Source of the DNA: a virus
DNA length: 64,000 nucleotides
Virus record (IMG/VR): IMGVR_UViG_3300034685_000200
Coordinates: 62,001 to 126,000 of that record
Direction: 5' to 3' (one strand)
The translations under genes were made by a program, and so were the position numbers. Below, piece by piece: positions 1-64,000 of this stretch; the first letter of the stretch is position 1, and every line of letters begins with the position of its first letter. The notes under the pieces are model-generated. The model was given only the letters and a program-made list of their open reading frames with translations, was not told where the DNA came from and did not search any database.

Positions 1-1488
1 GAAGAAAGTTCGATGTTGGTTGATATTTTAAAGTGTTTGCGGCAATTTGCGATTGTTACTGGATGGAATGTTAATAACTTTGACCTTCAATATCTTATCA
101 ATAGGTGTGAAAAGAATAGTATTAAAATTGAATATTATACAACGTTTGATGGATTTGAAAAGTGTTATGTATTTTCACATGGGTTTTCAATTGATTACAT
201 GAATCTTTATAAGTTTATTGTATCGAAAAATATGCCAAGTATGAAGCTTGATTATATTGCAAATGCTGTACTTGGTGTAAATAAAATTGAAAGCGATACA
301 TTTCTTGATATTGCATATAATATCGTTGACTGTTTTCTTATTTATTTGATGGATCAAAATCTTAATCTTATTGATGTTATGTTTGAGTTTCATAAGAATG
401 GTGCCGTATTGCATGTTTTTAATGTAAAGAACATACTTGAACCATATTTTATGAAATTTGGTAAAGCTAATGGTATTGTGTTTATTGCTTCAAAGTTTAC
501 AAACTATTATAACTATTATTTCAATGAAGTATATAAGGCTGTTAATGCAGATTTTTATGGTTTGGAGAAGAAAGATTTGAAGATATATTTCTATAAGAAT
601 ATTGTCAATTTCTTGAAAAATCATATCACATCTCTTGATGAAAATGATGTTTCTGAAGATAATACAAACAGTGACAACGATGATTCCGATGATGATTCAA
701 GTGATACGAAGGTATATAGCATTCAGACTTTGCTTGGTCAGATTCGACGTGGGAAGATCAAGGAGGATCAACGGAAAAAGTTCCTGGATGCTCACCAGGT
801 GACCACATCTTGTCACAATCGACTTAGTGAAGGTGAGGATGAATGGGATTGGGTGCGTAAAGTGATCGCCCCCAACATCCATTCAATTCGTTCTTATGGT
901 GGTGCTTACAATAAGAGTTTTATTGGTGTTTCCGAAAAACTCATCGACCTTGATTTTTTCTCTATGTACCCGACAATTATGTATGGTCTTAACATCAGTG
1001 TTGAGACGGCCAGGTTTATCACTCCCATTCGAGAAACCATCGATTATCTCTATAATGGTTTCGATGAGCCAAGAGATGATCGACGTGTCGTTGTCTATGA
1101 TTTTGTAAAAGATCGTTTTTTAAATGTATCCGCTTCCAAAGTGTATCGTGGTATTTTCCGTTCTGGGAAATACACAATTGCTAATATAGGGATTATATAC
1201 GATAAGAAGCCTGGATTTATTGCAAAGATGTGTGAGCGATTGTTGACAATTCGTGCGGAGTATAAAAAGAAAAAGGCCGAAGCGACAGATCCGATAGAAA
1301 AAAGAAAGTATCATATTTATCAGTTGTTTTATAAAATTTATGCGAATTCGATTTACGGATATTTTGGATATTCATTTGGAGTTTTGTTTAATCGACTGCT
1401 TGTTTCGTGTGTCACGTCAACGGGGCGTATGGAGATTTTGTACGCCAACAAGTACATCAACGAGGTTTTTCAGAAGAATGGTTGGTAA
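1..1488 (+). CDS. Family B DNA polymerase, N-terminal part (exonuclease + palm motifs A and B), 5' partial
   Basis: Replicative polymerase fragment, open at the left edge of the window. Counting from the Met codon at 13, an Exo II-like motif (GWNVNNFDLQ) lies near residue 17-26, motif A (LDFFSMYPT, the DxxSLYPS signature) near 313, and motif B (YKIYANSIYGYFG, the KxxxNSxYG signature) near 440. A very acidic, low-complexity insert rich in D/N/S lies near residues 215-235. The ORF ends on TAA about 25 residues after motif B, before the essential motif C (DTD), which is found instead in the ORF at 2847-3806. No TAG codon occurs in it. I infer that the enzyme is made as two polypeptides. Confidence 0.93.
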   Translation, partial: EESSMLVDILKCLRQFAIVTGWNVNNFDLQYLINRCEKNSIKIEYYTTFDGFEKCYVFSHGFSIDYMNLYKFIVSKNMPSMKLDYIANAVLGVNKIESDTFLDIAYNIVDCFLIYLMDQNLNLIDVMFEFHKNGAVLHVFNVKNILEPYFMKFGKANGIVFIASKFTNYYNYYFNEVYKAVNADFYGLEKKDLKIYFYKNIVNFLKNHITSLDENDVSEDNTNSDNDDSDDDSSDTKVYSIQTLLGQIRRGKIKEDQRKKFLDAHQVTTSCHNRLSEGEDEWDWVRKVIAPNIHSIRSYGGAYNKSFIGVSEKLIDLDFFSMYPTIMYGLNISVETARFITPIRETIDYLYNGFDEPRDDRRVVVYDFVKDRFLNVSASKVYRGIFRSGKYTIANIGIIYDKKPGFIAKMCERLLTIRAEYKKKKAEATDPIEKRKYHIYQLFYKIYANSIYGYFGYSFGVLFNRLLVSCVTSTGRMEILYANKYINEVFQKNGW

Positions 1489-1528
1489 TATCCAGTAAAA
1501 TATAAACAACTCCAAGGAGGACTAAATT

Positions 1529-2455
1529 ATGGGAAATCGTGCAGATCGTCAGGAGTATTACATCAATAATGTCGTATTTGGTGAATTTGGCGGGGAGATT
1601 GAAACGGGTGATAACCCCACAAAAAGCAAACACATCTTGGATTCCACGGTGTTTGATTTTATGTATGATCCCAATTCCAAGAAGAAAAGTATTCAATCCA
1701 TTAAGCAAGATCTCAAAATAAATGAAGAAGATTATTGGTATTATATCGACACTGTATTGTACGATTTGTAGATGCGATGGAATAAGCAGAATCATGTCCA
1801 CCTTGGATTTACATTGCGTGATGTTATTCTCGGCGATGGTGATGAAATTCAGCCAATCAAACTGACTTACAAATTTATTGTTGATGATTTTGATAAAGAC
1901 CTTTGTGGTAATTACCGTGAAATTTTGAAACACGGATTCATTCCTGGATATGATCGTGTTCAAAGTTCTGATTCAATCTATTCGTTTTTGTGCAACTTTA
2001 CTGATGACGAGTTGTATTTTGTTCTTAGACACTTTTTTGTCACTTTCTCAGATATGTTGAAATATCTTGTTAGCAAGTATTTATCAGGAGGATTCGTTAT
2101 TCATAAGTTAAATAACGAAAAGAATTGGATCGACAAAAAGTACATTGATTTGATTTCTAAGGAGGTTGTCCCTTTTTCTGGTAACATTACCGCTAAATTT
2201 TTTGACGTTTATTACGACATGAATAAATTTTTTAAAATAAAACATTTCATGAACAAAAAAGTCAAAAAAGTGTCAACAAAGCGTATTGATACATATGTTA
2301 CAATGCTTAATAGTTATTTATTTCTATCTTTGTTTTATGAAACAGTACATGAATTAAATGATTTGACGTACTACGAAGAGGTTAATGAAACGAATAATAC
2401 ATTGATGATATATGAAGATTTGTATAGCTATTTTTATCGAGAGATTTTTGTTTAA
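1529..2455 (+). CDS. Unknown protein between the two polymerase halves (one in-frame TAG)
   Basis: A 308-residue protein of unknown function if the TAG at 1769 is read through; in the standard code it would be two abutting ORFs in one frame. An excellent Shine-Dalgarno site (AAGGAGG) sits just upstream of the ATG. The product is rich in aromatic and charged residues, and I see no HNH, GIY-YIG or LAGLIDADG motif, so I cannot call it a homing endonuclease even though it interrupts the polymerase. It ends on TAA 14 bases before the next gene. Confidence 0.75.
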
Positions 2456-2469
2456 ATGGAGGTAGCACA

Positions 2470-2853
2470 ATGGTTGAACAAACAGATGTGGTTTTTGCAA
2501 TTGTTTCTTTTTGTATAGATCTAACTGAGTTTGATGAAGATGTACTGGATGATATGAGACGAATGTATATTTCAGGAGCTTTGATGTACAATGGATTTTG
2601 CGAAATCTCTTCCCCGGATGCAGATAATACATTTCTTGTTGACAACGTAAGGCTGTTGTTTTATGATTGGCTTAATGGAAGCGTCGAGATTGCCTTTGAT
2701 GTGAGTATGAACAGCAATGCTCGTATTGAAGTATGTGATTTTCCATAGATTATTGGAAAAGTTATGGAAGAAAATGACTGGAAAGTCACTTTTGACCATA
2801 GTTTTAACATTAGTTTGGAACCTTTGAAAAAGGTGTTAAATAAGAAATGTTAA
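2470..2853 (+). CDS. Small unknown protein between the polymerase halves (one in-frame TAG)
   Basis: A 127-residue acidic protein with TAG at 2746 read as sense; the frame then stays open to TAA at 2851. A GGAGG site (TGGAGGTAGCACA) precedes the ATG. Its stop overlaps the start of the polymerase C-terminal ORF (ATGTTAA), so the two are probably translationally coupled, and coupling would require readthrough of the TAG. I recognise no domain. Confidence 0.65.
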
Positions 2854-3806
2854 GTGACATTGTGCGATATGCTGAAGATACGGATGTCGTCAAGATCATT
2901 GATACGGATAGTCTGTTTATTCGACTTCCTGGAAACGACACCGGACTCATCAAAGAAATCGAGGACGATCTAAATAAAGAAATGCTTAATTTTATGGATC
3001 GTCACAATATGAATCGAACCGATTTCGTTAGGATGAGACTTAAAAACGAATTTGTTGTAAGTCGCATGGTTGCGTATAAAATCAAGCGATACATTGCTTG
3101 TACGGTTGATCCGGTGACGGGAAAAAAGGACGTGGAAGTGCGTGGCGTCGAGGGTCGTCGTGCGGCACAGCAGTACGTGGTGGATCTCGTGGATGAGATC
3201 ACCCGTTACATTCAGGGAGATGCCGAAAATTTTAATCTCCGGGATGTGTTGTGGGATATCATTAACAAAATTGAATCCGCCGTTAAAGAATACGATTTTT
3301 CTTATCTAGGAAATCCAATAAATCCACCTAAAAACTTTGCCGAATTGAAGTCGATCGGTGCCCACACACGTGGGATGTTGATTTATAATACTCTTTTTGG
3401 AGATTTTTTTGGTCAGACTTTCTCAAAAGGACTTCATGTTCCGATTACATTATCTCCGATTGATATTGAAAATAATGATGAACTTCGTAAGGTGTGTGAA
3501 CAAGTTATAAACAAGTTTGGTTCGTTTCCTAGTATTAAGTTACGACGTGCCAAGCGTGATTCGGATGCAGAATTTTATGCAAAGTTGATACGTGATATTA
3601 CCGTACCAGAAATTGTTTCTCCAACACTATATTTAGGTAAGTTGAGAAAAATCGGAATACGGATTGACGTGGAGGAAATCGTTAACAAGTTTGCGAAGAA
3701 ATTTAACGTGCTTTGCTTTCCGTTTTATGAGCATTTCAATTTTAATTTTATCGATGAGTTCTCAAAAGTTTTTGAATACATTTCGAAAAAATATACACAT
3801 AAGTAA
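2847..3806 (+). CDS. Family B DNA polymerase, C-terminal part (motif C + thumb)
   Basis: 319 residues. Motif C of family B polymerases is clear near the N terminus (KIIDTDSLFI, residues 16-25, with the catalytic DTD). The rest has the size and character of a thumb domain. It lacks exonuclease and motifs A/B, which are in the ORF ending at 1488, so the two together make up one polymerase. Translation probably begins at ATG 2847, overlapping the previous stop; the upstream SD is weak (AAAAAGGTG), which supports coupling. No TAG is present. Confidence 0.92.
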   Translation: MLSDIVRYAEDTDVVKIIDTDSLFIRLPGNDTGLIKEIEDDLNKEMLNFMDRHNMNRTDFVRMRLKNEFVVSRMVAYKIKRYIACTVDPVTGKKDVEVRGVEGRRAAQQYVVDLVDEITRYIQGDAENFNLRDVLWDIINKIESAVKEYDFSYLGNPINPPKNFAELKSIGAHTRGMLIYNTLFGDFFGQTFSKGLHVPITLSPIDIENNDELRKVCEQVINKFGSFPSIKLRRAKRDSDAEFYAKLIRDITVPEIVSPTLYLGKLRKIGIRIDVEEIVNKFAKKFNVLCFPFYEHFNFNFIDEFSKVFEYISKKYTHK

Positions 3807-3829
3807 AATTTAAAACAAAGGAGAATGAA

Positions 3830-4399
3830 ATGGAAGAAAAGAAGAACGTTTATATCGTTGTTACATCCACAGGACTTCATTATATCGGCAAAACCCAATT
3901 GAAGTTTGATGATTTGAGTAAGTATGTTGGTGCGATCGTGTTGGAAGATCCGGCGTTCATACGCATGGAGTTTCTTACTTCCAGTGACATTCCAGTTGTT
4001 CAAGGGACGGAATTGGAAAAGGTCGATGGTCCCCTTGTGATGCGGGCAAGTTTGGTTCCACCCCTGGAATGTGGTGGTGCTCATGTGGGTGGGAGCATGT
4101 ATTCCGGGACGGTTATCCTAAACGAGGTTTCCAGAGAAAAGACCGGTGTGGGCCAAGAGGATATGAATGTGCGTCTCGGGTTTGGTATTGCGAAACAAGA
4201 TAAAATCATCATAAACAATCCCTCACTCATCTTGGAACCCGTCGAGGGGGTTTTGGAGGCGTATTCAGAATTTTGTTCGGTTGATCCAAAAATGCGGGTT
4301 TCGGTTGTTCATTTTTTGGGAGCACTTGCCGATAACAGATCTAGTGCAGGTATGGGTGGTTCGGCTGGAGAATTCGTGGACAACACTACATTGAATTGA
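3830..4399 (+). CDS. Hypothetical protein, 189 aa
   Basis: Starts at an ATG with SD AAAGGAGA. Soluble, with a glycine-rich middle and C-terminal third (runs such as GGAHVGG and GMGGSAG). No TAG is present and it ends on TGA. I do not recognise the family. It follows the polymerase directly and may be cotranscribed with it. Confidence 0.75.
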   Translation: MEEKKNVYIVVTSTGLHYIGKTQLKFDDLSKYVGAIVLEDPAFIRMEFLTSSDIPVVQGTELEKVDGPLVMRASLVPPLECGGAHVGGSMYSGTVILNEVSREKTGVGQEDMNVRLGFGIAKQDKIIINNPSLILEPVEGVLEAYSEFCSVDPKMRVSVVHFLGALADNRSSAGMGGSAGEFVDNTTLN

Positions 4400-4411
4400 T
4401 GAGTAGTGTCA

Positions 4412-5044
4412 ATGACTTACTATAATTCAGATAGCGTGATCACGAGCAAACAAAAGAACCGCTTTACATGTGTTCATCCACGTTTCGATGATTGGTATGG
4501 AGAATTTTTTGTAAAAGGGTATAGTTATTTTACAACGTCGGATATTGTGTGTATCCATACCAAGAACTCTTATGCATTTGGTGTGGTGTTGGATATTCCT
4601 TATCTGATTTCCGTTGGTCCTATGAAGGAAAACATATTAGAAGTTCATGAGTTATTAAATAGGTATCATATTGAGTTGTTTCATCCGTGTATCTATCATA
4701 GTTATTTTGTCTCAAGAGGCTTTTATAATTGTGTTGTTAGTGACTATCTTGCCGATTGTAGTGTATATGAGAAAATAATGTATAAATATAGCCTAAAATA
4801 CACACTAAAGAAATCTTATTTGTTTCTTAGGTATTTGATTGATCGTTACATTGATATTGATGAAAAACTTGCGACTAATTATAAGTGGAATAGTGTGAGG
4901 TTTTCACAAAATAATATGTATGAATTTTTGAAAACGAGTGGTTTGGCTTGTCAAATTAAAATAGAAGGGGGCGGAAATGGATCGCACACAACAACAAACA
5001 GACAATAGATTTGTAATGATCGAAAGTTTTGTTACATTTAGTGA
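4412..5044 (+). CDS. Hypothetical protein, about 210 aa with TAG readthrough
   Basis: Aromatic-rich soluble protein without a recognised domain. ATG 4412 is a likely start; GTG 4406 is possible. In the standard code it ends on TAG at 5006; with readthrough it takes a second TAG (5039) and ends on TGA at 5042, overlapping the next gene by 68 bases. The true C terminus is therefore uncertain. Confidence 0.6.
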
Positions 5045-5510
5045 TATATTGGATGCTCTCGATGCTTTTGTTGAAGATCACGATATTTACGATTTTAATG
5101 AAGAAGATTTCGCAAGACTTTACAATGTGATGCACAAGGTTTTTAAACGAGTGTATAGTAAATTGTTCTTGTATGATTCCGATGATAACAATGTTGCACC
5201 TAATAGAGATCCGGTTGTTGAAAAGTTTGATGATTCACTGAAAGTGTTAAAATCAATGATAAAAAAATTGCCAATGGAGGAAGAAGACGTTGAATTTGGA
5301 GTTGGTAATGACTTGACACAGGATGTCACATGTAATAAAGATATGGACAATATCAATGATTATATAAATCAAATGAAGAAGTTTTTGGATAAAATTGATT
5401 ATTCATTTGAGGTTGTTGATGAAGAATTTTTGCAGAATATTTACAAAAAGTTTTTATCAGAAAACAAGCAAGAAGACTCCCACCTCTTTAGGTGGGAGAT
5501 GAATTGCTAA
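4977..5510 (+). CDS. Hypothetical acidic protein whose C terminus runs into an IS605-type left end
   Basis: 177 residues, acidic and probably mostly helical, with SD AAGGGGG before ATG 4977. The last roughly 11 codons are not native: they are the left-end hairpin of the adjacent insertion element (CTCCCACC...GGTGGGAG), which supplies the stop at 5508. The gene was therefore probably truncated or extended by the insertion. The downstream remainder, if any, is not visible between the element and the tRNA. Confidence 0.7.
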   Translation: MDRTQQQTDNRFVMIESFVTFSDILDALDAFVEDHDIYDFNEEDFARLYNVMHKVFKRVYSKLFLYDSDDNNVAPNRDPVVEKFDDSLKVLKSMIKKLPMEEEDVEFGVGNDLTQDVTCNKDMDNINDYINQMKKFLDKIDYSFEVVDEEFLQNIYKKFLSENKQEDSHLFRWEMNC

Positions 5511-5643
5511 CATAGTCTTTTAGAATTTTGACCACTAAATTATTAAAACTTCTATTATCTTGCTTAGCAATTTCTTCTAGTTGTTTTTTTAACTCTTTTG
5601 GAATAGTAATAAGAGTCCTTGTATTATCCTTTGAAATAGCCAT
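5488..5643 (-). CDS. Ribbon-helix-helix (Arc/CopG-like) DNA-binding protein of the IS element
   Basis: 51 residues, starting MAISKDNTRTLITIPKELKK. This is the RHH pattern: a short strand (RTLITIP) followed by two helices (ELKKQLEEIAKQ...SFNNLVVKILKDYV). SD GGGGGTGA lies 4 bases before the ATG. It is transcribed away from tnpB, and its stop codon falls in the left-end hairpin. The inverted copies TTATCACC (5645-5652) and GGTGATAA (5691-5698, inside the tnpB promoter spacer) could be its operator, making it an autoregulator that also represses tnpB; this is inference. Confidence 0.82.
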   Translation of the reverse strand: MAISKDNTRTLITIPKELKKQLEEIAKQDNRSFNNLVVKILKDYVSNSSPT

Positions 5644-5683
5644 ATTATCACCCCCAAATATATTATATCATAAAAAAACATAG

Positions 5684-5712
5684 TTGACAAGGTGATAACA
5701 TTATGATATAAT
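5684..5712 (+). promoter_or_regulatory. Sigma70-type promoter of tnpB with possible RHH operator
   Basis: TTGACA at 5684, a 17-base spacer and TATAAT at 5707. The spacer holds GGTGATAA, the inverse of TTATCACC at 5645, so a repressor bound there would occlude the polymerase. Confidence 0.75.
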
Positions 5713-5734
5713 AAAACTAAAAGGAGGTGAAAAT

Positions 5735-6976
5735 ATGAAAGTAAGTTTTAAATACTATCCTAAATTAAATCAATTACAACAAAATATTATAGAAGAATTA
5801 TCATATCATACAACAAAGCTATATAACATAGCAAACTATGAAAATAGAGAAAATGGTTTTAAAAACTATTATGAAACTGAAAAGTTATATAAGCAAAATT
5901 ATCATACACAATTTCTACATTCGCACACTTATCAATGGTGTTTGAAGATGTTAGAACAGGATTGGAAATCTTATTTTGCTTCAATAAAAGATTATAAGAA
6001 AAACCCAAACAAATATTTAGGATTGCCTAAACCACCAAAGTTTAAGAATACAAATAATAAAAAGAACGAGATAATATTTACAACAGCAGGGATAAGGTAT
6101 AAAAATGGTATATTAAAGCTATCATTATCAAAGGCAATACAAGATAAGTTTCAGGTTCAAAGTTTAAATTTTGACATGAAGAATGTCAAAATACCTGTGA
6201 ATTTATCGAGGATTAATCAAATTAAATTACAATGGAATAATTCTTCTAAAAGATGGTATTTACTAATAATATGGGAAAATGAAATTATAAATAAAGTAAC
6301 TGGTGATAATGTAATGGCAATTGATTTAGGATTAGATAATCTTGCAACTTGTGTATTTAAAGATAATGAACAATGTATTATTTTTAGTGGTAAGCATTTA
6401 AAAAGTAAAAATGCTTATTACAATAAAGAAATAGCAAGATTAACTTCTATTGCTATGAAACAATGTAATGATAGCAAAAATTTTAAAAGAACAAAGAAAA
6501 TAATAAAATTACAAAAGAAAAGAAATGATTATATTAAAGATAAATTACACAAAATAAGTAAAAAAATAGTAGAATTAGCACTTACAATGAATTGTAATAC
6601 AATAGTTATAGGTGATATTAGAGGAATTAAACAAGAGAATTTCGCTAAGAGTTTTGTGCAAATACCACAACAAGAATTAGTCAATAAAATAAAATATAAG
6701 GCAGAGTTGGTAGGGTTAAAGGTAGTAATGATTAATGAATCTTATACAAGTGGGTGTAGTGCAATAGATTTAGAAGAAATAAATAAAGCTAATTACAATA
6801 AGTCAAGAAGAATAACGAGAGGTCTTTTTAAAACAAACAATGGTATGTTAATTAATGCTGACGTAAATGGGGCATTGAATATATTAAGAAAATATATCAA
6901 AGGCATTCCCAGAGCAATACAAGTTGCGAGGGATAATGGGTGTTTGAACCACCCTTTGAGAATAAGGGTAGTGTAA
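5735..6976 (+). CDS. tnpB: TnpB, RNA-guided nuclease of IS605-type element (zinc-finger-less, rearranged RuvC subtype)
   Basis: 413 residues, SD AAAGGAGGTG before ATG 5735. RuvC-I Asp is D197 (AIDLGLDN) and RuvC-III Asp is D376 (NADVNGALNIL). At the usual RuvC-II Glu position it has GDIRG (D294), with a Glu at 335 in NESYTSGCS, as in the TnpB branch where the catalytic Glu has moved. The four-Cys zinc finger seen in the second TnpB of this window is absent (one Cys only). In the family this protein cuts DNA next to a short target motif using the omega RNA and keeps the element in the population. No tnpA neighbour is present. Confidence 0.92.
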   Translation: MKVSFKYYPKLNQLQQNIIEELSYHTTKLYNIANYENRENGFKNYYETEKLYKQNYHTQFLHSHTYQWCLKMLEQDWKSYFASIKDYKKNPNKYLGLPKPPKFKNTNNKKNEIIFTTAGIRYKNGILKLSLSKAIQDKFQVQSLNFDMKNVKIPVNLSRINQIKLQWNNSSKRWYLLIIWENEIINKVTGDNVMAIDLGLDNLATCVFKDNEQCIIFSGKHLKSKNAYYNKEIARLTSIAMKQCNDSKNFKRTKKIIKLQKKRNDYIKDKLHKISKKIVELALTMNCNTIVIGDIRGIKQENFAKSFVQIPQQELVNKIKYKAELVGLKVVMINESYTSGCSAIDLEEINKANYNKSRRITRGLFKTNNGMLINADVNGALNILRKYIKGIPRAIQVARDNGCLNHPLRIRVV

Positions 6977-7062
6977 TCTACCAAACTTCTCAAGAATCTC
7001 CCACTTCTTAGCGAAGCGTAAGTGGGAGAGGTTCAACATAAAATTGATATATAGATAAATGA

Positions 7063-7139
7063 CCCCGTGTAGCTCAATTGGTTAGAGCGACGGACTCTAA
7101 ATCCGTTGGGTGCGGGTTCGAATCCTGCCACGGGGTCCA
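7063..7139 (+). tRNA. Amber suppressor tRNA, anticodon CUA (UAG-decoding), CCA encoded
   Basis: A full cloverleaf can be drawn: acceptor CCCCGTG/CACGGGG (7 perfect pairs), U8 A9, D stem GCTC/GAGC, anticodon stem ACGGA/TCCGT with loop CTCTAAA, so positions 34-36 read CTA, T stem GCGGG/CCTGC (one G-U) with loop TTCGAAT, discriminator T73 and an encoded CCA. It decodes UAG and explains the in-frame TAGs across the window. The variable loop is short (class I). Pair C1-G72 with U73 is not typical of bacterial tRNA-Gln, so the charged amino acid is open. It lies 28 bases from the end of the IS element. Confidence 0.96.
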
Positions 7140-7200
7140 TCTCATCTCCATTTTATGATTGCCACTAATTTCATAAAAACATTGAATATGGAGATTTAAT

Positions 7201-8991
7201 GTGGCGATCGGACCTAAAGTTAAACAACAAATCCTAGTAAAACCCCACCTACGTAAAGGGCGTCAGGTTCGGGGTTACACAAGAGAAGGTGAAAAACGAG
7301 TAGATACTGAATTGACGCCCGTTGGAAAATAGAAACAAAACCATAAGGAACTTCATGAGAAATTTTTTGATGGAGAAAGATTAAAGGATTCCATCACAGA
7401 TTCCGATCTGGAAAGTGCTGTCATGGATCTATTCGGAAGCGGTCATGGAGTGGATCGGGAAACCCTGAGTCGAGAGGGCATATTCCAGGAGATTTTCGAC
7501 GGCTGGGATCGTGAATTTTTCGGTGTGGAAACTTTAAGGTTTGACAAACGCCAGTTTTTTAGCGAAATATTGAAAAAAGGGAACGTGGACCGAAATATTC
7601 AATTTGTGGACGGGCTTGAGGCCGAGTTTCGAAAGGCGCTTGGGGTTAAGACCACACGGGAAGATCCATTTACGTTTTCGTTTGATTATGATGGTGCTGA
7701 TACCCAATTACATGCTCTTAGAGAAAACGAAAAGCTCGTTGAGCGTATTCAGAATTTTTTGAGCACGGTTACAGAATTGGGGCTTACCCATGGACAAGCT
7801 TCGTTTGTTTCATCCGACGGACTTTTTGACCAGCTTATTTCCGCCTTCCGAGACGATCCCAACAAATTTTCCAAGGGCGTTGCCCAAACAATCATTTCCA
7901 GCAATATTGCCAACTGGAATGAGGGAATTTCCCCCGATGTTTTTTTGTCATTTGATCGGCAAAAATTTGACAAATTTTATCGGGAAGATTTAGGTGGTAT
8001 CTATGTTGGCGACGGTGAGGCTATGCGAAAAGAACTAATGAAAGAGTTTTCCCGACTTGAATCGGATCTTCCCGATGCGTCGAAGGATGAAATCCGCCAA
8101 TTGCGTTCACATATGAAGAAGGTGGATGCGGCTTCTGTTGGTACCCATCTAACCTTACTTCTTAATAGTGGTACGAAGATTTCTAAGTTTGAAGAACTGA
8201 ACAAAGAACTGAAATCACTGGCCGGATATTTTGGACAACGATTTAACGAAAAAAGTGGTGCAGGAACATCGAATAAGATATATGTTAGCAAAAATCCTTT
8301 GAATATATTAACTATGTCACCAGATAAACATGTTCCTTCCTGTCAGTCATTGTTACAGAAGGATATAGAGACTGGAAATATGGAAGTTAATATAACTATA
8401 GATAACATAAATGTTGTTGGAAGTGCATTGTCCCATAAAACAAACGATTTTGTTATGTATACGACAAATAAAGATGGTGAAAAGGATGCAAGGGTATCTT
8501 TAACATAGCATCCAGAAACTATGGGATTCAGGAACTATGAAAATATGAATATTTATGGAGATAATGCATATCATAAAGGATTGATTGGATCATTTATTTC
8601 ACAACATCCAGATAAGTTTGAGGGTACTGTTCCAGATGTCGATATGGTCAATGTGTAGCAAACTCTACCTGTTAAAAAGTTTTCTGATATTTACAGGAAA
8701 ATTACTGATATTGCAGAAAAATTTCCAAAATTAAGTGATGATAAGAAAACAAAGGTAAAAGAAGCCTTATCAAAGTTTGCAAAGGATTGGGAAGACCAAA
8801 GGAATCATGTCTATACGGATAATCTGGGGGAATAGGAAAAAATCATTGATCGATCATTGGAAAGGGAACGAACCTTGCTTTATAACACCAAGCCGCACTG
8901 GATGGTTAACTTTTCTCACCGATCTTCACAAACGGTGCGGAAAATGGTTTTGGAGGTGGATCGTGTGTTGCGTGAGTTACAAATTGCGTAA
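7201..8991 (+). CDS. Recoded phage protein, 596 aa, basic N-terminal tail (four in-frame TAG)
   Basis: Starts at GTG 7201, right after GGAGATTTAAT, and reads through TAG at 7330, 8506, 8656 and 8833 to TAA at 8989 without any other stop. The N terminus is basic (HLRKGRQVRGYTR), a pattern shared by the products at 17483 and 26494. The region ILTMSPDKHVPSCQSLLQ resembles the 'S-C-x-S-L' segment I recall from uncharacterised phage and Bacillota proteins; this is a weak recognition. Probably a late or virion-associated protein; function unknown. Confidence 0.85.
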
Positions 8992-9136
8992 TCGTGTTTC
9001 ATCTTGTGTTTAATGGTTGATTTTTTGAAATAAGTGTTATTGTATGGGTGTTTCTTTGTTATTTGTATCATCAACGTGGGAGGAGATTATGAGGGTTGTT
9101 GGTTTCTAAAGGTCTTCTGGTATTGGGAATCGAAAT

Positions 9137-9424
9137 GTGAAAACTGAAACGCATTCTTGTGGTTACGATGAATCTCGTTTGAGTTTCAACACAACGGATG
9201 CGGATGCATTCAGAGGGTACTGGACGGAAGAGGAGTTGGAGCTTCCTCACCAGGTGTTTGATGAGCCTAGTCCGACTCCCGAAACTGAATTGAGTGGATG
9301 GGGTCTATTTAACACCTATACAAAGCGTCTCTTGCGTGGATTTTTCAGAACAAAAGACGAAGCCATGCTCGATCTGGAAAGCTACAGTGTCGAAAAATGG
9401 AAAAAATTAGGAAAAATCCAATGA
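9137..9424 (+). CDS. Small hypothetical protein, 95 aa (start uncertain, possible nonsense at 9107)
   Basis: GTG-initiated ORF ending on TGA, with no SD in front of the GTG. Upstream in the same frame is ATG 9089 with a very good SD (GGGAGGAG), but that frame meets TAA after six codons (9107). Either the gene really starts at 9137, or the native start is 9089 and an ochre mutation (for example CAA to TAA) broke it. The product is acidic, with a WTEEELELP segment; family unknown. Confidence 0.55.
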   Translation: MKTETHSCGYDESRLSFNTTDADAFRGYWTEEELELPHQVFDEPSPTPETELSGWGLFNTYTKRLLRGFFRTKDEAMLDLESYSVEKWKKLGKIQ

Positions 9425-9465
9425 TTGTTCCTGTTCGTGTGAAACTTAAATTAGACGAGGTTTAA

Positions 9466-9693
9466 TTGTTGCTAAATCACTGTATCCGATGCGGTAAGTT
9501 TTAGTTTAACGAAGAAGAAAATCTAGAGTTGTTAGATAATGAATCGTACACTAGTGGTCTGTGCTTAGATTGTTTCGTTTAGTATGTAAGGATTCAAAAA
9601 GGTAGGGTTTGTTTTCTTCATTGGAATTCGTGCGAAGATTCGGAATGCACGTTTTTTGAATATTGTAAAAAGAGATCGGGAGAATTTGTCTAA
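9466..9693 (+). CDS. Small Cys-rich (CxxC) putative zinc-binding protein, recoded (two TAG)
   Basis: 75 residues from TTG 9466 (TTG 9469 is possible; GAGG upstream) with TAG at 9502 and 9574. In the standard code no gene is visible here. With readthrough, two Cys pairs appear (CIRCGK and CLDC) with the spacing of a zinc ribbon, followed by more Cys residues in the C-terminal half. The stop codon TAA lies in the loop of a strong terminator. Role unknown; small zinc-ribbon proteins in phages often bind nucleic acid or RNA polymerase. Confidence 0.72.
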
Positions 9694-9713
9694 CCTTCTC
9701 CCGATCTTTTTTT
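9674..9713 (+). terminator. Rho-independent terminator
   Basis: Perfect 11-bp stem GATCGGGAGAA/TTCTCCCGATC with an 11-base loop followed by seven T. It overlaps the end of the preceding gene. Confidence 0.92.
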
Positions 9714-9763
9714 GTGTTTTTCTTTTCGGGTGTACTTTTTTTTGTCTTGGATTGTTTTTGTTT

Positions 9764-9790
9764 TGAGGCGGCTGGGAAGAAGCCGCCTCA
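9764..9790. repeat. 10-bp perfect inverted repeat between convergent genes
   Basis: TGAGGCGGCT and AGCCGCCTCA separated by 7 bases. It lies just beyond the stop of the minus-strand gene ending at 9805. No T run follows on either strand, so it may be a transcript 3'-end stabiliser rather than a classic terminator. Confidence 0.6.
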
Positions 9791-9804
9791 CGTTAGCTAT
9801 CGGT

Positions 9805-10311
9805 CTACGCCGCTTCTTTTGTTTCATCTAAAAACTCCTTTATCGAATCAATCTTAAATTTTCGAAACCTATTTGTTTTAAATTCATTTTCAATTTCCCG
9901 CTTTGCTAGGGTAAGTTCTCGGCTTTTGACGGGTTTGTATTCACCCTTTTTCAAAACCTTTTTCTTTACGACATAACCCGAAAGATAAAGCTGTTCTGGT
10001 TTGTCCTTCAGCATGGAGATACCAGGTGCCACGTTCACATAAACGGGTCCCTTCCGCTTGGCATCGGGATCGTATGTTTTGGGTTGAAAGCGCCCACCAA
10101 CATCCAGGACGGCCTTTTCTGCGACCTTGGGGTAGTGCTTTTTGAGATGATCCGAGATTTTTTCAAGATTTTTTTCGAACCAACGCTTATCCCGTTTGGC
10201 GACGGCACCGAACGGGATTCGGGTATTGATCACAAATTCGGCGACTTCTCCCTTGGAATTTTCATAAATGAATTTCACAATCTTTTTTTCTGCGATTTGT
10301 TCAATGTCCAT
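9805..10311 (-). CDS. Hypothetical basic protein, 168 aa
   Basis: ATG at 10311 has a near-perfect SD (AAGGAGG, 5 bases away), so I prefer it to the upstream ATG in the same frame. Lys-rich, mixed helix/strand, no TAG, ends on TAA. I recognise no domain; the basic character would fit a nucleic-acid-binding role. It is divergent from gmhA and shares an intergenic region of about 200 bases with it. Confidence 0.75.
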   Translation of the reverse strand: MDIEQIAEKKIVKFIYENSKGEVAEFVINTRIPFGAVAKRDKRWFEKNLEKISDHLKKHYPKVAEKAVLDVGGRFQPKTYDPDAKRKGPVYVNVAPGISMLKDKPEQLYLSGYVVKKKVLKKGEYKPVKSRELTLAKREIENEFKTNRFRKFKIDSIKEFLDETKEAA

Positions 10312-10453
10312 GGTGTCCTCCTTCAATCTTGTTTTGTAATTATGTTATATCACAGTTATTGAACAATGTCAATAGCTATTTAATCACATTCATCATTGTT
10401 GTTTACATGTTAAATGGATGCCGGTCGCTTTTTAACACCCGGTAAATTTTTCG

Positions 10454-10482
10454 TTGACATTTCCTGTCTCATAAAGTATATT
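10454..10482 (+). promoter_or_regulatory. Sigma70-type promoter for gmhA
   Basis: TTGACA at 10454, exactly 17 bases, then TATATT at 10477; the gmhA start codon lies 30 bases downstream. Confidence 0.85.
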
Positions 10483-10511
10483 TTGTGCGAACCATAAAAC
10501 AGGAGGTGCCT

Positions 10512-11090
10512 ATGAACATTTACGAAATTATGAAGACTGTGGATGTTGATGAAAAAATTATGGAAAACGTAGCATTGCACATTGCCCGTGGATTCGATCG
10601 TGGATTTGCAGTGTTGGCTTGTGGTAATGGAGGAAGCGCCACACATGCACAACATCTTGTGGCTGAATTAGTGGGTCGTTGTTTTCGTGATCGTGATCCT
10701 CTTCCTGCAATCTGTCTTAATTCTGACATTGCTGTGATGACTGCTATTTCCAATGATTATGGTTATGAAAATGTATTCGCACGCCAAGCACTTGCATTTG
10801 TGGACATTAGTTCTACAATCATTGGTTTTTCCACAAGTGGCAAATCAGCAAACGTTGTAAAAGCATTTAATAGTGTGAAAGGATATCCTCACATCATCCG
10901 AGTTGCATTTGTTGGTGGAATGAATGAAGAAACTCCTCTTGCCGAATCTGCTACCCATGTTTTTCATGTGAAATCGGACAATACCCAATTTGTTCAGGAA
11001 ATGCACCAAATTCTTATTCACGAGTTTGTGAGAATCGTTGAAGCGGAATACAAAAAAATTCAACAAAAGGCCATCGAACAATATTTTTAA
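10512..11090 (+). CDS. gmhA: Phosphoheptose isomerase (sedoheptulose 7-phosphate isomerase), SIS domain
   Basis: 192 residues with SD AGGAGG. GmhA converts sedoheptulose 7-phosphate to D-glycero-D-manno-heptose 7-phosphate, the first step of nucleotide-activated heptose synthesis for LPS, S-layer or capsule. The SIS-domain signature is strong: CGNGGSATHAQHLVAELVGR near the N terminus, then SNDYGYENVFARQ and GFSTSGKSANVV, with a C-terminal QEMHQILIHEFVR helix. Length matches the family. It has its own sigma70 promoter and terminator, no TAG, and no other heptose gene nearby, so it is a stand-alone auxiliary metabolic gene. Confidence 0.93.
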   Translation: MNIYEIMKTVDVDEKIMENVALHIARGFDRGFAVLACGNGGSATHAQHLVAELVGRCFRDRDPLPAICLNSDIAVMTAISNDYGYENVFARQALAFVDISSTIIGFSTSGKSANVVKAFNSVKGYPHIIRVAFVGGMNEETPLAESATHVFHVKSDNTQFVQEMHQILIHEFVRIVEAEYKKIQQKAIEQYF

Positions 11091-11096
11091 AGCTGA

Positions 11097-11131
11097 GTGG
11101 GGGACAATAATCCCCCATTCTGATTTTTTTG
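11097..11131 (+). terminator. Rho-independent terminator after gmhA
   Basis: Stem TGGGGG/CCCCCA with loop ACAATAAT, followed by ATTCTGA and a run of seven T. Confidence 0.8.
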
Positions 11132-11167
11132 TATGACAAGCATTTACATTAAACTTTGGAGTGCAAC

Positions 11168-12427
11168 ATGAATTTAATAATTGGTGATCTCCATTTAACA
11201 AATGAAATAAATGATCGATATAGTATTCAGATGGAACACTTGAAGTACGTTCTTGATGAACTAAAGGATAAATTTTTCAACGGCAACTTATCGATTGATA
11301 GGATAACCCTACTTGGTGATGTTATGGATTGCGAATACATAACCTATCGAAAGGTTGTGTATTTTAACGATTTTATTCAGTTTTTGAAATCCACGTTTTC
11401 TGAAACAAAAGACATTAAGATCATCATTGGAAATCATGATAAGTATTCCACGATTGATGGGGAAAAAAATAACATCCTTCGCTATTTCCACGATGATATT
11501 ATTAGTGTTCCGACAGTTGAAAATGGAATACTTTATCTTCCCCATTACTACAACAAGGAAAATCTTGATTTGTCGATTCTCGATGAAGGCGTAAAGGTTG
11601 TTTTGGCCCACGCTGGAACGAGGGACGTATTTGGTAATGATGAAGTTACCGTGGAGTATTTGAGCAAACACTTTAGCTCTGATGTACCAATTATTTCAGG
11701 TCATTTGCATAAGTACACATTTAATCAAAAGAAAAATTATTATATTATCGGTGCCATGAAAGCCGAATCGTTTAATGACGAGCGGCTTGGATGTTACGTT
11801 TCTTTGATTGATGAGGAAACTGGGAAGGTATTCTTTCTTGAGATTCCATATTACAAAGTTTATCAGATCATCCGTGGTGAGACGGAAACCGAAATCAAGG
11901 AAAATTTGGAAAGAGTTTTTAGCGATATTATAAATCTCAATACTCAAATTCGGTTGCTGGATGAAAATGAAAACGTTGTCTTTGAATCGAATTTGGGCGT
12001 TGATTCGCTGTTTACTCGAATCGTGAATTTGCGCTTTGAAATTGACAATGGAGAAGTGAAGCCCAAAAACGTGAGTGCTCTTTTGGAGTTGGTGATCCAC
12101 GAAATTGAAAATGATTTGTTCCACGCATCGAAGCCGAAAATCAACAGTGTTTTCAAGCTTACAAAGACAAAGGATGAAAAATCTGATGAGGAGGCTTTGG
12201 AAGTCGATGAGATTGTGGCACGAACCAATGTGATTCTACCAAAAGTTACCGAGTTCGTGAACGATATTAGAAATTCGAACGATAAAACGAAACAAATAAA
12301 AAAGCACATTGACTCCATTACGGAAGATGAGTTATCAGCTTTTGCGAGATATCTTGCGTTCATGGAGTTTGGGGAAGAGTTTGAAACAATTAAATCCTTG
12401 ATTTTCGGTGAAAAAATTGAAGGATGA
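11168..12427 (+). CDS. Calcineurin-like metallophosphoesterase, Mre11/SbcD-like
   Basis: 419 residues from ATG 11168 (GGAG upstream). All metallophosphoesterase motifs are present in order: GDLHL (D7, H9), GDVMD, GNHDK, AHAG and GHLHKY, which build the two-metal site. The N-terminal 200 residues form the catalytic domain; the Glu/Lys-rich C-terminal half is probably helical. In phages such proteins are usually the nuclease subunit (SbcD/gp47) of a recombination complex, but no SbcC/gp46 ATPase is in the window, so a different phosphoesterase role is possible. No TAG. Confidence 0.88.
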   Translation: MNLIIGDLHLTNEINDRYSIQMEHLKYVLDELKDKFFNGNLSIDRITLLGDVMDCEYITYRKVVYFNDFIQFLKSTFSETKDIKIIIGNHDKYSTIDGEKNNILRYFHDDIISVPTVENGILYLPHYYNKENLDLSILDEGVKVVLAHAGTRDVFGNDEVTVEYLSKHFSSDVPIISGHLHKYTFNQKKNYYIIGAMKAESFNDERLGCYVSLIDEETGKVFFLEIPYYKVYQIIRGETETEIKENLERVFSDIINLNTQIRLLDENENVVFESNLGVDSLFTRIVNLRFEIDNGEVKPKNVSALLELVIHEIENDLFHASKPKINSVFKLTKTKDEKSDEEALEVDEIVARTNVILPKVTEFVNDIRNSNDKTKQIKKHIDSITEDELSAFARYLAFMEFGEEFETIKSLIFGEKIEG

Positions 12428-12430
12428 AAA

Positions 12431-13093
12431 ATGGGATATTTATTTCATGTGCCTAAAATCGTGATGGATGCCCACATGACCTTTGGTGTGTGTCATTGCG
12501 CCATTGGTCTTGTGGATGATCATTTTCGTTACGTTTATCCCGGTGAAGATTTGTTTTTGAAGCTGGAATGGCACAAATCGTTTTATCGTGGAAGTGTCGG
12601 GTTTCTAAATAATTCCAGCATTGTGATTCCACCGGCGAGTACGCTTTATAGCGAGAGGTTTATTCGATCGATTCAGGAAGAAGATGCATTCTATTTGGGT
12701 TATGAAAATAAGCAGAAAATCGTTCAAGTGGTTGGGAATTCCAATGATAAAATTGTTGCGAGTTTTCCACTCGCTTTTTACAACGAACCCCCATTGGACA
12801 CACCAGCCAGAAAGCTTAATTTCGCCGTGGCAACGTATTCCAATGCAACGGTGCATTTTCTAAGTCTCGTTCGGGCTATCGAGTTTCTGACTCGTTACGT
12901 CGCTCATCCCACGAAGGTGCATCCAGAAATTGCAAGGATTTATGGGAGTGAGAATCGCATTGTGAATTTCCATGTGGGGGGTGACAACGAAGATGTATTC
13001 ATCCAGGCTGTTGCTAAGTCGCTGAATGATTCATTGGTTTATATTACGTTTGGTCTTTATCCCCTTCCCACTCCATCAAGTGTAGCAAAATAA
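12431..13093 (+). CDS. Hypothetical protein, 220 aa
   Basis: Starts 3 bases after the phosphoesterase stop, so it is probably translated from the same mRNA. Soluble, mixed composition, no TAG, ends on TAA. No recognised motif. Its position suggests a role linked to the phosphoesterase, but the sequence does not show one. Confidence 0.72.
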   Translation: MGYLFHVPKIVMDAHMTFGVCHCAIGLVDDHFRYVYPGEDLFLKLEWHKSFYRGSVGFLNNSSIVIPPASTLYSERFIRSIQEEDAFYLGYENKQKIVQVVGNSNDKIVASFPLAFYNEPPLDTPARKLNFAVATYSNATVHFLSLVRAIEFLTRYVAHPTKVHPEIARIYGSENRIVNFHVGGDNEDVFIQAVAKSLNDSLVYITFGLYPLPTPSSVAK

Positions 13094-13142
13094 AAGCACT
13101 AATTTTTTGATATGTAAAAACATAAAAAATGGGGATATTTAC

Positions 13143-14564
13143 ATGATTTTACAAAATTTCAAATCGAAGAAACAAATCTATTAGGACTTGTCGTTGATTC
13201 AAAATAACTGGAAACATTTAGTGGATCGTTGTTTTCAGGATATACTCTCACGCCATCGCTTGTTTGAGACGGTTGTTCTCGATGGGACGACCGTCTTTTT
13301 TGATGATCGACCTGTTGAAGAAGCTCTTATTCAGAGTCAGCCGATTAGATTTAATACATATTATTCTGATGTTACTGAACTTTTAACAGCATCGGTTGAT
13401 GAACTAAGGGAAAAGCTCAACGAATTTTTGATTTATATACCATTTAGTAAAAAACGCTTTCGTAGACAGATTGAACTTAAATCTCAGACAGATACAATTC
13501 GTTCAACAAATCAGTTACAGGAAAAGTTTTTTAAGTATATCGACAGGGTTCGTGTTCTTTGCTGTTTTAATGATAGTAAATATTTTAATTACCGATATAA
13601 TCCACAAATTATCAAGAATATGTTTACTTCGTTTGCCGAGGATGTGACTTCATCCGATTTTACGTTCCACGCTCCCGTGTGGACGGATCTTTTCACGTTT
13701 GTTTTTCAGGCCGTTGATGACACCATCTTTTGGCTTTCACCCGATTCCACGATCTAGTTGGATGTGACGGGATTGTTGGGTGATTTCACGATGAATGTCC
13801 CCCTGGTTCGTCGGGTGATTTCCCATGATGCTACTACCCTGGATAGAACGGTTGGTGACCAAACGGATGTTTTGGCCTATCAATGGAGGGGTTTATCGGG
13901 GTTTGTTCCTGGCTTGGAAAAATGGGATTTTACATTTGATAGCAATTCATTTCTTCCCGCTTCCCACGTAGTGGTTCCAACCATGGCCTTTCAGATTTTG
14001 GGGCGGCGAAATCTCGTGGTCTTCAACACGATTTCCAGCAGATCCGAAGAGTGGTTGAGTGGGTATCCCATTCCCTACGGAGATTGGTTGTGGTCCGCTT
14101 TGACGTTTCATTACGGCTTTGACGAGACGACGGTTTCTCAGTGGTTACGCCTGGCCGTGGCACTGGTTCATCATCGGGTGTTGGAAAATGCCCAAATTGG
14201 AATTTTTTCATCGGTTCTCAAATTGGTGTCGGGCACGGAACATGTTTCTCCCAACCTTAAGTAGAGAAACGTTGCGTTCGATCTTTTGTCCGATGTGGTA
14301 TCGAGGATTTCGTTTAACGAACAACGTGAAATCGTCTGGAATGATAAAACTGTTATTTGGAATTTAGATCATACATTCAGTGGATTGGAAGTTCTTCAGA
14401 TTATGTCGGAAATCAATCGGATTGTATTTATTTTTTGTTTTGAATCAGATGTGATGGGTTCTCAAAATCTTCTCCCCCAATTTTCATATTATGCTAAAGA
14501 TCCTTCTTACGGTGGTGCAACGAACATGACGATTCATTTCACTGTAAATAATGTAAAATTGTAA
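13143..14564 (+). CDS. Recoded protein, 473 aa, likely virion component (three TAG)
   Basis: ATG 13143 leads through TAG at 13182, 13755 and 14262 to TAA at 14562 in one frame. The composition (many Trp, Phe, Asp, Ser and short beta-type stretches) matches the giant late proteins at 28-59 kb, so I infer a structural role. No known domain seen. It converges on the minus-strand gene ending at 14566, with one base between the two stop codons. Confidence 0.8.
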
Positions 14565-14565
14565 C

Positions 14566-15189
14566 TTAAACTTGGATACACGATCCAATAAGTGTTGCAT
14601 CCACGTTAAGTAACAATAAAAATGATAAGTCAATTACATATCTAAGATAGTTTGCCTGTCCGGTTGGCGTTTTCTTGACGGATGGTTTTGTGAACATAAT
14701 GCACTTGAGTTCGCCGATATTTTCCAGAAGTGTGGAGTCTGGATCGTCATCGAAGAAGTCCCATAGTCTAAATTCAGTTCCGATAAGACAATATCTTGTC
14801 CCATCCAATGGTATATCCCACAGGTTCAAAATCGAGTTGGCTAACGCAAGTGATTCCTTATGTGTATAAATGGGGTTGTAGTCAATGTTGATTGAATAAT
14901 TGAGGATTCGAAAATTTTGTGTGTTTGCCGATGTAATGAATTCCGGTACAATGATAATCGGATAATCGTAGGATGTTTTTACTGCATTGAAAAAATCGAT
15001 GTTTTTTACATAGATCCAGTCGTCATTGGATGCTTCATTGATGTCGTCTGTAAGTGTTTTATCCAATGGATTAAGTGTGTTATCAGAATATGGATCATAT
15101 ACTAGTTTGAGATTTAATACTTCAGTTTGAAGATAGTTAAACAACTAATTTTTAAAGAGATAGTCGAAGTAAAAGATATAGGAATTCAT
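14566..15189 (-). CDS. Recoded hypothetical protein, 207 aa (one TAG)
   Basis: The true start is ATG at 15189, with SD AAAGGA about 12 bases upstream; 14 codons later it crosses a TAG (15145-15147). Without readthrough one would wrongly start at the TTG at 15144. The product is acidic and aromatic (WDFFDDDPDS), similar in style to virion proteins here. The C terminus has a short hydrophobic stretch (SFLLLLNVDATLIG). Function unknown. Confidence 0.78.
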
Positions 15190-15221
15190 GATGTTTAGAA
15201 TCCTTTCTATTGGAGTGGCGA

Positions 15222-15539
15222 ATGGACGCTTTAATAGCAAATACAATAAATTAGTTGATTACAAACAATCTGCCCGTATCGATTGCTGTTCTCGTGATTA
15301 TTTGTGCGTGGCTGTAGTATTTATATAAAAAATTTTGTAATTACATGGATAATTTCATAAATAAAATTGATGTATATACAAAACTTGTAAGGTCTAGTTA
15401 TGAAAAAATTCAGAGCTTATTAGATTATGCCCATAAAGATTTCATGCGTGAGAGTAGGTTTGAAGATAAAGTTGATTTGATTATTGCAGACTTAAAGGAA
15501 ATAAGAAAGGCCCTTTACTGGGGTAAACCAGGTAAATGA
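15222..15539 (+). CDS. Small membrane-anchored protein, recoded (two TAG), holin-like topology
   Basis: 105 residues from ATG 15222 (GGAG upstream), with TAG at 15252 and 15315. Residues 17-35 form one transmembrane segment (LPVSIAVLVIICAW), followed by a charged helical tail ending KALYWGKPGK. The second TAG falls at the end of the membrane segment, so without suppression only the anchor would be made. One N-terminal TM helix plus a long coiled-coil-like tail would fit a holin, spanin or tail/membrane accessory; the sequence does not decide. The stop overlaps the next start (ATGA). Confidence 0.78.
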
Positions 15540-16438
15540 CATATTTTGAGAACGATAACATTAAAGACTTAACTTCAAGTATACATTCATTTTGTAAATG
15601 TAATATACTTTCAAATAGTGATGTTTATGCGTATTTACGTCGATGTGGATACGGTGATGTTTCGTCTATTTGTGACAGTTTATTTTTGTCATGTGGAAAT
15701 ATCAGGTTTAGTTCAATAAAAGATAATGGTAATGATATTATCACTTTTATGATAAATAATAAATTATTTTCATTAATAGCAAAAGCATTCTATCATGATC
15801 AATTTTCTTGTCTGACACTATATTTAATAGATATGAGTGTGTATGATTTTGAGCTTAGAAATTATGGTTTTGGCACAATATTACTTAATTTTGTGGAGTG
15901 GTTGTTTTTCTATGTTGTGGAGCAAAAGTATAAGACAAATCTTTCCAATTTTTTAATTGTATTAACAAAATATAAATCAATACCATTTTAGTTGAAACGT
16001 GGATTTCAATTTACATATATAAGTGACGTTGCCGATAAGTTGGCATTCTATAAAACAATTGAGCTTATTGTTTGTATGAATGATTTCTTTGGTTTTTATC
16101 ATGTGAATCCTGTGGGTTTATATACTAAAACCGACGTAAGTATTCACGATATTTTATCGGGATGGATCTTCTCATTTTATGATGACATAATCAAAAGGCA
16201 TCAAACCAATTTTGATAGTATAATTTGTTATCATATTAAAGATTTATATAGAGATCGTTTAGGTTGCGAAGATGTTGACAAGCTAATCAAAATGTGTTAT
16301 GTGGATGTGTGTCGTCGTCTTTGTGACTACGTTTTGTGGAACAGTGGAGTGCTACGTGATTTGTAGAGTTTATTTTTATTGACAAAAACTGTTGATTTAA
16401 GCCTGTTAGGAGAAAATGTTTATCATGAAAGAAGTTAA
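15536..16438 (+). CDS. Recoded hypothetical protein, 300 aa (TAG at 15989 and 16364)
   Basis: Coupled to the previous gene by an ATGA overlap. It passes TAG 15989 between two open halves and a second TAG at 16364; after the second the frame stays open to TAA at 16436, overlapping the nuclease gene by 23 bases. The second TAG may instead be a used stop. The product is rich in aromatic residues, Ile and Cys, largely helical, and unknown. Confidence 0.7.
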
Positions 16439-17486
16439 AAAATACATACCAAAGGATGGAGAAATTCACATTCTAGTTGATGGGGGAGCTTTCCTTATCC
16501 CCTATTTACAATATAATCTAGTAATGTGGAATCGTGTGAACATAACACCTCTGGCAAAATTATTGGAATTGTATTTCAATACCACTGCATCAAATCCAAC
16601 GGCAAATTTTTATATTTTCATTGATAATGGAATTCCAAAACATGTGTCCATGATGAACGCAAGGTATAAGAAAAATAGAAATCATTCCATCAGAAGGCGT
16701 GAAGATGCCGTTGTTTCAGCCAACCTAAGTAAATCGCACCCCTATAGCATTAATCGGACGCTTATTCAATCCATATTTACTGATCTGGGTCATGGCGTGT
16801 ATTTTTTCAATGAAGCGGATTATCAATTGGGATACATCTTGAAGAAATTAGTCGATTCTGGTGTGGATACATCCCGTTGTTTTGTTTTTAGTCACGACAA
16901 CGATCTTGTTGCACTTTTGGAATATGCAAATGTATTTCATCGGGTTCGCAAAAACAAACAAATGCATTTGAATTTCTATCCTATTGGTTCTTATGATATG
17001 GTCGTTGATAAGCTACGTGTAGAAACATATGAAGAATATGTTATTATGAAGGCGTTGTTGGGCGATAAGGTAGATAATATCATGCCTCCCATGTTAATTA
17101 CAAAACGTTTTGTAACAAGTCTGTTCAATCGTTATAAACATGAATTTGGACATCTCACACTCGATAGATACAAAGCGTGTGATATTATCAGTGAAAAAGG
17201 ACTTCTCAAATATAAAGATAGTGAAAATTACGATGCCTTTCTTGAGCGTGTGGTGAAGGAATTTCTGACTAATTGTAAAATATTCGATGTATTCAATTGT
17301 GAATGGGTATTTGGGCAATCGGATAAAAACTATATTGATATTGTTTTTGAAACACAAATAAAACATAAGATCAACGTTAATATGCAAAAAGTGGCGGATA
17401 CGATTTTTCGTGTCTCTAAAACATATTACGATTTATTTAAAAAATGGCATGAAGTTGTTTACAAAAAACGGGGATTTAAGCGATGA
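16416..17486 (+). CDS. FEN-type 5'-3' exonuclease / flap endonuclease (phage RNase H family)
   Basis: 356 residues, no TAG. PIN-like nuclease motifs occur in order: LVDGGAF near the N terminus, FIDNGIPKHVS, YKKNRNHSIRR (the basic segment that contacts the flap), FFNEADYQLGYIL, VFSHDNDLVALL, and ALLGDKVDNIM, the H3TH-type GDxxDN signature. The family removes RNA primers and 5' flaps during lagging-strand synthesis. The start is ATG 16416 or 16425 (SD AGGAG). Its stop overlaps the next start (ATGA). It complements the polymerase at 0-4 kb. Confidence 0.88.
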   Translation: MFIMKEVKKYIPKDGEIHILVDGGAFLIPYLQYNLVMWNRVNITPLAKLLELYFNTTASNPTANFYIFIDNGIPKHVSMMNARYKKNRNHSIRRREDAVVSANLSKSHPYSINRTLIQSIFTDLGHGVYFFNEADYQLGYILKKLVDSGVDTSRCFVFSHDNDLVALLEYANVFHRVRKNKQMHLNFYPIGSYDMVVDKLRVETYEEYVIMKALLGDKVDNIMPPMLITKRFVTSLFNRYKHEFGHLTLDRYKACDIISEKGLLKYKDSENYDAFLERVVKEFLTNCKIFDVFNCEWVFGQSDKNYIDIVFETQIKHKINVNMQKVADTIFRVSKTYYDLFKKWHEVVYKKRGFKR

Positions 17487-18688
17487 ATGATATTAAATTT
17501 ACGAAAGCATTGGATGTTCGTGGTAGAAGGAAGGGGAAATACCCTAAAACTCGTATAAATTATGTACGAAAAGGTAAGGTTGTTTCCCGATAGGAATATA
17601 AAAAGTTCTAGAAAGAAAGTGAATTGGTTGCCCATGGTATTGGAGAATTTTCTAACAAAGATTTACTCAATTCAAGAAGATCGTGGAGAGATATCCGAAG
17701 AAAGATTGAAAAAGATAAAGATTATGCATTTGAGCAAATGTTGTTTCTATAGGAATTTCAAACCGATGCCGAACAGCTTGCCATGAGAACGATCTACAAA
17801 AACAATGTTGGATTCAATAAACCGGACGGTGCCTTTGTTGCAAAACTCATGAAGGGAATTCGTGAGGCGGGTGGTATCGGAAATTATCGTTCGTCCATTG
17901 GTGAAAAAGAGTAGGTAAAAATTGAAAACTCGATTCAAAAGCGCATGAAGAAATATTCGAGGCAATTATCGGATATTTTTAATGACAACAACCGCCGTCG
18001 CATGTTCCGATCATTGCGTGAGGCCGTGGTGATTGGAAAGATCCGTGGAAAGGGTGTTCCAGAACGTGAAGCCCTTCGTGTGGTAAGAGCCTTCAAGACT
18101 AGCGATTCATTGGGAAGACGCTTGGATTTTGTGGTCGTAAACACTGATCTTTCCGAGCGTGCCAAGCAGGTGTCGGCTGGAACCCTTGCCACAAAAACCT
18201 GGACCCCCATGGGAACCTACAATACGGTCATCTCGTCTCCTTTGGGTGCCCACGATGTGTTTCGTCAGGCCACCGTGGGAAGAGACGATGATGGGGTTAT
18301 GAACGATCTTTGGAACGAGTGGTTTTCCAAACAGGATGAAAAGGTTCAAAAGATCTTAAAAACCTTGTTGTATATTCCGTTTGCTCATCTATCGGATAAT
18401 GATCGTGTGATGGTTCAAACGATTCTTTCCCAAAATACAAAACCATTGGCTGGAATTTTAAATGTTTTTCGATATTTTACAAATAAGCACATCAATGCCA
18501 GGCTTTCCGATACGTACCGCTTTGGAAAGCTCGTTCGTGAACCGCAATTGTCAACGGTCGTTCGCAGGGAATCACTTGAAGTTGATTCAGATAAGACAAA
18601 GTAGTTTAAAAAGCGTGCTCAAAGTATTTTTTCGGGTGTTATAAACAAATTCTTAAAGAAAGTAAAAAAACCAAAAAAGGGGGAATAA
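17483..18688 (+). CDS. Recoded basic protein, 401 aa, likely virion-associated (five TAG)
   Basis: ATG 17483 overlaps the stop of the nuclease gene. TAG codons at 17591, 17609, 17750, 17912 and 18602 are read through to TAA at 18686. The N terminus is strongly basic (VRGRRKGKYPKTRINYVRKG), like the tails of the proteins at 7201 and 26494; the C terminus is also Lys-rich. The middle is helical, with runs such as RRRMFRSLREAVV. Function unknown; nucleic-acid contact inside the capsid would fit. Confidence 0.85.
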
Positions 18689-18691
18689 CAA

Positions 18692-18868
18692 ATGATCGTT
18701 TATTTTTTGAAGCCTCTTGGATATGAAAATTACCTAGGTCTAAAGTCTGTTCAGGATGTAAAACGGGTTCTCAAAAAACTTCAACCCGGAGATGAAATCA
18801 TCATCCGGGTTGGTGAAATGACAGATGAGGAGTTTGAGAAATTAAGCGATTTTAAGGGATTTGATTGA
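18692..18868 (+). CDS. Tiny acidic protein, member of a four-gene paralogue family
   Basis: 58 residues starting MIVYFLKPLG, ending EMTDEEFEKLSDFKGFD. It shares its plan (initial V-Y strand, central amphipathic helix, G-x-x-I-x-I-R strand, then a D/E-E-E-F/Y-E-K-L/M tail) with the products at 20452, 26131 and 26330. It sits 3 bases after the preceding gene and before a strong terminator. Unknown function; the size and charge recall small phage inhibitors of host proteins, which is speculation. Confidence 0.75.
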   Translation: MIVYFLKPLGYENYLGLKSVQDVKRVLKKLQPGDEIIIRVGEMTDEEFEKLSDFKGFD

Positions 18869-18875
18869 TGATATA

Positions 18876-18912
18876 AAAAACGTGCCACCAATTGGTGGCA
18901 CTTTTTTTTTTC
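18876..18912. terminator. Bidirectional Rho-independent terminator
   Basis: Perfect stem GTGCCACCAA/TTGGTGGCAC at 18882-18901 with A6 on one side and T10 on the other, between convergent genes. The minus-strand GHKL gene ends on TAG right at its edge. Confidence 0.93.
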
Positions 18913-20270
18913 TAAATGCTTTTCCATATTTTTTTAAATTCTTTTACCAGTTCATCGAAATCCCAAAAAAATTCCCTTACAGTGTGAAACATAAGCACGA
19001 ACTCTTCATTATGATATCCATAATAATTGGATCTCTTAATTGTTTCCACGTGAGCAATCTCATGTGTCAACACTTCAATAAGGTGAAAGACCATGAGTTT
19101 TTTATTAGGAGCATGAGATCCGATTTTTTCCAAATTGATACACACAACGGGTTCGTCGTTTTCATCCTTTCTCACCACGCCCAATATTTCATTGGAAAAC
19201 ACCACACCGAGTTTTGGAGCCGGTTTGTTTAAGCTGTTGTAGTAGTTTTCAAGAAGAGTTTCTGCAAACATATAAAGACGAATGTAGCGCTTGAGCTTCA
19301 TGGTGTTTTTCATTTTACTCGGGACACAACCATAAAATGGGATTGTCCCGACGTTCTGACTTGTGTAGTATTGAAGCTCCATGCGATCAATCACTTTTTT
19401 TGTCTTTTTCTCACTTTCTTGCTTACTTATATTAAAGAAATTTGCAACTGTACTTACGGAATCGACGGATAGAATATTTTGAAGGTTGTTCATGTCAAGT
19501 TGTGCTTCTTGTTTCAGACTATCCCTATTTTGATTATACACTTCATAGGCCACACCCCTAGCGTTGACGATGATGGGAGCGCTCAGTGAACCATTATAAG
19601 ATTTGAACATATGAATACCGTTCGTCCGAACATAGATCTGTCGGTTATCATAGCTATCTTTAAACTCTGTTCCAATGTATATATCAAAGTATTTTGTTTT
19701 GCTGATAAGTTTTCTTTCTTTTAGGCATTGTTCCTTTTTGTTAACATAAGAATATGTACCCGTAAATGTTACGACATAAACATTTGTGTTTGTGTTGCAA
19801 TAGTTGAAATAATAATCAGAAAAGGTTTTGATCTTTTGAAAATCTTCTTCGTTTACTTTAATGGTACTTACACACCCATTAACATATTCGAGATCTGACT
19901 TTTCAACGGAATACATGTTGCTCTTCCCACGAACAACAATATCCCTCGTTCGGATTTCATATTCCAACCAGGAAAAATAAATCAAAATTTTGGCGTGACC
20001 GAAAGCACCAACAGTTTCACCACCAACCTTGCCGCTTCCACCCATGACAAGAAGCTTGTTCAGGATGGTATCCTCGTCCATTCCCGTACCATCGTCAATG
20101 AACATGATTTCATGATTTTCCTGATCGAAGCAGATGATGAAATTTTTGGCTCCGGCATCCACACTGTTTTGGAAGAACTCACGGATTACAGCTTCGTGCA
20201 TGTTGCTGTAGTCCTTTTTGCTCATCTCATAGAAATAATTTTCGGGAATGGCAACCTGATTCTTATACAT
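18912..20270 (-). CDS. GHKL (HSP90-like) ATPase fused to an HExxH metallopeptidase-like C-terminal region
   Basis: 452 residues; ATG 20270 has SD AAAGGAGA. The N-terminal part carries the Bergerat ATP site: REFFQNSVDAGAKN (N box), FIDDGTGMD (G1 box) and GGSGKVGGETVGAFGHAK (lid/G2). The last 60 residues contain HEIAHVE, a zinc-metalloprotease HExxH motif, followed by HNEEF. I know of no host enzyme with exactly this pair, so substrate and role are open. The annotated stop is TAG next to a terminator; readthrough would add about 20 residues up to TAA at 18852-18854. Confidence 0.85.
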   Translation of the reverse strand: MYKNQVAIPENYFYEMSKKDYSNMHEAVIREFFQNSVDAGAKNFIICFDQENHEIMFIDDGTGMDEDTILNKLLVMGGSGKVGGETVGAFGHAKILIYFSWLEYEIRTRDIVVRGKSNMYSVEKSDLEYVNGCVSTIKVNEEDFQKIKTFSDYYFNYCNTNTNVYVVTFTGTYSYVNKKEQCLKERKLISKTKYFDIYIGTEFKDSYDNRQIYVRTNGIHMFKSYNGSLSAPIIVNARGVAYEVYNQNRDSLKQEAQLDMNNLQNILSVDSVSTVANFFNISKQESEKKTKKVIDRMELQYYTSQNVGTIPFYGCVPSKMKNTMKLKRYIRLYMFAETLLENYYNSLNKPAPKLGVVFSNEILGVVRKDENDEPVVCINLEKIGSHAPNKKLMVFHLIEVLTHEIAHVETIKRSNYYGYHNEEFVLMFHTVREFFWDFDELVKEFKKIWKSI

Positions 20271-20451
20271 GATGATTCTCCTTTGTTTGGATTCTTCGTT
20301 TACCAACCCCATCGTTTGATTGCACAATAACAAATAGCAAAATGATCGTCAAGCATTTTTTTTAAAAAAAATGTGTTTTTTCATCGTTTTTTAACATCAT
20401 TGAGGTGAAATTAAAAAACCCGGATGCTTGATCCAGGTTTTGATTGGTATT

Positions 20452-20646
20452 TTAAAGGTCTTTAAGTTGTTTGACAAGCTCTTCGTATGAAGTATTTTCC
20501 AATTTCAAAATGATTACATCCAGTCTTACCAGTTGTGATAGTGAGTTGATCTCATAATGATCAATGAGATTGTGAAATTCCCTTTCTGATGTTGTGACAT
20601 TGTACTGTTCTTCCCCCTTTTCCCTGACACCGTAGATTTTTACCAT
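20452..20646 (-). CDS. Tiny protein, member of the small acidic paralogue family
   Basis: 64 residues, beginning MVKIYGVREKGEEQYNV; ATG 20646 is preceded by AAAGGAG at 8 bases, favouring it over the upstream ATG. It keeps the family plan (V-K-I-Y start, central helix, L-x-V-I-I-L-K strand, charged tail YEELVKQL) but is the most divergent member. Confidence 0.7.
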   Translation of the reverse strand: MVKIYGVREKGEEQYNVTTSEREFHNLIDHYEINSLSQLVRLDVIILKLENTSYEELVKQLKDL

Positions 20647-20721
20647 GAGACATTCTCCTTTCATTTGAATTTTATATATGATATCATTTCAGCACTCATT
20701 TTGCAATAATGAAAAGATTAC

Positions 20722-20750
20722 TTAACAAATTGGCTTGTTTGTGGTATGGT
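20722..20750 (+). promoter_or_regulatory. Probable sigma70-type promoter
   Basis: TTAACA at 20722, 17-base spacer, TATGGT at 20745. It precedes the small-gene cluster at 20.8-21.8 kb. Confidence 0.5.
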
Positions 20751-20795
20751 GGATCAACGGTTTCTGCAAATTCTATATGAGTAGAAAAGGAGGTT

Positions 20796-20852
20796 GTGAA
20801 CTATGTAAAATACGCTCAAACGCACTGGTTGTTGACTTACATTGTTTTTTGA
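20796..20852 (+). CDS. Possible 18-residue leader peptide
   Basis: GTG start shortly after AAAAGGAGG, product MNYVKYAQTHWLLTYIVF, ending on TGA 18 bases before the next ATG. Another reading from the same SD is ATG TAA (a minimal start-stop). Either would be a translated leader; it may be spurious. Confidence 0.3.
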   Translation: MNYVKYAQTHWLLTYIVF

Positions 20853-20870
20853 AGAATAGGAGAATGAGAC

Positions 20871-21119
20871 ATGAAACCTTATACTACAGAATACGGAACC
20901 ATTCGTTGTGGCAAACTAGAGATTAAGCATAACGGTGTACCATGGACGGTTAAAACAAATTGTCATACAACTACCAACGGTTACTTATGGGGGTGGATTG
21001 AAGGTCCTGACGAGAATGTATATTGGTCTAACGAAAGATTTTTTAATGAAGAATTGGCCGATGCTGTGGTAAATGAACATAACCAATGGCTGGAGCGACA
21101 AACCGAACCGACATTGTGA
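20871..21119 (+). CDS. Small hypothetical protein, 82 aa
   Basis: ATG 20871 with SD AGGAG; ends on TGA. Contains several Trp and a compact beta-rich middle (GKLEIKHNGVPWTVKTN, GYLWGWIEGPDEN), then a helix. No TAG. Family not recognised. Confidence 0.7.
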   Translation: MKPYTTEYGTIRCGKLEIKHNGVPWTVKTNCHTTTNGYLWGWIEGPDENVYWSNERFFNEELADAVVNEHNQWLERQTEPTL

Positions 21120-21122
21120 ATT

Positions 21123-21287
21123 TTGGATCGATTGAAGAATATTGAGCTAAAGTTATCGAAGATGGAGAAAATTGAGGAACAGTTTAAACGATTGAGAGAT
21201 GAGGTGAACGCCGAAGTTAAAGCCATTACTTCTATTCTAACTGAGGCATATCGTGGAGGGGATGATGCCGGAAAAACAAAGTCTTGA
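21123..21287 (+). CDS. Small coiled-coil protein, 54 aa
   Basis: TTG start 3 bases after the previous TGA, so likely coupled. The product is a heptad-like helix (LKNIELKLSKMEKIEEQFKR) and ends TGA inside the next gene. No independent SD is present. Confidence 0.5.
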   Translation: MDRLKNIELKLSKMEKIEEQFKRLRDEVNAEVKAITSILTEAYRGGDDAGKTKS

Positions 21288-21804
21288 TTACGGTAGTTAT
21301 ATTATTGAAATCGATTCGGAACGTGAATGGCTCGACGATGAACAAAATCCACTGAATTATAATGATTGTTCAAAAATCATTTGTTGTGCTCCTGTTGATA
21401 TGTTTGGTCACGAGAAGATGGAAGAATATGAAAAAGATGTGGTAAGTTTGGAAAAATATTTGATTGACAATGATATTATACATATCCCGGTTTACTATCA
21501 TGGCAAAGACGATGTGATCTTAAGTACTGAAGAATATGTTAATCGTCTCCGGGGGTTGAAGGTGGGTTTTGCTTATGTAAAGACATCCCATTTTGTTGGT
21601 CATTTTTTCGGATTTAATAGTGTGACTGACTTTCTTAAACACCAAGTGGAAGTCTACGATTATTATCTTCGTGGTGAGGTTTACTATTACAAGATCATTA
21701 ACAAAGAGACTGGGGAGGTTGTGGATTCATTTGGACACTTTTTCGGTCCAGATCATGAAAAAAGTGGTTTGTTGAACATGGCGCTTGATTTTATAGAACT
21801 TTGA
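21253..21804 (+). CDS. Hypothetical protein, 183 aa
   Basis: GTG 21253 has TGAGG at a good distance; the ATGs at 21262/21265 lie too close to the GGAGGGG. Acidic, globular, with a repeated HFFG element (VGHFFGFNS and FGHFFGPDH), suggesting two related strands. No TAG. Function unknown. Confidence 0.7.
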   Translation: MEGMMPEKQSLDYGSYIIEIDSEREWLDDEQNPLNYNDCSKIICCAPVDMFGHEKMEEYEKDVVSLEKYLIDNDIIHIPVYYHGKDDVILSTEEYVNRLRGLKVGFAYVKTSHFVGHFFGFNSVTDFLKHQVEVYDYYLRGEVYYYKIINKETGEVVDSFGHFFGPDHEKSGLLNMALDFIEL

Positions 21805-21854
21805 AAATATACTAACGTTAACTTTAACTTTAACTATCACAAGGAGGATTTTTT

Positions 21855-21917
21855 ATGTCTGGTTCTGTGAATCGTGTTATCTTAATTGGTAAAGCTGGGG
21901 AAGGAACAGCCCTTTGA
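21855..21917 (+). pseudogene. ssb: 5' fragment of a single-stranded DNA-binding protein gene
   Basis: After SD AAGGAGG, ATG 21855 encodes MSGSVNRVILIGKAG, which matches the conserved start of bacterial and phage SSB (xVNRVILIGRLGxDP). After 14-15 codons the frame enters a solitary IS605 right end and stops on TGA at 21915. The remainder of ssb, including the OB fold, is absent here, so the gene is dead. No other ssb is visible in the window. Confidence 0.8.
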
Positions 21918-21988
21918 GCGTGGGTAATCTTGCTCCGATGGGAGCATTGACCACGAAGCCACCACCTCTATAGGTGGGGGTAGTTCAC
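21897..21988 (+). mobile_element. Solitary IS605 right end (omega-RNA region) without tnpA/tnpB
   Basis: Identical at 89 of 92 positions (my count) to 35893-35984, the right end of the inner IS605 element, including the hairpin CCACCTCTATAGGTGG and the terminal TTCAC. No left end or transposase remains. It fuses to ssb on the left and supplies the stop codon of the minus-strand gene on the right. Confidence 0.9.
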
Positions 21989-22296
21989 TCTTCGTTCATA
22001 TAAACCTGATCGGCGGATGTTACATCGGTGAGATAAGTATTGGTTAATGTGTGTTTATCGACCATGCTTATCCCATCGATAATATCTGCCAAAATGTTGA
22101 TGTTGGTTTTGTAGTAGTCGCTTACCAAATTGGAGGGAGTGAGAAACAAAAGATCAAAATGAAACTTGGTTTCCGTTGTGTTATTAAATACTGCTAGATC
22201 TTTGACTTTTTGAAGAACGTATGCTGAAATATCGGTCTTATAGAGTTCATAAAGATCACACACAAAATGTGTATTATCAATTTTGGTAAAGGACAT
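21985..22296 (-). CDS. Hypothetical protein, 103 aa, C terminus set by the IS remnant
   Basis: ATG 22296 follows GAAAGGAAG. The TGA stop (21985-21987) lies inside the right-end sequence TTCAC of the IS remnant, so the native C terminus may have been lost. No TAG, no recognised domain. Confidence 0.68.
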   Translation of the reverse strand: MSFTKIDNTHFVCDLYELYKTDISAYVLQKVKDLAVFNNTTETKFHFDLLFLTPSNLVSDYYKTNINILADIIDGISMVDKHTLTNTYLTDVTSADQVYMNEE

Positions 22297-22349
22297 GGTT
22301 CTTCCTTTCGATCGCATAAAATGCGTTTAAAGAATTAGTGGAGATCAAT

Positions 22350-23315
22350 ATGCTAGACTTTGCCATTCAAAAGTGTAAAGAAAACAATGTTGAGTTATTG
22401 TATCTAACAAAATTCGGGAGTCATTTGTATGGCACGGCAACCGAAAATTCTGATGAAGATTTTCGAGGCATCTTTTTACCATCTTTAAGTTCATGTATTT
22501 TAAACAAACAACCGGAGTCAGTACATTTTTCAACTAGTGATAATAATACACGAAATGGCCCCAATGACGTTGATTTTGGTCTCTGGTCAATTCAAAAATT
22601 TTACGCCCTGCTGTCTAAAGGCGATACAGTTGCAATCGATTTATTGTTTAGTATTACAAACGAAAATGTAGTTATTTATAATTCATTACACAAAGACTTC
22701 TTTAATTGCAAAAAGTTATTGCAATTAAAAAAGAACAAAGCATTTTTGGGTTATTGTTATCAACAAGCAAAAAAGTATGGACTAAAAGGCAGTCGTCTTA
22801 GCGTATTAAGTAAATTGGTTGAGAAGTTTAGGCATATTGATGAAGACAGTCGATTGCTCGATTATGCCGATGATTTTGTTCAAGCGATCAACGCCGAAAA
22901 TCTCTGTTTTATTAAAAATAGCATGTTAATTGTTAATGGGAAGGCCCATCAACTGAACATTAGGACGGGGGAATTCAAAGAAAGAATCGAACGAGAATGG
23001 AAAATCTACGGTCATCGTGCTAGAATGGCTGAGGCCAATGAAGGAATTGATTGGAAAGCCGTGTCTCATGCTTTTCGGATTTTGTATCAAGCAAAAAATC
23101 TTTATCTTCATGGTGAGTTGAAATTCCCACTTCCCAGTGATGCAATTGAATTCATTTTGAAGATTAAGCATGGGCAGTTGGAATGGAAAGTATGTAATGA
23201 TCTTTTGGCATCACAAATTGAAGAAATTGAAGAGCTATCTGAAAAAGGTCCGTTTGCGGATTTGTCGTTTGACCATAATTATGCGGAACAAATGATTCTT
23301 AAACTCTACAAATAA
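22350..23315 (+). CDS. Nucleotidyltransferase of the RlaP-like (DNA polymerase beta) superfamily
   Basis: 321 residues from ATG 22350 (GGAG upstream). The N-terminal active site reads KFGSHLYGTATENSDEDFRG: the G-S-x-x-x-G helix turn followed by D-x-D metal ligands, typical of polymerase-beta-fold transferases of the RlaP family (PF10127-like). A later Asp (NDVDFGLWS) can supply the third acidic residue. The C-terminal half is helical. In phages such proteins often accompany RNA repair genes; no RNA ligase is seen nearby. No TAG. Confidence 0.82.
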   Translation: MLDFAIQKCKENNVELLYLTKFGSHLYGTATENSDEDFRGIFLPSLSSCILNKQPESVHFSTSDNNTRNGPNDVDFGLWSIQKFYALLSKGDTVAIDLLFSITNENVVIYNSLHKDFFNCKKLLQLKKNKAFLGYCYQQAKKYGLKGSRLSVLSKLVEKFRHIDEDSRLLDYADDFVQAINAENLCFIKNSMLIVNGKAHQLNIRTGEFKERIEREWKIYGHRARMAEANEGIDWKAVSHAFRILYQAKNLYLHGELKFPLPSDAIEFILKIKHGQLEWKVCNDLLASQIEEIEELSEKGPFADLSFDHNYAEQMILKLYK

Positions 23316-23348
23316 CATTATTTTAAAATGTAAAAAAAGGAGTTGACT

Positions 23349-23543
23349 TTGTTTACTGTTTGTGTAAATGTAGGTTGTCCAAAGGGCGATGAATGCTTGC
23401 GCTCTGAACTTCGTAAACAAAATGAAAATCGTAAAGATTCATATGTATCCAATGCTATGTTCGATTTTACATATTTGCCCAATAATGTGTTTTTTTGCGA
23501 ATATTATATTCCAAAGAAATTCGTAAAAGTTAATCACCATTAA
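23349..23543 (+). CDS. Small hypothetical protein, 64 aa
   Basis: TTG 23349 is 6 bases after AAAGGAG. Three Cys in CVNVGCPKGDEC near the N terminus may bind metal. No TAG; ends on TAA. Confidence 0.55.
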   Translation: MFTVCVNVGCPKGDECLRSELRKQNENRKDSYVSNAMFDFTYLPNNVFFCEYYIPKKFVKVNHH

Positions 23544-23565
23544 AACAAAGTGGGAGTGTATAGAG

Positions 23566-23973
23566 ATGGGTAACACAATTTATTTTGAATTCACGATGCC
23601 CGACGAGGAAACAAGAAATAGGTTTGTCGAAAATTTTAAGATGATTATTGATGATCGATTCACAAGGGGCGATGGAGTCTTTCTTGTGTGGATTAAAAGC
23701 GATGATGTTTCTCGTGACATCGGGAGAATCTTTGATTTTTGTTACAAAAACAATATCACCGGTTTTTTCGAGTCTGATGAATACGCCGGGAAGGTCGATC
23801 ACGGGGGGTATTTCGAGGCGATTACGATGAACTATGTGAAAAACCACGATGCGGTTTTGCAGTTTCTTGTGGATGTTCTCAATCACCCCGAGCTTGGAAG
23901 GCATTATGAGACGATCAAGGAACTTTTGGATCGTCGGTATCGGTACCCGGAGACGTTTTTAAGATTTTCGTGA
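23566..23973 (+). CDS. Hypothetical protein, 135 aa
   Basis: ATG 23566 preceded by GGGAG. Alpha/beta globular protein, acidic, no recognised family, ends on TGA. It precedes a 340-base stretch without a gene. Confidence 0.7.
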   Translation: MGNTIYFEFTMPDEETRNRFVENFKMIIDDRFTRGDGVFLVWIKSDDVSRDIGRIFDFCYKNNITGFFESDEYAGKVDHGGYFEAITMNYVKNHDAVLQFLVDVLNHPELGRHYETIKELLDRRYRYPETFLRFS

Positions 23974-24096
23974 GTCACTTTCGGTTTATAAAACAAGCCC
24001 ACGGTGCTAAAATGTCAACGGTTTTGAGCAGATAAGGAACCCAATGTCCGATAATAGCCATGTATGTAAACCTGAACGACGATTCAATCTCGATTA

Positions 24097-24146
24097 GGGG
24101 CGATTTGGGGTGGTCTTCCTGAAATTGGGGGACCCAAAATCGCCCC
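24097..24146. other. Long GC-rich stem-loop in a 340-base gene-free stretch (23974-24314)
   Basis: GGGGCGATTTGGGG at 24097 pairs with CCCAAAATCGCCCC ending at 24146 (13 of 14 positions), and the inner bases (TCTTCC with GGGGGA) can extend the stem. It is far more GC-rich than its surroundings and is followed by pyrimidine-rich sequence, not a T run. It could be a structured RNA, a replication or packaging signal, or a mobile-element relic. I see no gene in the stretch. Confidence 0.6.
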
Positions 24147-24259
24147 GAATGACGAACCCCCGTTTCTCGCATTTTCTCCACTTTTCTTCGATTTTCTCCC
24201 ATTTTTGGATGTTATATGGCTTAACGAAAGGTATAAGACGCTTTTGGTGGTATCTATGT

Positions 24260-24288
24260 TTGACAATGTGTACTTTGTGTGATATATT
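24260..24288 (+). promoter_or_regulatory. Sigma70-type promoter for the SLOG gene
   Basis: TTGACA at 24260, 17-base spacer, TATATT at 24283, with the gene start 27 bases downstream. Confidence 0.82.
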
Positions 24289-24314
24289 TATCGATGTGAT
24301 GTGGGAGGTCTTTG

Positions 24315-24767
24315 ATGAAACAAGTGTTTATAAATAATATACCACCCGATTTCAAAAAAGATGAACACTTTGTTTATCTAGCCATTGTTGGTAGCCGTTC
24401 TATTACTGATGAGTCTCTTGTTAACAAATACATTAAAACTTTTATAGATGCTTATTCGAATAAATTGAATATTCCAGCTTCATCTTATGTGATTGTTTCG
24501 GGTGGAGCCAGGGGAGTTGATACATTTGCAGAAAAGTTTGTCGATAAAAACGGTCTACCCAGTGTGATCATTAAACCAGATTGGGAACGTTTTGGTCGCA
24601 AGGCGGGTATGATTAGAAATGGAGAGATTGCAAGATTGTCTGATGTTGTGCTTGCTTTCGTAGATAAAGATACCGGCGGAACTTGGGATACAATCAAGAA
24701 ATCAAAAAAACTAAATAAGCGTGTTTATGTATTTAATGTGTTAAGTCGTCGTCTTTTGAGTTATTAA
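24315..24767 (+). CDS. SLOG-fold (DUF2493/YspA-like) nucleotide-binding protein
   Basis: 150 residues from ATG 24315 (GGGAGG upstream). Motifs of the Rossmann-like SLOG superfamily: YLAIVGSRSITD (first strand and loop), YVIVSGGARGVDTFAEKF (second glycine loop), a basic segment (WERFGRKAGMIRNGEIA) and VVLAFVDKDTGGTWDTI. Members bind nucleotides or ADP-ribose derivatives, and relatives act in signalling or as DprA-like proteins; the substrate here is unknown. It has its own promoter. No TAG. Confidence 0.85.
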   Translation: MKQVFINNIPPDFKKDEHFVYLAIVGSRSITDESLVNKYIKTFIDAYSNKLNIPASSYVIVSGGARGVDTFAEKFVDKNGLPSVIIKPDWERFGRKAGMIRNGEIARLSDVVLAFVDKDTGGTWDTIKKSKKLNKRVYVFNVLSRRLLSY

Positions 24768-25072
24768 GTTTATAATTCAAACAAAATAAATGTATTTACT
24801 TGTTTATGTATAAAATTATCTTGTAGTTGATATACACAAGTAACGTATTATATTATAAATAAATTTAGTTTTTTTATGTTAAACAGAAGGAGGTGGTGGG
24901 ATTTAGCGAAATTGGTTGACAATTGGTTGCATTTTCTGATACTGAAGCGAAACCGATTATACATGCAGATCATTCGTGGTGAGAGTTCTAGCTGAAGCGG
25001 CATTCGAGTTTGCTAAAGTTTGATGTGTTGAATCTCATATTCATTATGTTACGTATGGAGGTTGATGTTCAA
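24768..25072 (+). other. Gene-poor AT-rich stretch with orphan ribosome-binding site
   Basis: About 300 bases without a convincing gene. It contains a perfect SD (AGAAGGAGGTGG) followed only by very short frames, and a TTGACA at 24921 without a good -10 at the right distance. A regulatory leader is possible. Confidence 0.4.
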
Positions 25073-25270
25073 ATGGTTATGCTCAATAAAGTTGTGGAGA
25101 GACATGGGGATCGATCTAAAATGATTACTGAATGTGAAGTTAATGGAAAAGTAATCAAACATGTTATGTATTTTCCAACTAATAAGTTTGATTGCGAGGA
25201 TATTTCAGAGAGGTTCTTTAATTGGATAAAGATGAATAATATAAAATACAATAGTATTCTTTGTATGTAA
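25073..25270 (+). CDS. Small hypothetical protein, 65 aa
   Basis: ATG 25073, about 10 bases after ATGGAGG; upstream in-frame starts exist but lack an SD. Soluble alpha/beta, no TAG, TAA stop. Unknown. Confidence 0.6.
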   Translation: MVMLNKVVERHGDRSKMITECEVNGKVIKHVMYFPTNKFDCEDISERFFNWIKMNNIKYNSILCM

Positions 25271-25285
25271 ACTAAGGGAGCGAAG

Positions 25286-25507
25286 ATGAACAAACAAAAG
25301 TGGAGATGTATTGTTGAACTTGACATAAATGATTGCAATGAGAGTGATTATGAGTCGATACAGTCTTATTTAAATGATGTTTTCTTTAGAAATGATTTCT
25401 TGGTGTTATACAATAAAAATGGGTCTAAAGAAATCGGGAACGTAAATGTGCTTTCTGTTCTTGTTCCAAGTCAAGGTGTTGTTTTTCTGAAACCAAAAAC
25501 TAAATAA
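25286..25507 (+). CDS. Small hypothetical protein, 73 aa
   Basis: ATG 25286 with GGGAGCGAAG upstream; ends on TAA. Unknown family, no TAG. Lies in a run of co-directional small genes. Confidence 0.65.
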   Translation: MNKQKWRCIVELDINDCNESDYESIQSYLNDVFFRNDFLVLYNKNGSKEIGNVNVLSVLVPSQGVVFLKPKTK

Positions 25508-25531
25508 AAATGTAAGACAACGGAGACGGAA

Positions 25532-26134
25532 ATGAACCAAGTTGCAATTAAGCTTGCTCGTGACATTACAGACTCGAACGGTATTGTAGATCTTGAACGT
25601 GCAATGCGAGAGTTGGATGTTTATTATCAAGAGGTTTACGATCGACAATCCCCCAAGACGCTCGCCATCTGGAGAAACACTTCCCCCAAAGGAAAAATCA
25701 TTGTGATCAATCGAAGTAATGTGACGGACGAATCGATGCGTCGTTATGTACTTGCCCATTGCCTTGGACATCTGGTCACTGGATATTTTGGCGCAAAATA
25801 CGGTGGAAAAAAGAAAGAGGACGCATGGAATCCCGAAACGGTCAACACGGTGTTCGATTTTACTGGAAATGATCATAAAAATAAGCTTGCTAATGATTTT
25901 GCCTTGGATATGCTGGTTCCACGTTGGAGGCTCTTGAAGGAAATCAAAAACTTTCTCGAAAATAAGCCCATGGAGGATTTGACAGATTATTTGGTGGATG
26001 TTTTTAATGTTCCAAGGGAGGCTATTGAATATAGGCTACGATTTGTAAAAATTAAGGCAAATAATACCAAGAGAAGTCAAACTAATTGGTATAATAACAT
26101 TTTTAACCATAGACAACAGGAGATTAAACAATGA
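25532..26134 (+). CDS. ImmA/IrrE-like zincin with HCxxH in place of HExxH
   Basis: 200 residues, start ATG 25532 (GGAGACGG). The core follows ImmA/IrrE (DUF955): a strand (GKIIVINRSN), the helix YVLAHCLGHLVTG, then LANDFALDMLVPRWRL, the usual AN-FA-x-x-LLVP helix. The catalytic Glu of HExxH is replaced by Cys (H76-C77-L78-G79-H80). Family members cut phage-type repressors; here catalysis is doubtful, so a binding or decoy role is possible. No HTH partner is adjacent. Stop overlaps the next start (ATGA). Confidence 0.82.
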   Translation: MNQVAIKLARDITDSNGIVDLERAMRELDVYYQEVYDRQSPKTLAIWRNTSPKGKIIVINRSNVTDESMRRYVLAHCLGHLVTGYFGAKYGGKKKEDAWNPETVNTVFDFTGNDHKNKLANDFALDMLVPRWRLLKEIKNFLENKPMEDLTDYLVDVFNVPREAIEYRLRFVKIKANNTKRSQTNWYNNIFNHRQQEIKQ

Positions 26135-26313
26135 TTAAGGTTTATGCTATTAAGTTTTGGGGTGATGAAGATTATCTTGTTTGTAAATCTCTAAGCGATA
26201 TTGTGAAGATCATCGAAGCAACCGAAAAAGAAAATCCAGGTGAAGGGATGGATCTAATTCTTCGCATTGCTTACATTGACGAAGAAGAATACGAAAAGAT
26301 GGAAAACGCATGA
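26131..26313 (+). CDS. Tiny acidic protein, member of the paralogue family
   Basis: 60 residues, MIKVYAIKFWGDEDYLVC at the start and DEEEYEKMENA at the end; matches the products at 18692 and 26330 in order of strand, helix, strand and acidic tail. Coupled to the preceding gene by ATGA. Confidence 0.78.
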   Translation: MIKVYAIKFWGDEDYLVCKSLSDIVKIIEATEKENPGEGMDLILRIAYIDEEEYEKMENA

Positions 26314-26329
26314 TTGGGGAGTGTAATAA

Positions 26330-26494
26330 ATGAAAGTTTATAAAATTCGTGGGCTCTTTGACGATACTTGGTATGTCGTTAATGATAAAAAAGCTTTTGT
26401 GATGTTGCTCGACGAATTGGACCTTGGTGTTCAATATGCTATCCAAATTAACGAAATGGATGAAGAAGAATTTAACAAGTTGGAAAAGGTATAA
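26330..26494 (+). CDS. Tiny acidic protein, tandem paralogue
   Basis: 54 residues, MKVYKIRGLFDDTWYVV at the start and MDEEEFNKLEKV at the end. Closest in plan to the product just upstream, so likely a tandem duplication. Starts 16 bases after it; TAA overlaps the next ATG by one base. Confidence 0.75.
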   Translation: MKVYKIRGLFDDTWYVVNDKKAFVMLLDELDLGVQYAIQINEMDEEEFNKLEKV

Positions 26495-27270
26495 TGAAAC
26501 GTGGACACGGGCGATTAAAGAAGGTTCCTAAAGTAAGCAAAAAGGGGAAACCATACCTTCAGGGTTACTAGGTGGTGGATAAAAAACCAACCACCATTGA
26601 CAAGTGGACGAGGGAAGGTGGTCAACTCGGGTCAAACCGTGGGGGTGTTTTTCGGGATGAAAAGGGAGAAAAGTGGTACGTGAAATTTCCCGAGACGGAA
26701 AAACATGCCCGCAATGAAATGTTGGCCGTGCAACTCTATAAATTGTGGGGCTTGGAGACGCCGGAAGTTAAATTCATCGAACGAAATGGTGAATTCGGAA
26801 TTGCTTCCAAATAGGTGGACGATCTCAAACCCCTTAAGACCGACGAGGATTTCAAGAAGGCTGGAATGGGTTATGCGGTGGATGCCTTTCTTGCCAATTG
26901 GGATGTTTTCGGGTTAGTTTTTGACAATTGTTTTATCAATTCAAAAACGGGCCAGCCTTTTCGACTCGATGCCGGTGGTGCTCTCCTCTTTAGGGCACAG
27001 GGAGCACCCAAGGGGGATCACCTGTTTAACGGTGATAGCGTTCCTGAATTGGATACATTTTTTCAAATTGGTAATGCCGCCAAGGTTTATACCCGATTGA
27101 GTCCCGATGAAGTAGAACAGAGCTTGGAACATTTTAATACAGTTTCTCTGGATGAAATTTTGAATGTTGTGGATCAAGTTGGATTCGATGAACAAACAAA
27201 TAAAAAGATGAAAGACATTTTAACTGGTAGATATAACTATATCAATTCTGTTCAAATGAGGAAACCATAA
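26494..27270 (+). CDS. HipA/PI-kinase-like fold phage protein with basic tail, recoded (two TAG)
   Basis: 258 residues through TAG at 26569 and 26812. The N terminus is basic (RGHGRLKKVPKVSKKGKPYL). The body has features of kinase-like proteins common in phages: QLGSNRGGVFRDEKGEKWYV (P-loop-like strand with a Lys in WYVKF), NEMLAVQLYKLWG, VDAFLANWDVFGLVFDN (catalytic D-x-x-x-x-N type) and FRLDAGGALLFRAQG (metal-binding D). I infer a kinase fold; activity and substrate are unknown. A role as a virion-injected protein would fit the tail and the recoding. Confidence 0.75.
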
Positions 27271-27686
27271 TGTTTGTTAAAAATAGCAAAACCTTACCAC
27301 CAAAGTTCAAACCATTTGTAATATATCGACCAGATCTTGTTACGCTGGGTCGTGTAGCTAAATCAAAGTTATGGCCCGATTAGGTAATCAATAAGATTGT
27401 TGAGTTATATAAGGAAATTGGATTGCCAGATCCACTTACACAAAAGGTTGTTAATCCATATCTTGAATTTTTTGGTGGGCGTTTTGATAAGGAAAAACAA
27501 CGGTATACATTAGATGATGTAAATTGGGATGAAGTTATTGATTATTTTTTACTTGAAGTTTTGAAACTAATAGATTATAATAAATACGAGTCTGAGGCTT
27601 CCAAATACGAGAAGAAATATAATCGAAAGCCTTCGACATTTTGTGTGTATTTTTGGAAAAGTCAATAGGAGGAAAACAATGGATAA
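27270..27686 (+). CDS. Recoded hypothetical protein, 131-138 aa
   Basis: ATG 27270 overlaps the preceding TAA. One internal TAG (27378) must be read. A second TAG (27666) either ends the protein or is read to TAA at 27684; it overlaps the SD of the next gene (TAGGAGG), so a real stop here is plausible. Unknown function. Confidence 0.68.
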
Positions 27687-27906
27687 GAAAGAAAAAACAA
27701 AAACGACAAGGGATGACATTTTCTTTACACGAGAAGATTTGGTGAATGCACTAAAGGAAGATCCTGGAAGTGTCTATATCGTGGCACCTGGGAATCTTCG
27801 TGAAACGGCTATTTATCATGACGGTGAGGAAGAGATCATTGAAGCGAAACAGAAAACCAAGTCGAAGAAAAATGTTAAGAAGGCCAAAAAGCCAAAGTCT
27901 AAATAA
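27679..27906 (+). CDS. Small Lys-rich protein, 75 aa
   Basis: ATG 27679 with SD AGGAGG. The C-terminal quarter is almost all Lys with Ser/Ala/Pro (KSKKNVKKAKKPKSK), as in nucleic-acid-binding tails. No TAG. Followed by a terminator, so it closes this operon. Confidence 0.72.
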   Translation: MDKKEKTKTTRDDIFFTREDLVNALKEDPGSVYIVAPGNLRETAIYHDGEEEIIEAKQKTKSKKNVKKAKKPKSK

Positions 27907-27931
27907 AAACCATCTAATCAACACATTTTAC

Positions 27932-27965
27932 AAGGCCGATCACGTTTTGTGATTGGCCTTTTTCT
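27932..27965 (+). terminator. Rho-independent terminator
   Basis: Stem AAGGCCGATCAC/GTGATTGGCCTT (one G-U pair) with a 5-base loop and a T5-C-T4 tail. It separates the small-gene operon from the late structural block. Confidence 0.9.
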
Positions 27966-27970
27966 TTTCA

Positions 27971-27997
27971 TTGTCCAACTAATTTCAAAGATATAAT
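27971..27997 (+). promoter_or_regulatory. Possible late-block promoter
   Basis: A perfect TATAAT at 27992 within GATATAATATATG; the -35 is weak (TTGTCC, 15-base spacer), so an activator or phage factor may help. It lies 32 bases before the first late gene. Confidence 0.45.
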
Positions 27998-28028
27998 ATA
28001 TGAACTTCCACCGTTTAAGGAGTGTCGC

Positions 28029-28940
28029 ATGGACAATGCAAAATTACGAGAAATCATATATAATTATAATGAACGTCTTGGTGTAATTGTTCCTTTAAGT
28101 AAAAAATCTGATTCAAAATTTTCATATAACAATGCGCTTATAGATATTGCCTCGTTGTCCACTTTAATCGATACAAGCGAAAAGCTTTCGATGAAGATTA
28201 ACTTAATCCCCATTGATAACGAAGACCTGTTATTGAACTATGACGAGACAAGTGTTCTAAATATTCTAAATTATGAAGAAGATCTCGATAGTTGGTTTCG
28301 ATAGTTGGCATTTTATCCAAAGTTTAATACGTCGTTTTCAAAAATTATGCATGTTCCGGTGATCAAATCCCAGTTGTTGGATGCAGGAGATGAAATCAAA
28401 TCTGTTTTTAGATTTCCCATTGAAGTTATATACTATTTTTACTTTGGAGATAAGCTTGTAACAGAAAAACGTTTCTACAACTCGTCATTTTTCTTTGACG
28501 AAACGGCCTATAACGAAATTCCGCCATTCATACTTTCTAAATACAATTTTGACGATTTCTTTGAACACGACGACTTTGAAACACCAGTTGATTCTTCCTT
28601 TTTTGAATAGTCCCGTTCGTTTAAGGATTCCACCCATTTTGCATTTATAATTGATGATCCTGATATTCGTTCTCAAACAAAGTACATTCCCTTTTTTGAG
28701 GTTCGATTCACCGTTACGTCATCTCCTTTGAGAAATGCCGATGCGCTCGAACAACAAATTCTTTCGCAAAATTTTTCGAGTATGGATCAATTTTCAAAGT
28801 TTGTAGATTTTTACTTGGTTATGAAAGATGTTGCAACGGGCGAAGTGTATTTAAGAAAAATCACAAACAATAAGGCTTCTTTTAGGAAGATTTTCTATAA
28901 TATTGATTACATAAACTTTAAAAATAGAATCGTAAAATGA
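28029..28940 (+). CDS. Recoded virion-type protein, 303 aa (TAG at 28302 and 28608)
   Basis: First gene of the late block; ATG 28029 with AAGGAG. Two in-frame TAGs join three open pieces up to TGA at 28938. Beta-rich and aromatic like the following giants. No recognised domain; a tail or baseplate component is inferred from position. Confidence 0.82.
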
Positions 28941-28949
28941 GGCTGATAT

Positions 28950-31900
28950 ATGGCTACTTACCTAAACAATCTAAGGCACAAAATTTACTTTAATCGTGGT
29001 GATGAAACAAGTTGGTCTGATACAACATTTGATATTACAACGGACATTCAGACCATAAAAAATTATTTATCACTCGATTCAACGCTTCAAAAAACGGTTT
29101 TCGAATCGTATTCCGACGTTACCGCCATGGAGCTTGTATTTGATGACAGTTGGTTTTTGAAAGACCGGACGTTTTTCGAGGTCCTGGATATCTTTTAGTC
29201 GGATGGAACGAATCGTTATGACCAAAGTGTTGTAATGTTTACACGAGATGAAATCATCTACGATCACACACTTCTCATGAAGGAAATCGATCTTCACTTT
29301 GTTCTTCGTGTTGTCCGTTAGCCGGAATTAAGTGAAGGTAATATGTTTTCGTTTCCGTTGTTTGTGAAACCAACCATTCCATGGCTTGCAAACGATTTGG
29401 TTATTCAGTATGATGTTCACTTTATTGAAATGGATATGTTTAACGATTATGCACTTATGACGGGATTAAAGGATTATATTTATAACAATTATGTCGTTAA
29501 ATTGAATAATAAGTTAAAGCTTAATTATTTGTCTTGGAATGAAATTGAATTGATTGACTATAAAGAAATAGTCAGAAATCATTTTATCGAAAACATAAAG
29601 CGTACCGTCGGCGATTCATGGGATGTTGTTCATGCTGAAGAAAAGAAATAGTATTTCCATACACCAAGTGAAGTCTACGAGTTGAAAACGGGTGCGGATA
29701 CGGATGTTTTATTCAACCTTTTCTGGTCCGAGGCGCAAGATTTCTACCTGAATCGTGTACATTGGGATGTGGATTTTACAGGGGCACTCAACACACCAAG
29801 CGATTTGTACGAGGTGGTGTCGAGTGTGCAACGAATGGAGAATGGGCATCTTGATATTCTGAATGTAAATTTCATTCGTTTTTTGCTTATTCGGAACAAT
29901 CGCTATCAATGGGAATTCAATCTTTACCAGGACGGCACGCTTTGGTGGAATACATATATTTGGTTTCAAGTTAAAAACATCATTCCAGATTGGGATGTGG
30001 ATTTTACGTTTGTGGAAACAGAAGATTCCATGGCGTTGTTTGTTGACAGCACCACGGATATTCCGATTAAAATAGATGTTCTGGAGTATTCAAACAACCT
30101 TCTTTGGAGTTCGAAGGTCCCATACAGCCAATTTGTAAATAAAATTTATCTCGATACATTTAATTTACGATTCGATGTAAATAAAAATCTACTATCCTAC
30201 GGAGAAAATGGTATCCGGTTGTTCATGTCGGATACATTTAGTGAAGCCAATAAAGACTACATCAAACGGTTTGTTTATGCTCCCTTTGATATCATTAAAG
30301 ACTATATCGCAAAAATCAATTTTACACCGGAATACACGGGGGTGAAAAATGGTTGGAACCCGGATCTTCTTGTTCCGTGGAGTGATGATTTTACAAGTTA
30401 TGATGATTTCAGTGCCTATTTAAGCCCGGATGCAACAGATCGTTGGATGGTTCTGTCAATTCCAGTAAAATATGAATTGATTTATCTACAAAACGTTCCA
30501 ATTGTCGTTGAACTGGATGCCACGGGACCAATTTTTGAATATCTGGAGTGGGACACAACTTCTTATTCATTGTCCCTTGAACCCACCCTGCAACTAAATG
30601 AAACCGGAAATCTTAATAAATGGTTTACACTTTATTATCGTTATCGTTTTAAGCAGGGTATGAACTACACTGATGATATTATACAATCATTAAATGGTAT
30701 TATCCACCTATCAATTACAACTGAGGGTATTGACACAACAGATGTTAATTATTTCCAAGAATAGATGGAAGTGCCGTTTATTACAACCAGGTATAAGCTT
30801 AGAAAGAAATCGCATGAGCCCGTTGTTCAGCAATTATATAAGAAAGTTGAAGAAATAAAACAAGATGTTACTTTTGCGTCAGATGAGACGTATATTTATA
30901 CATTAACGGATCGCAATCTATTTAGAACCGGAATTGATATCAAAGAACTAACCTACAATAAAACAACGACGATTCGTGGTGTTCCAGTTCAATTTAAAGT
31001 TCCGATGTCCATTGGGATGGATTTGGTTGAATATTTTGTTTATGACAGTAATCAAGATGGAGATGATATTATTATACATAAATTTATGTCACCGAACATT
31101 GGACACACAAAAGATGTTGTGAATTTAACAAAATCGACTGTATTGGATACTATTATCAATGGCATGAAAAACTTTTTTATTGATTTCTAGAATGATTACC
31201 AGTCACACATTGGAAATGAGATTGAGGTTTCTCTTGAACCTACGTTAAAATCCAATGCAATGATATTGGGGAAGAATCGTTTCCAAAATTTATTGTTAAC
31301 GGATGATTCTTGGGATGATACGGCTACGCTAGATTATATGATTCATTACTTTTCATTGGATCGCAACGACCCCGAAAACGTTAAGACAAAATTAGAAAAT
31401 GATGCTATTGAGAAGATGTCGTTCAATGGACTTGTCGAATATACAATCGGAAAAATCTCCCGATCTGGAAATCATACTGGATGGGTAAAGTTTAATTCGT
31501 CAAATATTTTCAATGGTTCTTCTATTCAGCCAATTGCTATGGAATCTTTTCTTGTGAAGTATTATAAAGATAAATTACCTAGTTCATGGAAATATAGAAA
31601 TTATGTAGATGGTTTAAGTTAGCGGAAAAAGTATATTACAACGAAAAAGAAAGAGTCGTTCGACACTACATTCTTTGATTGGATGGAGGAAAATGGATTT
31701 CTTGGTGGATCAATATCTTCAATTGTTAACTGGTTTATGGACAATGTTAAAGTGGATGTGATGATTGATCAAACAGCGATGTCTCTTACGACGAATGAAA
31801 TTATCGATACACTTATTTATAGTGCAGAAAATAATAAAAGCGTTAAAGAAAATCTTAAATCATTTCTTAGTAACATCATTATAGCACCATTTTCATTTGA

Positions 31901-33446
31901 TACATTCACTGTTTCTCGTGTTTATTCGACGGATCTAACATGTGAAGCCTCCGAAGTTACCGAAGATGTGTTTACCATTCTCATTGAACCTACGCAAAAT
32001 TCACGACTTTATTCTAAATTTAGAATTACAGAAGTTGATTATGTATATAACGATACATTGGTTGAACTAACATCGCTTTACGATATCAAAGCTCTTCAAT
32101 CAACGGAAATGTATGTGCATGAGGTCTATGGAACTGGTGTTAAGTTACTTCATAAATATCTTGTGTATAGCACGGAACCGCAGACTATTATTGTAAATAT
32201 CAAATATGTTGATGAAGATGGTGTTCAAAAAACAACTTCATCAATGGTAACTGTAAGTTCACGCCTACAACTTTCCGATCCTAGTGTTTTGTCTAGTGTG
32301 ATTTCAACCGGGGTAAACATCTTTAAGGCTCTTTGGTTTTTGGCTGTGTTTGATCAAAATAATCAACACGTCCAAACAATGCAAAAATCAATGAATGCTG
32401 TTCTTGGAAATACTACCGATTCAGCTTATGATGATGGCAAGGCGTTTTAGGGGGCCTTCTTTGAGCTTCGTAAAAAGTTCCGTGCAGTGTTTGAAAGGTT
32501 TCTTCCTAGTTCCGTTTTGGAGTTATTTTATTCGACATACATTGTTCCAATCACGCTTTCTCTACCAGTATATACTTAGGATGTAAAATCAAATCTTATC
32601 TTCTTACCCGAAAACGTTTAGTTATCAAAAAATGAGTTTTCTGATAAGAATCTTGCTAATCGTGTCAAAGATATACTCGAATCAAATAATGTTTATGTTA
32701 ATCAATCATAGGCCGAAACGGCATTGGGTGAGATTAAACTTAATTACAACATACTGGTTGATGATTACATGAAAAAGTATGTTGAAACGGGTGATGCCTT
32801 TTACCATCTTGTCATGGTTCCAGATACGACATACAACATCCGATTCCGAAGTTATCTCACATTTGCATGGACGCTTCGTGCTGGAGACAAGGCGGTTCCG
32901 TGGGCCGAAGCCCTTCTTAATGGATTGTCTGATCCATATTCCATGCCCGTAACGCTCAAAGAGTTTGTGGGTCTTATGGAGATCTACCCGGAGCTTCGGA
33001 GTACGATCCAAGGAATTGTTCGGGATTGGTGGGCCAGATGGAACTTGCCAACAACCGGAAGAAGTCCTAGTGCTCAAAATCCCGTTCACGTCGTTTCCTA
33101 CACGGATAAGATTTGGCAAATGGAGTCATCAAGTCTCTTTCAGAGCGCTTCGGTCTATGTTTATAGAAAATCAAATTCCATTGAGGTGGGTTGGTCATTT
33201 GCAGTTCCCTACGAAGACATTGTGGTGAGTGTGGATACCACATCGACTGGAACATTCTACGTTAATCTTCTTCCACTAAATAACTTGTGGCGTTGGGATA
33301 CTGAGTTTGGAAACCTTCTTACCATGGAGCTATGTGGGTCAAATATTGGAGTCCAGAATGTTATGGATAAGCTTTCGATTCGGGTTCACATTCCAAGTGT
33401 CATACCCGAAAAATATCTGGATGTTATCGTAAAAAGACTTTTCTAA
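28950..33446 (+). CDS. Giant recoded structural protein, 1,498 aa (ten TAG)
   Basis: One frame from ATG 28950 to TAA 33444, with TAG at 29196, 29319, 29649, 30762, 31188, 31620, 32448, 32577, 32619 and 32709. In the standard code it would look like eight unrelated ORFs. The product is rich in Asp, Trp, Tyr, Phe and Asn with many short beta strands, typical of large tail, baseplate or fibre proteins. I see no catalytic motif. It is followed by a G6/C6 hairpin and a convergent small gene. A structural role is inferred from size, composition and neighbours. Confidence 0.9.
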
Positions 33447-33452
33447 AAAGAT

Positions 33453-33471
33453 GGGGGGCTATTTGCCCCCC
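33453..33471. terminator. Terminator-like hairpin between convergent genes
   Basis: GGGGGGC/GCCCCCC with a 5-base loop. Downstream sequence on the plus strand is pyrimidine-rich (TTACTTTCTCTTCTTTTT) rather than a pure T run. Confidence 0.65.
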
Positions 33472-33472
33472 G

Positions 33473-33700
33473 TTACTTTCTCTTCTTTTTACGTCCAATT
33501 TTTTCCGCAAGTTCCGCCTTGGATTGGAGAAGATTTGCATATATTTCGTTGTACGACCTTAAAAGCACTTCACGATATTTTGGATCTTCAATTTTCATAA
33601 CTTCATCAATTTCTTCAAGCAACTCCTTTTCAAGTTCCATGTGGCGGAGCAGGTCTTTCTTGAGTCCGGTGGCATCCTCTTCAAAGAATTTTCTTTTCAT
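33473..33700 (-). CDS. Small coiled-coil protein with basic C terminus, 75 aa
   Basis: ATG 33700 follows GGGAGGGGGGA. The sequence is a long Glu/Lys/Leu-rich helix (LLRHMELEKELLEEIDEVMK) ending KIGRKKKRK. No TAG. It may have been separated from an upstream promoter by the IS insertion at 33.74 kb. Confidence 0.72.
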   Translation of the reverse strand: MKRKFFEEDATGLKKDLLRHMELEKELLEEIDEVMKIEDPKYREVLLRSYNEIYANLLQSKAELAEKIGRKKKRK

Positions 33701-33804
33701 TTTGATTCCCCCCTCCCTCAATTTCAATTACAATTGGCTTAGCCGAAAGCCCCTGACTTTAGTCACGGGGATGAAGGCTTATCTCGGCTTAAGCAATTAA
33801 ATAC

Positions 33805-33832
33805 TTGACACTTATCTAATCTATGATATAAT
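33805..33832 (+). promoter_or_regulatory. Promoter of the outer tnpA
   Basis: TTGACA at 33805, 16-base spacer, TATAAT at 33827. Confidence 0.75.
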
Positions 33833-33858
33833 AAAATTAGATAGGAGGTAAGTATCTA

Positions 33859-34257
33859 ATGGAAGATAAATACACACATAAAGAAGGTATAGTATATCTT
33901 AATCAATATCATATAGTATTTTGTCCTAAATACAGACGTAAGGTGTTAGTTGGAGATATAGAGAAAGATTTAAGGCAAATATTTTATGATATAGCTAAAG
34001 AGAAAGATGTTGAAATAAAAGCATTAGAAATAATACCAGACCATGTTCATATGTTTATAAGTTTCGATCCACGACAACATTTGCACAGTTTAGTACGATA
34101 TTTTAAAGGAACAAGCAGTAGAATTTTAAGAGAAAAATATCCTGAATTAAGAAGTAGAATCCCTTCACTTTGGACACGAAGTTATTTTTGCTGTACTGTT
34201 GGATACGTAAGCGAAAAAGCAATACAAAAATATATAGAAAATCAAAAGAATGTATAG
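33859..34257 (+). CDS. tnpA: TnpA, Y1 HUH transposase (IS200/IS605)
   Basis: 132 residues. The HUH metal-binding motif is in PDHVHMFISF and the catalytic Tyr in the C-terminal helix (RSYFCCTVGYVSEKAIQKYIE). The family moves single-stranded DNA by nicking and joining at subterminal hairpins. It ends on TAG (34255), used here as a normal stop; readthrough would add six residues (the TAG itself plus five codons). This standard-code usage marks the element as foreign to the recoded phage. Confidence 0.93.
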   Translation: MEDKYTHKEGIVYLNQYHIVFCPKYRRKVLVGDIEKDLRQIFYDIAKEKDVEIKALEIIPDHVHMFISFDPRQHLHSLVRYFKGTSSRILREKYPELRSRIPSLWTRSYFCCTVGYVSEKAIQKYIENQKNV

Positions 34258-34271
34258 AAAGGTGGTGAATT

Positions 34272-34328
34272 ATGAAATTAACAGTTAAATTTAACCTAAC
34301 CAGCAACAGAAGTCGCCCACTTCTATAA
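34272..34328 (+). pseudogene. tnpB: 5' remnant of the outer tnpB
   Basis: ATG 34272 (SD AAAGGTGGTG) encodes MKLTVKFNLT, the usual TnpB start, and then runs into the inner element's left end and stops on TAA. Confidence 0.75.
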
Positions 34329-34808
34329 GTGGGTGATGAATGTTGCTTGACAAAACCTTCCTTCAATAATACAATCAGTATTAGAGACGGGAGGATTGAT
34401 AAGCCAATAAATTTAGACAATAATAATCATTCAGTATTCTTGTTATATTATCATCTTGTTTTAGTAACAAAATATAGAAGAAAAGTAATTGACGATAATA
34501 TATCAAACAGACTAAAAGAAATATTTGAAAAAATACAAGGTAATTATAATATCACCTTGCAAGAATGGAATCACGGTAAAGACCATATTCATATATTATT
34601 CAAAGCACATCCTAATAGCGAACTATCTAAATTTATAAATGCTTATAAAAGTGCCAGCAGTAGACTTGTAAAAAAAGAGTTCCCTGAAATCAAACAACAA
34701 CTTTGGAAGGAATATTTTTGGTCAAGAAGTTATTGCTTACTTACAACAGGTGGCGCACCAATTGAAGTAATTAAGAAATATATAGAAACACAAGGGAAGA
34801 AGGTGTAA
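34329..34808 (+). CDS. tnpA: TnpA, Y1 HUH transposase of the inner element
   Basis: HUH motif in GKDHIHILF, catalytic Tyr region WSRSYCLLTTGGAPIEVIKKYIE. Coordinates give the longest frame (GTG 34329), but a promoter at 34347-34375 implies that translation begins further down, around NNNHSVFLLYYHLVLV; no ATG/GTG/TTG with SD is seen there, so the start is unresolved. It ends on TAA two bases before tnpB. Confidence 0.88.
   Translation: MGDECCLTKPSFNNTISIRDGRIDKPINLDNNNHSVFLLYYHLVLVTKYRRKVIDDNISNRLKEIFEKIQGNYNITLQEWNHGKDHIHILFKAHPNSELSKFINAYKSASSRLVKKEFPEIKQQLWKEYFWSRSYCLLTTGGAPIEVIKKYIETQGKKV
34347..34375 (+). promoter_or_regulatory. Promoter inside the inner left end
   Basis: TTGACA at 34347, 17-base spacer, TACAAT at 34370. 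Confidence 0.65.
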
Positions 34809-34810
34809 CT

Positions 34811-35881
34811 TTGCTAAAAGCCTATAAATACAGGATATACCCAACAAAAGAACAAAAGGAATTTTTTGCTAAAACATTCGGTTGTGTAAGGTTTATATAT
34901 AATAAAATGCTTAATGATAAGATAGACCATTATAAACAAACAGGGAAAATCCTTAAAACAACTCCTGCACAATATAAAAAAGAATATCCATTTCTAAGAG
35001 AAGTAGATAGTCTTGCTCTTGCTAATGCACAAATAAATTTAGAAAAAGCATATAAAAACTTTTTTAGAGATAAAAAGATAGGTTTTCCTAAATTCAAGAA
35101 AAAGAAGGGCTATCAATCTTATACAACAAATAATCAAAATGGAACCGTCAAAATAGAAAATAGTTATTTGAAAATACCAAAATTGAAAACAATGATAAAG
35201 ATTAAGCAACATAGACAGTTTTTAGGAATTATAAAATCTGTAACTATATCTAAAACGCCAACAGGTAAATACTATGTTTCAATACTTGTAGAAGAAGAAA
35301 TTCAATTTTTACCTAAGGTAGACAAGAAAATAGGTATAGACTTAGGATTAAAAGAGTTTGCAGTATTTTCAGATGGAACAAAAGTAGAAAATCCTAAATG
35401 GCTAAGAAGAACTGAAAAAAGAATAAAGAAACTTCAAAGAGATTTATCAAGGAAACAAAAGTGTAGTAAAAATTATGAGAAAAATAGACAAAAACTTGCT
35501 AAATTACATGAAAAAATAACTAATCAAAGAAAAGATTTTCTTCATAAATTGTCCTCTAAAATTATAAACGAAAACCAAGTTATAGTTTTAGAGGATTTGA
35601 GAGTAAAGAATATGCAACAAAACAAACATCTATCAAAATCAATAAGTGAAGTATCATGGGCAGAATTTAGAAGAATATTAGAATATAAGGCAAAATGGTA
35701 TGGGAGAGAAATAATAATAGCCTCACAAAACTATGCATCAAGTCAAATATGTAGTGAATGTGGATATAAAAATATAGAAGTAAAGAATTTAGCATTACGA
35801 GAATGGAAGTGTCCTAATTGTGATGTTAAACACGATAGAGATGTAAATGCAGCAAAGAACTTACTAAAATTAGCCATGTAA
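34811..35881 (+). CDS. tnpB: TnpB, RNA-guided nuclease with zinc finger (inner element)
   Basis: 356 residues from TTG 34811. Canonical RuvC set: D177 (IGIDLGLKE), E261 (VIVLEDLRV) and D344 (HDRDVNAAKNL), with the four-Cys zinc finger CSECG...CPNC between II and III. N-terminal YRIYPTKEQ is typical of the family. It is intact and likely active with an omega RNA transcribed from its 3' end and the right end. It belongs to a different TnpB branch from the protein at 5735. Confidence 0.94.
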   Translation: MLKAYKYRIYPTKEQKEFFAKTFGCVRFIYNKMLNDKIDHYKQTGKILKTTPAQYKKEYPFLREVDSLALANAQINLEKAYKNFFRDKKIGFPKFKKKKGYQSYTTNNQNGTVKIENSYLKIPKLKTMIKIKQHRQFLGIIKSVTISKTPTGKYYVSILVEEEIQFLPKVDKKIGIDLGLKEFAVFSDGTKVENPKWLRRTEKRIKKLQRDLSRKQKCSKNYEKNRQKLAKLHEKITNQRKDFLHKLSSKIINENQVIVLEDLRVKNMQQNKHLSKSISEVSWAEFRRILEYKAKWYGREIIIASQNYASSQICSECGYKNIEVKNLALREWKCPNCDVKHDRDVNAAKNLLKLAM

Positions 35882-35892
35882 ATGGCATATAC

Positions 35893-35984
35893 GGGGATGG
35901 AACAGCCCTTTGAGCGTGGGTAAACTTGCTCCGATGGGAGTATTGACCACGAAGCCACCACCTCTATAGGTGGGGGTAGTTCAC
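35893..35984 (+). ncRNA. Probable omega-RNA 3' scaffold at the inner right end
   Basis: Conserved right-end block directly after tnpB, with several complementary segments and the terminal hairpin. By analogy with the family, the guide would be the bases after 35984. Near-identity to 21897-21988 supports function or recent spread. Confidence 0.65.
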
Positions 35985-36097
35985 ACAAAGCGAGAGATAG
36001 AAAATATGTATGCAAATCATGTGGATATATAACACATAGAGATAGATTAGGTGCTATAAATATAATGAAAGCACCTGTGGTAGATGGTGTAGCATAA
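35984..36097 (+). pseudogene. tnpB: 3' remnant of the outer tnpB
   Basis: Frame HKARDRKYVCKSCGYITHRD...GAINIMKAP, ending on TAA: the last zinc-finger Cys pair and the RuvC-III region of a TnpB. The upstream two-thirds is missing. Followed by the outer right end. Confidence 0.8.
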
Positions 36098-36288
36098 AGC
36101 GATAGTCTACCAGCCCTAGGGTCTATATGACCTGCCTAGGGAGGGGTGATGGCACACCCTTAACTTGGGCGTTGTCCGAACCAGAAATGGATGAGGGCGT
36201 TAACGACCCAAGAATCCCCTGACTTTAGTCATGGGGAGTGTCAAATAATATCACGTTAGGCTTCATCTTGTCAACATTTATTTCTGTG

Positions 36289-38835
36289 TCAGAATTTGAT
36301 CAATGGGTCTGGTAATGATGGTGTTTTAATTGGCTAATCATATATTGTTGCAACGACATTAACTTCATCAATTTCTGATAAATAGTTATGATTTACAACG
36401 ATGTTTGTTATGAAAGGATTGGAAAGGTAAAGTGATTCCTATGCGCTATGATCATCTTGTGATTTAATGGCTCCTAGTGAAATTTTAATTGTTTTGCTAC
36501 TTGTTGGAAACAAATCTTCTAAGAGTTTGTCGAGGTTATCCGTTTCAAACGTTTGAACATCAAATCTAATCTGCTGTGAATTACTGAGACCGGAAATAAA
36601 GTCGCTACTCTTGGACGTAATGTATTTGATTTCCTGTTTTCCCTGGACTCTGTACTCTAATTTTGCAATAAGGCCACCACCCCGTCCAACATTGCTTGTG
36701 TATGTTGGAACAAGAGCGTTATAATATATATGATTCAAATCCTAGATATGATCTGGATCACTTGCTTTAAAATCTACGGGGAGACTTGTTGGTGTGTATT
36801 TCACGATATCAGTAATTTGCCAGCTTTCGTTTTGATGCTTTGTATTTTCAAACGTTTTTAATTCATACACGAATCTCGTGTCTTTCATATTAGGAAGACT
36901 TGTGAAGACCTTATATTGTTCATTGATGATATTTAATTGACGCACAAATACACGTTGCGTAGCTTTGTCTGCATCTGATTTGTTTTCATAAAATGTGTCC
37001 ATAGCCAAATCATTTTCGTAAAACGATACTGGTTCGAGTGATTCTTCCATAGCCATTACAAGAATACCTTCCATAATACCACTACGTCTTAATATATCCC
37101 TTGGGAAACCAATTAGTTCACACCCATTTCTAACCCACATGGTGACGTTTTGCTAAAGTTGTGCACAAAGTTGATAACGGGCTTTTTGAACTGTATCACG
37201 AATGTGGTCTTCGTCGTTTACATTGGGAAGAGAGACAACTGTATGCAGATTAAAAATTTTATCTCTTGTAATGACTGAAATAGCTCCATCATTCCAATAA
37301 ATGCTCCTTGGTAATTTCATTTTGATACTTACTTCATAGCCAAGATATCCTGCGCTTGTTTTTTGACTTCGCTTTGTCATATAGAGGTAATCGCCTTTGA
37401 TGTATCCGTCATTAATGTAAGTTGTATCGTACTCGTAATCTTCCATGGACCAGTTTTCATATTCAATTGTTTCCATTGTATCTGGTGGCAGTTCCAGTTT
37501 ATTTAGAAGCGGCTAGGAAATAAGTTCTTTCCCCGATAGATTAAAATCCTTTTGTGTCCAAATTGGAAAAGTTTGCCATGTGATGAATCGACCTTGTTTT
37601 ACATATTGCCATAAATCGAATAGATCTGGATCATAACTAAAAACAAAAGCAACAACAAATTTAATACCTTCCCGTTGTTTGAATGATTCGTTTTTCTGAA
37701 CTTGAAACTGAGATATCGGTACGTTTACTCCATAATCTACGAAGTATTTTGTTTTGCTATTCGAATAGTTGATATTTTTTGTTCCAATCCAAACCATATC
37801 CTTGAACGTATCTTCGAGGAATTCTTCAAGTCGTGCCGTTGCGGCGGCGTTATCGAGTTTCATTTCAATATTGATGTACGTTCCTTTATTTTCCTTTTCA
37901 ACTTCAACGGATTCTTCGATTATGTCTTCGTCCCCGATTGCGGTTTTTCGTACTTCGTCGTCAAACATCCATTTTTTTAGTTTTCCGAGTTTTTCAAGGT
38001 AATATTCATCATTTACCCATTTACAGATTGTCATCAGGTTTTTTTTGTCAACAGCAATCGACGAATAAAGGTGATTCATAGATTCAATATTTACGTTATT
38101 TGTAAAATCTTCGTAAGATTCAATTAGACCACCATGTCCCAAAAGTTTAATTTCCCCAGCTTTCATGTAAATGAAAGGATAGATTCGTTTTAGAAAACCA
38201 AACAACCAGAAACGCTTATCGGTATACTTGGAAATGTTAAGTGTTCGGATTTTCATTGTTTGAAGGATTTCAATCAATTCATGCGAATCAATCATGGTGG
38301 ATATTTCTGGTATGGCCTTTTCGAGCCAGTTATAAAGTGGCGTTTCAACTCCAAAGACAATTTCGGCCATTTCATCACGTATTTCGTCAATTTTCGTTAA
38401 ATAATAGGCATAGTCAACGAGGGCTCGATCCAGGTCGTCCTCGTCCATGTAGCGTTCCAAGATGCTCCATGCACGGTTGGATTTCCATTTTTCCCATTCC
38501 GCATTGGATTGAACCCAACGTTCGTCGGTGCTTACGTTGAAGAAGTAATAATCTTTGTCCACCATCCACGAGTCGCCGTCCCACATGGTGGCAACGGATT
38601 CGTAGAGTGATTCAAAATCTTTCGTAATATAAATGTCGTTGTTTTTAGAAATCTTTATACTTCCTCCGTTTTGCACAATTTCATCAAAATAAGTTTTCAA
38701 AATGTTTTCCCTCTATTGAATGATATTTCCATAGGTTGAAACATCGTCATAAAAAACGCTGGAAGGAATGACAGATGTTACGGTTTCAATTTTAGATAAT
38801 TGATTGAATGTAGTTTGCTTCGTTGTTAGGAACAT
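36289..38835 (-). CDS. Large recoded structural protein, 848 aa (six TAG)
   Basis: Read on the minus strand from ATG 38835 (GGAG upstream) through TAG at 38713, 37513, 37153, 36742, 36439 and 36334 to TGA at 36289. The start is visible only with readthrough: otherwise the first 45 codons, ahead of TTG 38700, are lost. Beta-rich with aromatic and acidic residues; no catalytic motif seen. Its 3' end lies about 45 bases from the outer IS right end. Probably a tail, baseplate or fibre component. It diverges from the 2,511-residue gene. Confidence 0.88.
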
Positions 38836-38914
38836 GTTGTCTTTGCTCCGAGTTGTAGTTTTGCATATCAACTAATTAGTATGAATGCTACCCTAAATAT
38901 AGCGGAGTCCATTT

Positions 38915-41900
38915 ATGAATAAATTTTCGGTTAAAAACCTGGATTAGAAGATTATTGATTAGCGGAGAGAAACACAAGAATTTTTTGCAGAATATGTTGA
39001 TGAGTCCATTTATGCCGTGCCTGGTGTGGAATGGGTTGCCATCAAGACACCACTGCGTGATTTTACACTCGAAAATAACAAGAATGCACTCTTTGATTAT
39101 AAGACTATAGGAAACGATTCGTTAAAATGGTTTTGTTTCAATGTTTATGCAAGCCGGTTAAATAATATTTTTGTTGATGAAATGATCCAATTGGAAAATA
39201 ATCTTGCTAGTAACGAACAATATGGAAAAGATCTTGTAAACAATTGGTATAATTATCTTGATAGTAATCTTTCCATCAATTTCGATGACGTATTAGCTAA
39301 AGTGAGTGATCCTATTGTAGAAGATTTACTTATTGATTCAACCCATCAAAGAATAAAACCCCAATTGATTCTTCATTCTTTTAAGGTTTTGGAAACGGAT
39401 TTCACGGATTTTTCAAAGGTTGTGGATGCGGTATATAATAAGAAAGCGATTAAGCATCTTTTTGTTCCACCAAACGACATTATTAAGAGTTCATTTACGA
39501 TTCAGGAAAAATTTTATAATCTTTTTAAGCACCGAAGAAAATCATTCATTGCACTCATTTCTGGACAACCAGCAAATAATGTGACTTCAGTTTTCTATGA
39601 TATGTATGTGGATTCTACCAACCTTGTAATAAGAACATATAAGTATTCATTCGATTGGAATTGGAAGTTTTTTCAATATTCTCCAATAACAAAAGAATAT
39701 TCTATTCGAGGCTTGGATAGTACATCAGTAAACTACGGTTCCGCATTTTATGGATATTCGTGGAATGACTAGCCAACATATAATTAGGGTTTATCGACTC
39801 CGCCGCTTATAAATTCTAATGATATTTATACTATTCCAACACACAAATTACTACTACAATATGCTCCAGAACATAAAGAAGGTGAAGTACGATCAACTTT
39901 CGAATCTGTAAGAAATAAGTGGTATACCGGAAAAAACGGTTCATTTGATACAACGTTTAATGTTTTAAACTTTATAGACAATTCTTTACTTTCACAAGCT
40001 AAGCTCATAAAAATTCAATCTTCAAACATACATAAACACACGGATGAAACAACTTATGTTTCGTGCTATCAAATGATGATTCAATTCAATTCCGGTGTTG
40101 TGGGGTATGTGCCGATCCAGGTAGTTTTTAATTCAGATACATTACAGCATGAAGTTTCTAATCTCATCGATTCAACAAAGCTTATTCTTCATCCGTTGAA
40201 TAACCTACTTATCGATTATTCCATTTCAAATTAGGTTATCGACCAAGATACTTTTTCGCTCACAGATGTTTTGGTGGATACTACGACTGGAATTTATTGG
40301 ATCAATCGTAACAAGCTTAAACTTTCGTCTGATGTTACAATCGTGAGCGATGTTTCGAGGATTTCGTTTATCAATGGAACGCCAATGGTTGGAACGTTTA
40401 CGTATTCAAGAAACCGACCCTATGATGCGGCTCCGGTTGCTACGTTGGGTCAGTGGTCAAAGAGCAATCCGTGTGTCAAGCGGACGCCATTCGGTGTAAT
40501 ATCTCGTCCGTATGATTTTGTTGAAACACGTTTTTGGGACAATGTAAAATTTTATAACATACAAAGTAGCGGTGGTTGGTTGATAAATTCACTTGATCCT
40601 ACAATTTTTGGAAAGAGTCTTATTAATGTGGGTAGTATTTTTGTTGATTCAGTACAAGAAATTACTATTCCTAGAACATTACCATATATTGTACAAGCAG
40701 CCTATTAGAATCCAGCATATAAGCAAGTCTATAATATTTATGGTGGCACAATAAACGATATTACAGGAAATTAGAGTCTTGGTTATTATGATTTTATATA
40801 TAATACAGAATACTATTCACTTCACAGTTCATTAAAGGGTAAGTTTGATGTAGCAGAAGAGGATATTCCAGGTAATCGTGGTTTCTTACAAATTGATTCA
40901 TCTGGCGTATTTACCAAACATTAGTCATTTGTTGATAGTTTTGTTACATTAACCATTTCACCGGATTATACAGCATCAACTTTTATTTATAAAGGATATG
41001 AATTACCTGAATATGATGTGCGATCATTTGATGTGACGCATATTGATGAAACATCCATTGTTATAACTAACAGCTTTAAAAACGATATTTTATATGATTA
41101 TGACTCTGTAACGGTTAATGCTGACCAGACAGTATTCAATAATCCATCGTTGAAGGTATTTCAGAAAAATACATAGATCTCCGAATTGTTTTATTCATTT
41201 TTCACGGATTCCGTTTTTGCTGTAGATAATACACAACTGTTTCACTACGATCAAGGTACTGGTAAAGTATTTCGATGGGACGGAACATCATTACAAAGTT
41301 AGATAAATGATAATGCTGGAATGACAAATCTTAATATTTTTTATTTTAATAGTAGATATTTAATTGTCCGTAAGTACTCGTAGGGTACTATTGGTGGATG
41401 GAATCCTGATGGGGTTGGGACACTATTATATGATTTAGAAAACCGTTCAGTTGAGAGACTTGGTGTCAATACATCAGATACGATGTGGTTGCCATCTACT
41501 GTTAGGAACAATAAGGTTCACATGATCAATAAGCGATTTAGTTAGGGTGGATTTACCAAGCCTTAGAATTTAGCTCTTTTTGATCTAGATACATCAACTT
41601 GGATTGATTTACCAGACATTCCCAATACGTACATTGGGTTAGCAGAGGCATTTGAACAAATTGACGACACAAAATTTGTATTCATCGGCCCAGAAGACGT
41701 TACAGATAACTATTATTCAGAAAGCAAACGACCTATGATTGTGTTTATGAGTCTTGTGGATGGTACGGAATGGGTCGAAGAAGATGCTTATTATCTTAGT
41801 GATGAAAGTCTCTTATGGAATTATAATAACACAGGATATAATAAACACTAGACGTTTTAGGATCACAAGACAAACAGATGGTTTATATGGACAATAGAAT

Positions 41901-44900
41901 TAGATCCAATATTTTTTGATGCGAGTGGTTCGCTTTATCAATTTATCGTGGATCTTTCTAATCCACCAAATGTTAGTCATTCAAGAATCGGTAATAGAAT
42001 AACATTTAACAGCACAAAGTATGAATATGTTTTAGATAATGATAATGTGTATAGTTAGATTTTGGCGCATGGAACTCTAATGGCACAGCGTTAGCCGCAG
42101 GATCGAATGTATTTGTGGTTGTCCAGGTTCGATAGAATATCGGACAATTATGATTTGATTTTTAAAGATGAATATGACATTCAATTTCCATATCCATCTG
42201 AATACCAAATTTATGATCGGTATGATTTTGGTTGGTTATCAATAAATTATCCTAAATTACTTATACACACTCAAAATACATTGGAATTACGTTCATCTCG
42301 ACAAGGAACAAATGGGAAGCCCTATTATACCGAAGAATTAAGTTCTATTTACGGACAACACCTAGATGTGAATACTCATACAAGGCTTCTAGGAGCAAAG
42401 TTTGATAACTATTACACAATAAGTTATAAAACAGATATTAGTAAATATGTATTACTCGAAGCTAGCGATAAAAAACGATATTATTACGCACCATCCTACA
42501 AGGTTCCAGAACTGCTCAATGAAGAAGTTCTTGATAATGTTCCAACGATTTATACATCAACACTTCATCCAGAAAAGAAGGAAATGTGGTTAAGTGGTCT
42601 TGGTTAGTTTGGTAAATAGAATTTTGACTCAACGTATATTAGTCTGGAAAATTATCACAATGCAATGTGGAAGTATTTTTATGTTCCAACGAATGATTGT
42701 TTTTCGGCGTCCTATAATGGATATGTATGGGCAAATTACGTATTTAAAACGAATCGATTTTATGATATGCGCTGGATTCAGCGTACTACAGAAGGAGTTG
42801 GATTAATTGAAACCGATGGTGTCATTTCGTGTGACGATTTTGTGCTGTTACCGTATGGTTATTAGTCTAAGGACCCCGAAATTTAGTCTACGGTTTGGAC
42901 ACGACTTGTAAAACCCGTTTCCGGTACGTTTGATAAAACGACAAATGAATTTCTATATCCAGTAAAACAACCGGAAAAATTGGTCCAAAAGCCCATTCTC
43001 CACTCAAATATCTATTTTCCAGTTCTTTCACCAAAGCAATGGAACCCGGAAACGGGAACGGTTTGGACAACCAACGAAGGTAACGACTGGGTGTTGGGTT
43101 TTGGCAGAACGTTCAATCGAACTGAAAAGGATAAATTGGCAATATACAAGTACGATCTTACAGCCGATTCCACTCACTAGGCGCTTTTAAGAGATGCCAA
43201 GATCAATCTGGAGCTTGCATTCAACTGGCGTCAGGTGGACATCACAAATCTCAACACATCCGTTTCGGGTTGCAATTTCAATGACGATCGAAATCATCTA
43301 TGGGCCACCCTATCAAACGACTGGACGACGGATTTTGTTCCAGCGACCTTTTCATTTGATGGGACGACCCTTCAAGTTACGGGGGATTTTGTGACGAGAA
43401 TGCATTTTTGGCTCAAGTGGGAGGCGGCAGATGATCTTGTATCCGAAGATCGAGAAACGTATAGGAGATTTACAACCGGTTCGCTTGATCTTGGAACTTA
43501 TGATCTAACAAATCAAGAAACCGTTTTTCACTGGGGAACGCCAAATCCTGCGGTGGATTGGTCAAACATCGTCGAAACGACGATTACTCGGGTGAATGAT
43601 TTTGCCATTCATTTGGATGTCACCGATTCCACGGGTATGAGTACAGAATTGGTGGTTAAAAACATCCATTCACCGCTTCAGTGGGAGATTGCAAAGAAGA
43701 TTCCTTGGATTTCTCATTTGTCATTCGATTTTTCAAGTAATCCATTAGTCTACGTGAGTCTTCCTTATTTTGATAAGTTTTTGGAAGTATCAATTCCCTA
43801 CATTCAGGATCACACCGTGTTTGGAAACCTCAACGCCACAACTGATAAGACCTAGAAATCCGTTTGGTGGCACGACGAATCAGCTCAAGCTAGTTTGACT
43901 CATTCCTGGGATGTTACGGGTCTTCTTTATGCCTATCCGTTGGCAAAATATGGGGACATTTGGTGGTTTTACAATGAAGTTTCTGGAAGACTTTTTTCAA
44001 TGAATGTTCCTGCGAATGCGATAATCGATGAAAAATTGGGTGTTTACAATCTTTATAAAACAAACCTCGACGATTCACGTTTCTTTATAGAGTTTTATGA
44101 CAATAATCTTCTCTATGGTGGCGAACTAAGCCCCGATGGTACATTCAACCCAGCATATCTTGATAAGTTGCCAATGACATTCTATACGGATTCTACTTTA
44201 TCACCAACAAACGTAATTATCAATAAACATGAGCATACCATTGATATCATCATAAACGACACAACTTATCAACATATTGAACTGGTAAAGCGTTTTGGTG
44301 AAGTAATTGTGGATCGTCTTTATGAAAATGATGATTATTACATTTTGTCACTTACTTTTTATAATTATGATGTGCAGACATTTGATGAGATCATTGTTTA
44401 TTGCAATAAGGTGAATTGCACGTATCACTACGCCAACGATAATGTTGATTCTACTTATGGACATCTTTGTTATTCAATTGACAACATTCATAACTATCAT
44501 CAACTATTGTATAAGGCTTTTAATGCCTCAATTGCAGAACCCCAACAAGAAACTCTAATATATTGGTTTGATCCAAATCCAAAGTTTATTGTTTATTATG
44601 ATAGGGAAATGGATCAACTTAGATACATTGATGCACGAAATCATCTTTTGTTTGAAAGCGATGCGGTTGACATTTATGATGGATTGATCTTTTATGAAAA
44701 TTTTGAAGATGTTGATTTGGAACATGAGTACATTTTCTGGAATTCGCTTCATCCAACGGTGCGTTGGCACAATGGTCTTCCGATCGTTCTTTTTGATTTC
44801 AACCGTCAAAAAACTCGTTCAGGGAAGGTTGTTGGATACAATGTACCCCAGCTTTGGGACGCCACTTCATTCAAGACATCCATCGTATTTCCAGAATTTG

Positions 44901-46450
44901 TGAAGCGTGTATCTCTTGATTTTGACGTATTTTGGTTATCGACTTGGAATTATGATTTATGGGACAATACCATAGTATTCTCAGATGATGTATACGATTC
45001 AATTGACTATACTGTAGATGGTTATTTTCCTTACATAGTATATACACTTAGTCAATCCCAAGATAGAAATCTATACAATTTCAATGATGTTTTTATAGAT
45101 CTGGACTTAACATTTGTTGATTATTCAAATTCTTTTTCAAAAGAAACCTTTTTATCTCATCCAGCACTTAATCCGTTTAGTTCTGCTTATATTAACAGTG
45201 AAACCGCTTTTGTTGATTCGTGTAAAAATGGATCGGTTACATAGGATCAAATTGTTTATGGTAACGCTAGTTCTAATGGTGGAACAAAAGCCATTATGTC
45301 CAATGAACAAGGACGGAATTTATTAACAATTGATTTGCAGAATAATACTGAATTTGTTTTTGTTCCATTTTCCAATGCTATGTATGATAATTTTTATCCG
45401 AATTATGAATATGTAATTCAACGAGAACTTTATAAGCTAACCAAACCACGAGTCGTTGGTACCATATCTTTGAAGTATAATCGATTTGCTTATAATTTTG
45501 CTTCATCGGAACTTAAATATCCAGATTTTACACCAGTTGATTTTTCATACTTTGTTACTGACATAACCGGATATCCATTTTCATATGTTGTTCTTCATTC
45601 AGATAAAACACCTTTACCAACCGTTGCAACGGATGTTGCTACGATACCAGAACAATATGATCAATCTGTCGAAAATCTTGCTGATAGTTTGGATCTTTTT
45701 GGATTCACGCTTGTTTTGGATTACATAGACAATTCGGTTGATTGGAATTTTTAGGATCATGTAATAGGATATTATTCACCTAGCAACATTAGCGAAAACG
45801 AAGCTCGTAATGGATTTTTCATGGATTCTTTGTCTACTGTCACCATGGACTTTACCATGGATGGAACGTATGATGCATCAAAGTTGTCTCCATATATGTT
45901 TGCTTTTACGTATACACACAGATATTCAAGTTCGACTAGTTATGTAAATGGTTGTGATTATACACTATCAAATGTTGATTCCACTACCATGCGGTTGAAA
46001 ATGACACGCAAATATCCTACTTATATGTATTTACAAGTATCTCCAGTACGTATCGTTCGTAAATCTGACACACCTTTGAATACACCGCTTGGTGGTATTC
46101 TTGATACGAACCTGGAACATATTATTATTCCAGAATAGAAAAATATGTTACAGTCGTTTAGATTATAGGATAGGGAAGCTGGTGATTACTTGTTTGTTAT
46201 TGGTCCAATGATTCCACACGACAAGTTAGCAAAACAAATGTTGTCTATATGGAACTATAATTATGATTTTACCGTGAAAGATCAATTTGAGCAAATGGAG
46301 CCTCCGAAGTTCGGTTTCTTCACAACTACAGCTAAAAAGGTAAAAATTAAGGGTAAATTTAAAAATAAAAAACAAATAGGTGGTATTAAAGTGACAACAA
46401 GTGATGGTACCAATTTATCATACAAAGCAACTGTAAAATATATTCGGTAA
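38915..46450 (+). CDS. Giant recoded tail-fibre-like protein, 2,511 aa, Kelch-type repeats (27 TAG)
   Basis: One frame from ATG 38915 (SD GGAG) to TAA 46448. By my count 27 TAG codons are read, with clusters at 40.7-42.1 kb, where the standard code shows no ORF longer than about 100 codons. Around residues 770-930 are Kelch/beta-propeller-like elements (IGGWNPDG...LLYDLENRS, LALFDLDTSTWIDLP). The rest is repetitive, beta-rich and full of D, N, Y, W, T. This is what large phage fibres or tail spikes look like. The largest gene in the window and the one most dependent on suppression. Confidence 0.9.
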
Positions 46451-46468
46451 AAATAAAAGGATGTCTCT

Positions 46469-47674
46469 ATGGCTGTAAAACTCGATATAACAAATGTAGC
46501 ACTTACACGTGGATACAAATCTTATACACCATCGCTGAAAGATTTTGGTTTTGTAACTAAAAGTGATGATACACATGAAATCAGAGTAGATAATTACATT
46601 AATGATCAAGTTATGATTTGGGTTCTAAACAACATTTCGGGTCACGGAAACGTTTCCGATGTCACTTATGTCGAAGCTATCATTGAAAAATTGAGTGTGT
46701 TGGATGTCACAAATCTCATAAATCTCTATAATTTCGACGAATAGGAAATCTTTGAACTACAAGAACACGAAAATGTTGCTTCGTGGACAGACTCTTCTCA
46801 AATTTTCGTTTTGTTAGTCAGTGGTGATGAGGATAATGATTCAATAAAAACAGGTAAAGTTGATTCCACATATGATAACTTTTACAATATAATTGCTTAC
46901 GATTATTCTACAACTTCTAACTTAGTACGAAAGTTTTATATTAGAGACAATACAGAATCAACGATTAATTCTAATCTTGAAAATGACCTGCTACTTATAT
47001 TTTAGCGAAACACAAGTGACAACACTACCATTTATAGTACTTATTCTATTGACTCTTTTAAATTACCAGATATTACATCTTAGCAATACCAAGATTCTTC
47101 GTTATTTTTCATTCATCATCCACAATTTCAACTAACCGATACGCAACATTATGATCTTTCCTATAATTTTGATACAGACAATACACCATCCGGTGCGGTT
47201 GTCCTGGAATACACCCTATCTTCACAGGAACCACACCTTTTTGTTAATAAAGTCCTTACTTATGATGTTACAACAAGTCACGAGTTGAATGTTTCACTTG
47301 TGGATTCTGATGGAACGACGTTATTTTCAAACACCCACTCTACAACTGGACAATATGCACATCCCTTTACTATGAAAGAGGATGTTGATTATCATTTTCG
47401 TGTTGAATGTGATGATCTTACAAACGGTTTTGTTGGAACATTTAGCACAAAAGTTGATTTTACAATTTATAATTATTTACCAGGACTTTATTTTCCAACA
47501 CTAAATAGTATTCTAACTATTGTTAGTAATAATGTACAACCAGTCGAGGAAAGTGAGGCTGAGAGTCGCTATATATTTGTTGATTTTGGTTTACCACTAA
47601 GCATTTTCACATCTGAAGGTATTAAGGTAGTTTCATTTGTTGAGATGTCTTCTAAAGACGAACAAATAATTTAA
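46469..47674 (+). CDS. Recoded virion-type protein, 401 aa (three TAG)
   Basis: ATG 46469 to TAA 47672 with TAG at 46742, 47003 and 47081. Beta-rich with many Ser/Thr/Asp and a C-terminal half resembling an immunoglobulin-like domain (VSLVDSDGTTLFSNTHSTT). Starts 18 bases after the giant gene's stop; a fibre-associated role is inferred. Confidence 0.82.
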
Positions 47675-47695
47675 TAAAATACTTGGAGGAACATT

Positions 47696-48307
47696 ATGCC
47701 AATTATTATCCCAGTTCAAAAGGGTGCATTCCTGGTACCTGCATATCCAAAACTATTTTCAAAAAATTTGTATATATATTTTGATACACTTTCAAAGAAT
47801 ATTGTTGGTCCAAATATAGAAAACACACCATCATTCTTTACAAAATGTGTAGTCAGAAATCCCTCGTCAAAAAATATTTGTGATTTATTACATACAACGA
47901 TTGTTGTAAAAAGAAACAATACAATATGGGGCACGAATTTAAGTTATCAATCATATTTATTTGAAGGTTATGCCTTTGGGGGATTCGATGTCGATAATGG
48001 AGGGCTTTCAAATCGTATCATTTACTAGAGCGTTAGTGGAACTTATTATTGGGGAGATTATGAAGAATCTAGTGTGTCTTAGTATGACAGTACTGTTGAA
48101 ATTGCTGGTGGCGAACAACCGGAACCTAGAGTATTTGCACGTGGGTTTCCAACGCCCAGTGGGTTTGGAATTTTTGGTGGGTGGGGTCTTGATGATAATG
48201 GAAATGAAATTCAGTTTAGCGATCTTTGGATTTTTGATGCCACCAAGGGTGTGTGGGTAAAAGAGGATGGTTTGGGAGCCTGGAAAGCCATGGTTTCGAG
48301 TTTATGA
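47696..48307 (+). CDS. Recoded Kelch-repeat protein, 203 aa (two TAG)
   Basis: ATG 47696 with GGAGG upstream; TAG at 48026 and 48080; TGA stop at 48305. The C-terminal part has a textbook Kelch element: GFGIFGGWGLDDNG...FSDLWIFDATKGVWV (double Gly, then W-x-F-D-x-x-x-x-x-W). One or two blades only, so it may complete a propeller with the next protein or be an attachment module. Confidence 0.82.
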
Positions 48308-48361
48308 TATGGTTATTAATTACAAACTGAAATAAAACTTCTTAAATTAGGAGAATAAAGA

Positions 48362-50647
48362 ATGGCATACGATAGAGCTTAGCTTAAGGTTGACACAACT
48401 TATGGAAAAGACGTTGGACTACATTCAACAGACCCAAGTTAGGTAAATACAAACCTTTATGTGTTTAATTCAAATACCAACGAAGTCGTTTTGTTTGATT
48501 TTTCAACTCTTTTTGGTGTGGATAATATATGTATGCAACATGTACACGAAATTGGAGGAACACAAACCTACTTAAACCATAAAGTCAAATCATTTATTGT
48601 TACTGGTGGATATATATATAGTTCCACTAAATTTATCCCAAATAATCGAACGTGGATTTTGTGTGTAAGCTTGGATTCAACTGATGTGTGGGTTTTCGAT
48701 GTAAGTCCTAAAGTACAGAATCTAACTGTTCAAGAAGATGAGATGTATCATTATACTGATACCGATGACTATAAGAATCCTGTAACTAGTTCTGTTTACG
48801 TTGAACACTCGGATAGTCCAAATGCAACACTTATGACCTTCAAGACGATAAAACAGGAAGATTAGGATGGTAATATTTATTTTGATACAAAATGTTATGG
48901 TTGTTATTCCGCCCCGATGGATGTTGTGATTAACAAGTGGCACGCCGCATGTTATGATGGAACGAGAATGTATGTACATGGTGGATATGACGCCAGTGGA
49001 AATATAAGTGATGAACTAATTGTTTTTCCAGATGTAAAAAATAATCCAAGTTCTTATACAATAATTAACACTGGTATTCCACTTGCAAAGCATGATATCA
49101 TTTAGGTACCATATAACAATAGTTTATATATGGCTGGTGGCTGGTATCAAGATGATAATACAGTAAATCAATTTTTATATGCATATTCTCTTGATACTTC
49201 TAGTTACACAATTGTCAAGAACAGTGATAATTCTACTGATTGGACTAATCCATACCCATCCATTGGGCCAATATTATCACTATATAAAACCGCCGATATT
49301 AAAATTTATATAAATGGTGGTTTGAATCCTGCCGACGGAACTTCCATCATGCACCACCAGCTTCAGTTAACGTTGAATGAATCAACAGATCGTACTGTAG
49401 TATCTAGCATGACAGATTATACAACCGGTAAATATGGGGCCTTAGTCTCTAAATGTTATACACATGATTTTAATGTAGAAAATGGTGCTGGGTATGTTTA
49501 TTTTGGTGGTGGTCCATTTTGCAACTATAATTCATCTGGAACTTATTATGATGAAGGAAAAACAGCATATGCCTATGGTTATTCGACATATACTGGCATG
49601 TCAGTTATGACATAGGATGGAACTTTATATAATTATAATAATTTTGGTGGTCGCTCTTTTCTGGCAACGGAGACTAACTCAATATCCTCTTCTGATGTGT
49701 ATATCATTTACTTCACGGATCAGGTTAGTAGTGGTGAATTGGCTTGGACGATTAAGGAGTATGAATGGAGTGATCAAACAGTCGTTGATATAGCGAATTA
49801 CGAAAATGGCGATCCTTGGTATAGTCCAATGTCAAGGATAGCAATTTGTATTGATCCTGCTTACGCCATTATTCCACGTTGTTACAATTCCGCCGACGGT
49901 ACGTTTGATGGTTGGACCGCTTGGAAAGCCGTTGCACAAGTTAAAGAAGGGATTCAACCATCTTATAATGATTTTTTCACGAAGTCGATACTTTCTAATA
50001 CCATTAGCAGATTAGATGTCATGAATAATAAACTTTCACAGTATCAATTTGACTTTCGTCCCGCTTATGGACAGCGTGTTGTTCAGGTAGACGACAAAAA
50101 GTTTGTTGTGTTCGGTGGTACGTATACTAAGTTTACAGGCGGTTACTATAATGGTTTTGATGGTTTTCCATTAGTTGATTAGACTTATATGGATATGTAT
50201 ACTAATGCAACTCCGTAGATACGACAGGTTCTACCAAATTTTGCTGATGAAATTAAACTATTGGAATATGGAACTGTATATGCGTGTAGTGATACAACAA
50301 TCATCGAAACTGTAAGTAATTCACGGTGGAATATCAAAGATATTACCTATGGTAATTTGCAGAACCCCGGAAAAGGTGCACTTGTTTCTTATTTCAATCC
50401 AGGAGAGGCGTTCGATTTTCTGATGTTATTCTTTTATCCCGTTAGCACTCTAAATCTTGAAATTTGGTGGAATGACGGTGGTTGGCAACATATCGATTTT
50501 AACAATGTATCAAGACCCTTTCTAATTGATTTAAGACCATACGCAGGTACCCTTAATTTCACAACAGACTGGTATATAGTTAGTTATGGTAACATAAGAG
50601 AACATTACGGACAATAGAGAAGGTTTTTTAAATTTACGTTGGTCTAA
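48362..50647 (+). CDS. Recoded Kelch beta-propeller protein, 761 aa, putative receptor-binding (eight TAG)
   Basis: ATG 48362 (AGGAG upstream) through TAG at 48380, 48428, 48863, 49103, 49613, 50180, 50216 and 50615 to TAA 50645. Several Kelch blades are visible: WHAACYDGTRMYVHGGYDAS with ELIVFPDV, NNSLYMAGGWYQDD with FLYAYSLDTSSYTI, and KKFVVFGGTYTKF. The C terminus is a separate beta domain. Beta-propellers in phage tails bind host glycans or proteins. Followed by a strong terminator, so it ends the transcription unit begun near 38.9 kb. Confidence 0.86.
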
Positions 50648-50657
50648 TTTTTGTTGA

Positions 50658-50690
50658 GTGGGGGATCATGGTCCCCCACTTTTTTTTTTA
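50658..50690 (+). terminator. Rho-independent terminator
   Basis: Stem GTGGGGGA/TCCCCCAC with a 6-base loop, then ten T. The loop and stem resemble the gmhA terminator. Confidence 0.93.
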
Positions 50691-50819
50691 CACATAAATC
50701 CTACTTTTACCTATTTTTCTTTCGTGCTTATACAATAAAAGATCACGATCAAAATACCAAGCAATAAACAATCCAATCACATATCCTATTATGTATAAAA
50801 GAGTAAAAACATATATCAT
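50688..50819 (-). CDS. Tiny membrane protein, 43 aa
   Basis: Minus-strand ATG 50819 with GAGGAAA upstream; product begins MIYVFTLLYIIGYVIGLFIA, one transmembrane helix, followed by a charged tail (DRDLLLYKHERKIGK). It overlaps the preceding minus-strand ORF by four bases (ATGA), a sign of translational coupling. The topology is that of holin/antiholin or other small phage membrane proteins. Confidence 0.7.
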   Translation of the reverse strand: MIYVFTLLYIIGYVIGLFIAWYFDRDLLLYKHERKIGKSRIYV

Positions 50820-50905
50820 TTTTTATTTTCCTCTATGCTTATTTTAATTACCATTAAATGTCCAATAACCAATCCACTCAGAACACCCAAAACAAAAAAC
50901 CACAT
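50816..50905 (-). CDS. Tiny membrane protein, 29 aa, overlapping the next
   Basis: ATG 50905 with a strong SD (TTAGGAGG); product MWFFVLGVLSGLVIGHLMVI plus a short charged tail (KISIEENKK). A single TM segment. With the 43-residue protein it forms a two-gene minus-strand cassette in an otherwise plus-strand late region. Confidence 0.68.
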   Translation of the reverse strand: MWFFVLGVLSGLVIGHLMVIKISIEENKK

Positions 50906-50971
50906 TCTGGTATCAATCCTCCTAAAGGTCACTAATTTATCAAAACTTTTGAGATAAGGAGAACAACTATA

Positions 50972-53281
50972 ATGCTTTCTCCGTTTTATTTTAGAACGCT
51001 TTTACCGAAATAGTCCTATATAAACTTCGAACTTCCCACGTCATTATCTAAATGGAATGAATTTTATGAATCTACCCCAGTCATGGATAATGTTGATGTG
51101 TGGGACTTCACAAAAACGCTTAAACTCTTTGAAAACGACGACTTCATTTTATATTCCAATGGTGTGTTTGTCAACAAGCTAACTGACGTTTTTTGTTCTC
51201 CTGGTGCCGTCTATTTAGACTGGTATGCTAAACTTTTATTGAATTATGAACAAGAGCCAGCATAGACGATTTCATTGTTTAATGATAAATCAAAATAGAT
51301 GCTTAAATATGTGACTGAAGACACTTACTAGTTGTATTATAATTAGTTAATTATAGATAAAAAGCTCATTCATAAAGCAAGTAAAGGAAGTGTGATACCT
51401 AAATACATATTTGACTCACTTAAGCCAATTGCTGTAAAGCTTAACATTGAAACACATGAAGTTTTAGAAGTTAAGGAAGCGCTTCCTCATGAATTGTTAT
51501 ATGCAATTAAAAACACCGGTACCGTAAATGATCATATTGTCGTTTTTCTAGGCGCAATTGGAAAGCAGGATGATTGGAAACCAAACTTAGCTCTTTACCC
51601 AATTTACAGCTTGTATTTTGGTGATATGAAATATCTAGGTCAATCTCTTTTTGATTGTTATCTTGAACCAGATTCAGATAAAATGAAAGTTGTTAGCTGG
51701 TTTGCTGTTGACGGTACTGAGAAATTGGACTACCACACCAACTTAGCAATTGAATATTTATATAATTACGATTTTGATGATTATTTTAAATTTACAACAG
51801 TTGTTGATACATACTTTAAGGACGTTTATGACATTACATCCAATGCTCTTTCGTGGTTATTTCCAATTTGTAAGATGAGCAATAGTAGGGCATTATCATC
51901 TAAAGATTATGAATGTTGCTTTGTAAAACGGAGTGATTTTCCATATACTTAGCATACCATAAGTCCGAGATAGGTTATGAATTTTACACGTGATGGGGAT
52001 AAAGTTGGAATTTCATATTAGAAAGACACTATTTTGTATTACACATTCGACATGATGGATATCTCAAACATGTTATATTCCATTTTTCCAGATGCAACAC
52101 CCGGTCAACTTGATGATATGTTAAATGTTGAATTATCTTTGGATTTTATTAGAAGCCAAAAACCAGTGTCGCTCCTTTTACCAGATACACTTTATCCAAC
52201 AAACGATGAAGAAAGTATTAAATTACTTGTTACATCGGCTTATATTACAAAATCACTTGAAAATATTTTAAATGAAACTGATTATACAAGCACTGATGGT
52301 ACCATTTAGAACTATAAATCTTATTATAGCTTCGAGACTTTAATTGCATTAAATACAGTACCTTATCATTACACAAACTCTCAGTAGACAACAAGCTAGA
52401 GAGATTCATCTGCCATTACGTATATTATGGACATATGGAAAGAACTTGGATTTATTGATATACAATCTTACGTATTTCATCCCGTTTTTGTTGATTCTAT
52501 TAAGAGCGCTCAGGTAACGATGGAAACATGGTCATCGGGACAAAATCTTTCGGAGATTGAAGATCAAAGTCTTTTGTCACGTGCCCAGCCCAAAATGGTC
52601 TTGGATTCCAGTGAGCAATGTTACGGCCTCTAGGAAGACACGGGTTTTGTGTCAACCCCGTTGGACAATACTTCACTTGCAAAGATTTCGTGGAAAAATA
52701 AAGTTCCTTCTTACCTTTTCGCATTAAGAAATCAAAATGGGAACAGACAATTGAATATCATTGCTGATAAAACCAATTTTCAGATTGTCCCGATTCATGC
52801 CGATCAACCCAACACATTCTATGTGGATTATGACGGTCTTCTTTTTCTTAAAACGGCAATGGATGGAGATGTTCTAGAGTTATCAAAAATCATGATTCAT
52901 CGGGACGATACGAGGAACCAATGGAAACTCGAATTTAAGCTTCATCAGATGGATAATCAATTAACACAACGGTTGATTCGATTTGATTTTCATGGCGGAA
53001 AAACGGTTAGCATACCAGTAAACTTGTTATATGAATATGGTCTTGGTTTTGAACTCGTATCAAGTGAAAACCTTACGGATGCAGATATTTTGAAACTTCT
53101 TTACATTGTTATTGATAAATCAGTAGATGAGAAAAATTTGTATTTAGAACGGCTATTAAAAAATTTGGATCAATTGAAGTTACATTTTAAGAAGCTAACA
53201 TCGGAAGATATTGCTCTTCGATTTGTAATTGGTAATCGTGAATTACAGGAAATTATAGCAAGTAAGGATGCGACAATATAA
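50972..53281 (+). CDS. Large recoded structural protein, 769 aa (twelve TAG)
   Basis: ATG 50972 (AAGGAG) to TAA 53279, with TAG at 51011, 51263, 51296, 51329, 51341, 51950, 51971, 52016, 52307, 52382, 52394 and 52631. Four of these lie within 80 bases (51263-51343). Beta/alpha mixed, acidic, with many Leu/Asp; no known motif. Presumed virion protein. Confidence 0.87.
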
Positions 53282-53296
53282 TATGGAGGATGCCGA

Positions 53297-54385
53297 ATGA
53301 AATTCCTTTGGCACAACTTTTTAACGCAATAGATTGATGAACATTTTTATTCTGACGTAACACACTTGTGTGAAGTTTATCCATTTGGAGATTTATATTG
53401 TAATTGTATTTTGGTAAACAATAATCAACTTTATATAACTGCTGAAGCACTTTCTGGTGCGTACAAATCATTTAAATGCCCAGAAACATTAATCGTTGAT
53501 CGAATGGAACTCTTAAAGTTGTGGAACGATACAGATAAAAATCTTTTCTTTGCATCGTTTCAGATAAACAACAGTCAAATCTTGTCGTTTCTCATTTCTG
53601 AATACGACGAATGTAGGTTTTTTCTGGATAGCACCGATTCTTCCAAGACGGTCTCGTTCGTCAAATCAAAAACCCCGCTCCATCTATCATAGACAACAGA
53701 TAATTGGGTTCTTGCTGGGTGGGACGGCACAAGGACGACCAAGCTCCAATCAATTTCCTTGGGTGATGATTCCACTCTGGCGTCTCTAGAAGCAACTTTA
53801 ATTTCCGTGGGTGAACCATGGACTGTCTTTCAAACTTATCAAATTTTGGATCGGATGCAGTGGACATTTTATCTCGATGTATCGAATGTTGGATTCTATT
53901 CGTGGGATTTTGAAGCTACTAAATCCCTTCTTGAGAATTCCGAAACCGCATTCACCGTTGAACCATCGAGTAGTAATTTGCAATCGTTTCTTCAGGGTGC
54001 ATTCGTTGGTCACGACTGGGTGGTTTTTGCAAACAATTCAACCGTGATCACACGATCTGGAACCACCTACCGTATGCTTCATGTTCCAACGGCATTTAAA
54101 AGGGGAAATGCTGGTTCACAAGTTGTTTTTTCTTCTCATAAGTATAATATTTTTAAAGAATTGGTTGTTCAATTGGAAGGAAATCAAGATCTTTTTCAGT
54201 GGTCGATTGGAAAAATTTTATTGGAAAAACATGGTCTTTTTTCAAGTGAAACTAACTTAAGTGGACTTACATCAGTTGTTACTGAACAAACAAATCCTTG
54301 GTTGAAACCGCTAAAGTATACAAATGAAGTTATCATGGATTCAGTTGTTTATGATCGATTCAATGACGAATCAGATCTAATCTAA
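53297..54385 (+). CDS. Recoded virion-type protein, 362 aa (two TAG)
   Basis: ATG 53297 with SD GGAGG, TAG at 53330 and 53690, TAA at 54383. Beta-rich with many Trp/Phe, similar in style to the product at 13143. Ends at a terminator shared with the convergent 1,541-residue gene. Confidence 0.82.
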
Positions 54386-54387
54386 GT

Positions 54388-54430
54388 AAAAAAAAAAATG
54401 GTGGTGGGCTTAATTCTCATCCCACCACCA
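54388..54430. terminator. Terminator between convergent late genes
   Basis: Perfect stem TGGTGGTGGG/CCCACCACCA (54399-54408 and 54421-54430) preceded by A11, so on the minus strand the hairpin is followed by U11. It mainly terminates the minus-strand giant gene. Confidence 0.88.
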
Positions 54431-54438
54431 CATTCTAT

Positions 54439-57400
54439 TTACTCAATCAAATATTTTATCATTTTCTTACTTAGATACTCGGAATAAGGAAGAATCATAT
54501 ATAAGTTTCCGGTTTTTGGTGGAATATTCTAATTTTTTACAATATTTATAAAATTCTGTACATACTCTTCAGTTTCATCGACAATGCTGTAGAACCATTT
54601 CATCCTCTAATCATCGTCTGAGTCAAGATTTGGATCATTTCTATCAATATTATCTTGAACGCCACGAGCAATAAATTCATTTAAGTCAATTGTGCTTGCC
54701 TAATATGCATCACCATAATTGTTTGTTGTGGCACAATATACATTTCCTGAAGAGTCGATAACTCCATAATACTATACATCAAGATCATTTTCATCATCAA
54801 AAAGAATATTTGGTAGATCTTTTTGAATTAGCATACATTTTCCAGGTGGCAAAGTTGTTGCTTTTTCTATAATTTCATTATTATTATAAGTCTCTATATC
54901 ACTACCCCAATATCCAATATCATATACCCAGTAATTTAAATCATCAAAATATTCTGATGTTAACAATCTATCAGATGATTGTGCATTCAAACGAAACATA
55001 GCATACTACTTACTGAAATATCCTGTATTCGAGTTTTCAAGCATGTCTACACTTGGATTTTCGTGTGAGAGAAGTTCTGTCTTTGGATGAGCTACATCCT
55101 AAAGGGTATAAGCACCGGAGATAGTGTTTTGATGCATTATTTGTAAAAAGTAGTTTGGTGTATGAGCATTTTGTGTTGAAGTAACATTCGACCACAATGC
55201 CGCAAAAATGTAGTTTCCGCTACTTAATCCCACGATGTTTGTAGGAGTTAGCAATTGTTCATATGTTGCATCAAATCGGAGTACATTTTCGTTAATGAAA
55301 AGTGATCCATTATATTGGTTAGCACTAAACGATTCGCCGTAGTTTATATTTGAAAGTACAGCCGTTAAATCAATAAATGGTGCTCCGTGTATAATATTTT
55401 TTGATTGATAAATTGTCGTTGATGTATCAAAATTATCTGTTGACAAAATCATTGGATATGATATTGAACTATCGTGCTATTTTATTGGAATGTTAGTTGT
55501 TACATCGACTTTTTGAAGTGGTGAACCAATAGAACCATTTTCATATATTACATAACTAGTTTTATCAGTGTATTTTTCGTTGAATTTAACTATTCTCTTT
55601 CCATATAAGAGTAGAATCCAAGAAATCCAAGATTCCATTGTATTATTTGATTTTGTTGTTAATGTATCTTCTATTTTATCATAATAAGCAAATGTCATTG
55701 GTAATGAATAATAATAGTCATAGTCATAATAATAAGCGCTTGGATTTTTTTCTCCTGTATTAGGATAAATCAATGGATTACGAACTCCATTGCCACGTAC
55801 AATGTAATTTCTATTCATTGGATACTAAGATAGATAAACGTGTGAATCACTTAACATACCGACGAAAGCATTTGCCTGTCTCAAATGTTGTTGTGGGTAG
55901 TTAAATGCATCCTATTGTGAAGCCCAAGCGAACTAACGGTGGTACATTCGAATAGCGAGGTTATTCATCGGGGCAGTAATCGCTTCAAGCTTCCATAGGC
56001 TTGTTGAATCCAATGAACTCTAGTTAAAAAGCTTATTGGCGATACTTTTACCAGATAATTCTTTTATTACTTGTGTCGTTTGGTCGATGTTATAAAGTTT
56101 TCCTGTAAAATCAGTAAATTTTTTTCCAAATGCATAATTTGGGGTTGGTATATCAAATGTAGTACCATCGCTTATGAAAACGGGTGATACTCCAATTTCA
56201 TTGAAGTAATCGTGGATATCATCGCAAAGAATTTGCGTGTTTTCAAAAAATGTTATTTTACCGATGGTTCTTGTAGGATCGACGTAATATTCTTGCTTAC
56301 CAGGATCTCTCACGATCTACATGTTGGGAGCGACAAATCGGATTTTCTAATTGGGGTTGTTGATTTTCGAAATCGTGACTTTTTTATATGCATCATCAAC
56401 AAAACCACTATTTGATAACGCAACTGAAGAATCTTCGGTAGAGTAAAGAACAATAATTGAAAATCTCCATCCTTGAGACGCCTCGTACAATGACATACTA
56501 TAGTAGTTCGTCACATCACTTGGATAATCTTCATAAACAGCCAATGCGTCATATTTTCCATCAGAATACGGAACAATGAGCCACTTATCAAATGTCTAGT
56601 CAACAACTGGTTTTGGTTGTGGATCGTTGATGTCCGTCATATCCCAGTTTATGTATGTAACATCACGACTTGTTGGCTTGTTGGTTGTCAGGGATTTCTG
56701 ATAGAGCATGTCATATCGTCGCCCGTTATAGACTGGACGATCAAGATTGTTGAATTGTATGACCCACGGCTACTTGTTATGACTTATCTATGTTCCATTT
56801 TGGTTGGATACATAACCACTTGTAATCGGGTGCATCAAATTGATACACAACAAAAATTGTTCTACTTCCGTTTTAAACTCAATTCCGTGTAGATTGTAAA
56901 GAATCAACCCAAGCGTTGGGTGATCCATTGTTGTATCAGGAAAGTTTATTTGAGTTAGATCCATATGTGGAACGGATACTGGAAAAATGAATGTGGAATT
57001 ATCGTTAGAATAAATTTCGTTTACACTAAACGGTTCATCAAAATTTAAGTACATTGACGAAAGGAACTGCCAAGCGAAGAAAACGGAGCTATCCTGTTCA
57101 TAAAGTTTTTGCGTAATTAGATTTTCATAAAATGTGGAATCAAGATTTGAAGAATCTCCAAATCCAAATGAGAATGTTACATCGGAAACTAGGTGAGTTG
57201 CATCGAAAAGGTGTGTGGTGTTGTCGTCGTAAAAATTGAGGTTTAAGAGGAGAGTTTGTTTAGGTTTTGAAGCAAACGTGGAATCCGTGGTTTCAAACTC
57301 CCACGAATGATTCCATTCCCAGGTTTTTTCTACAAGAACGTAATTTTGGGTCGAATCGTTGGCATTGAATACAATGTTCCAATCTCGGAGAACCATACTG

Positions 57401-59064
57401 GAATTGTCGATTATTTGAACGGGATGCAAATCATCGAATGTGTGGATGTTTTTATTGACGATGTTCATGTCGGTTCCGTCGATTTCCCACATGAACCATC
57501 GCTGATGAAATTTTATTTGGGGAAGAATATGGATGTTTTCAACCCACCATTGTACGTCTCGTGGATTCCAGTTGATGGAATTGAGTAGATCCAGGGAGGT
57601 TTGGTCCATCCATCGCAGGTTGTAAAACACCTAAAAATGGGGTTGAGCACTCGAAATATCTCCTACGGCCCAGGAATCAGACCAGAATGGACGAAATCGA
57701 CTATGGACCTTTTGAAACCAATTGAAGGTGGTAACGTCGAGGGACTATACGGCATTGTTTTGGTTTACCATCCAGTCTGCCGTATCCGTATAGTCTTCGA
57801 TGGATCGTTCCTTGGAAAACCAATTATCAAGAACGTGGTTGGTTTCCCATAGATAGTGATGATTTTTTTCATTTTGCTATTCACCCATATCATAAAAATA
57901 TGTTGGCAATCTCTTCATTGCTTCTTCATCCAAAGCAATGGGTGATGTAAAGTGACGTTCTGAATATGTTCGATCCGTTGCGTAGAGATCGCTTGCTAAA
58001 AGATCAATAGGAATATGAGTATAATCATCATCTGATAAAAGTGATGTAAAGGAAATGTCGTTTGTTGTAAAATCTGCTTTTACAATAAAATGATCCAATA
58101 AAACGCCATTTACACCGGATAGCCATTGAAATTCAGCCGTTTCTTGTTCTTCAATAATTATGTAACTAGGTGGAGTATAAATTTTATTCAGCCAAAAACT
58201 TCTCAACCAACGATTAAATTCAGATAATTTTCGTGGATCGATACCCAAAAATACTTTGTTTTGTGGATTTTCAATTGAAGAACTAACCAAATCCACCCGT
58301 GTTGTTTCATCCGACACTTCCCATGTAGATTTGTCGATAAGATTGGTTGGGATGATTGGATATCCTTTATAAATTGACAATGGTTCAATAGTAATGTTTG
58401 ATATTGTAATATCGTTCAGTTCCAATAGGTTCCATTTATTTGTTGCTATTGTGTTGTAATACCAATTTTCTCCTGGTTTGCTAAAATCGTATTGATAATT
58501 TAGTTTAAGATATCCTTCTGAACCACCAGCATTGAATTGTTTTGACAAAATATACCATTTTGAATAATTAAGATCTCTTAGTATTGTATGGTCATATTCA
58601 ATAAAATCATCTAATTTAACGAGAAAGTCTTTATTCTAACTGTCGATTTCTGTTTTGATAACATTATGATCAAACATCTTCAATGATTTTGTCCAAATCC
58701 CACGAATTGTGGCATTTTTGATGGGATTTACGAACGAAATGAATCCGTAAATGTAGCCTGGTTCAAATGGGTACATATAAAAGTTTGCCAGAAGAATTCC
58801 ATAATAATACTTATCGAGAACAACTTTTGTATTCGTTCGTTCTTTTTTCTCGTTTAACCAGTCGCATAGTTCCTGGATACTCATGTTGATATCTGGAATT
58901 GGTTCGTAAATATAAATTTTCTCCAATTTACTGTATGAACTCGATGGAAATCCGGTATATTCTAAATCCCAGTAAACCTTAAAATATGCAAGCATGTCGC
59001 CCTCGGTAAAAAAAATGTTTTGTGTATTGTTTTTTCCGTGTTGTTTAATTAGTTTATTTGTCAT
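54439..59064 (-). CDS. Giant recoded structural protein, 1,541 aa (about twenty TAG)
   Basis: Minus-strand frame from ATG 59064 to TAA 54439, joining eight standard-code pieces; TAG codons include 58636, 57877, 56788, 56347, 56020, 55477, 55099 and 54772 plus about a dozen in between. No other stop interrupts. Aromatic (very Trp/Tyr-rich) and beta-type throughout, with Asp/Ser/Thr loops; no catalytic motif recognised. The start lacks a clear SD, and the short divergent spacer to the SpeD-like gene holds two TATACTA boxes. Role inferred as tail or fibre. Confidence 0.87.
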
Positions 59065-59133
59065 TAAAGAATATACTAATAGTACAAACCACAAAAAATA
59101 TACTAGATGAGAGACGTGAAAGGAGTATCTAAA

Positions 59134-59544
59134 ATGAGTTACGGCATCGATTACAATCGTGTTGGACCGTTTCGCCAGCGACTTTGCGTGGACTGCTATG
59201 GAGTCGATGCTACTCTTCTCGGTAAGATCGATCATTTACACCAATTTATGAATGAGTTGACCAAGCGGATCGGAATGCGTGTGTTAGTCCCCCCGATTAT
59301 TGTTCAAGTTCCAGTGGTCAATGCCTATGAATCCATTGCCACGGAAACGGATTGCGGATTAAGCGGAACGGTCGTATGTTCTTGTAGTGTGCACACTTAG
59401 CCGGAATTGCAATTTATTAGTGTTGATATTTATACATGTAAAGAGTTTGATGTTAATGATGCCATTGATACAATCAAGCAATTTTATTCGCCAATTGAAA
59501 TGATATTAACAGTAAATAGTAAAAAGAAAGGAGCTGAGCCGTGA
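59134..59544 (+). CDS. S-adenosylmethionine decarboxylase (SpeD)-like protein lacking the pyruvoyl Ser, recoded (one TAG)
   Basis: 136 residues from ATG 59134 (AAAGGAG). It aligns by eye with SpeD: LCVDCYGVDATLL (family x-x-D-x-Y-G-C-D-x-x-L-L), GLSGTVVCSCSVHT, PELQFISVDIYTCKEFD (family S-I-H-T-W-P-E...D-x-F-T-C). His87 and the Cys of YTC are kept, but the Glu-Ser self-cleavage pair is Val81-Cys82. The TAG (59398) is codon 89, right between HT and PE, where SpeD usually has Trp or another aromatic. Either a changed enzyme or a non-catalytic homologue. Confidence 0.7.
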
Positions 59545-59837
59545 AAATTTTATGGTTTAAATGTACTAATTGTGAAAAAGTATAGTCAGAAAAGGGTAAG
59601 CTAGCCATAGATGTTTTGAAGAATTTGAGCAAAAAAGGTTGCCCGTATTGCATTGAAGAAGCTTGTAATATGTGTGATGAAGTCTATACATGCGAAACTC
59701 CCTATAATTGTTCTTACATCCAATCTCTTCATGGTAAAATCATTCTTCTTAAAATTACTGAATCAAATGAAAAAACTGAAGCGTTGGCAACAATGCTCAA
59801 TGACGATTTGATTAAAGTCGTATCTTTTGATGACTAA
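59541..59837 (+). CDS. Zinc-ribbon-type protein, 98 aa, recoded (one TAG)
   Basis: GTG 59541 overlaps the previous TGA (GTGA) and has AGGAG upstream. TAG at 59583 is read. Cys pairs CTNC and CPYC, plus four later Cys (ACNMCDEVYTC...NC), look like one or two zinc sites. The first pair is joined to the second only by readthrough. Function unknown. Confidence 0.75.
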
Positions 59838-60171
59838 GAGTAAAACCATGCAACAGAAAGTTATTAAAATAGATGAATACAAAAAATTTAAATGGTTCTA
59901 CAATCAACTCGATTGGGTTGTGTGGTGGTATGACGATGTTACAAATAAATTTCTTCCAGTTTTTGATGACACAAGATTTGCCGATGGAATGAACTTTGTG
60001 TGCAAAAAATGTGGGTATCTTGCAGGTTATGTTCGAATGGATGGGGCAGATCTTCACATGGCATATATTGTTGTTCACATTGTTTGTAATCATTGTGGTA
60101 ATGTATGGAAACGTAAAGGAATTATGCCAATGTGGGAACGCATTCTAATGGATTGGGAAGAGGATTCTTGA
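59830..60171 (+). CDS. Zinc-ribbon protein, 113 aa
   Basis: Overlaps the previous gene by 8 bases if ATG 59830 is used (ATG 59848 is possible). Cys pairs CKKCG and CNHCG are about 30 residues apart, the classic four-Cys zinc ribbon; Trp-rich elsewhere. No TAG. With the preceding gene it forms a pair of small zinc proteins. Confidence 0.75.
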   Translation: MTKSKTMQQKVIKIDEYKKFKWFYNQLDWVVWWYDDVTNKFLPVFDDTRFADGMNFVCKKCGYLAGYVRMDGADLHMAYIVVHIVCNHCGNVWKRKGIMPMWERILMDWEEDS

Positions 60172-60197
60172 CAATCATTTATTTCATGTGATATAAG
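60168..60197 (+). promoter_or_regulatory. Sigma70-type promoter
   Basis: TTGACA at 60168, 18-base spacer, TATAAG at 60192, in the context TGATATAAGATTATC. Closely resembles the promoter at 60572. Confidence 0.75.
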
Positions 60198-60227
60198 ATT
60201 ATCAACAAGAACAATAGGAGGCCAATC

Positions 60228-60452
60228 ATGAAAGTTGATAGAAAGATGGTGAGTGTACTGGCACGTGATCTTTTTCTTCTCCATGAAATGTATGCTTTCA
60301 ATAATGAATATAAAGAAAAACTAAAAGAATTCAAAAAACACGTGTATGTTGCAGATAAAAAACTTTATCGTTTGCCTTCTGGCAGATTGGGAAAACTTGA
60401 AACTGCACTTCACAAGTGGTCGGTTGTTGCAGTTAAAGAGTTTAATAAATAA
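60228..60452 (+). CDS. Small basic protein, 74 aa
   Basis: ATG 60228 with SD AGGAGG. Helical and Lys-rich (KEKLKEFKKHVYVADKK). It has its own promoter and terminator, so it is a single-gene unit. No TAG. Function unknown. Confidence 0.75.
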   Translation: MKVDRKMVSVLARDLFLLHEMYAFNNEYKEKLKEFKKHVYVADKKLYRLPSGRLGKLETALHKWSVVAVKEFNK

Positions 60453-60470
60453 AAAAAAAAACATCTTTTC

Positions 60471-60497
60471 GCCGGTCTAACAATGACCGGCTTTTTT
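60471..60497 (+). terminator. Rho-independent terminator
   Basis: Stem GCCGGTC/GACCGGC with a 7-base loop, followed by T6-G-T5. Confidence 0.92.
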
Positions 60498-60571
60498 GTT
60501 TTTACAATTGTTAATGACTTATTGAATGGTTAATAAAAGTTTAATAAATGCTCTATAATATCATTTTTTAA

Positions 60572-60601
60572 TTGACAACCACATCCTTAATTTGATATAA
60601 G
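60572..60601 (+). promoter_or_regulatory. Sigma70-type promoter for the SNF2 helicase
   Basis: TTGACA at 60572, 18-base spacer, TATAAG at 60596 in GATATAAGAGAATC. Start codon 28 bases downstream. Confidence 0.78.
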
Positions 60602-60628
60602 AGAATCAAACAAAACAGGGGGGTGTTG

Positions 60629-62818
60629 ATGATGAAAGATTTTCACAATTTTTGTCAGGAAGTTTTCTCGGATATGGTTGTCATCATTGAGAACCTGAAG
60701 GGTGTTTGTGATGGTGCCGTTTCAGAAGACGGGCGTGGATTCAACAAATATGATGTTCGATTCATGAATCAAATCTATTTTAACCCCGTCTGGGATGAAT
60801 CGTTTGAAACCATCCAAAACATCTATTCCCGATTGATCAAGTACAAGGGCCAGTTTCCCGAACTCTTTGAAAGGCTTGAAAAAAAGTACAATAAGTTGTT
60901 GAAGCTTTCCAAGAGTGCTCCCAAACCCCAAAAGGCCGTCTTTGCAGATTTTGACGGAAAAGTGATCTCGATTAGGATTCCCAAGGACAAGACTCTCATT
61001 GATATGTTGAAATCCTATGCAAAGCCTCGATTTGACTGGGACACGAAGCAGTGGAAAATCGACACGAATTTTATTGATTCCGTTCGTGGTTTTGAAAAAT
61101 TCGTCCATGCCGTGAAGACGAATGGAATCGTAGCCGTCGATTCGACGGTGGAAGATATTCTTCAAAAAACCCGCTCGATTCGTCCCCATCGTCGTATCAC
61201 GATTGATGGACAATCTGTGATCTTTTCGTTTACCTATGATCCCAATCTCAAGGATGCGATTAAGGAAACCTTCAAGGCACGATTTGAACCAAAGACCAAG
61301 AAATGGATCGCAACACTTGAAAAGGTTATGGATGTCCCCAAGGACAAGATTGATGAAGTTGTTGGTGATTTTGATGGTGTTGATCACCTTCATCGGGTGA
61401 TTGACGAAAAAATTGCCGAGGCCAAAAAAGCCATCGAAGAAAGTAAGATGGTTGAAATTGACGTTGATTTGAATATTCCAGGATTTACTGGAACACTTCG
61501 TCCGTTCCAGAATGCCGGTGTCTATTTTGCCAGCAAACGTGATGCCGTCTTGATTGCCGATGAGATGGGATTGGGTAAGACGATCCAGGCAATTTGCACG
61601 GTTGCACTAAAGAAAGCTTATCCGTGTATTGTTGTTTGTCCGGCTTCGCTTACGATCAATTGGGAGCGTGAATTCAAGAGGTGGATTCCTGGTGTCTCCA
61701 TTTCGGTAATCAATGGAAAAAACAATGATTATTCGGCGGATGTGATCATCATTTCCTACGATCTTTTGAACCGCCGCATGGACGATCTCAAGAACGTGGA
61801 TTTCAAGGCGATTGTATTGGACGAAAGCCACTACATCAAGAATAAGAAGGCTCTTCGCTCCAAGGCTTGTCTGGAGCTTTCGGAAAAGATCCCCGTGAAG
61901 ATCTGTTTGACGGGAACCCCCATTGTGAATCGTCCGATTGAGCTTACCACTCAGTTGGAGTTTTTGGGAAAGCTCAACGAATTTGGTGGATTCTTTAACT
62001 TTGCGAAGCGCTACTGTGATGCCTACAAAACCAGATTTGGGTGGGATTTTAGCGGGGCTTCGAACCTTGATGAACTCCAAGAACGTCTCCGGGCCACGGT
62101 GATGATCCGTCGTGAGAAGGCCGATGTTTTGACGGAGCTTCCCGAAAAGCAACGAACCGTTATTCCCATTCGTGTTTCCCTGGGTGAATACAACAAGGCC
62201 GTTGCTAATTTCAAAAAGTGGCTCGTGGATGAATACACGAAGCGTGGGGAAGAAGATCGAGCATATGACAGCCTTCAGGCCGAAGCGTTGGTCAGGATTG
62301 AAAAGCTCAAGCAGTTGGCCGTCAAAGCTAAGATGGAATCGGTTTGTAATTGGATTTCCGACACTCTGGAATCGGTCCAAAAGCTGGTGGTCTTTGTGGA
62401 TCATCGGGAAGTCGGACGTGAGCTTATCAAACGGTTTGCCGATTACAACCCCGTCCATATTTTCGGCGATGATGCTTCCGTGGATCGTCAAGCGGCTGTG
62501 GACACGTTCCAAAACGATCCCGATTGCCGCCTTATCATCTGTTCGCTCAAGGCGGCTGGTGTTGGTCTGACGCTTACTGCCGCATCCCACGTGCTCTTTG
62601 TGGAGCTTGGCTGGAACCCGGCGACCCACGACCAAGCGGAAGATCGTTGCCATCGTATTGGACAGAAGAACACGGTCAACGCTTGGTATCTTATTGCTGA
62701 AGGAACGATTGAAGAAAACATCTATTCTTTGATCGAGTCCAAGCGTGATGTTGTTGTAAAAAGTTTGATCAAGGCATTTCTTCCGAAAAGGCGTGGTAGG
62801 AAGGCATCCGAAAAATAA
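60629..62818 (+). CDS. SNF2-family DNA helicase/translocase, SMARCAL1-like
   Basis: 729 residues, SD GGGGGG. The N-terminal 250 residues include a HARP-like pair (SIRIPKDKTLIDMLKSYAKP with FDWDTKQWKI; VIFSFTYDPNLKDA with KTKKWIA). SF2 motifs: I ADEMGLGKTIQA (K317), II VLDESHYIKN, III LTGTPIVNRPIEL, V/VI GVGLTLTAASHVLF and QAEDRCHRIGQ. In the family such enzymes anneal or remodel forked DNA; here probably in replication or repair. No TAG in 730 codons, in contrast to the late genes. Confidence 0.94.
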   Translation: MMKDFHNFCQEVFSDMVVIIENLKGVCDGAVSEDGRGFNKYDVRFMNQIYFNPVWDESFETIQNIYSRLIKYKGQFPELFERLEKKYNKLLKLSKSAPKPQKAVFADFDGKVISIRIPKDKTLIDMLKSYAKPRFDWDTKQWKIDTNFIDSVRGFEKFVHAVKTNGIVAVDSTVEDILQKTRSIRPHRRITIDGQSVIFSFTYDPNLKDAIKETFKARFEPKTKKWIATLEKVMDVPKDKIDEVVGDFDGVDHLHRVIDEKIAEAKKAIEESKMVEIDVDLNIPGFTGTLRPFQNAGVYFASKRDAVLIADEMGLGKTIQAICTVALKKAYPCIVVCPASLTINWEREFKRWIPGVSISVINGKNNDYSADVIIISYDLLNRRMDDLKNVDFKAIVLDESHYIKNKKALRSKACLELSEKIPVKICLTGTPIVNRPIELTTQLEFLGKLNEFGGFFNFAKRYCDAYKTRFGWDFSGASNLDELQERLRATVMIRREKADVLTELPEKQRTVIPIRVSLGEYNKAVANFKKWLVDEYTKRGEEDRAYDSLQAEALVRIEKLKQLAVKAKMESVCNWISDTLESVQKLVVFVDHREVGRELIKRFADYNPVHIFGDDASVDRQAAVDTFQNDPDCRLIICSLKAAGVGLTLTAASHVLFVELGWNPATHDQAEDRCHRIGQKNTVNAWYLIAEGTIEENIYSLIESKRDVVVKSLIKAFLPKRRGRKASEK

Positions 62819-62836
62819 AAATGCGGAGGTGTTACT

Positions 62837-63115
62837 ATGAACACAAAAGACGCATTGCAATTGGCTGATTCGATCGATCCACATGATTTTAACAAGTCGT
62901 GTGAAAAACATGATAAGTTTGATTTGGCGTGGGCATTGAGGGTTCTTGCTGGTGCTTATCGGAGATTACAAATTTCGCATAACATGAAATCGAAAATTTT
63001 TTGCTATGGCCGCCCAAGATACTGTTTTTTGTTTTCTATTGGGTTATGTTATTTGTTGTTTGGGCACTTTCATGTTTGGCAATTGTTGGCCTTGTGTTCC
63101 TCATTTACCACCTAA
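62837..63115 (+). CDS. Small protein, 92 aa, possibly frameshifted at a T run
   Basis: ATG 62837 with GGAGG. The first 55 residues look like a soluble helical domain (DLAWALRVLAGAYRRLQ). At 62997-63002 there is a T6 run; after it this frame turns Cys/Phe/His-rich and unnatural, while the -1 frame (63001-63171) encodes a clean membrane segment. Either the zero-frame product ends here or a frameshift joins the two. Confidence 0.55.
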   Translation: MNTKDALQLADSIDPHDFNKSCEKHDKFDLAWALRVLAGAYRRLQISHNMKSKIFCYGRPRYCFLFSIGLCYLLFGHFHVWQLLALCSSFTT

Positions 63116-63171
63116 TCAAGATGGGATGCAGGGAATTATACATTAAAATGAGACGATATAGTTCAAATTGA
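63001..63171 (+). CDS. Overlapping -1 frame encoding a transmembrane segment
   Basis: 56 codons from TTG 63001 to TGA 63169: KILFFVFYWVMLFVVWAL, CLAIVGLVFLIYHLIK, then a basic tail (YIKMRRYSSN), so one or two TM helices. No SD precedes the TTG, so it is probably translated by frameshift from the gene at 62837, or the two are one gene with an indel. Confidence 0.5.
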   Translation: MLWPPKILFFVFYWVMLFVVWALSCLAIVGLVFLIYHLIKMGCRELYIKMRRYSSN

Positions 63172-63205
63172 TATTTTTGTTGTTTAGATATGCGCATTTT
63201 TTTTA

Positions 63206-63234
63206 TTGACTAATCCTGTCCGTTCCGTTATAGT
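63206..63234 (+). promoter_or_regulatory. Sigma70-type promoter
   Basis: TTGACT at 63206, 17-base spacer, TATAGT at 63229; start codon 36 bases downstream. Confidence 0.72.
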
Positions 63235-63269
63235 AACATAAACTTGAATTGAAGATTGGGGTCCGTAGG

Positions 63270-63458
63270 ATGAGTAGTCTTGATTGTGTGATCCAATCGG
63301 TGAACGATGACATTGAGATTGCCATTATGAGATTTAACAAATTTAAGAAAATTTGTAAAAAGTTTGGATATATTGATTCTGATCATATCATTAAGTTTAA
63401 TTATAATTATGTAACATATCTCATTAGCGTTCTCGATGATATTATGCAGTGTGTATAA
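63270..63458 (+). CDS. Small hypothetical protein, 62 aa
   Basis: ATG 63270, helical with a basic middle (RFNKFKKICKKFG). No TAG, TAA stop, weak SD. Function unknown. Confidence 0.6.
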   Translation: MSSLDCVIQSVNDDIEIAIMRFNKFKKICKKFGYIDSDHIIKFNYNYVTYLISVLDDIMQCV

Positions 63459-63494
63459 TTTTAGTTTTTCTTCAATCAATCGGAGATAGTCACA

Positions 63495-64000
63495 ATGGGT
63501 CATCAAATCCATCCAGCTATCAAAGAATATTATTTCGCAAGTGCGTGTACTCAATCAAAAGAATATTTCATGGGATTAAAGTTTTTTGACATTTTAGAAG
63601 ACGGTATCTACGAACCATATACCAAAACAAAATACGAAATGAGATATGAGAGAGGCGGCCTTATAAAACTTACAGCGCCAATTCAAGAACAAAGTGTTGA
63701 AATTAATGTGCCAATGTATTTGATAAAAGAAATAACAACGGTTCCACAACATGTAAGACTAAATTTGGGGACACCCATCTATCCACTCATTAACTCCAAA
63801 AAATATTCTAACGCTTGTCTCGTTTTATTTGATTGGTTCGACCTTATTTTTTATGATGGTGTAAATGTTAGTGTACGTTCATTTTACCTAACAGACCCTA
63901 CAGATAAATTTCCACGTCATGGTTTGATAAACAAACCCATTTACAAAACATGGGAAAAAAATACGCTTTATGCTTACGATAAAGCCTTTCATTTTTTTAC
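63495..64000 (+). CDS. Hypothetical protein, 3' partial at the window edge
   Basis: ATG 63495 with GGAGA; 168 codons open to the end of the window with no TAG so far. Composition (aromatic, Pro, Asn) resembles the virion-type proteins. Function unknown. Confidence 0.7.
   Translation, partial: MGHQIHPAIKEYYFASACTQSKEYFMGLKFFDILEDGIYEPYTKTKYEMRYERGGLIKLTAPIQEQSVEINVPMYLIKEITTVPQHVRLNLGTPIYPLINSKKYSNACLVLFDWFDLIFYDGVNVSVRSFYLTDPTDKFPRHGLINKPIYKTWEKNTLYAYDKAFHFF

Follow-up and report, generated by a model that had tools for sequence, protein, structure and literature searches.

A phage that reads TAG as sense in its late genes, probably as tryptophan, and encodes a tRNA-CUA and a putative TrpRS-like synthetase

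A gene for a tRNA with the anticodon CUA, lying among phage genes that contain TAG in frame, raises the question of which amino acid is inserted at UAG. The stretch of DNA that was analysed (the window; 64,000 nucleotides) corresponds to bases 62001-126000 of a source record of 126,535 bases. The PHROG and Pfam matches of this record are of the large tailed phage type (Table 1). The gene for the family B DNA polymerase (PolB) is split into two pieces at window positions 13-1488 (with its start upstream of the window) and 2847-3806, with other ORFs between them. An RNA-repair nucleotidyltransferase (RlaP-like) is encoded at window positions 22350-23315. The presence of this gene, the CCA-adding enzyme gene and the synthetase gene described below suggests an RNA/translation module. 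Four genes at L005:12759-16501 are related to each other (37-47% identity) and contain no TAG. L006:14074-14721 encodes a ROS/MucR-type transcription regulator (PF05443; E-value: 2.5e-28). The ROS/MucR family is found mainly in Alphaproteobacteria, and this regulator is a possible clue to the phage host.

ARAGORN identifies a single tRNA gene in the window (positions 7063-7139, plus strand, anticodon CTA), while the one other tRNA of the record is a tRNA-Ile with the anticodon UAU. The tRNA-CUA matches the Rfam tRNA model with 72.8 bits (E-value: 5e-14) and every stem is paired. It has a C1-G72 first pair, U73, an encoded CCA and a variable loop of 5 nt. The initial annotation, made from the sequence alone, had described a CUA tRNA with perfect stems and an encoded CCA and had concluded that the phage has its own UAG-reading tRNA; both statements are borne out by ARAGORN and the Rfam model. 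Its reading of the acceptor end as C1-G72 with U73 is likewise correct. GlnRS prefers G73 and a weak first pair, and the anticodon-loop bases U35 and A37 are favourable for this enzyme (as known from E. coli GlnRS identity). The window tRNA lacks the Gln identity elements U1-A72 and G73. Bacterial TrpRS also prefers G73, and bacterial tRNA-Trp is known with this base. The C1-G72 pair is a Tyr signature in archaea and eukaryotes, and the Leu, Ser and Tyr tRNAs of bacteria have a long variable arm. Comparison with other tRNAs was of little help: tRNA-Trp was among the best matches in one search and other isotypes ranked higher in another, nearest-neighbour tRNA identity gave no information on the tRNA-CUA, and searches of genomes and viruses with acceptor and arm patterns for its origin found nothing.

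A TnpB-like gene (IS200/IS605 type; window positions 5735-6976) ends approximately 90 bases 5' of the tRNA. This gene contains no TAG and is followed by a hairpin. Another TnpB-like gene is found at 34811-35881. A candidate hairpin pairing the 3' flank of the tRNA with the ribosome site of the following gene was rejected, as the fold was no better than that of shuffled sequences (z -1.2). Promoter scans gave no more matches than chance, and Rfam, the only check made for a theta ribozyme, listed none.

Gene calling allowed only TAA and TGA as stops, and closure by these codons is thus built in. In the whole record, the 108 called genes end in TAA (70) or TGA (38) and contain 145 in-frame TAGs. 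The status of TAG was assessed by the coverage of ORFs of at least 300 codons over window positions 27.9-59.3 kb (31,400 nt). With three stops, these ORFs cover 4,797 nt (15%); with TAG as a sense codon, they cover 28,516 nt (91%). The gain is specific to TAG, because no such gain is obtained with TGA (4,797 nt, 15%) or TAA (8,271 nt, 26%) as sense. Segments between TAGs are coding in frame, with 81% scoring >0 compared to 0.5% of off-frame controls. Twenty genes with at least two TAGs account for 127 of the 145 and most other genes have none. Most genes with at least two TAGs lie at 28-59 kb and lack a match to a non-structural family. TAG is concentrated in late/structural genes, and its reassignment to sense in the late genes of this phage is confirmed, as is the earlier observation that TAG lies in frame inside many genes.

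The protein encoded directly 3' of the tRNA (7201-8991) and that of L004:2021-3817 are distant paralogues (20% identity over approximately 600 aa; E-value: 5e-13). They have a common N-terminal motif, and their genes contain 4 TAGs and 1 TAG, respectively. No match to the Kelch-like protein was found in the PDB.

Some TAGs may be true stops. Of the 18 single-TAG genes, 6 have their TAG no more than 25 codons from the called end, compared to 2.1 expected under uniform placement, while genes with multiple TAGs show no excess near the called end (5 versus 4.6 expected). The five scorable tails that follow such TAGs have coding scores of -0.01 to -0.32, compared to an in-frame coding mean of +0.21. 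Because TAGs are in excess near gene ends and the tails are not coding-like, a few early genes may end at TAG (two candidates are listed in Table 1), although this evidence is suggestive and not proof. The initial annotation had stated that joining across TAG always keeps the frame and gives genes terminated by TAA or TGA: coding does continue across TAGs, but "always" is slightly too strong.

Table 1. Features of the window and its source record (window positions unless otherwise stated).
Feature	Coordinates	Strand	Basis
tRNA, anticodon CUA, reads UAG	7063..7139	+	ARAGORN; Rfam tRNA 72.8 bits
Recoded gene directly 3' of tRNA, 596 aa, 4 TAG	7201..8991	+	gene call
Gene with single TAG 3 codons before TAA; TAG may be true stop	9793..10311	-	gene call
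Recoded gene, 2 TAG; longer start at 13026 adds 2 more	13194..14564	+	gene call
Recoded gene, 2 TAG	15536..16438	+	gene call
Recoded gene, 5 TAG	17483..18688	+	gene call
HATPase-domain gene; single TAG 19 codons before end, tail scores as non-coding; may be true stop	18852..20270	-	
Recoded gene, 2 TAG	26494..27270	+	gene call
Recoded gene, 2 TAG, one 5 codons before end	27270..27686	+	gene call
Recoded late-region gene, 2 TAG	28029..28940	+	gene call
Large recoded gene, presumed structural, 1498 aa, 10 TAG	28950..33446	+	gene call
Recoded gene, 848 aa, 6 TAG	36289..38835	-	gene call
Largest recoded gene, 2511 aa, 27 TAG	38915..46450	+	gene call
Recoded gene, 3 TAG	46469..47674	+	gene call
Recoded gene, weak Kelch-like match, 2 TAG	47696..48307	+	gene call
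Recoded gene, Kelch beta-propeller match, 8 TAG	48362..50647	+	gene call
Recoded gene, 769 aa, 12 TAG	50972..53281	+	gene call
Recoded gene, 2 TAG	53297..54385	+	gene call
Large recoded gene, 1598 aa, 20 TAG	54439..59235	-	gene call
TyrRS/TrpRS family gene, 408 aa	record 37499-38725, outside window	-	PF00579, E-value 9e-20
Family B DNA polymerase, two pieces			PHROG/Pfam match, record
DnaB-like helicase			PHROG/Pfam match, record
SNF2-type helicases			PHROG/Pfam match, record
Class II ribonucleotide reductase-like gene			PHROG/Pfam match, record
Thymidylate synthase			PHROG/Pfam match, record
MoxR ATPase			PHROG/Pfam match, record
RecA-like protein			PHROG/Pfam match, record
CCA-adding enzyme	L006:1758-3266		PHROG/Pfam match, record
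Transglycosylase			PHROG/Pfam match, record

The record also encodes a putative aminoacyl-tRNA synthetase of the TyrRS/TrpRS family. Its best PDB match is the Thermotoga TrpRS 2g36 (E-value: 1e-22), and the NCBIfam trpS models rank first, yet fall below their cut-offs (107 and 98 bits). This protein retains the motifs HLGH, KMSSS and YPLLMAAD...VGDDQ, and close to the C-terminus a C-x21-C-x6-C-x2-C pattern can be aligned to the equivalent stretch of the Thermotoga enzyme. Judged by these matches, it is predicted to be a divergent TrpRS-like enzyme. The record contains neither PF00749 (Gln/Glu synthetases) nor PF00472 (release factors of the RF1/RF2 family); control genomes gave matches to both, and the record may be a fragment. 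Fifteen other phages that have a CUA tRNA all lack PF00579. Four phages (G002, G003, G007 and G012; L010, L011, L015 and L020) have a CUA tRNA and show little TAG recoding in the stretches examined. In three others (G061-G063; L185, L188 and L189), a PF00579 synthetase is accompanied by a slight gain in ORF coverage with TGA as sense, and these are possibly code 4 phages.

The residue at TAG was assessed from its sequence context using logistic pairwise classifiers. Their training set consisted solely of 511,000 residues from other phages, and they were then applied to the Trp and Gln sites and the 123 TAG sites of the window phage itself. The TAG contexts lie close to those of Trp (z 0.5) and away from those of Gln (z 3.7). 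The log likelihood ratio (lnLR) at TAG sites favours Trp over Gln by 7.8, over Lys by 7.9, over Glu by 10.7 and over Arg by 11.5, and the contexts also point away from His, Ser and Thr. The rejection of Gln is robust to the omission of neighbours up to one or two residues away, and in a bootstrap over genes the probability of TAG falling at or below Gln is 0.0008. Leu, Ile, Phe, Met and Val are indistinguishable from Trp in this test, and Tyr is only weakly separated from it. Two control phages with strong TAG recoding and a Gln-like tRNA-CUA are called as Gln (lnLR(W:Q) of -13.4 from 330 sites and -21.4 from 469 sites) and a third phage, with 81 sites, is undecided (-0.4). In the former two, Q is also the top residue in homologous columns (7.8/26 and 11.5/37). 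Gln is thus rejected at the TAG sites of the window phage, whose contexts are Trp-like, and the initial annotation was right to doubt Gln on the basis of the acceptor end.

Other versions of this test were set aside. Without external training, the context tests lacked the power to call any residue, and a first network test that pointed to Trp was poorly calibrated and was replaced by the externally trained classifiers. The TGA sites of the TrpRS-bearing G061-G063 were tried as a Trp control, proved erratic (35-58 sites) and were not used.

Direct evidence from homologues is lacking for the window phage. A tblastn search of 50,697 phage records returned no match for two large structural proteins or the protein of 17483-18688, and IMG/VR yielded nothing when scanned with three proteins singly. 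With no alignable outside homologue, TAG columns could not be compared in this way. The few TAG columns that align to the relative described below or to the paralogue correspond to S, D, L and M in poorly conserved stretches. In addition, TGG is not depleted in the window phage (1.82% in TAG-bearing genes versus 1.51%).

A search for relatives of the synthetase identified G060, a record of 180 kb and a distant relative of the window phage. The ribonucleotide reductases of the two are 45.5% identical over 835 columns, and both PolB pieces, the CCA transferase, the RecA-like protein and others are held in common. The PolB gene of G060 is likewise in two pieces (L258:1272-3416 and L255:12512-13564). 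G060 is TAG-recoded, as ORF coverage rises from 30% to 58% with TAG as sense. Its sole ARAGORN tRNA (all but 374 bases covered) is a tRNA-CUA with C1-G72 and U73, found alongside a tmRNA, and its only PF00579 gene matches TyrS (E-value: 2e-10) slightly better than TrpS (E-value: 6e-8). TGG makes up 0.16% of codons in TAG-bearing ORFs of G060 compared to 0.77% in TAG-free ORFs, while TAG itself makes up 1.11%. This five-fold depletion (Fisher p 2.6e-23) is the lowest ratio of the 20 residues; the next is Cys (0.53), while Tyr (1.08) and Leu (1.01) are unaffected. At TAG columns with homologues, Trp accounts for 4.5/15, and one such column is Trp in 8/9 homologues. That TAG encodes Trp in G060, taking the place of TGG, is well supported.

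In the window phage itself, the evidence comprises the tRNA, TAG reassignment, a synthetase gene and TAG contexts that are Trp-like and not Gln-like. Because it shares its lineage, synthetase family and C1-G72/U73 ends with G060, and because Gln is rejected, UAG is likely read as Trp in the window phage by means of a phage-borne synthetase/tRNA-CUA pair. The broader statement is somewhat less secure: the lineage of the two phages probably has a code of its own in which UAG is Trp, with a natural synthetase/tRNA-CUA pair set apart from host tRNAs by C1-G72 and U73, and with TGG largely displaced in the late genes of G060. Certainty about Trp is precluded by the undepleted TGG of the window phage, by its uninformative aligned TAG columns and by charging that has not been demonstrated. 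U73 also departs from the G73 of bacterial tRNA-Trp, and the similarity to tRNA-Trp is not decisive.

The proposed model for the window phage is as follows. UAG in late genes would change from stop to tryptophan, with this codon read by the tRNA-CUA. The TrpRS-like synthetase (record positions 37499-38725, minus strand) would charge the tRNA-CUA with Trp, a step that is inferred. C1-G72 and U73 should make this tRNA a poor substrate for host enzymes; such orthogonality is also inferred, and would account for the presence of a synthetase gene in the phage. Most early genes would be free of TAG, while a few may use it as their stop. Full-length TAG-containing proteins would presumably appear only after the tRNA and synthetase have built up.

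The alternative that survives best, though it remains unlikely, is that TAG encodes a hydrophobic or aromatic residue other than Trp (Tyr, Leu, Phe, Ile, Met or Val) or a mixture. The context test cannot exclude Leu, Ile, Val, Phe or Met, and Tyr is suggested both by the archaeal/eukaryotic signature of C1-G72 and by the slightly better TyrS match of the G060 synthetase. However, the synthetase of the record itself is TrpRS-like by its PDB and NCBIfam matches, the window tRNA lacks the long variable arm expected of a bacterial Leu, Ser or Tyr tRNA, and only Trp is strongly depleted in G060.

Ordinary code 15, in which host GlnRS would charge the tRNA-CUA with Gln as in crAss-like and Lak phages, is less probable still. 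U35 and A37 would suit GlnRS, and amber suppressors derived from tRNA-Trp, such as E. coli Su7, take Gln; C1-G72 and U73 oppose this enzyme. It is the commonest known TAG reassignment in phages, and Gln at TAG has been confirmed by peptides in code 15 phages of the crAss-like group (PMC9523058). Nevertheless, the contexts in the window phage differ from those of Gln in a test that calls Gln in two control phages, the record has no gene of the GlnRS family, and G060, with the same tRNA features, puts TAG in place of TGG.

Programmed or partial readthrough, with TAG mainly a stop and a minority of proteins extended, would fit the few early genes that seem to end at TAG and the absence of an encoded RF2 to compete with host RF1. 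It is very improbable, as genes contain up to 27 TAGs, some of them within the first 15 codons, for which weak readthrough would hardly be enough, and coding character persists through the segments between TAGs. Pyrrolysine can practically be discounted: ARAGORN labels the gene tRNA-Pyl, but this label reflects the anticodon alone, the tRNA has a canonical fold over the whole Rfam model with a D loop and variable loop that are normal and unlike those of tRNA-Pyl, and no PylRS was seen among the proteins scanned (without a dedicated PylRS search).

Translation of TAG-reading phages routinely places Gln at this codon (code 15). If the codon is Trp here, the structural proteins of this lineage, and of relatives as yet unknown, are misannotated at dozens of sites. 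It would also follow that phages can alter the amino acid assigned to a stop codon by bringing a synthetase and a tRNA, and that a ready-made orthogonal amber pair for tryptophan exists in a virus. Together, the synthetase and tRNA may form a naturally occurring system for amber suppression whose identity elements are unusual. The context test with its Gln controls offers a simple means of re-examining "code 15" phages that lack alignable homologues. No paper was found that describes a phage in which UAG is Trp with its own synthetase; as most subscription journals were outside the search, this is no proof of priority.

The window phage resembles known systems in part. With the code 15 phages (crAss-like, Lak and Phassvirus, with tRNA-Sup-CTA) it shares TAG as sense in late/structural genes, a CUA tRNA and TAA/TGA stops. 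Unlike these phages, its TAG contexts are not Gln-like, its tRNA has C1-G72 and U73, a TrpRS-like synthetase is present and no RF2 was found. Crass-like phages use either TAG for Gln or TGA for Trp, mostly in late genes (PMC7886860). Code 4 phages, as described in a source that cites Borges et al. 2022 (PMC10746230), encode a UCA tRNA, RF1 and TrpRS and read TGA as Trp. The conversion of a stop to Trp through a phage tRNA and a phage TrpRS would be common to both, whereas in the window phage the codon is UAG and not UGA, the anticodon is CUA and no release factor is encoded. Kienbeck et al. 2024 predicted that 19.4% of 180 phage tRNAs reading UAG have the Trp isotype (PMC10879173). The tRNA-Sup genes next to theta ribozymes in that study are similar in reading UAG and in their suggested Trp identity; in the text examined, the isotype is a prediction only, with no linked synthetase and no codon evidence.

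Two systems outside phages are also comparable. E. coli Su7, a tRNA-Trp with the anticodon CUA, is a similar case in that the window tRNA could also come from tRNA-Trp by a change of C35 to U. Su7 retains G73, and its host charges it mostly with Gln, whereas U73 and C1-G72 should weaken Gln charging of the window tRNA. NCBI table 32 (Balanophoraceae plastids) has the same codon assigned to the same amino acid, TAG as Trp, but it applies to an organelle genome rather than to phage genes that come with a synthetase/tRNA pair of their own.
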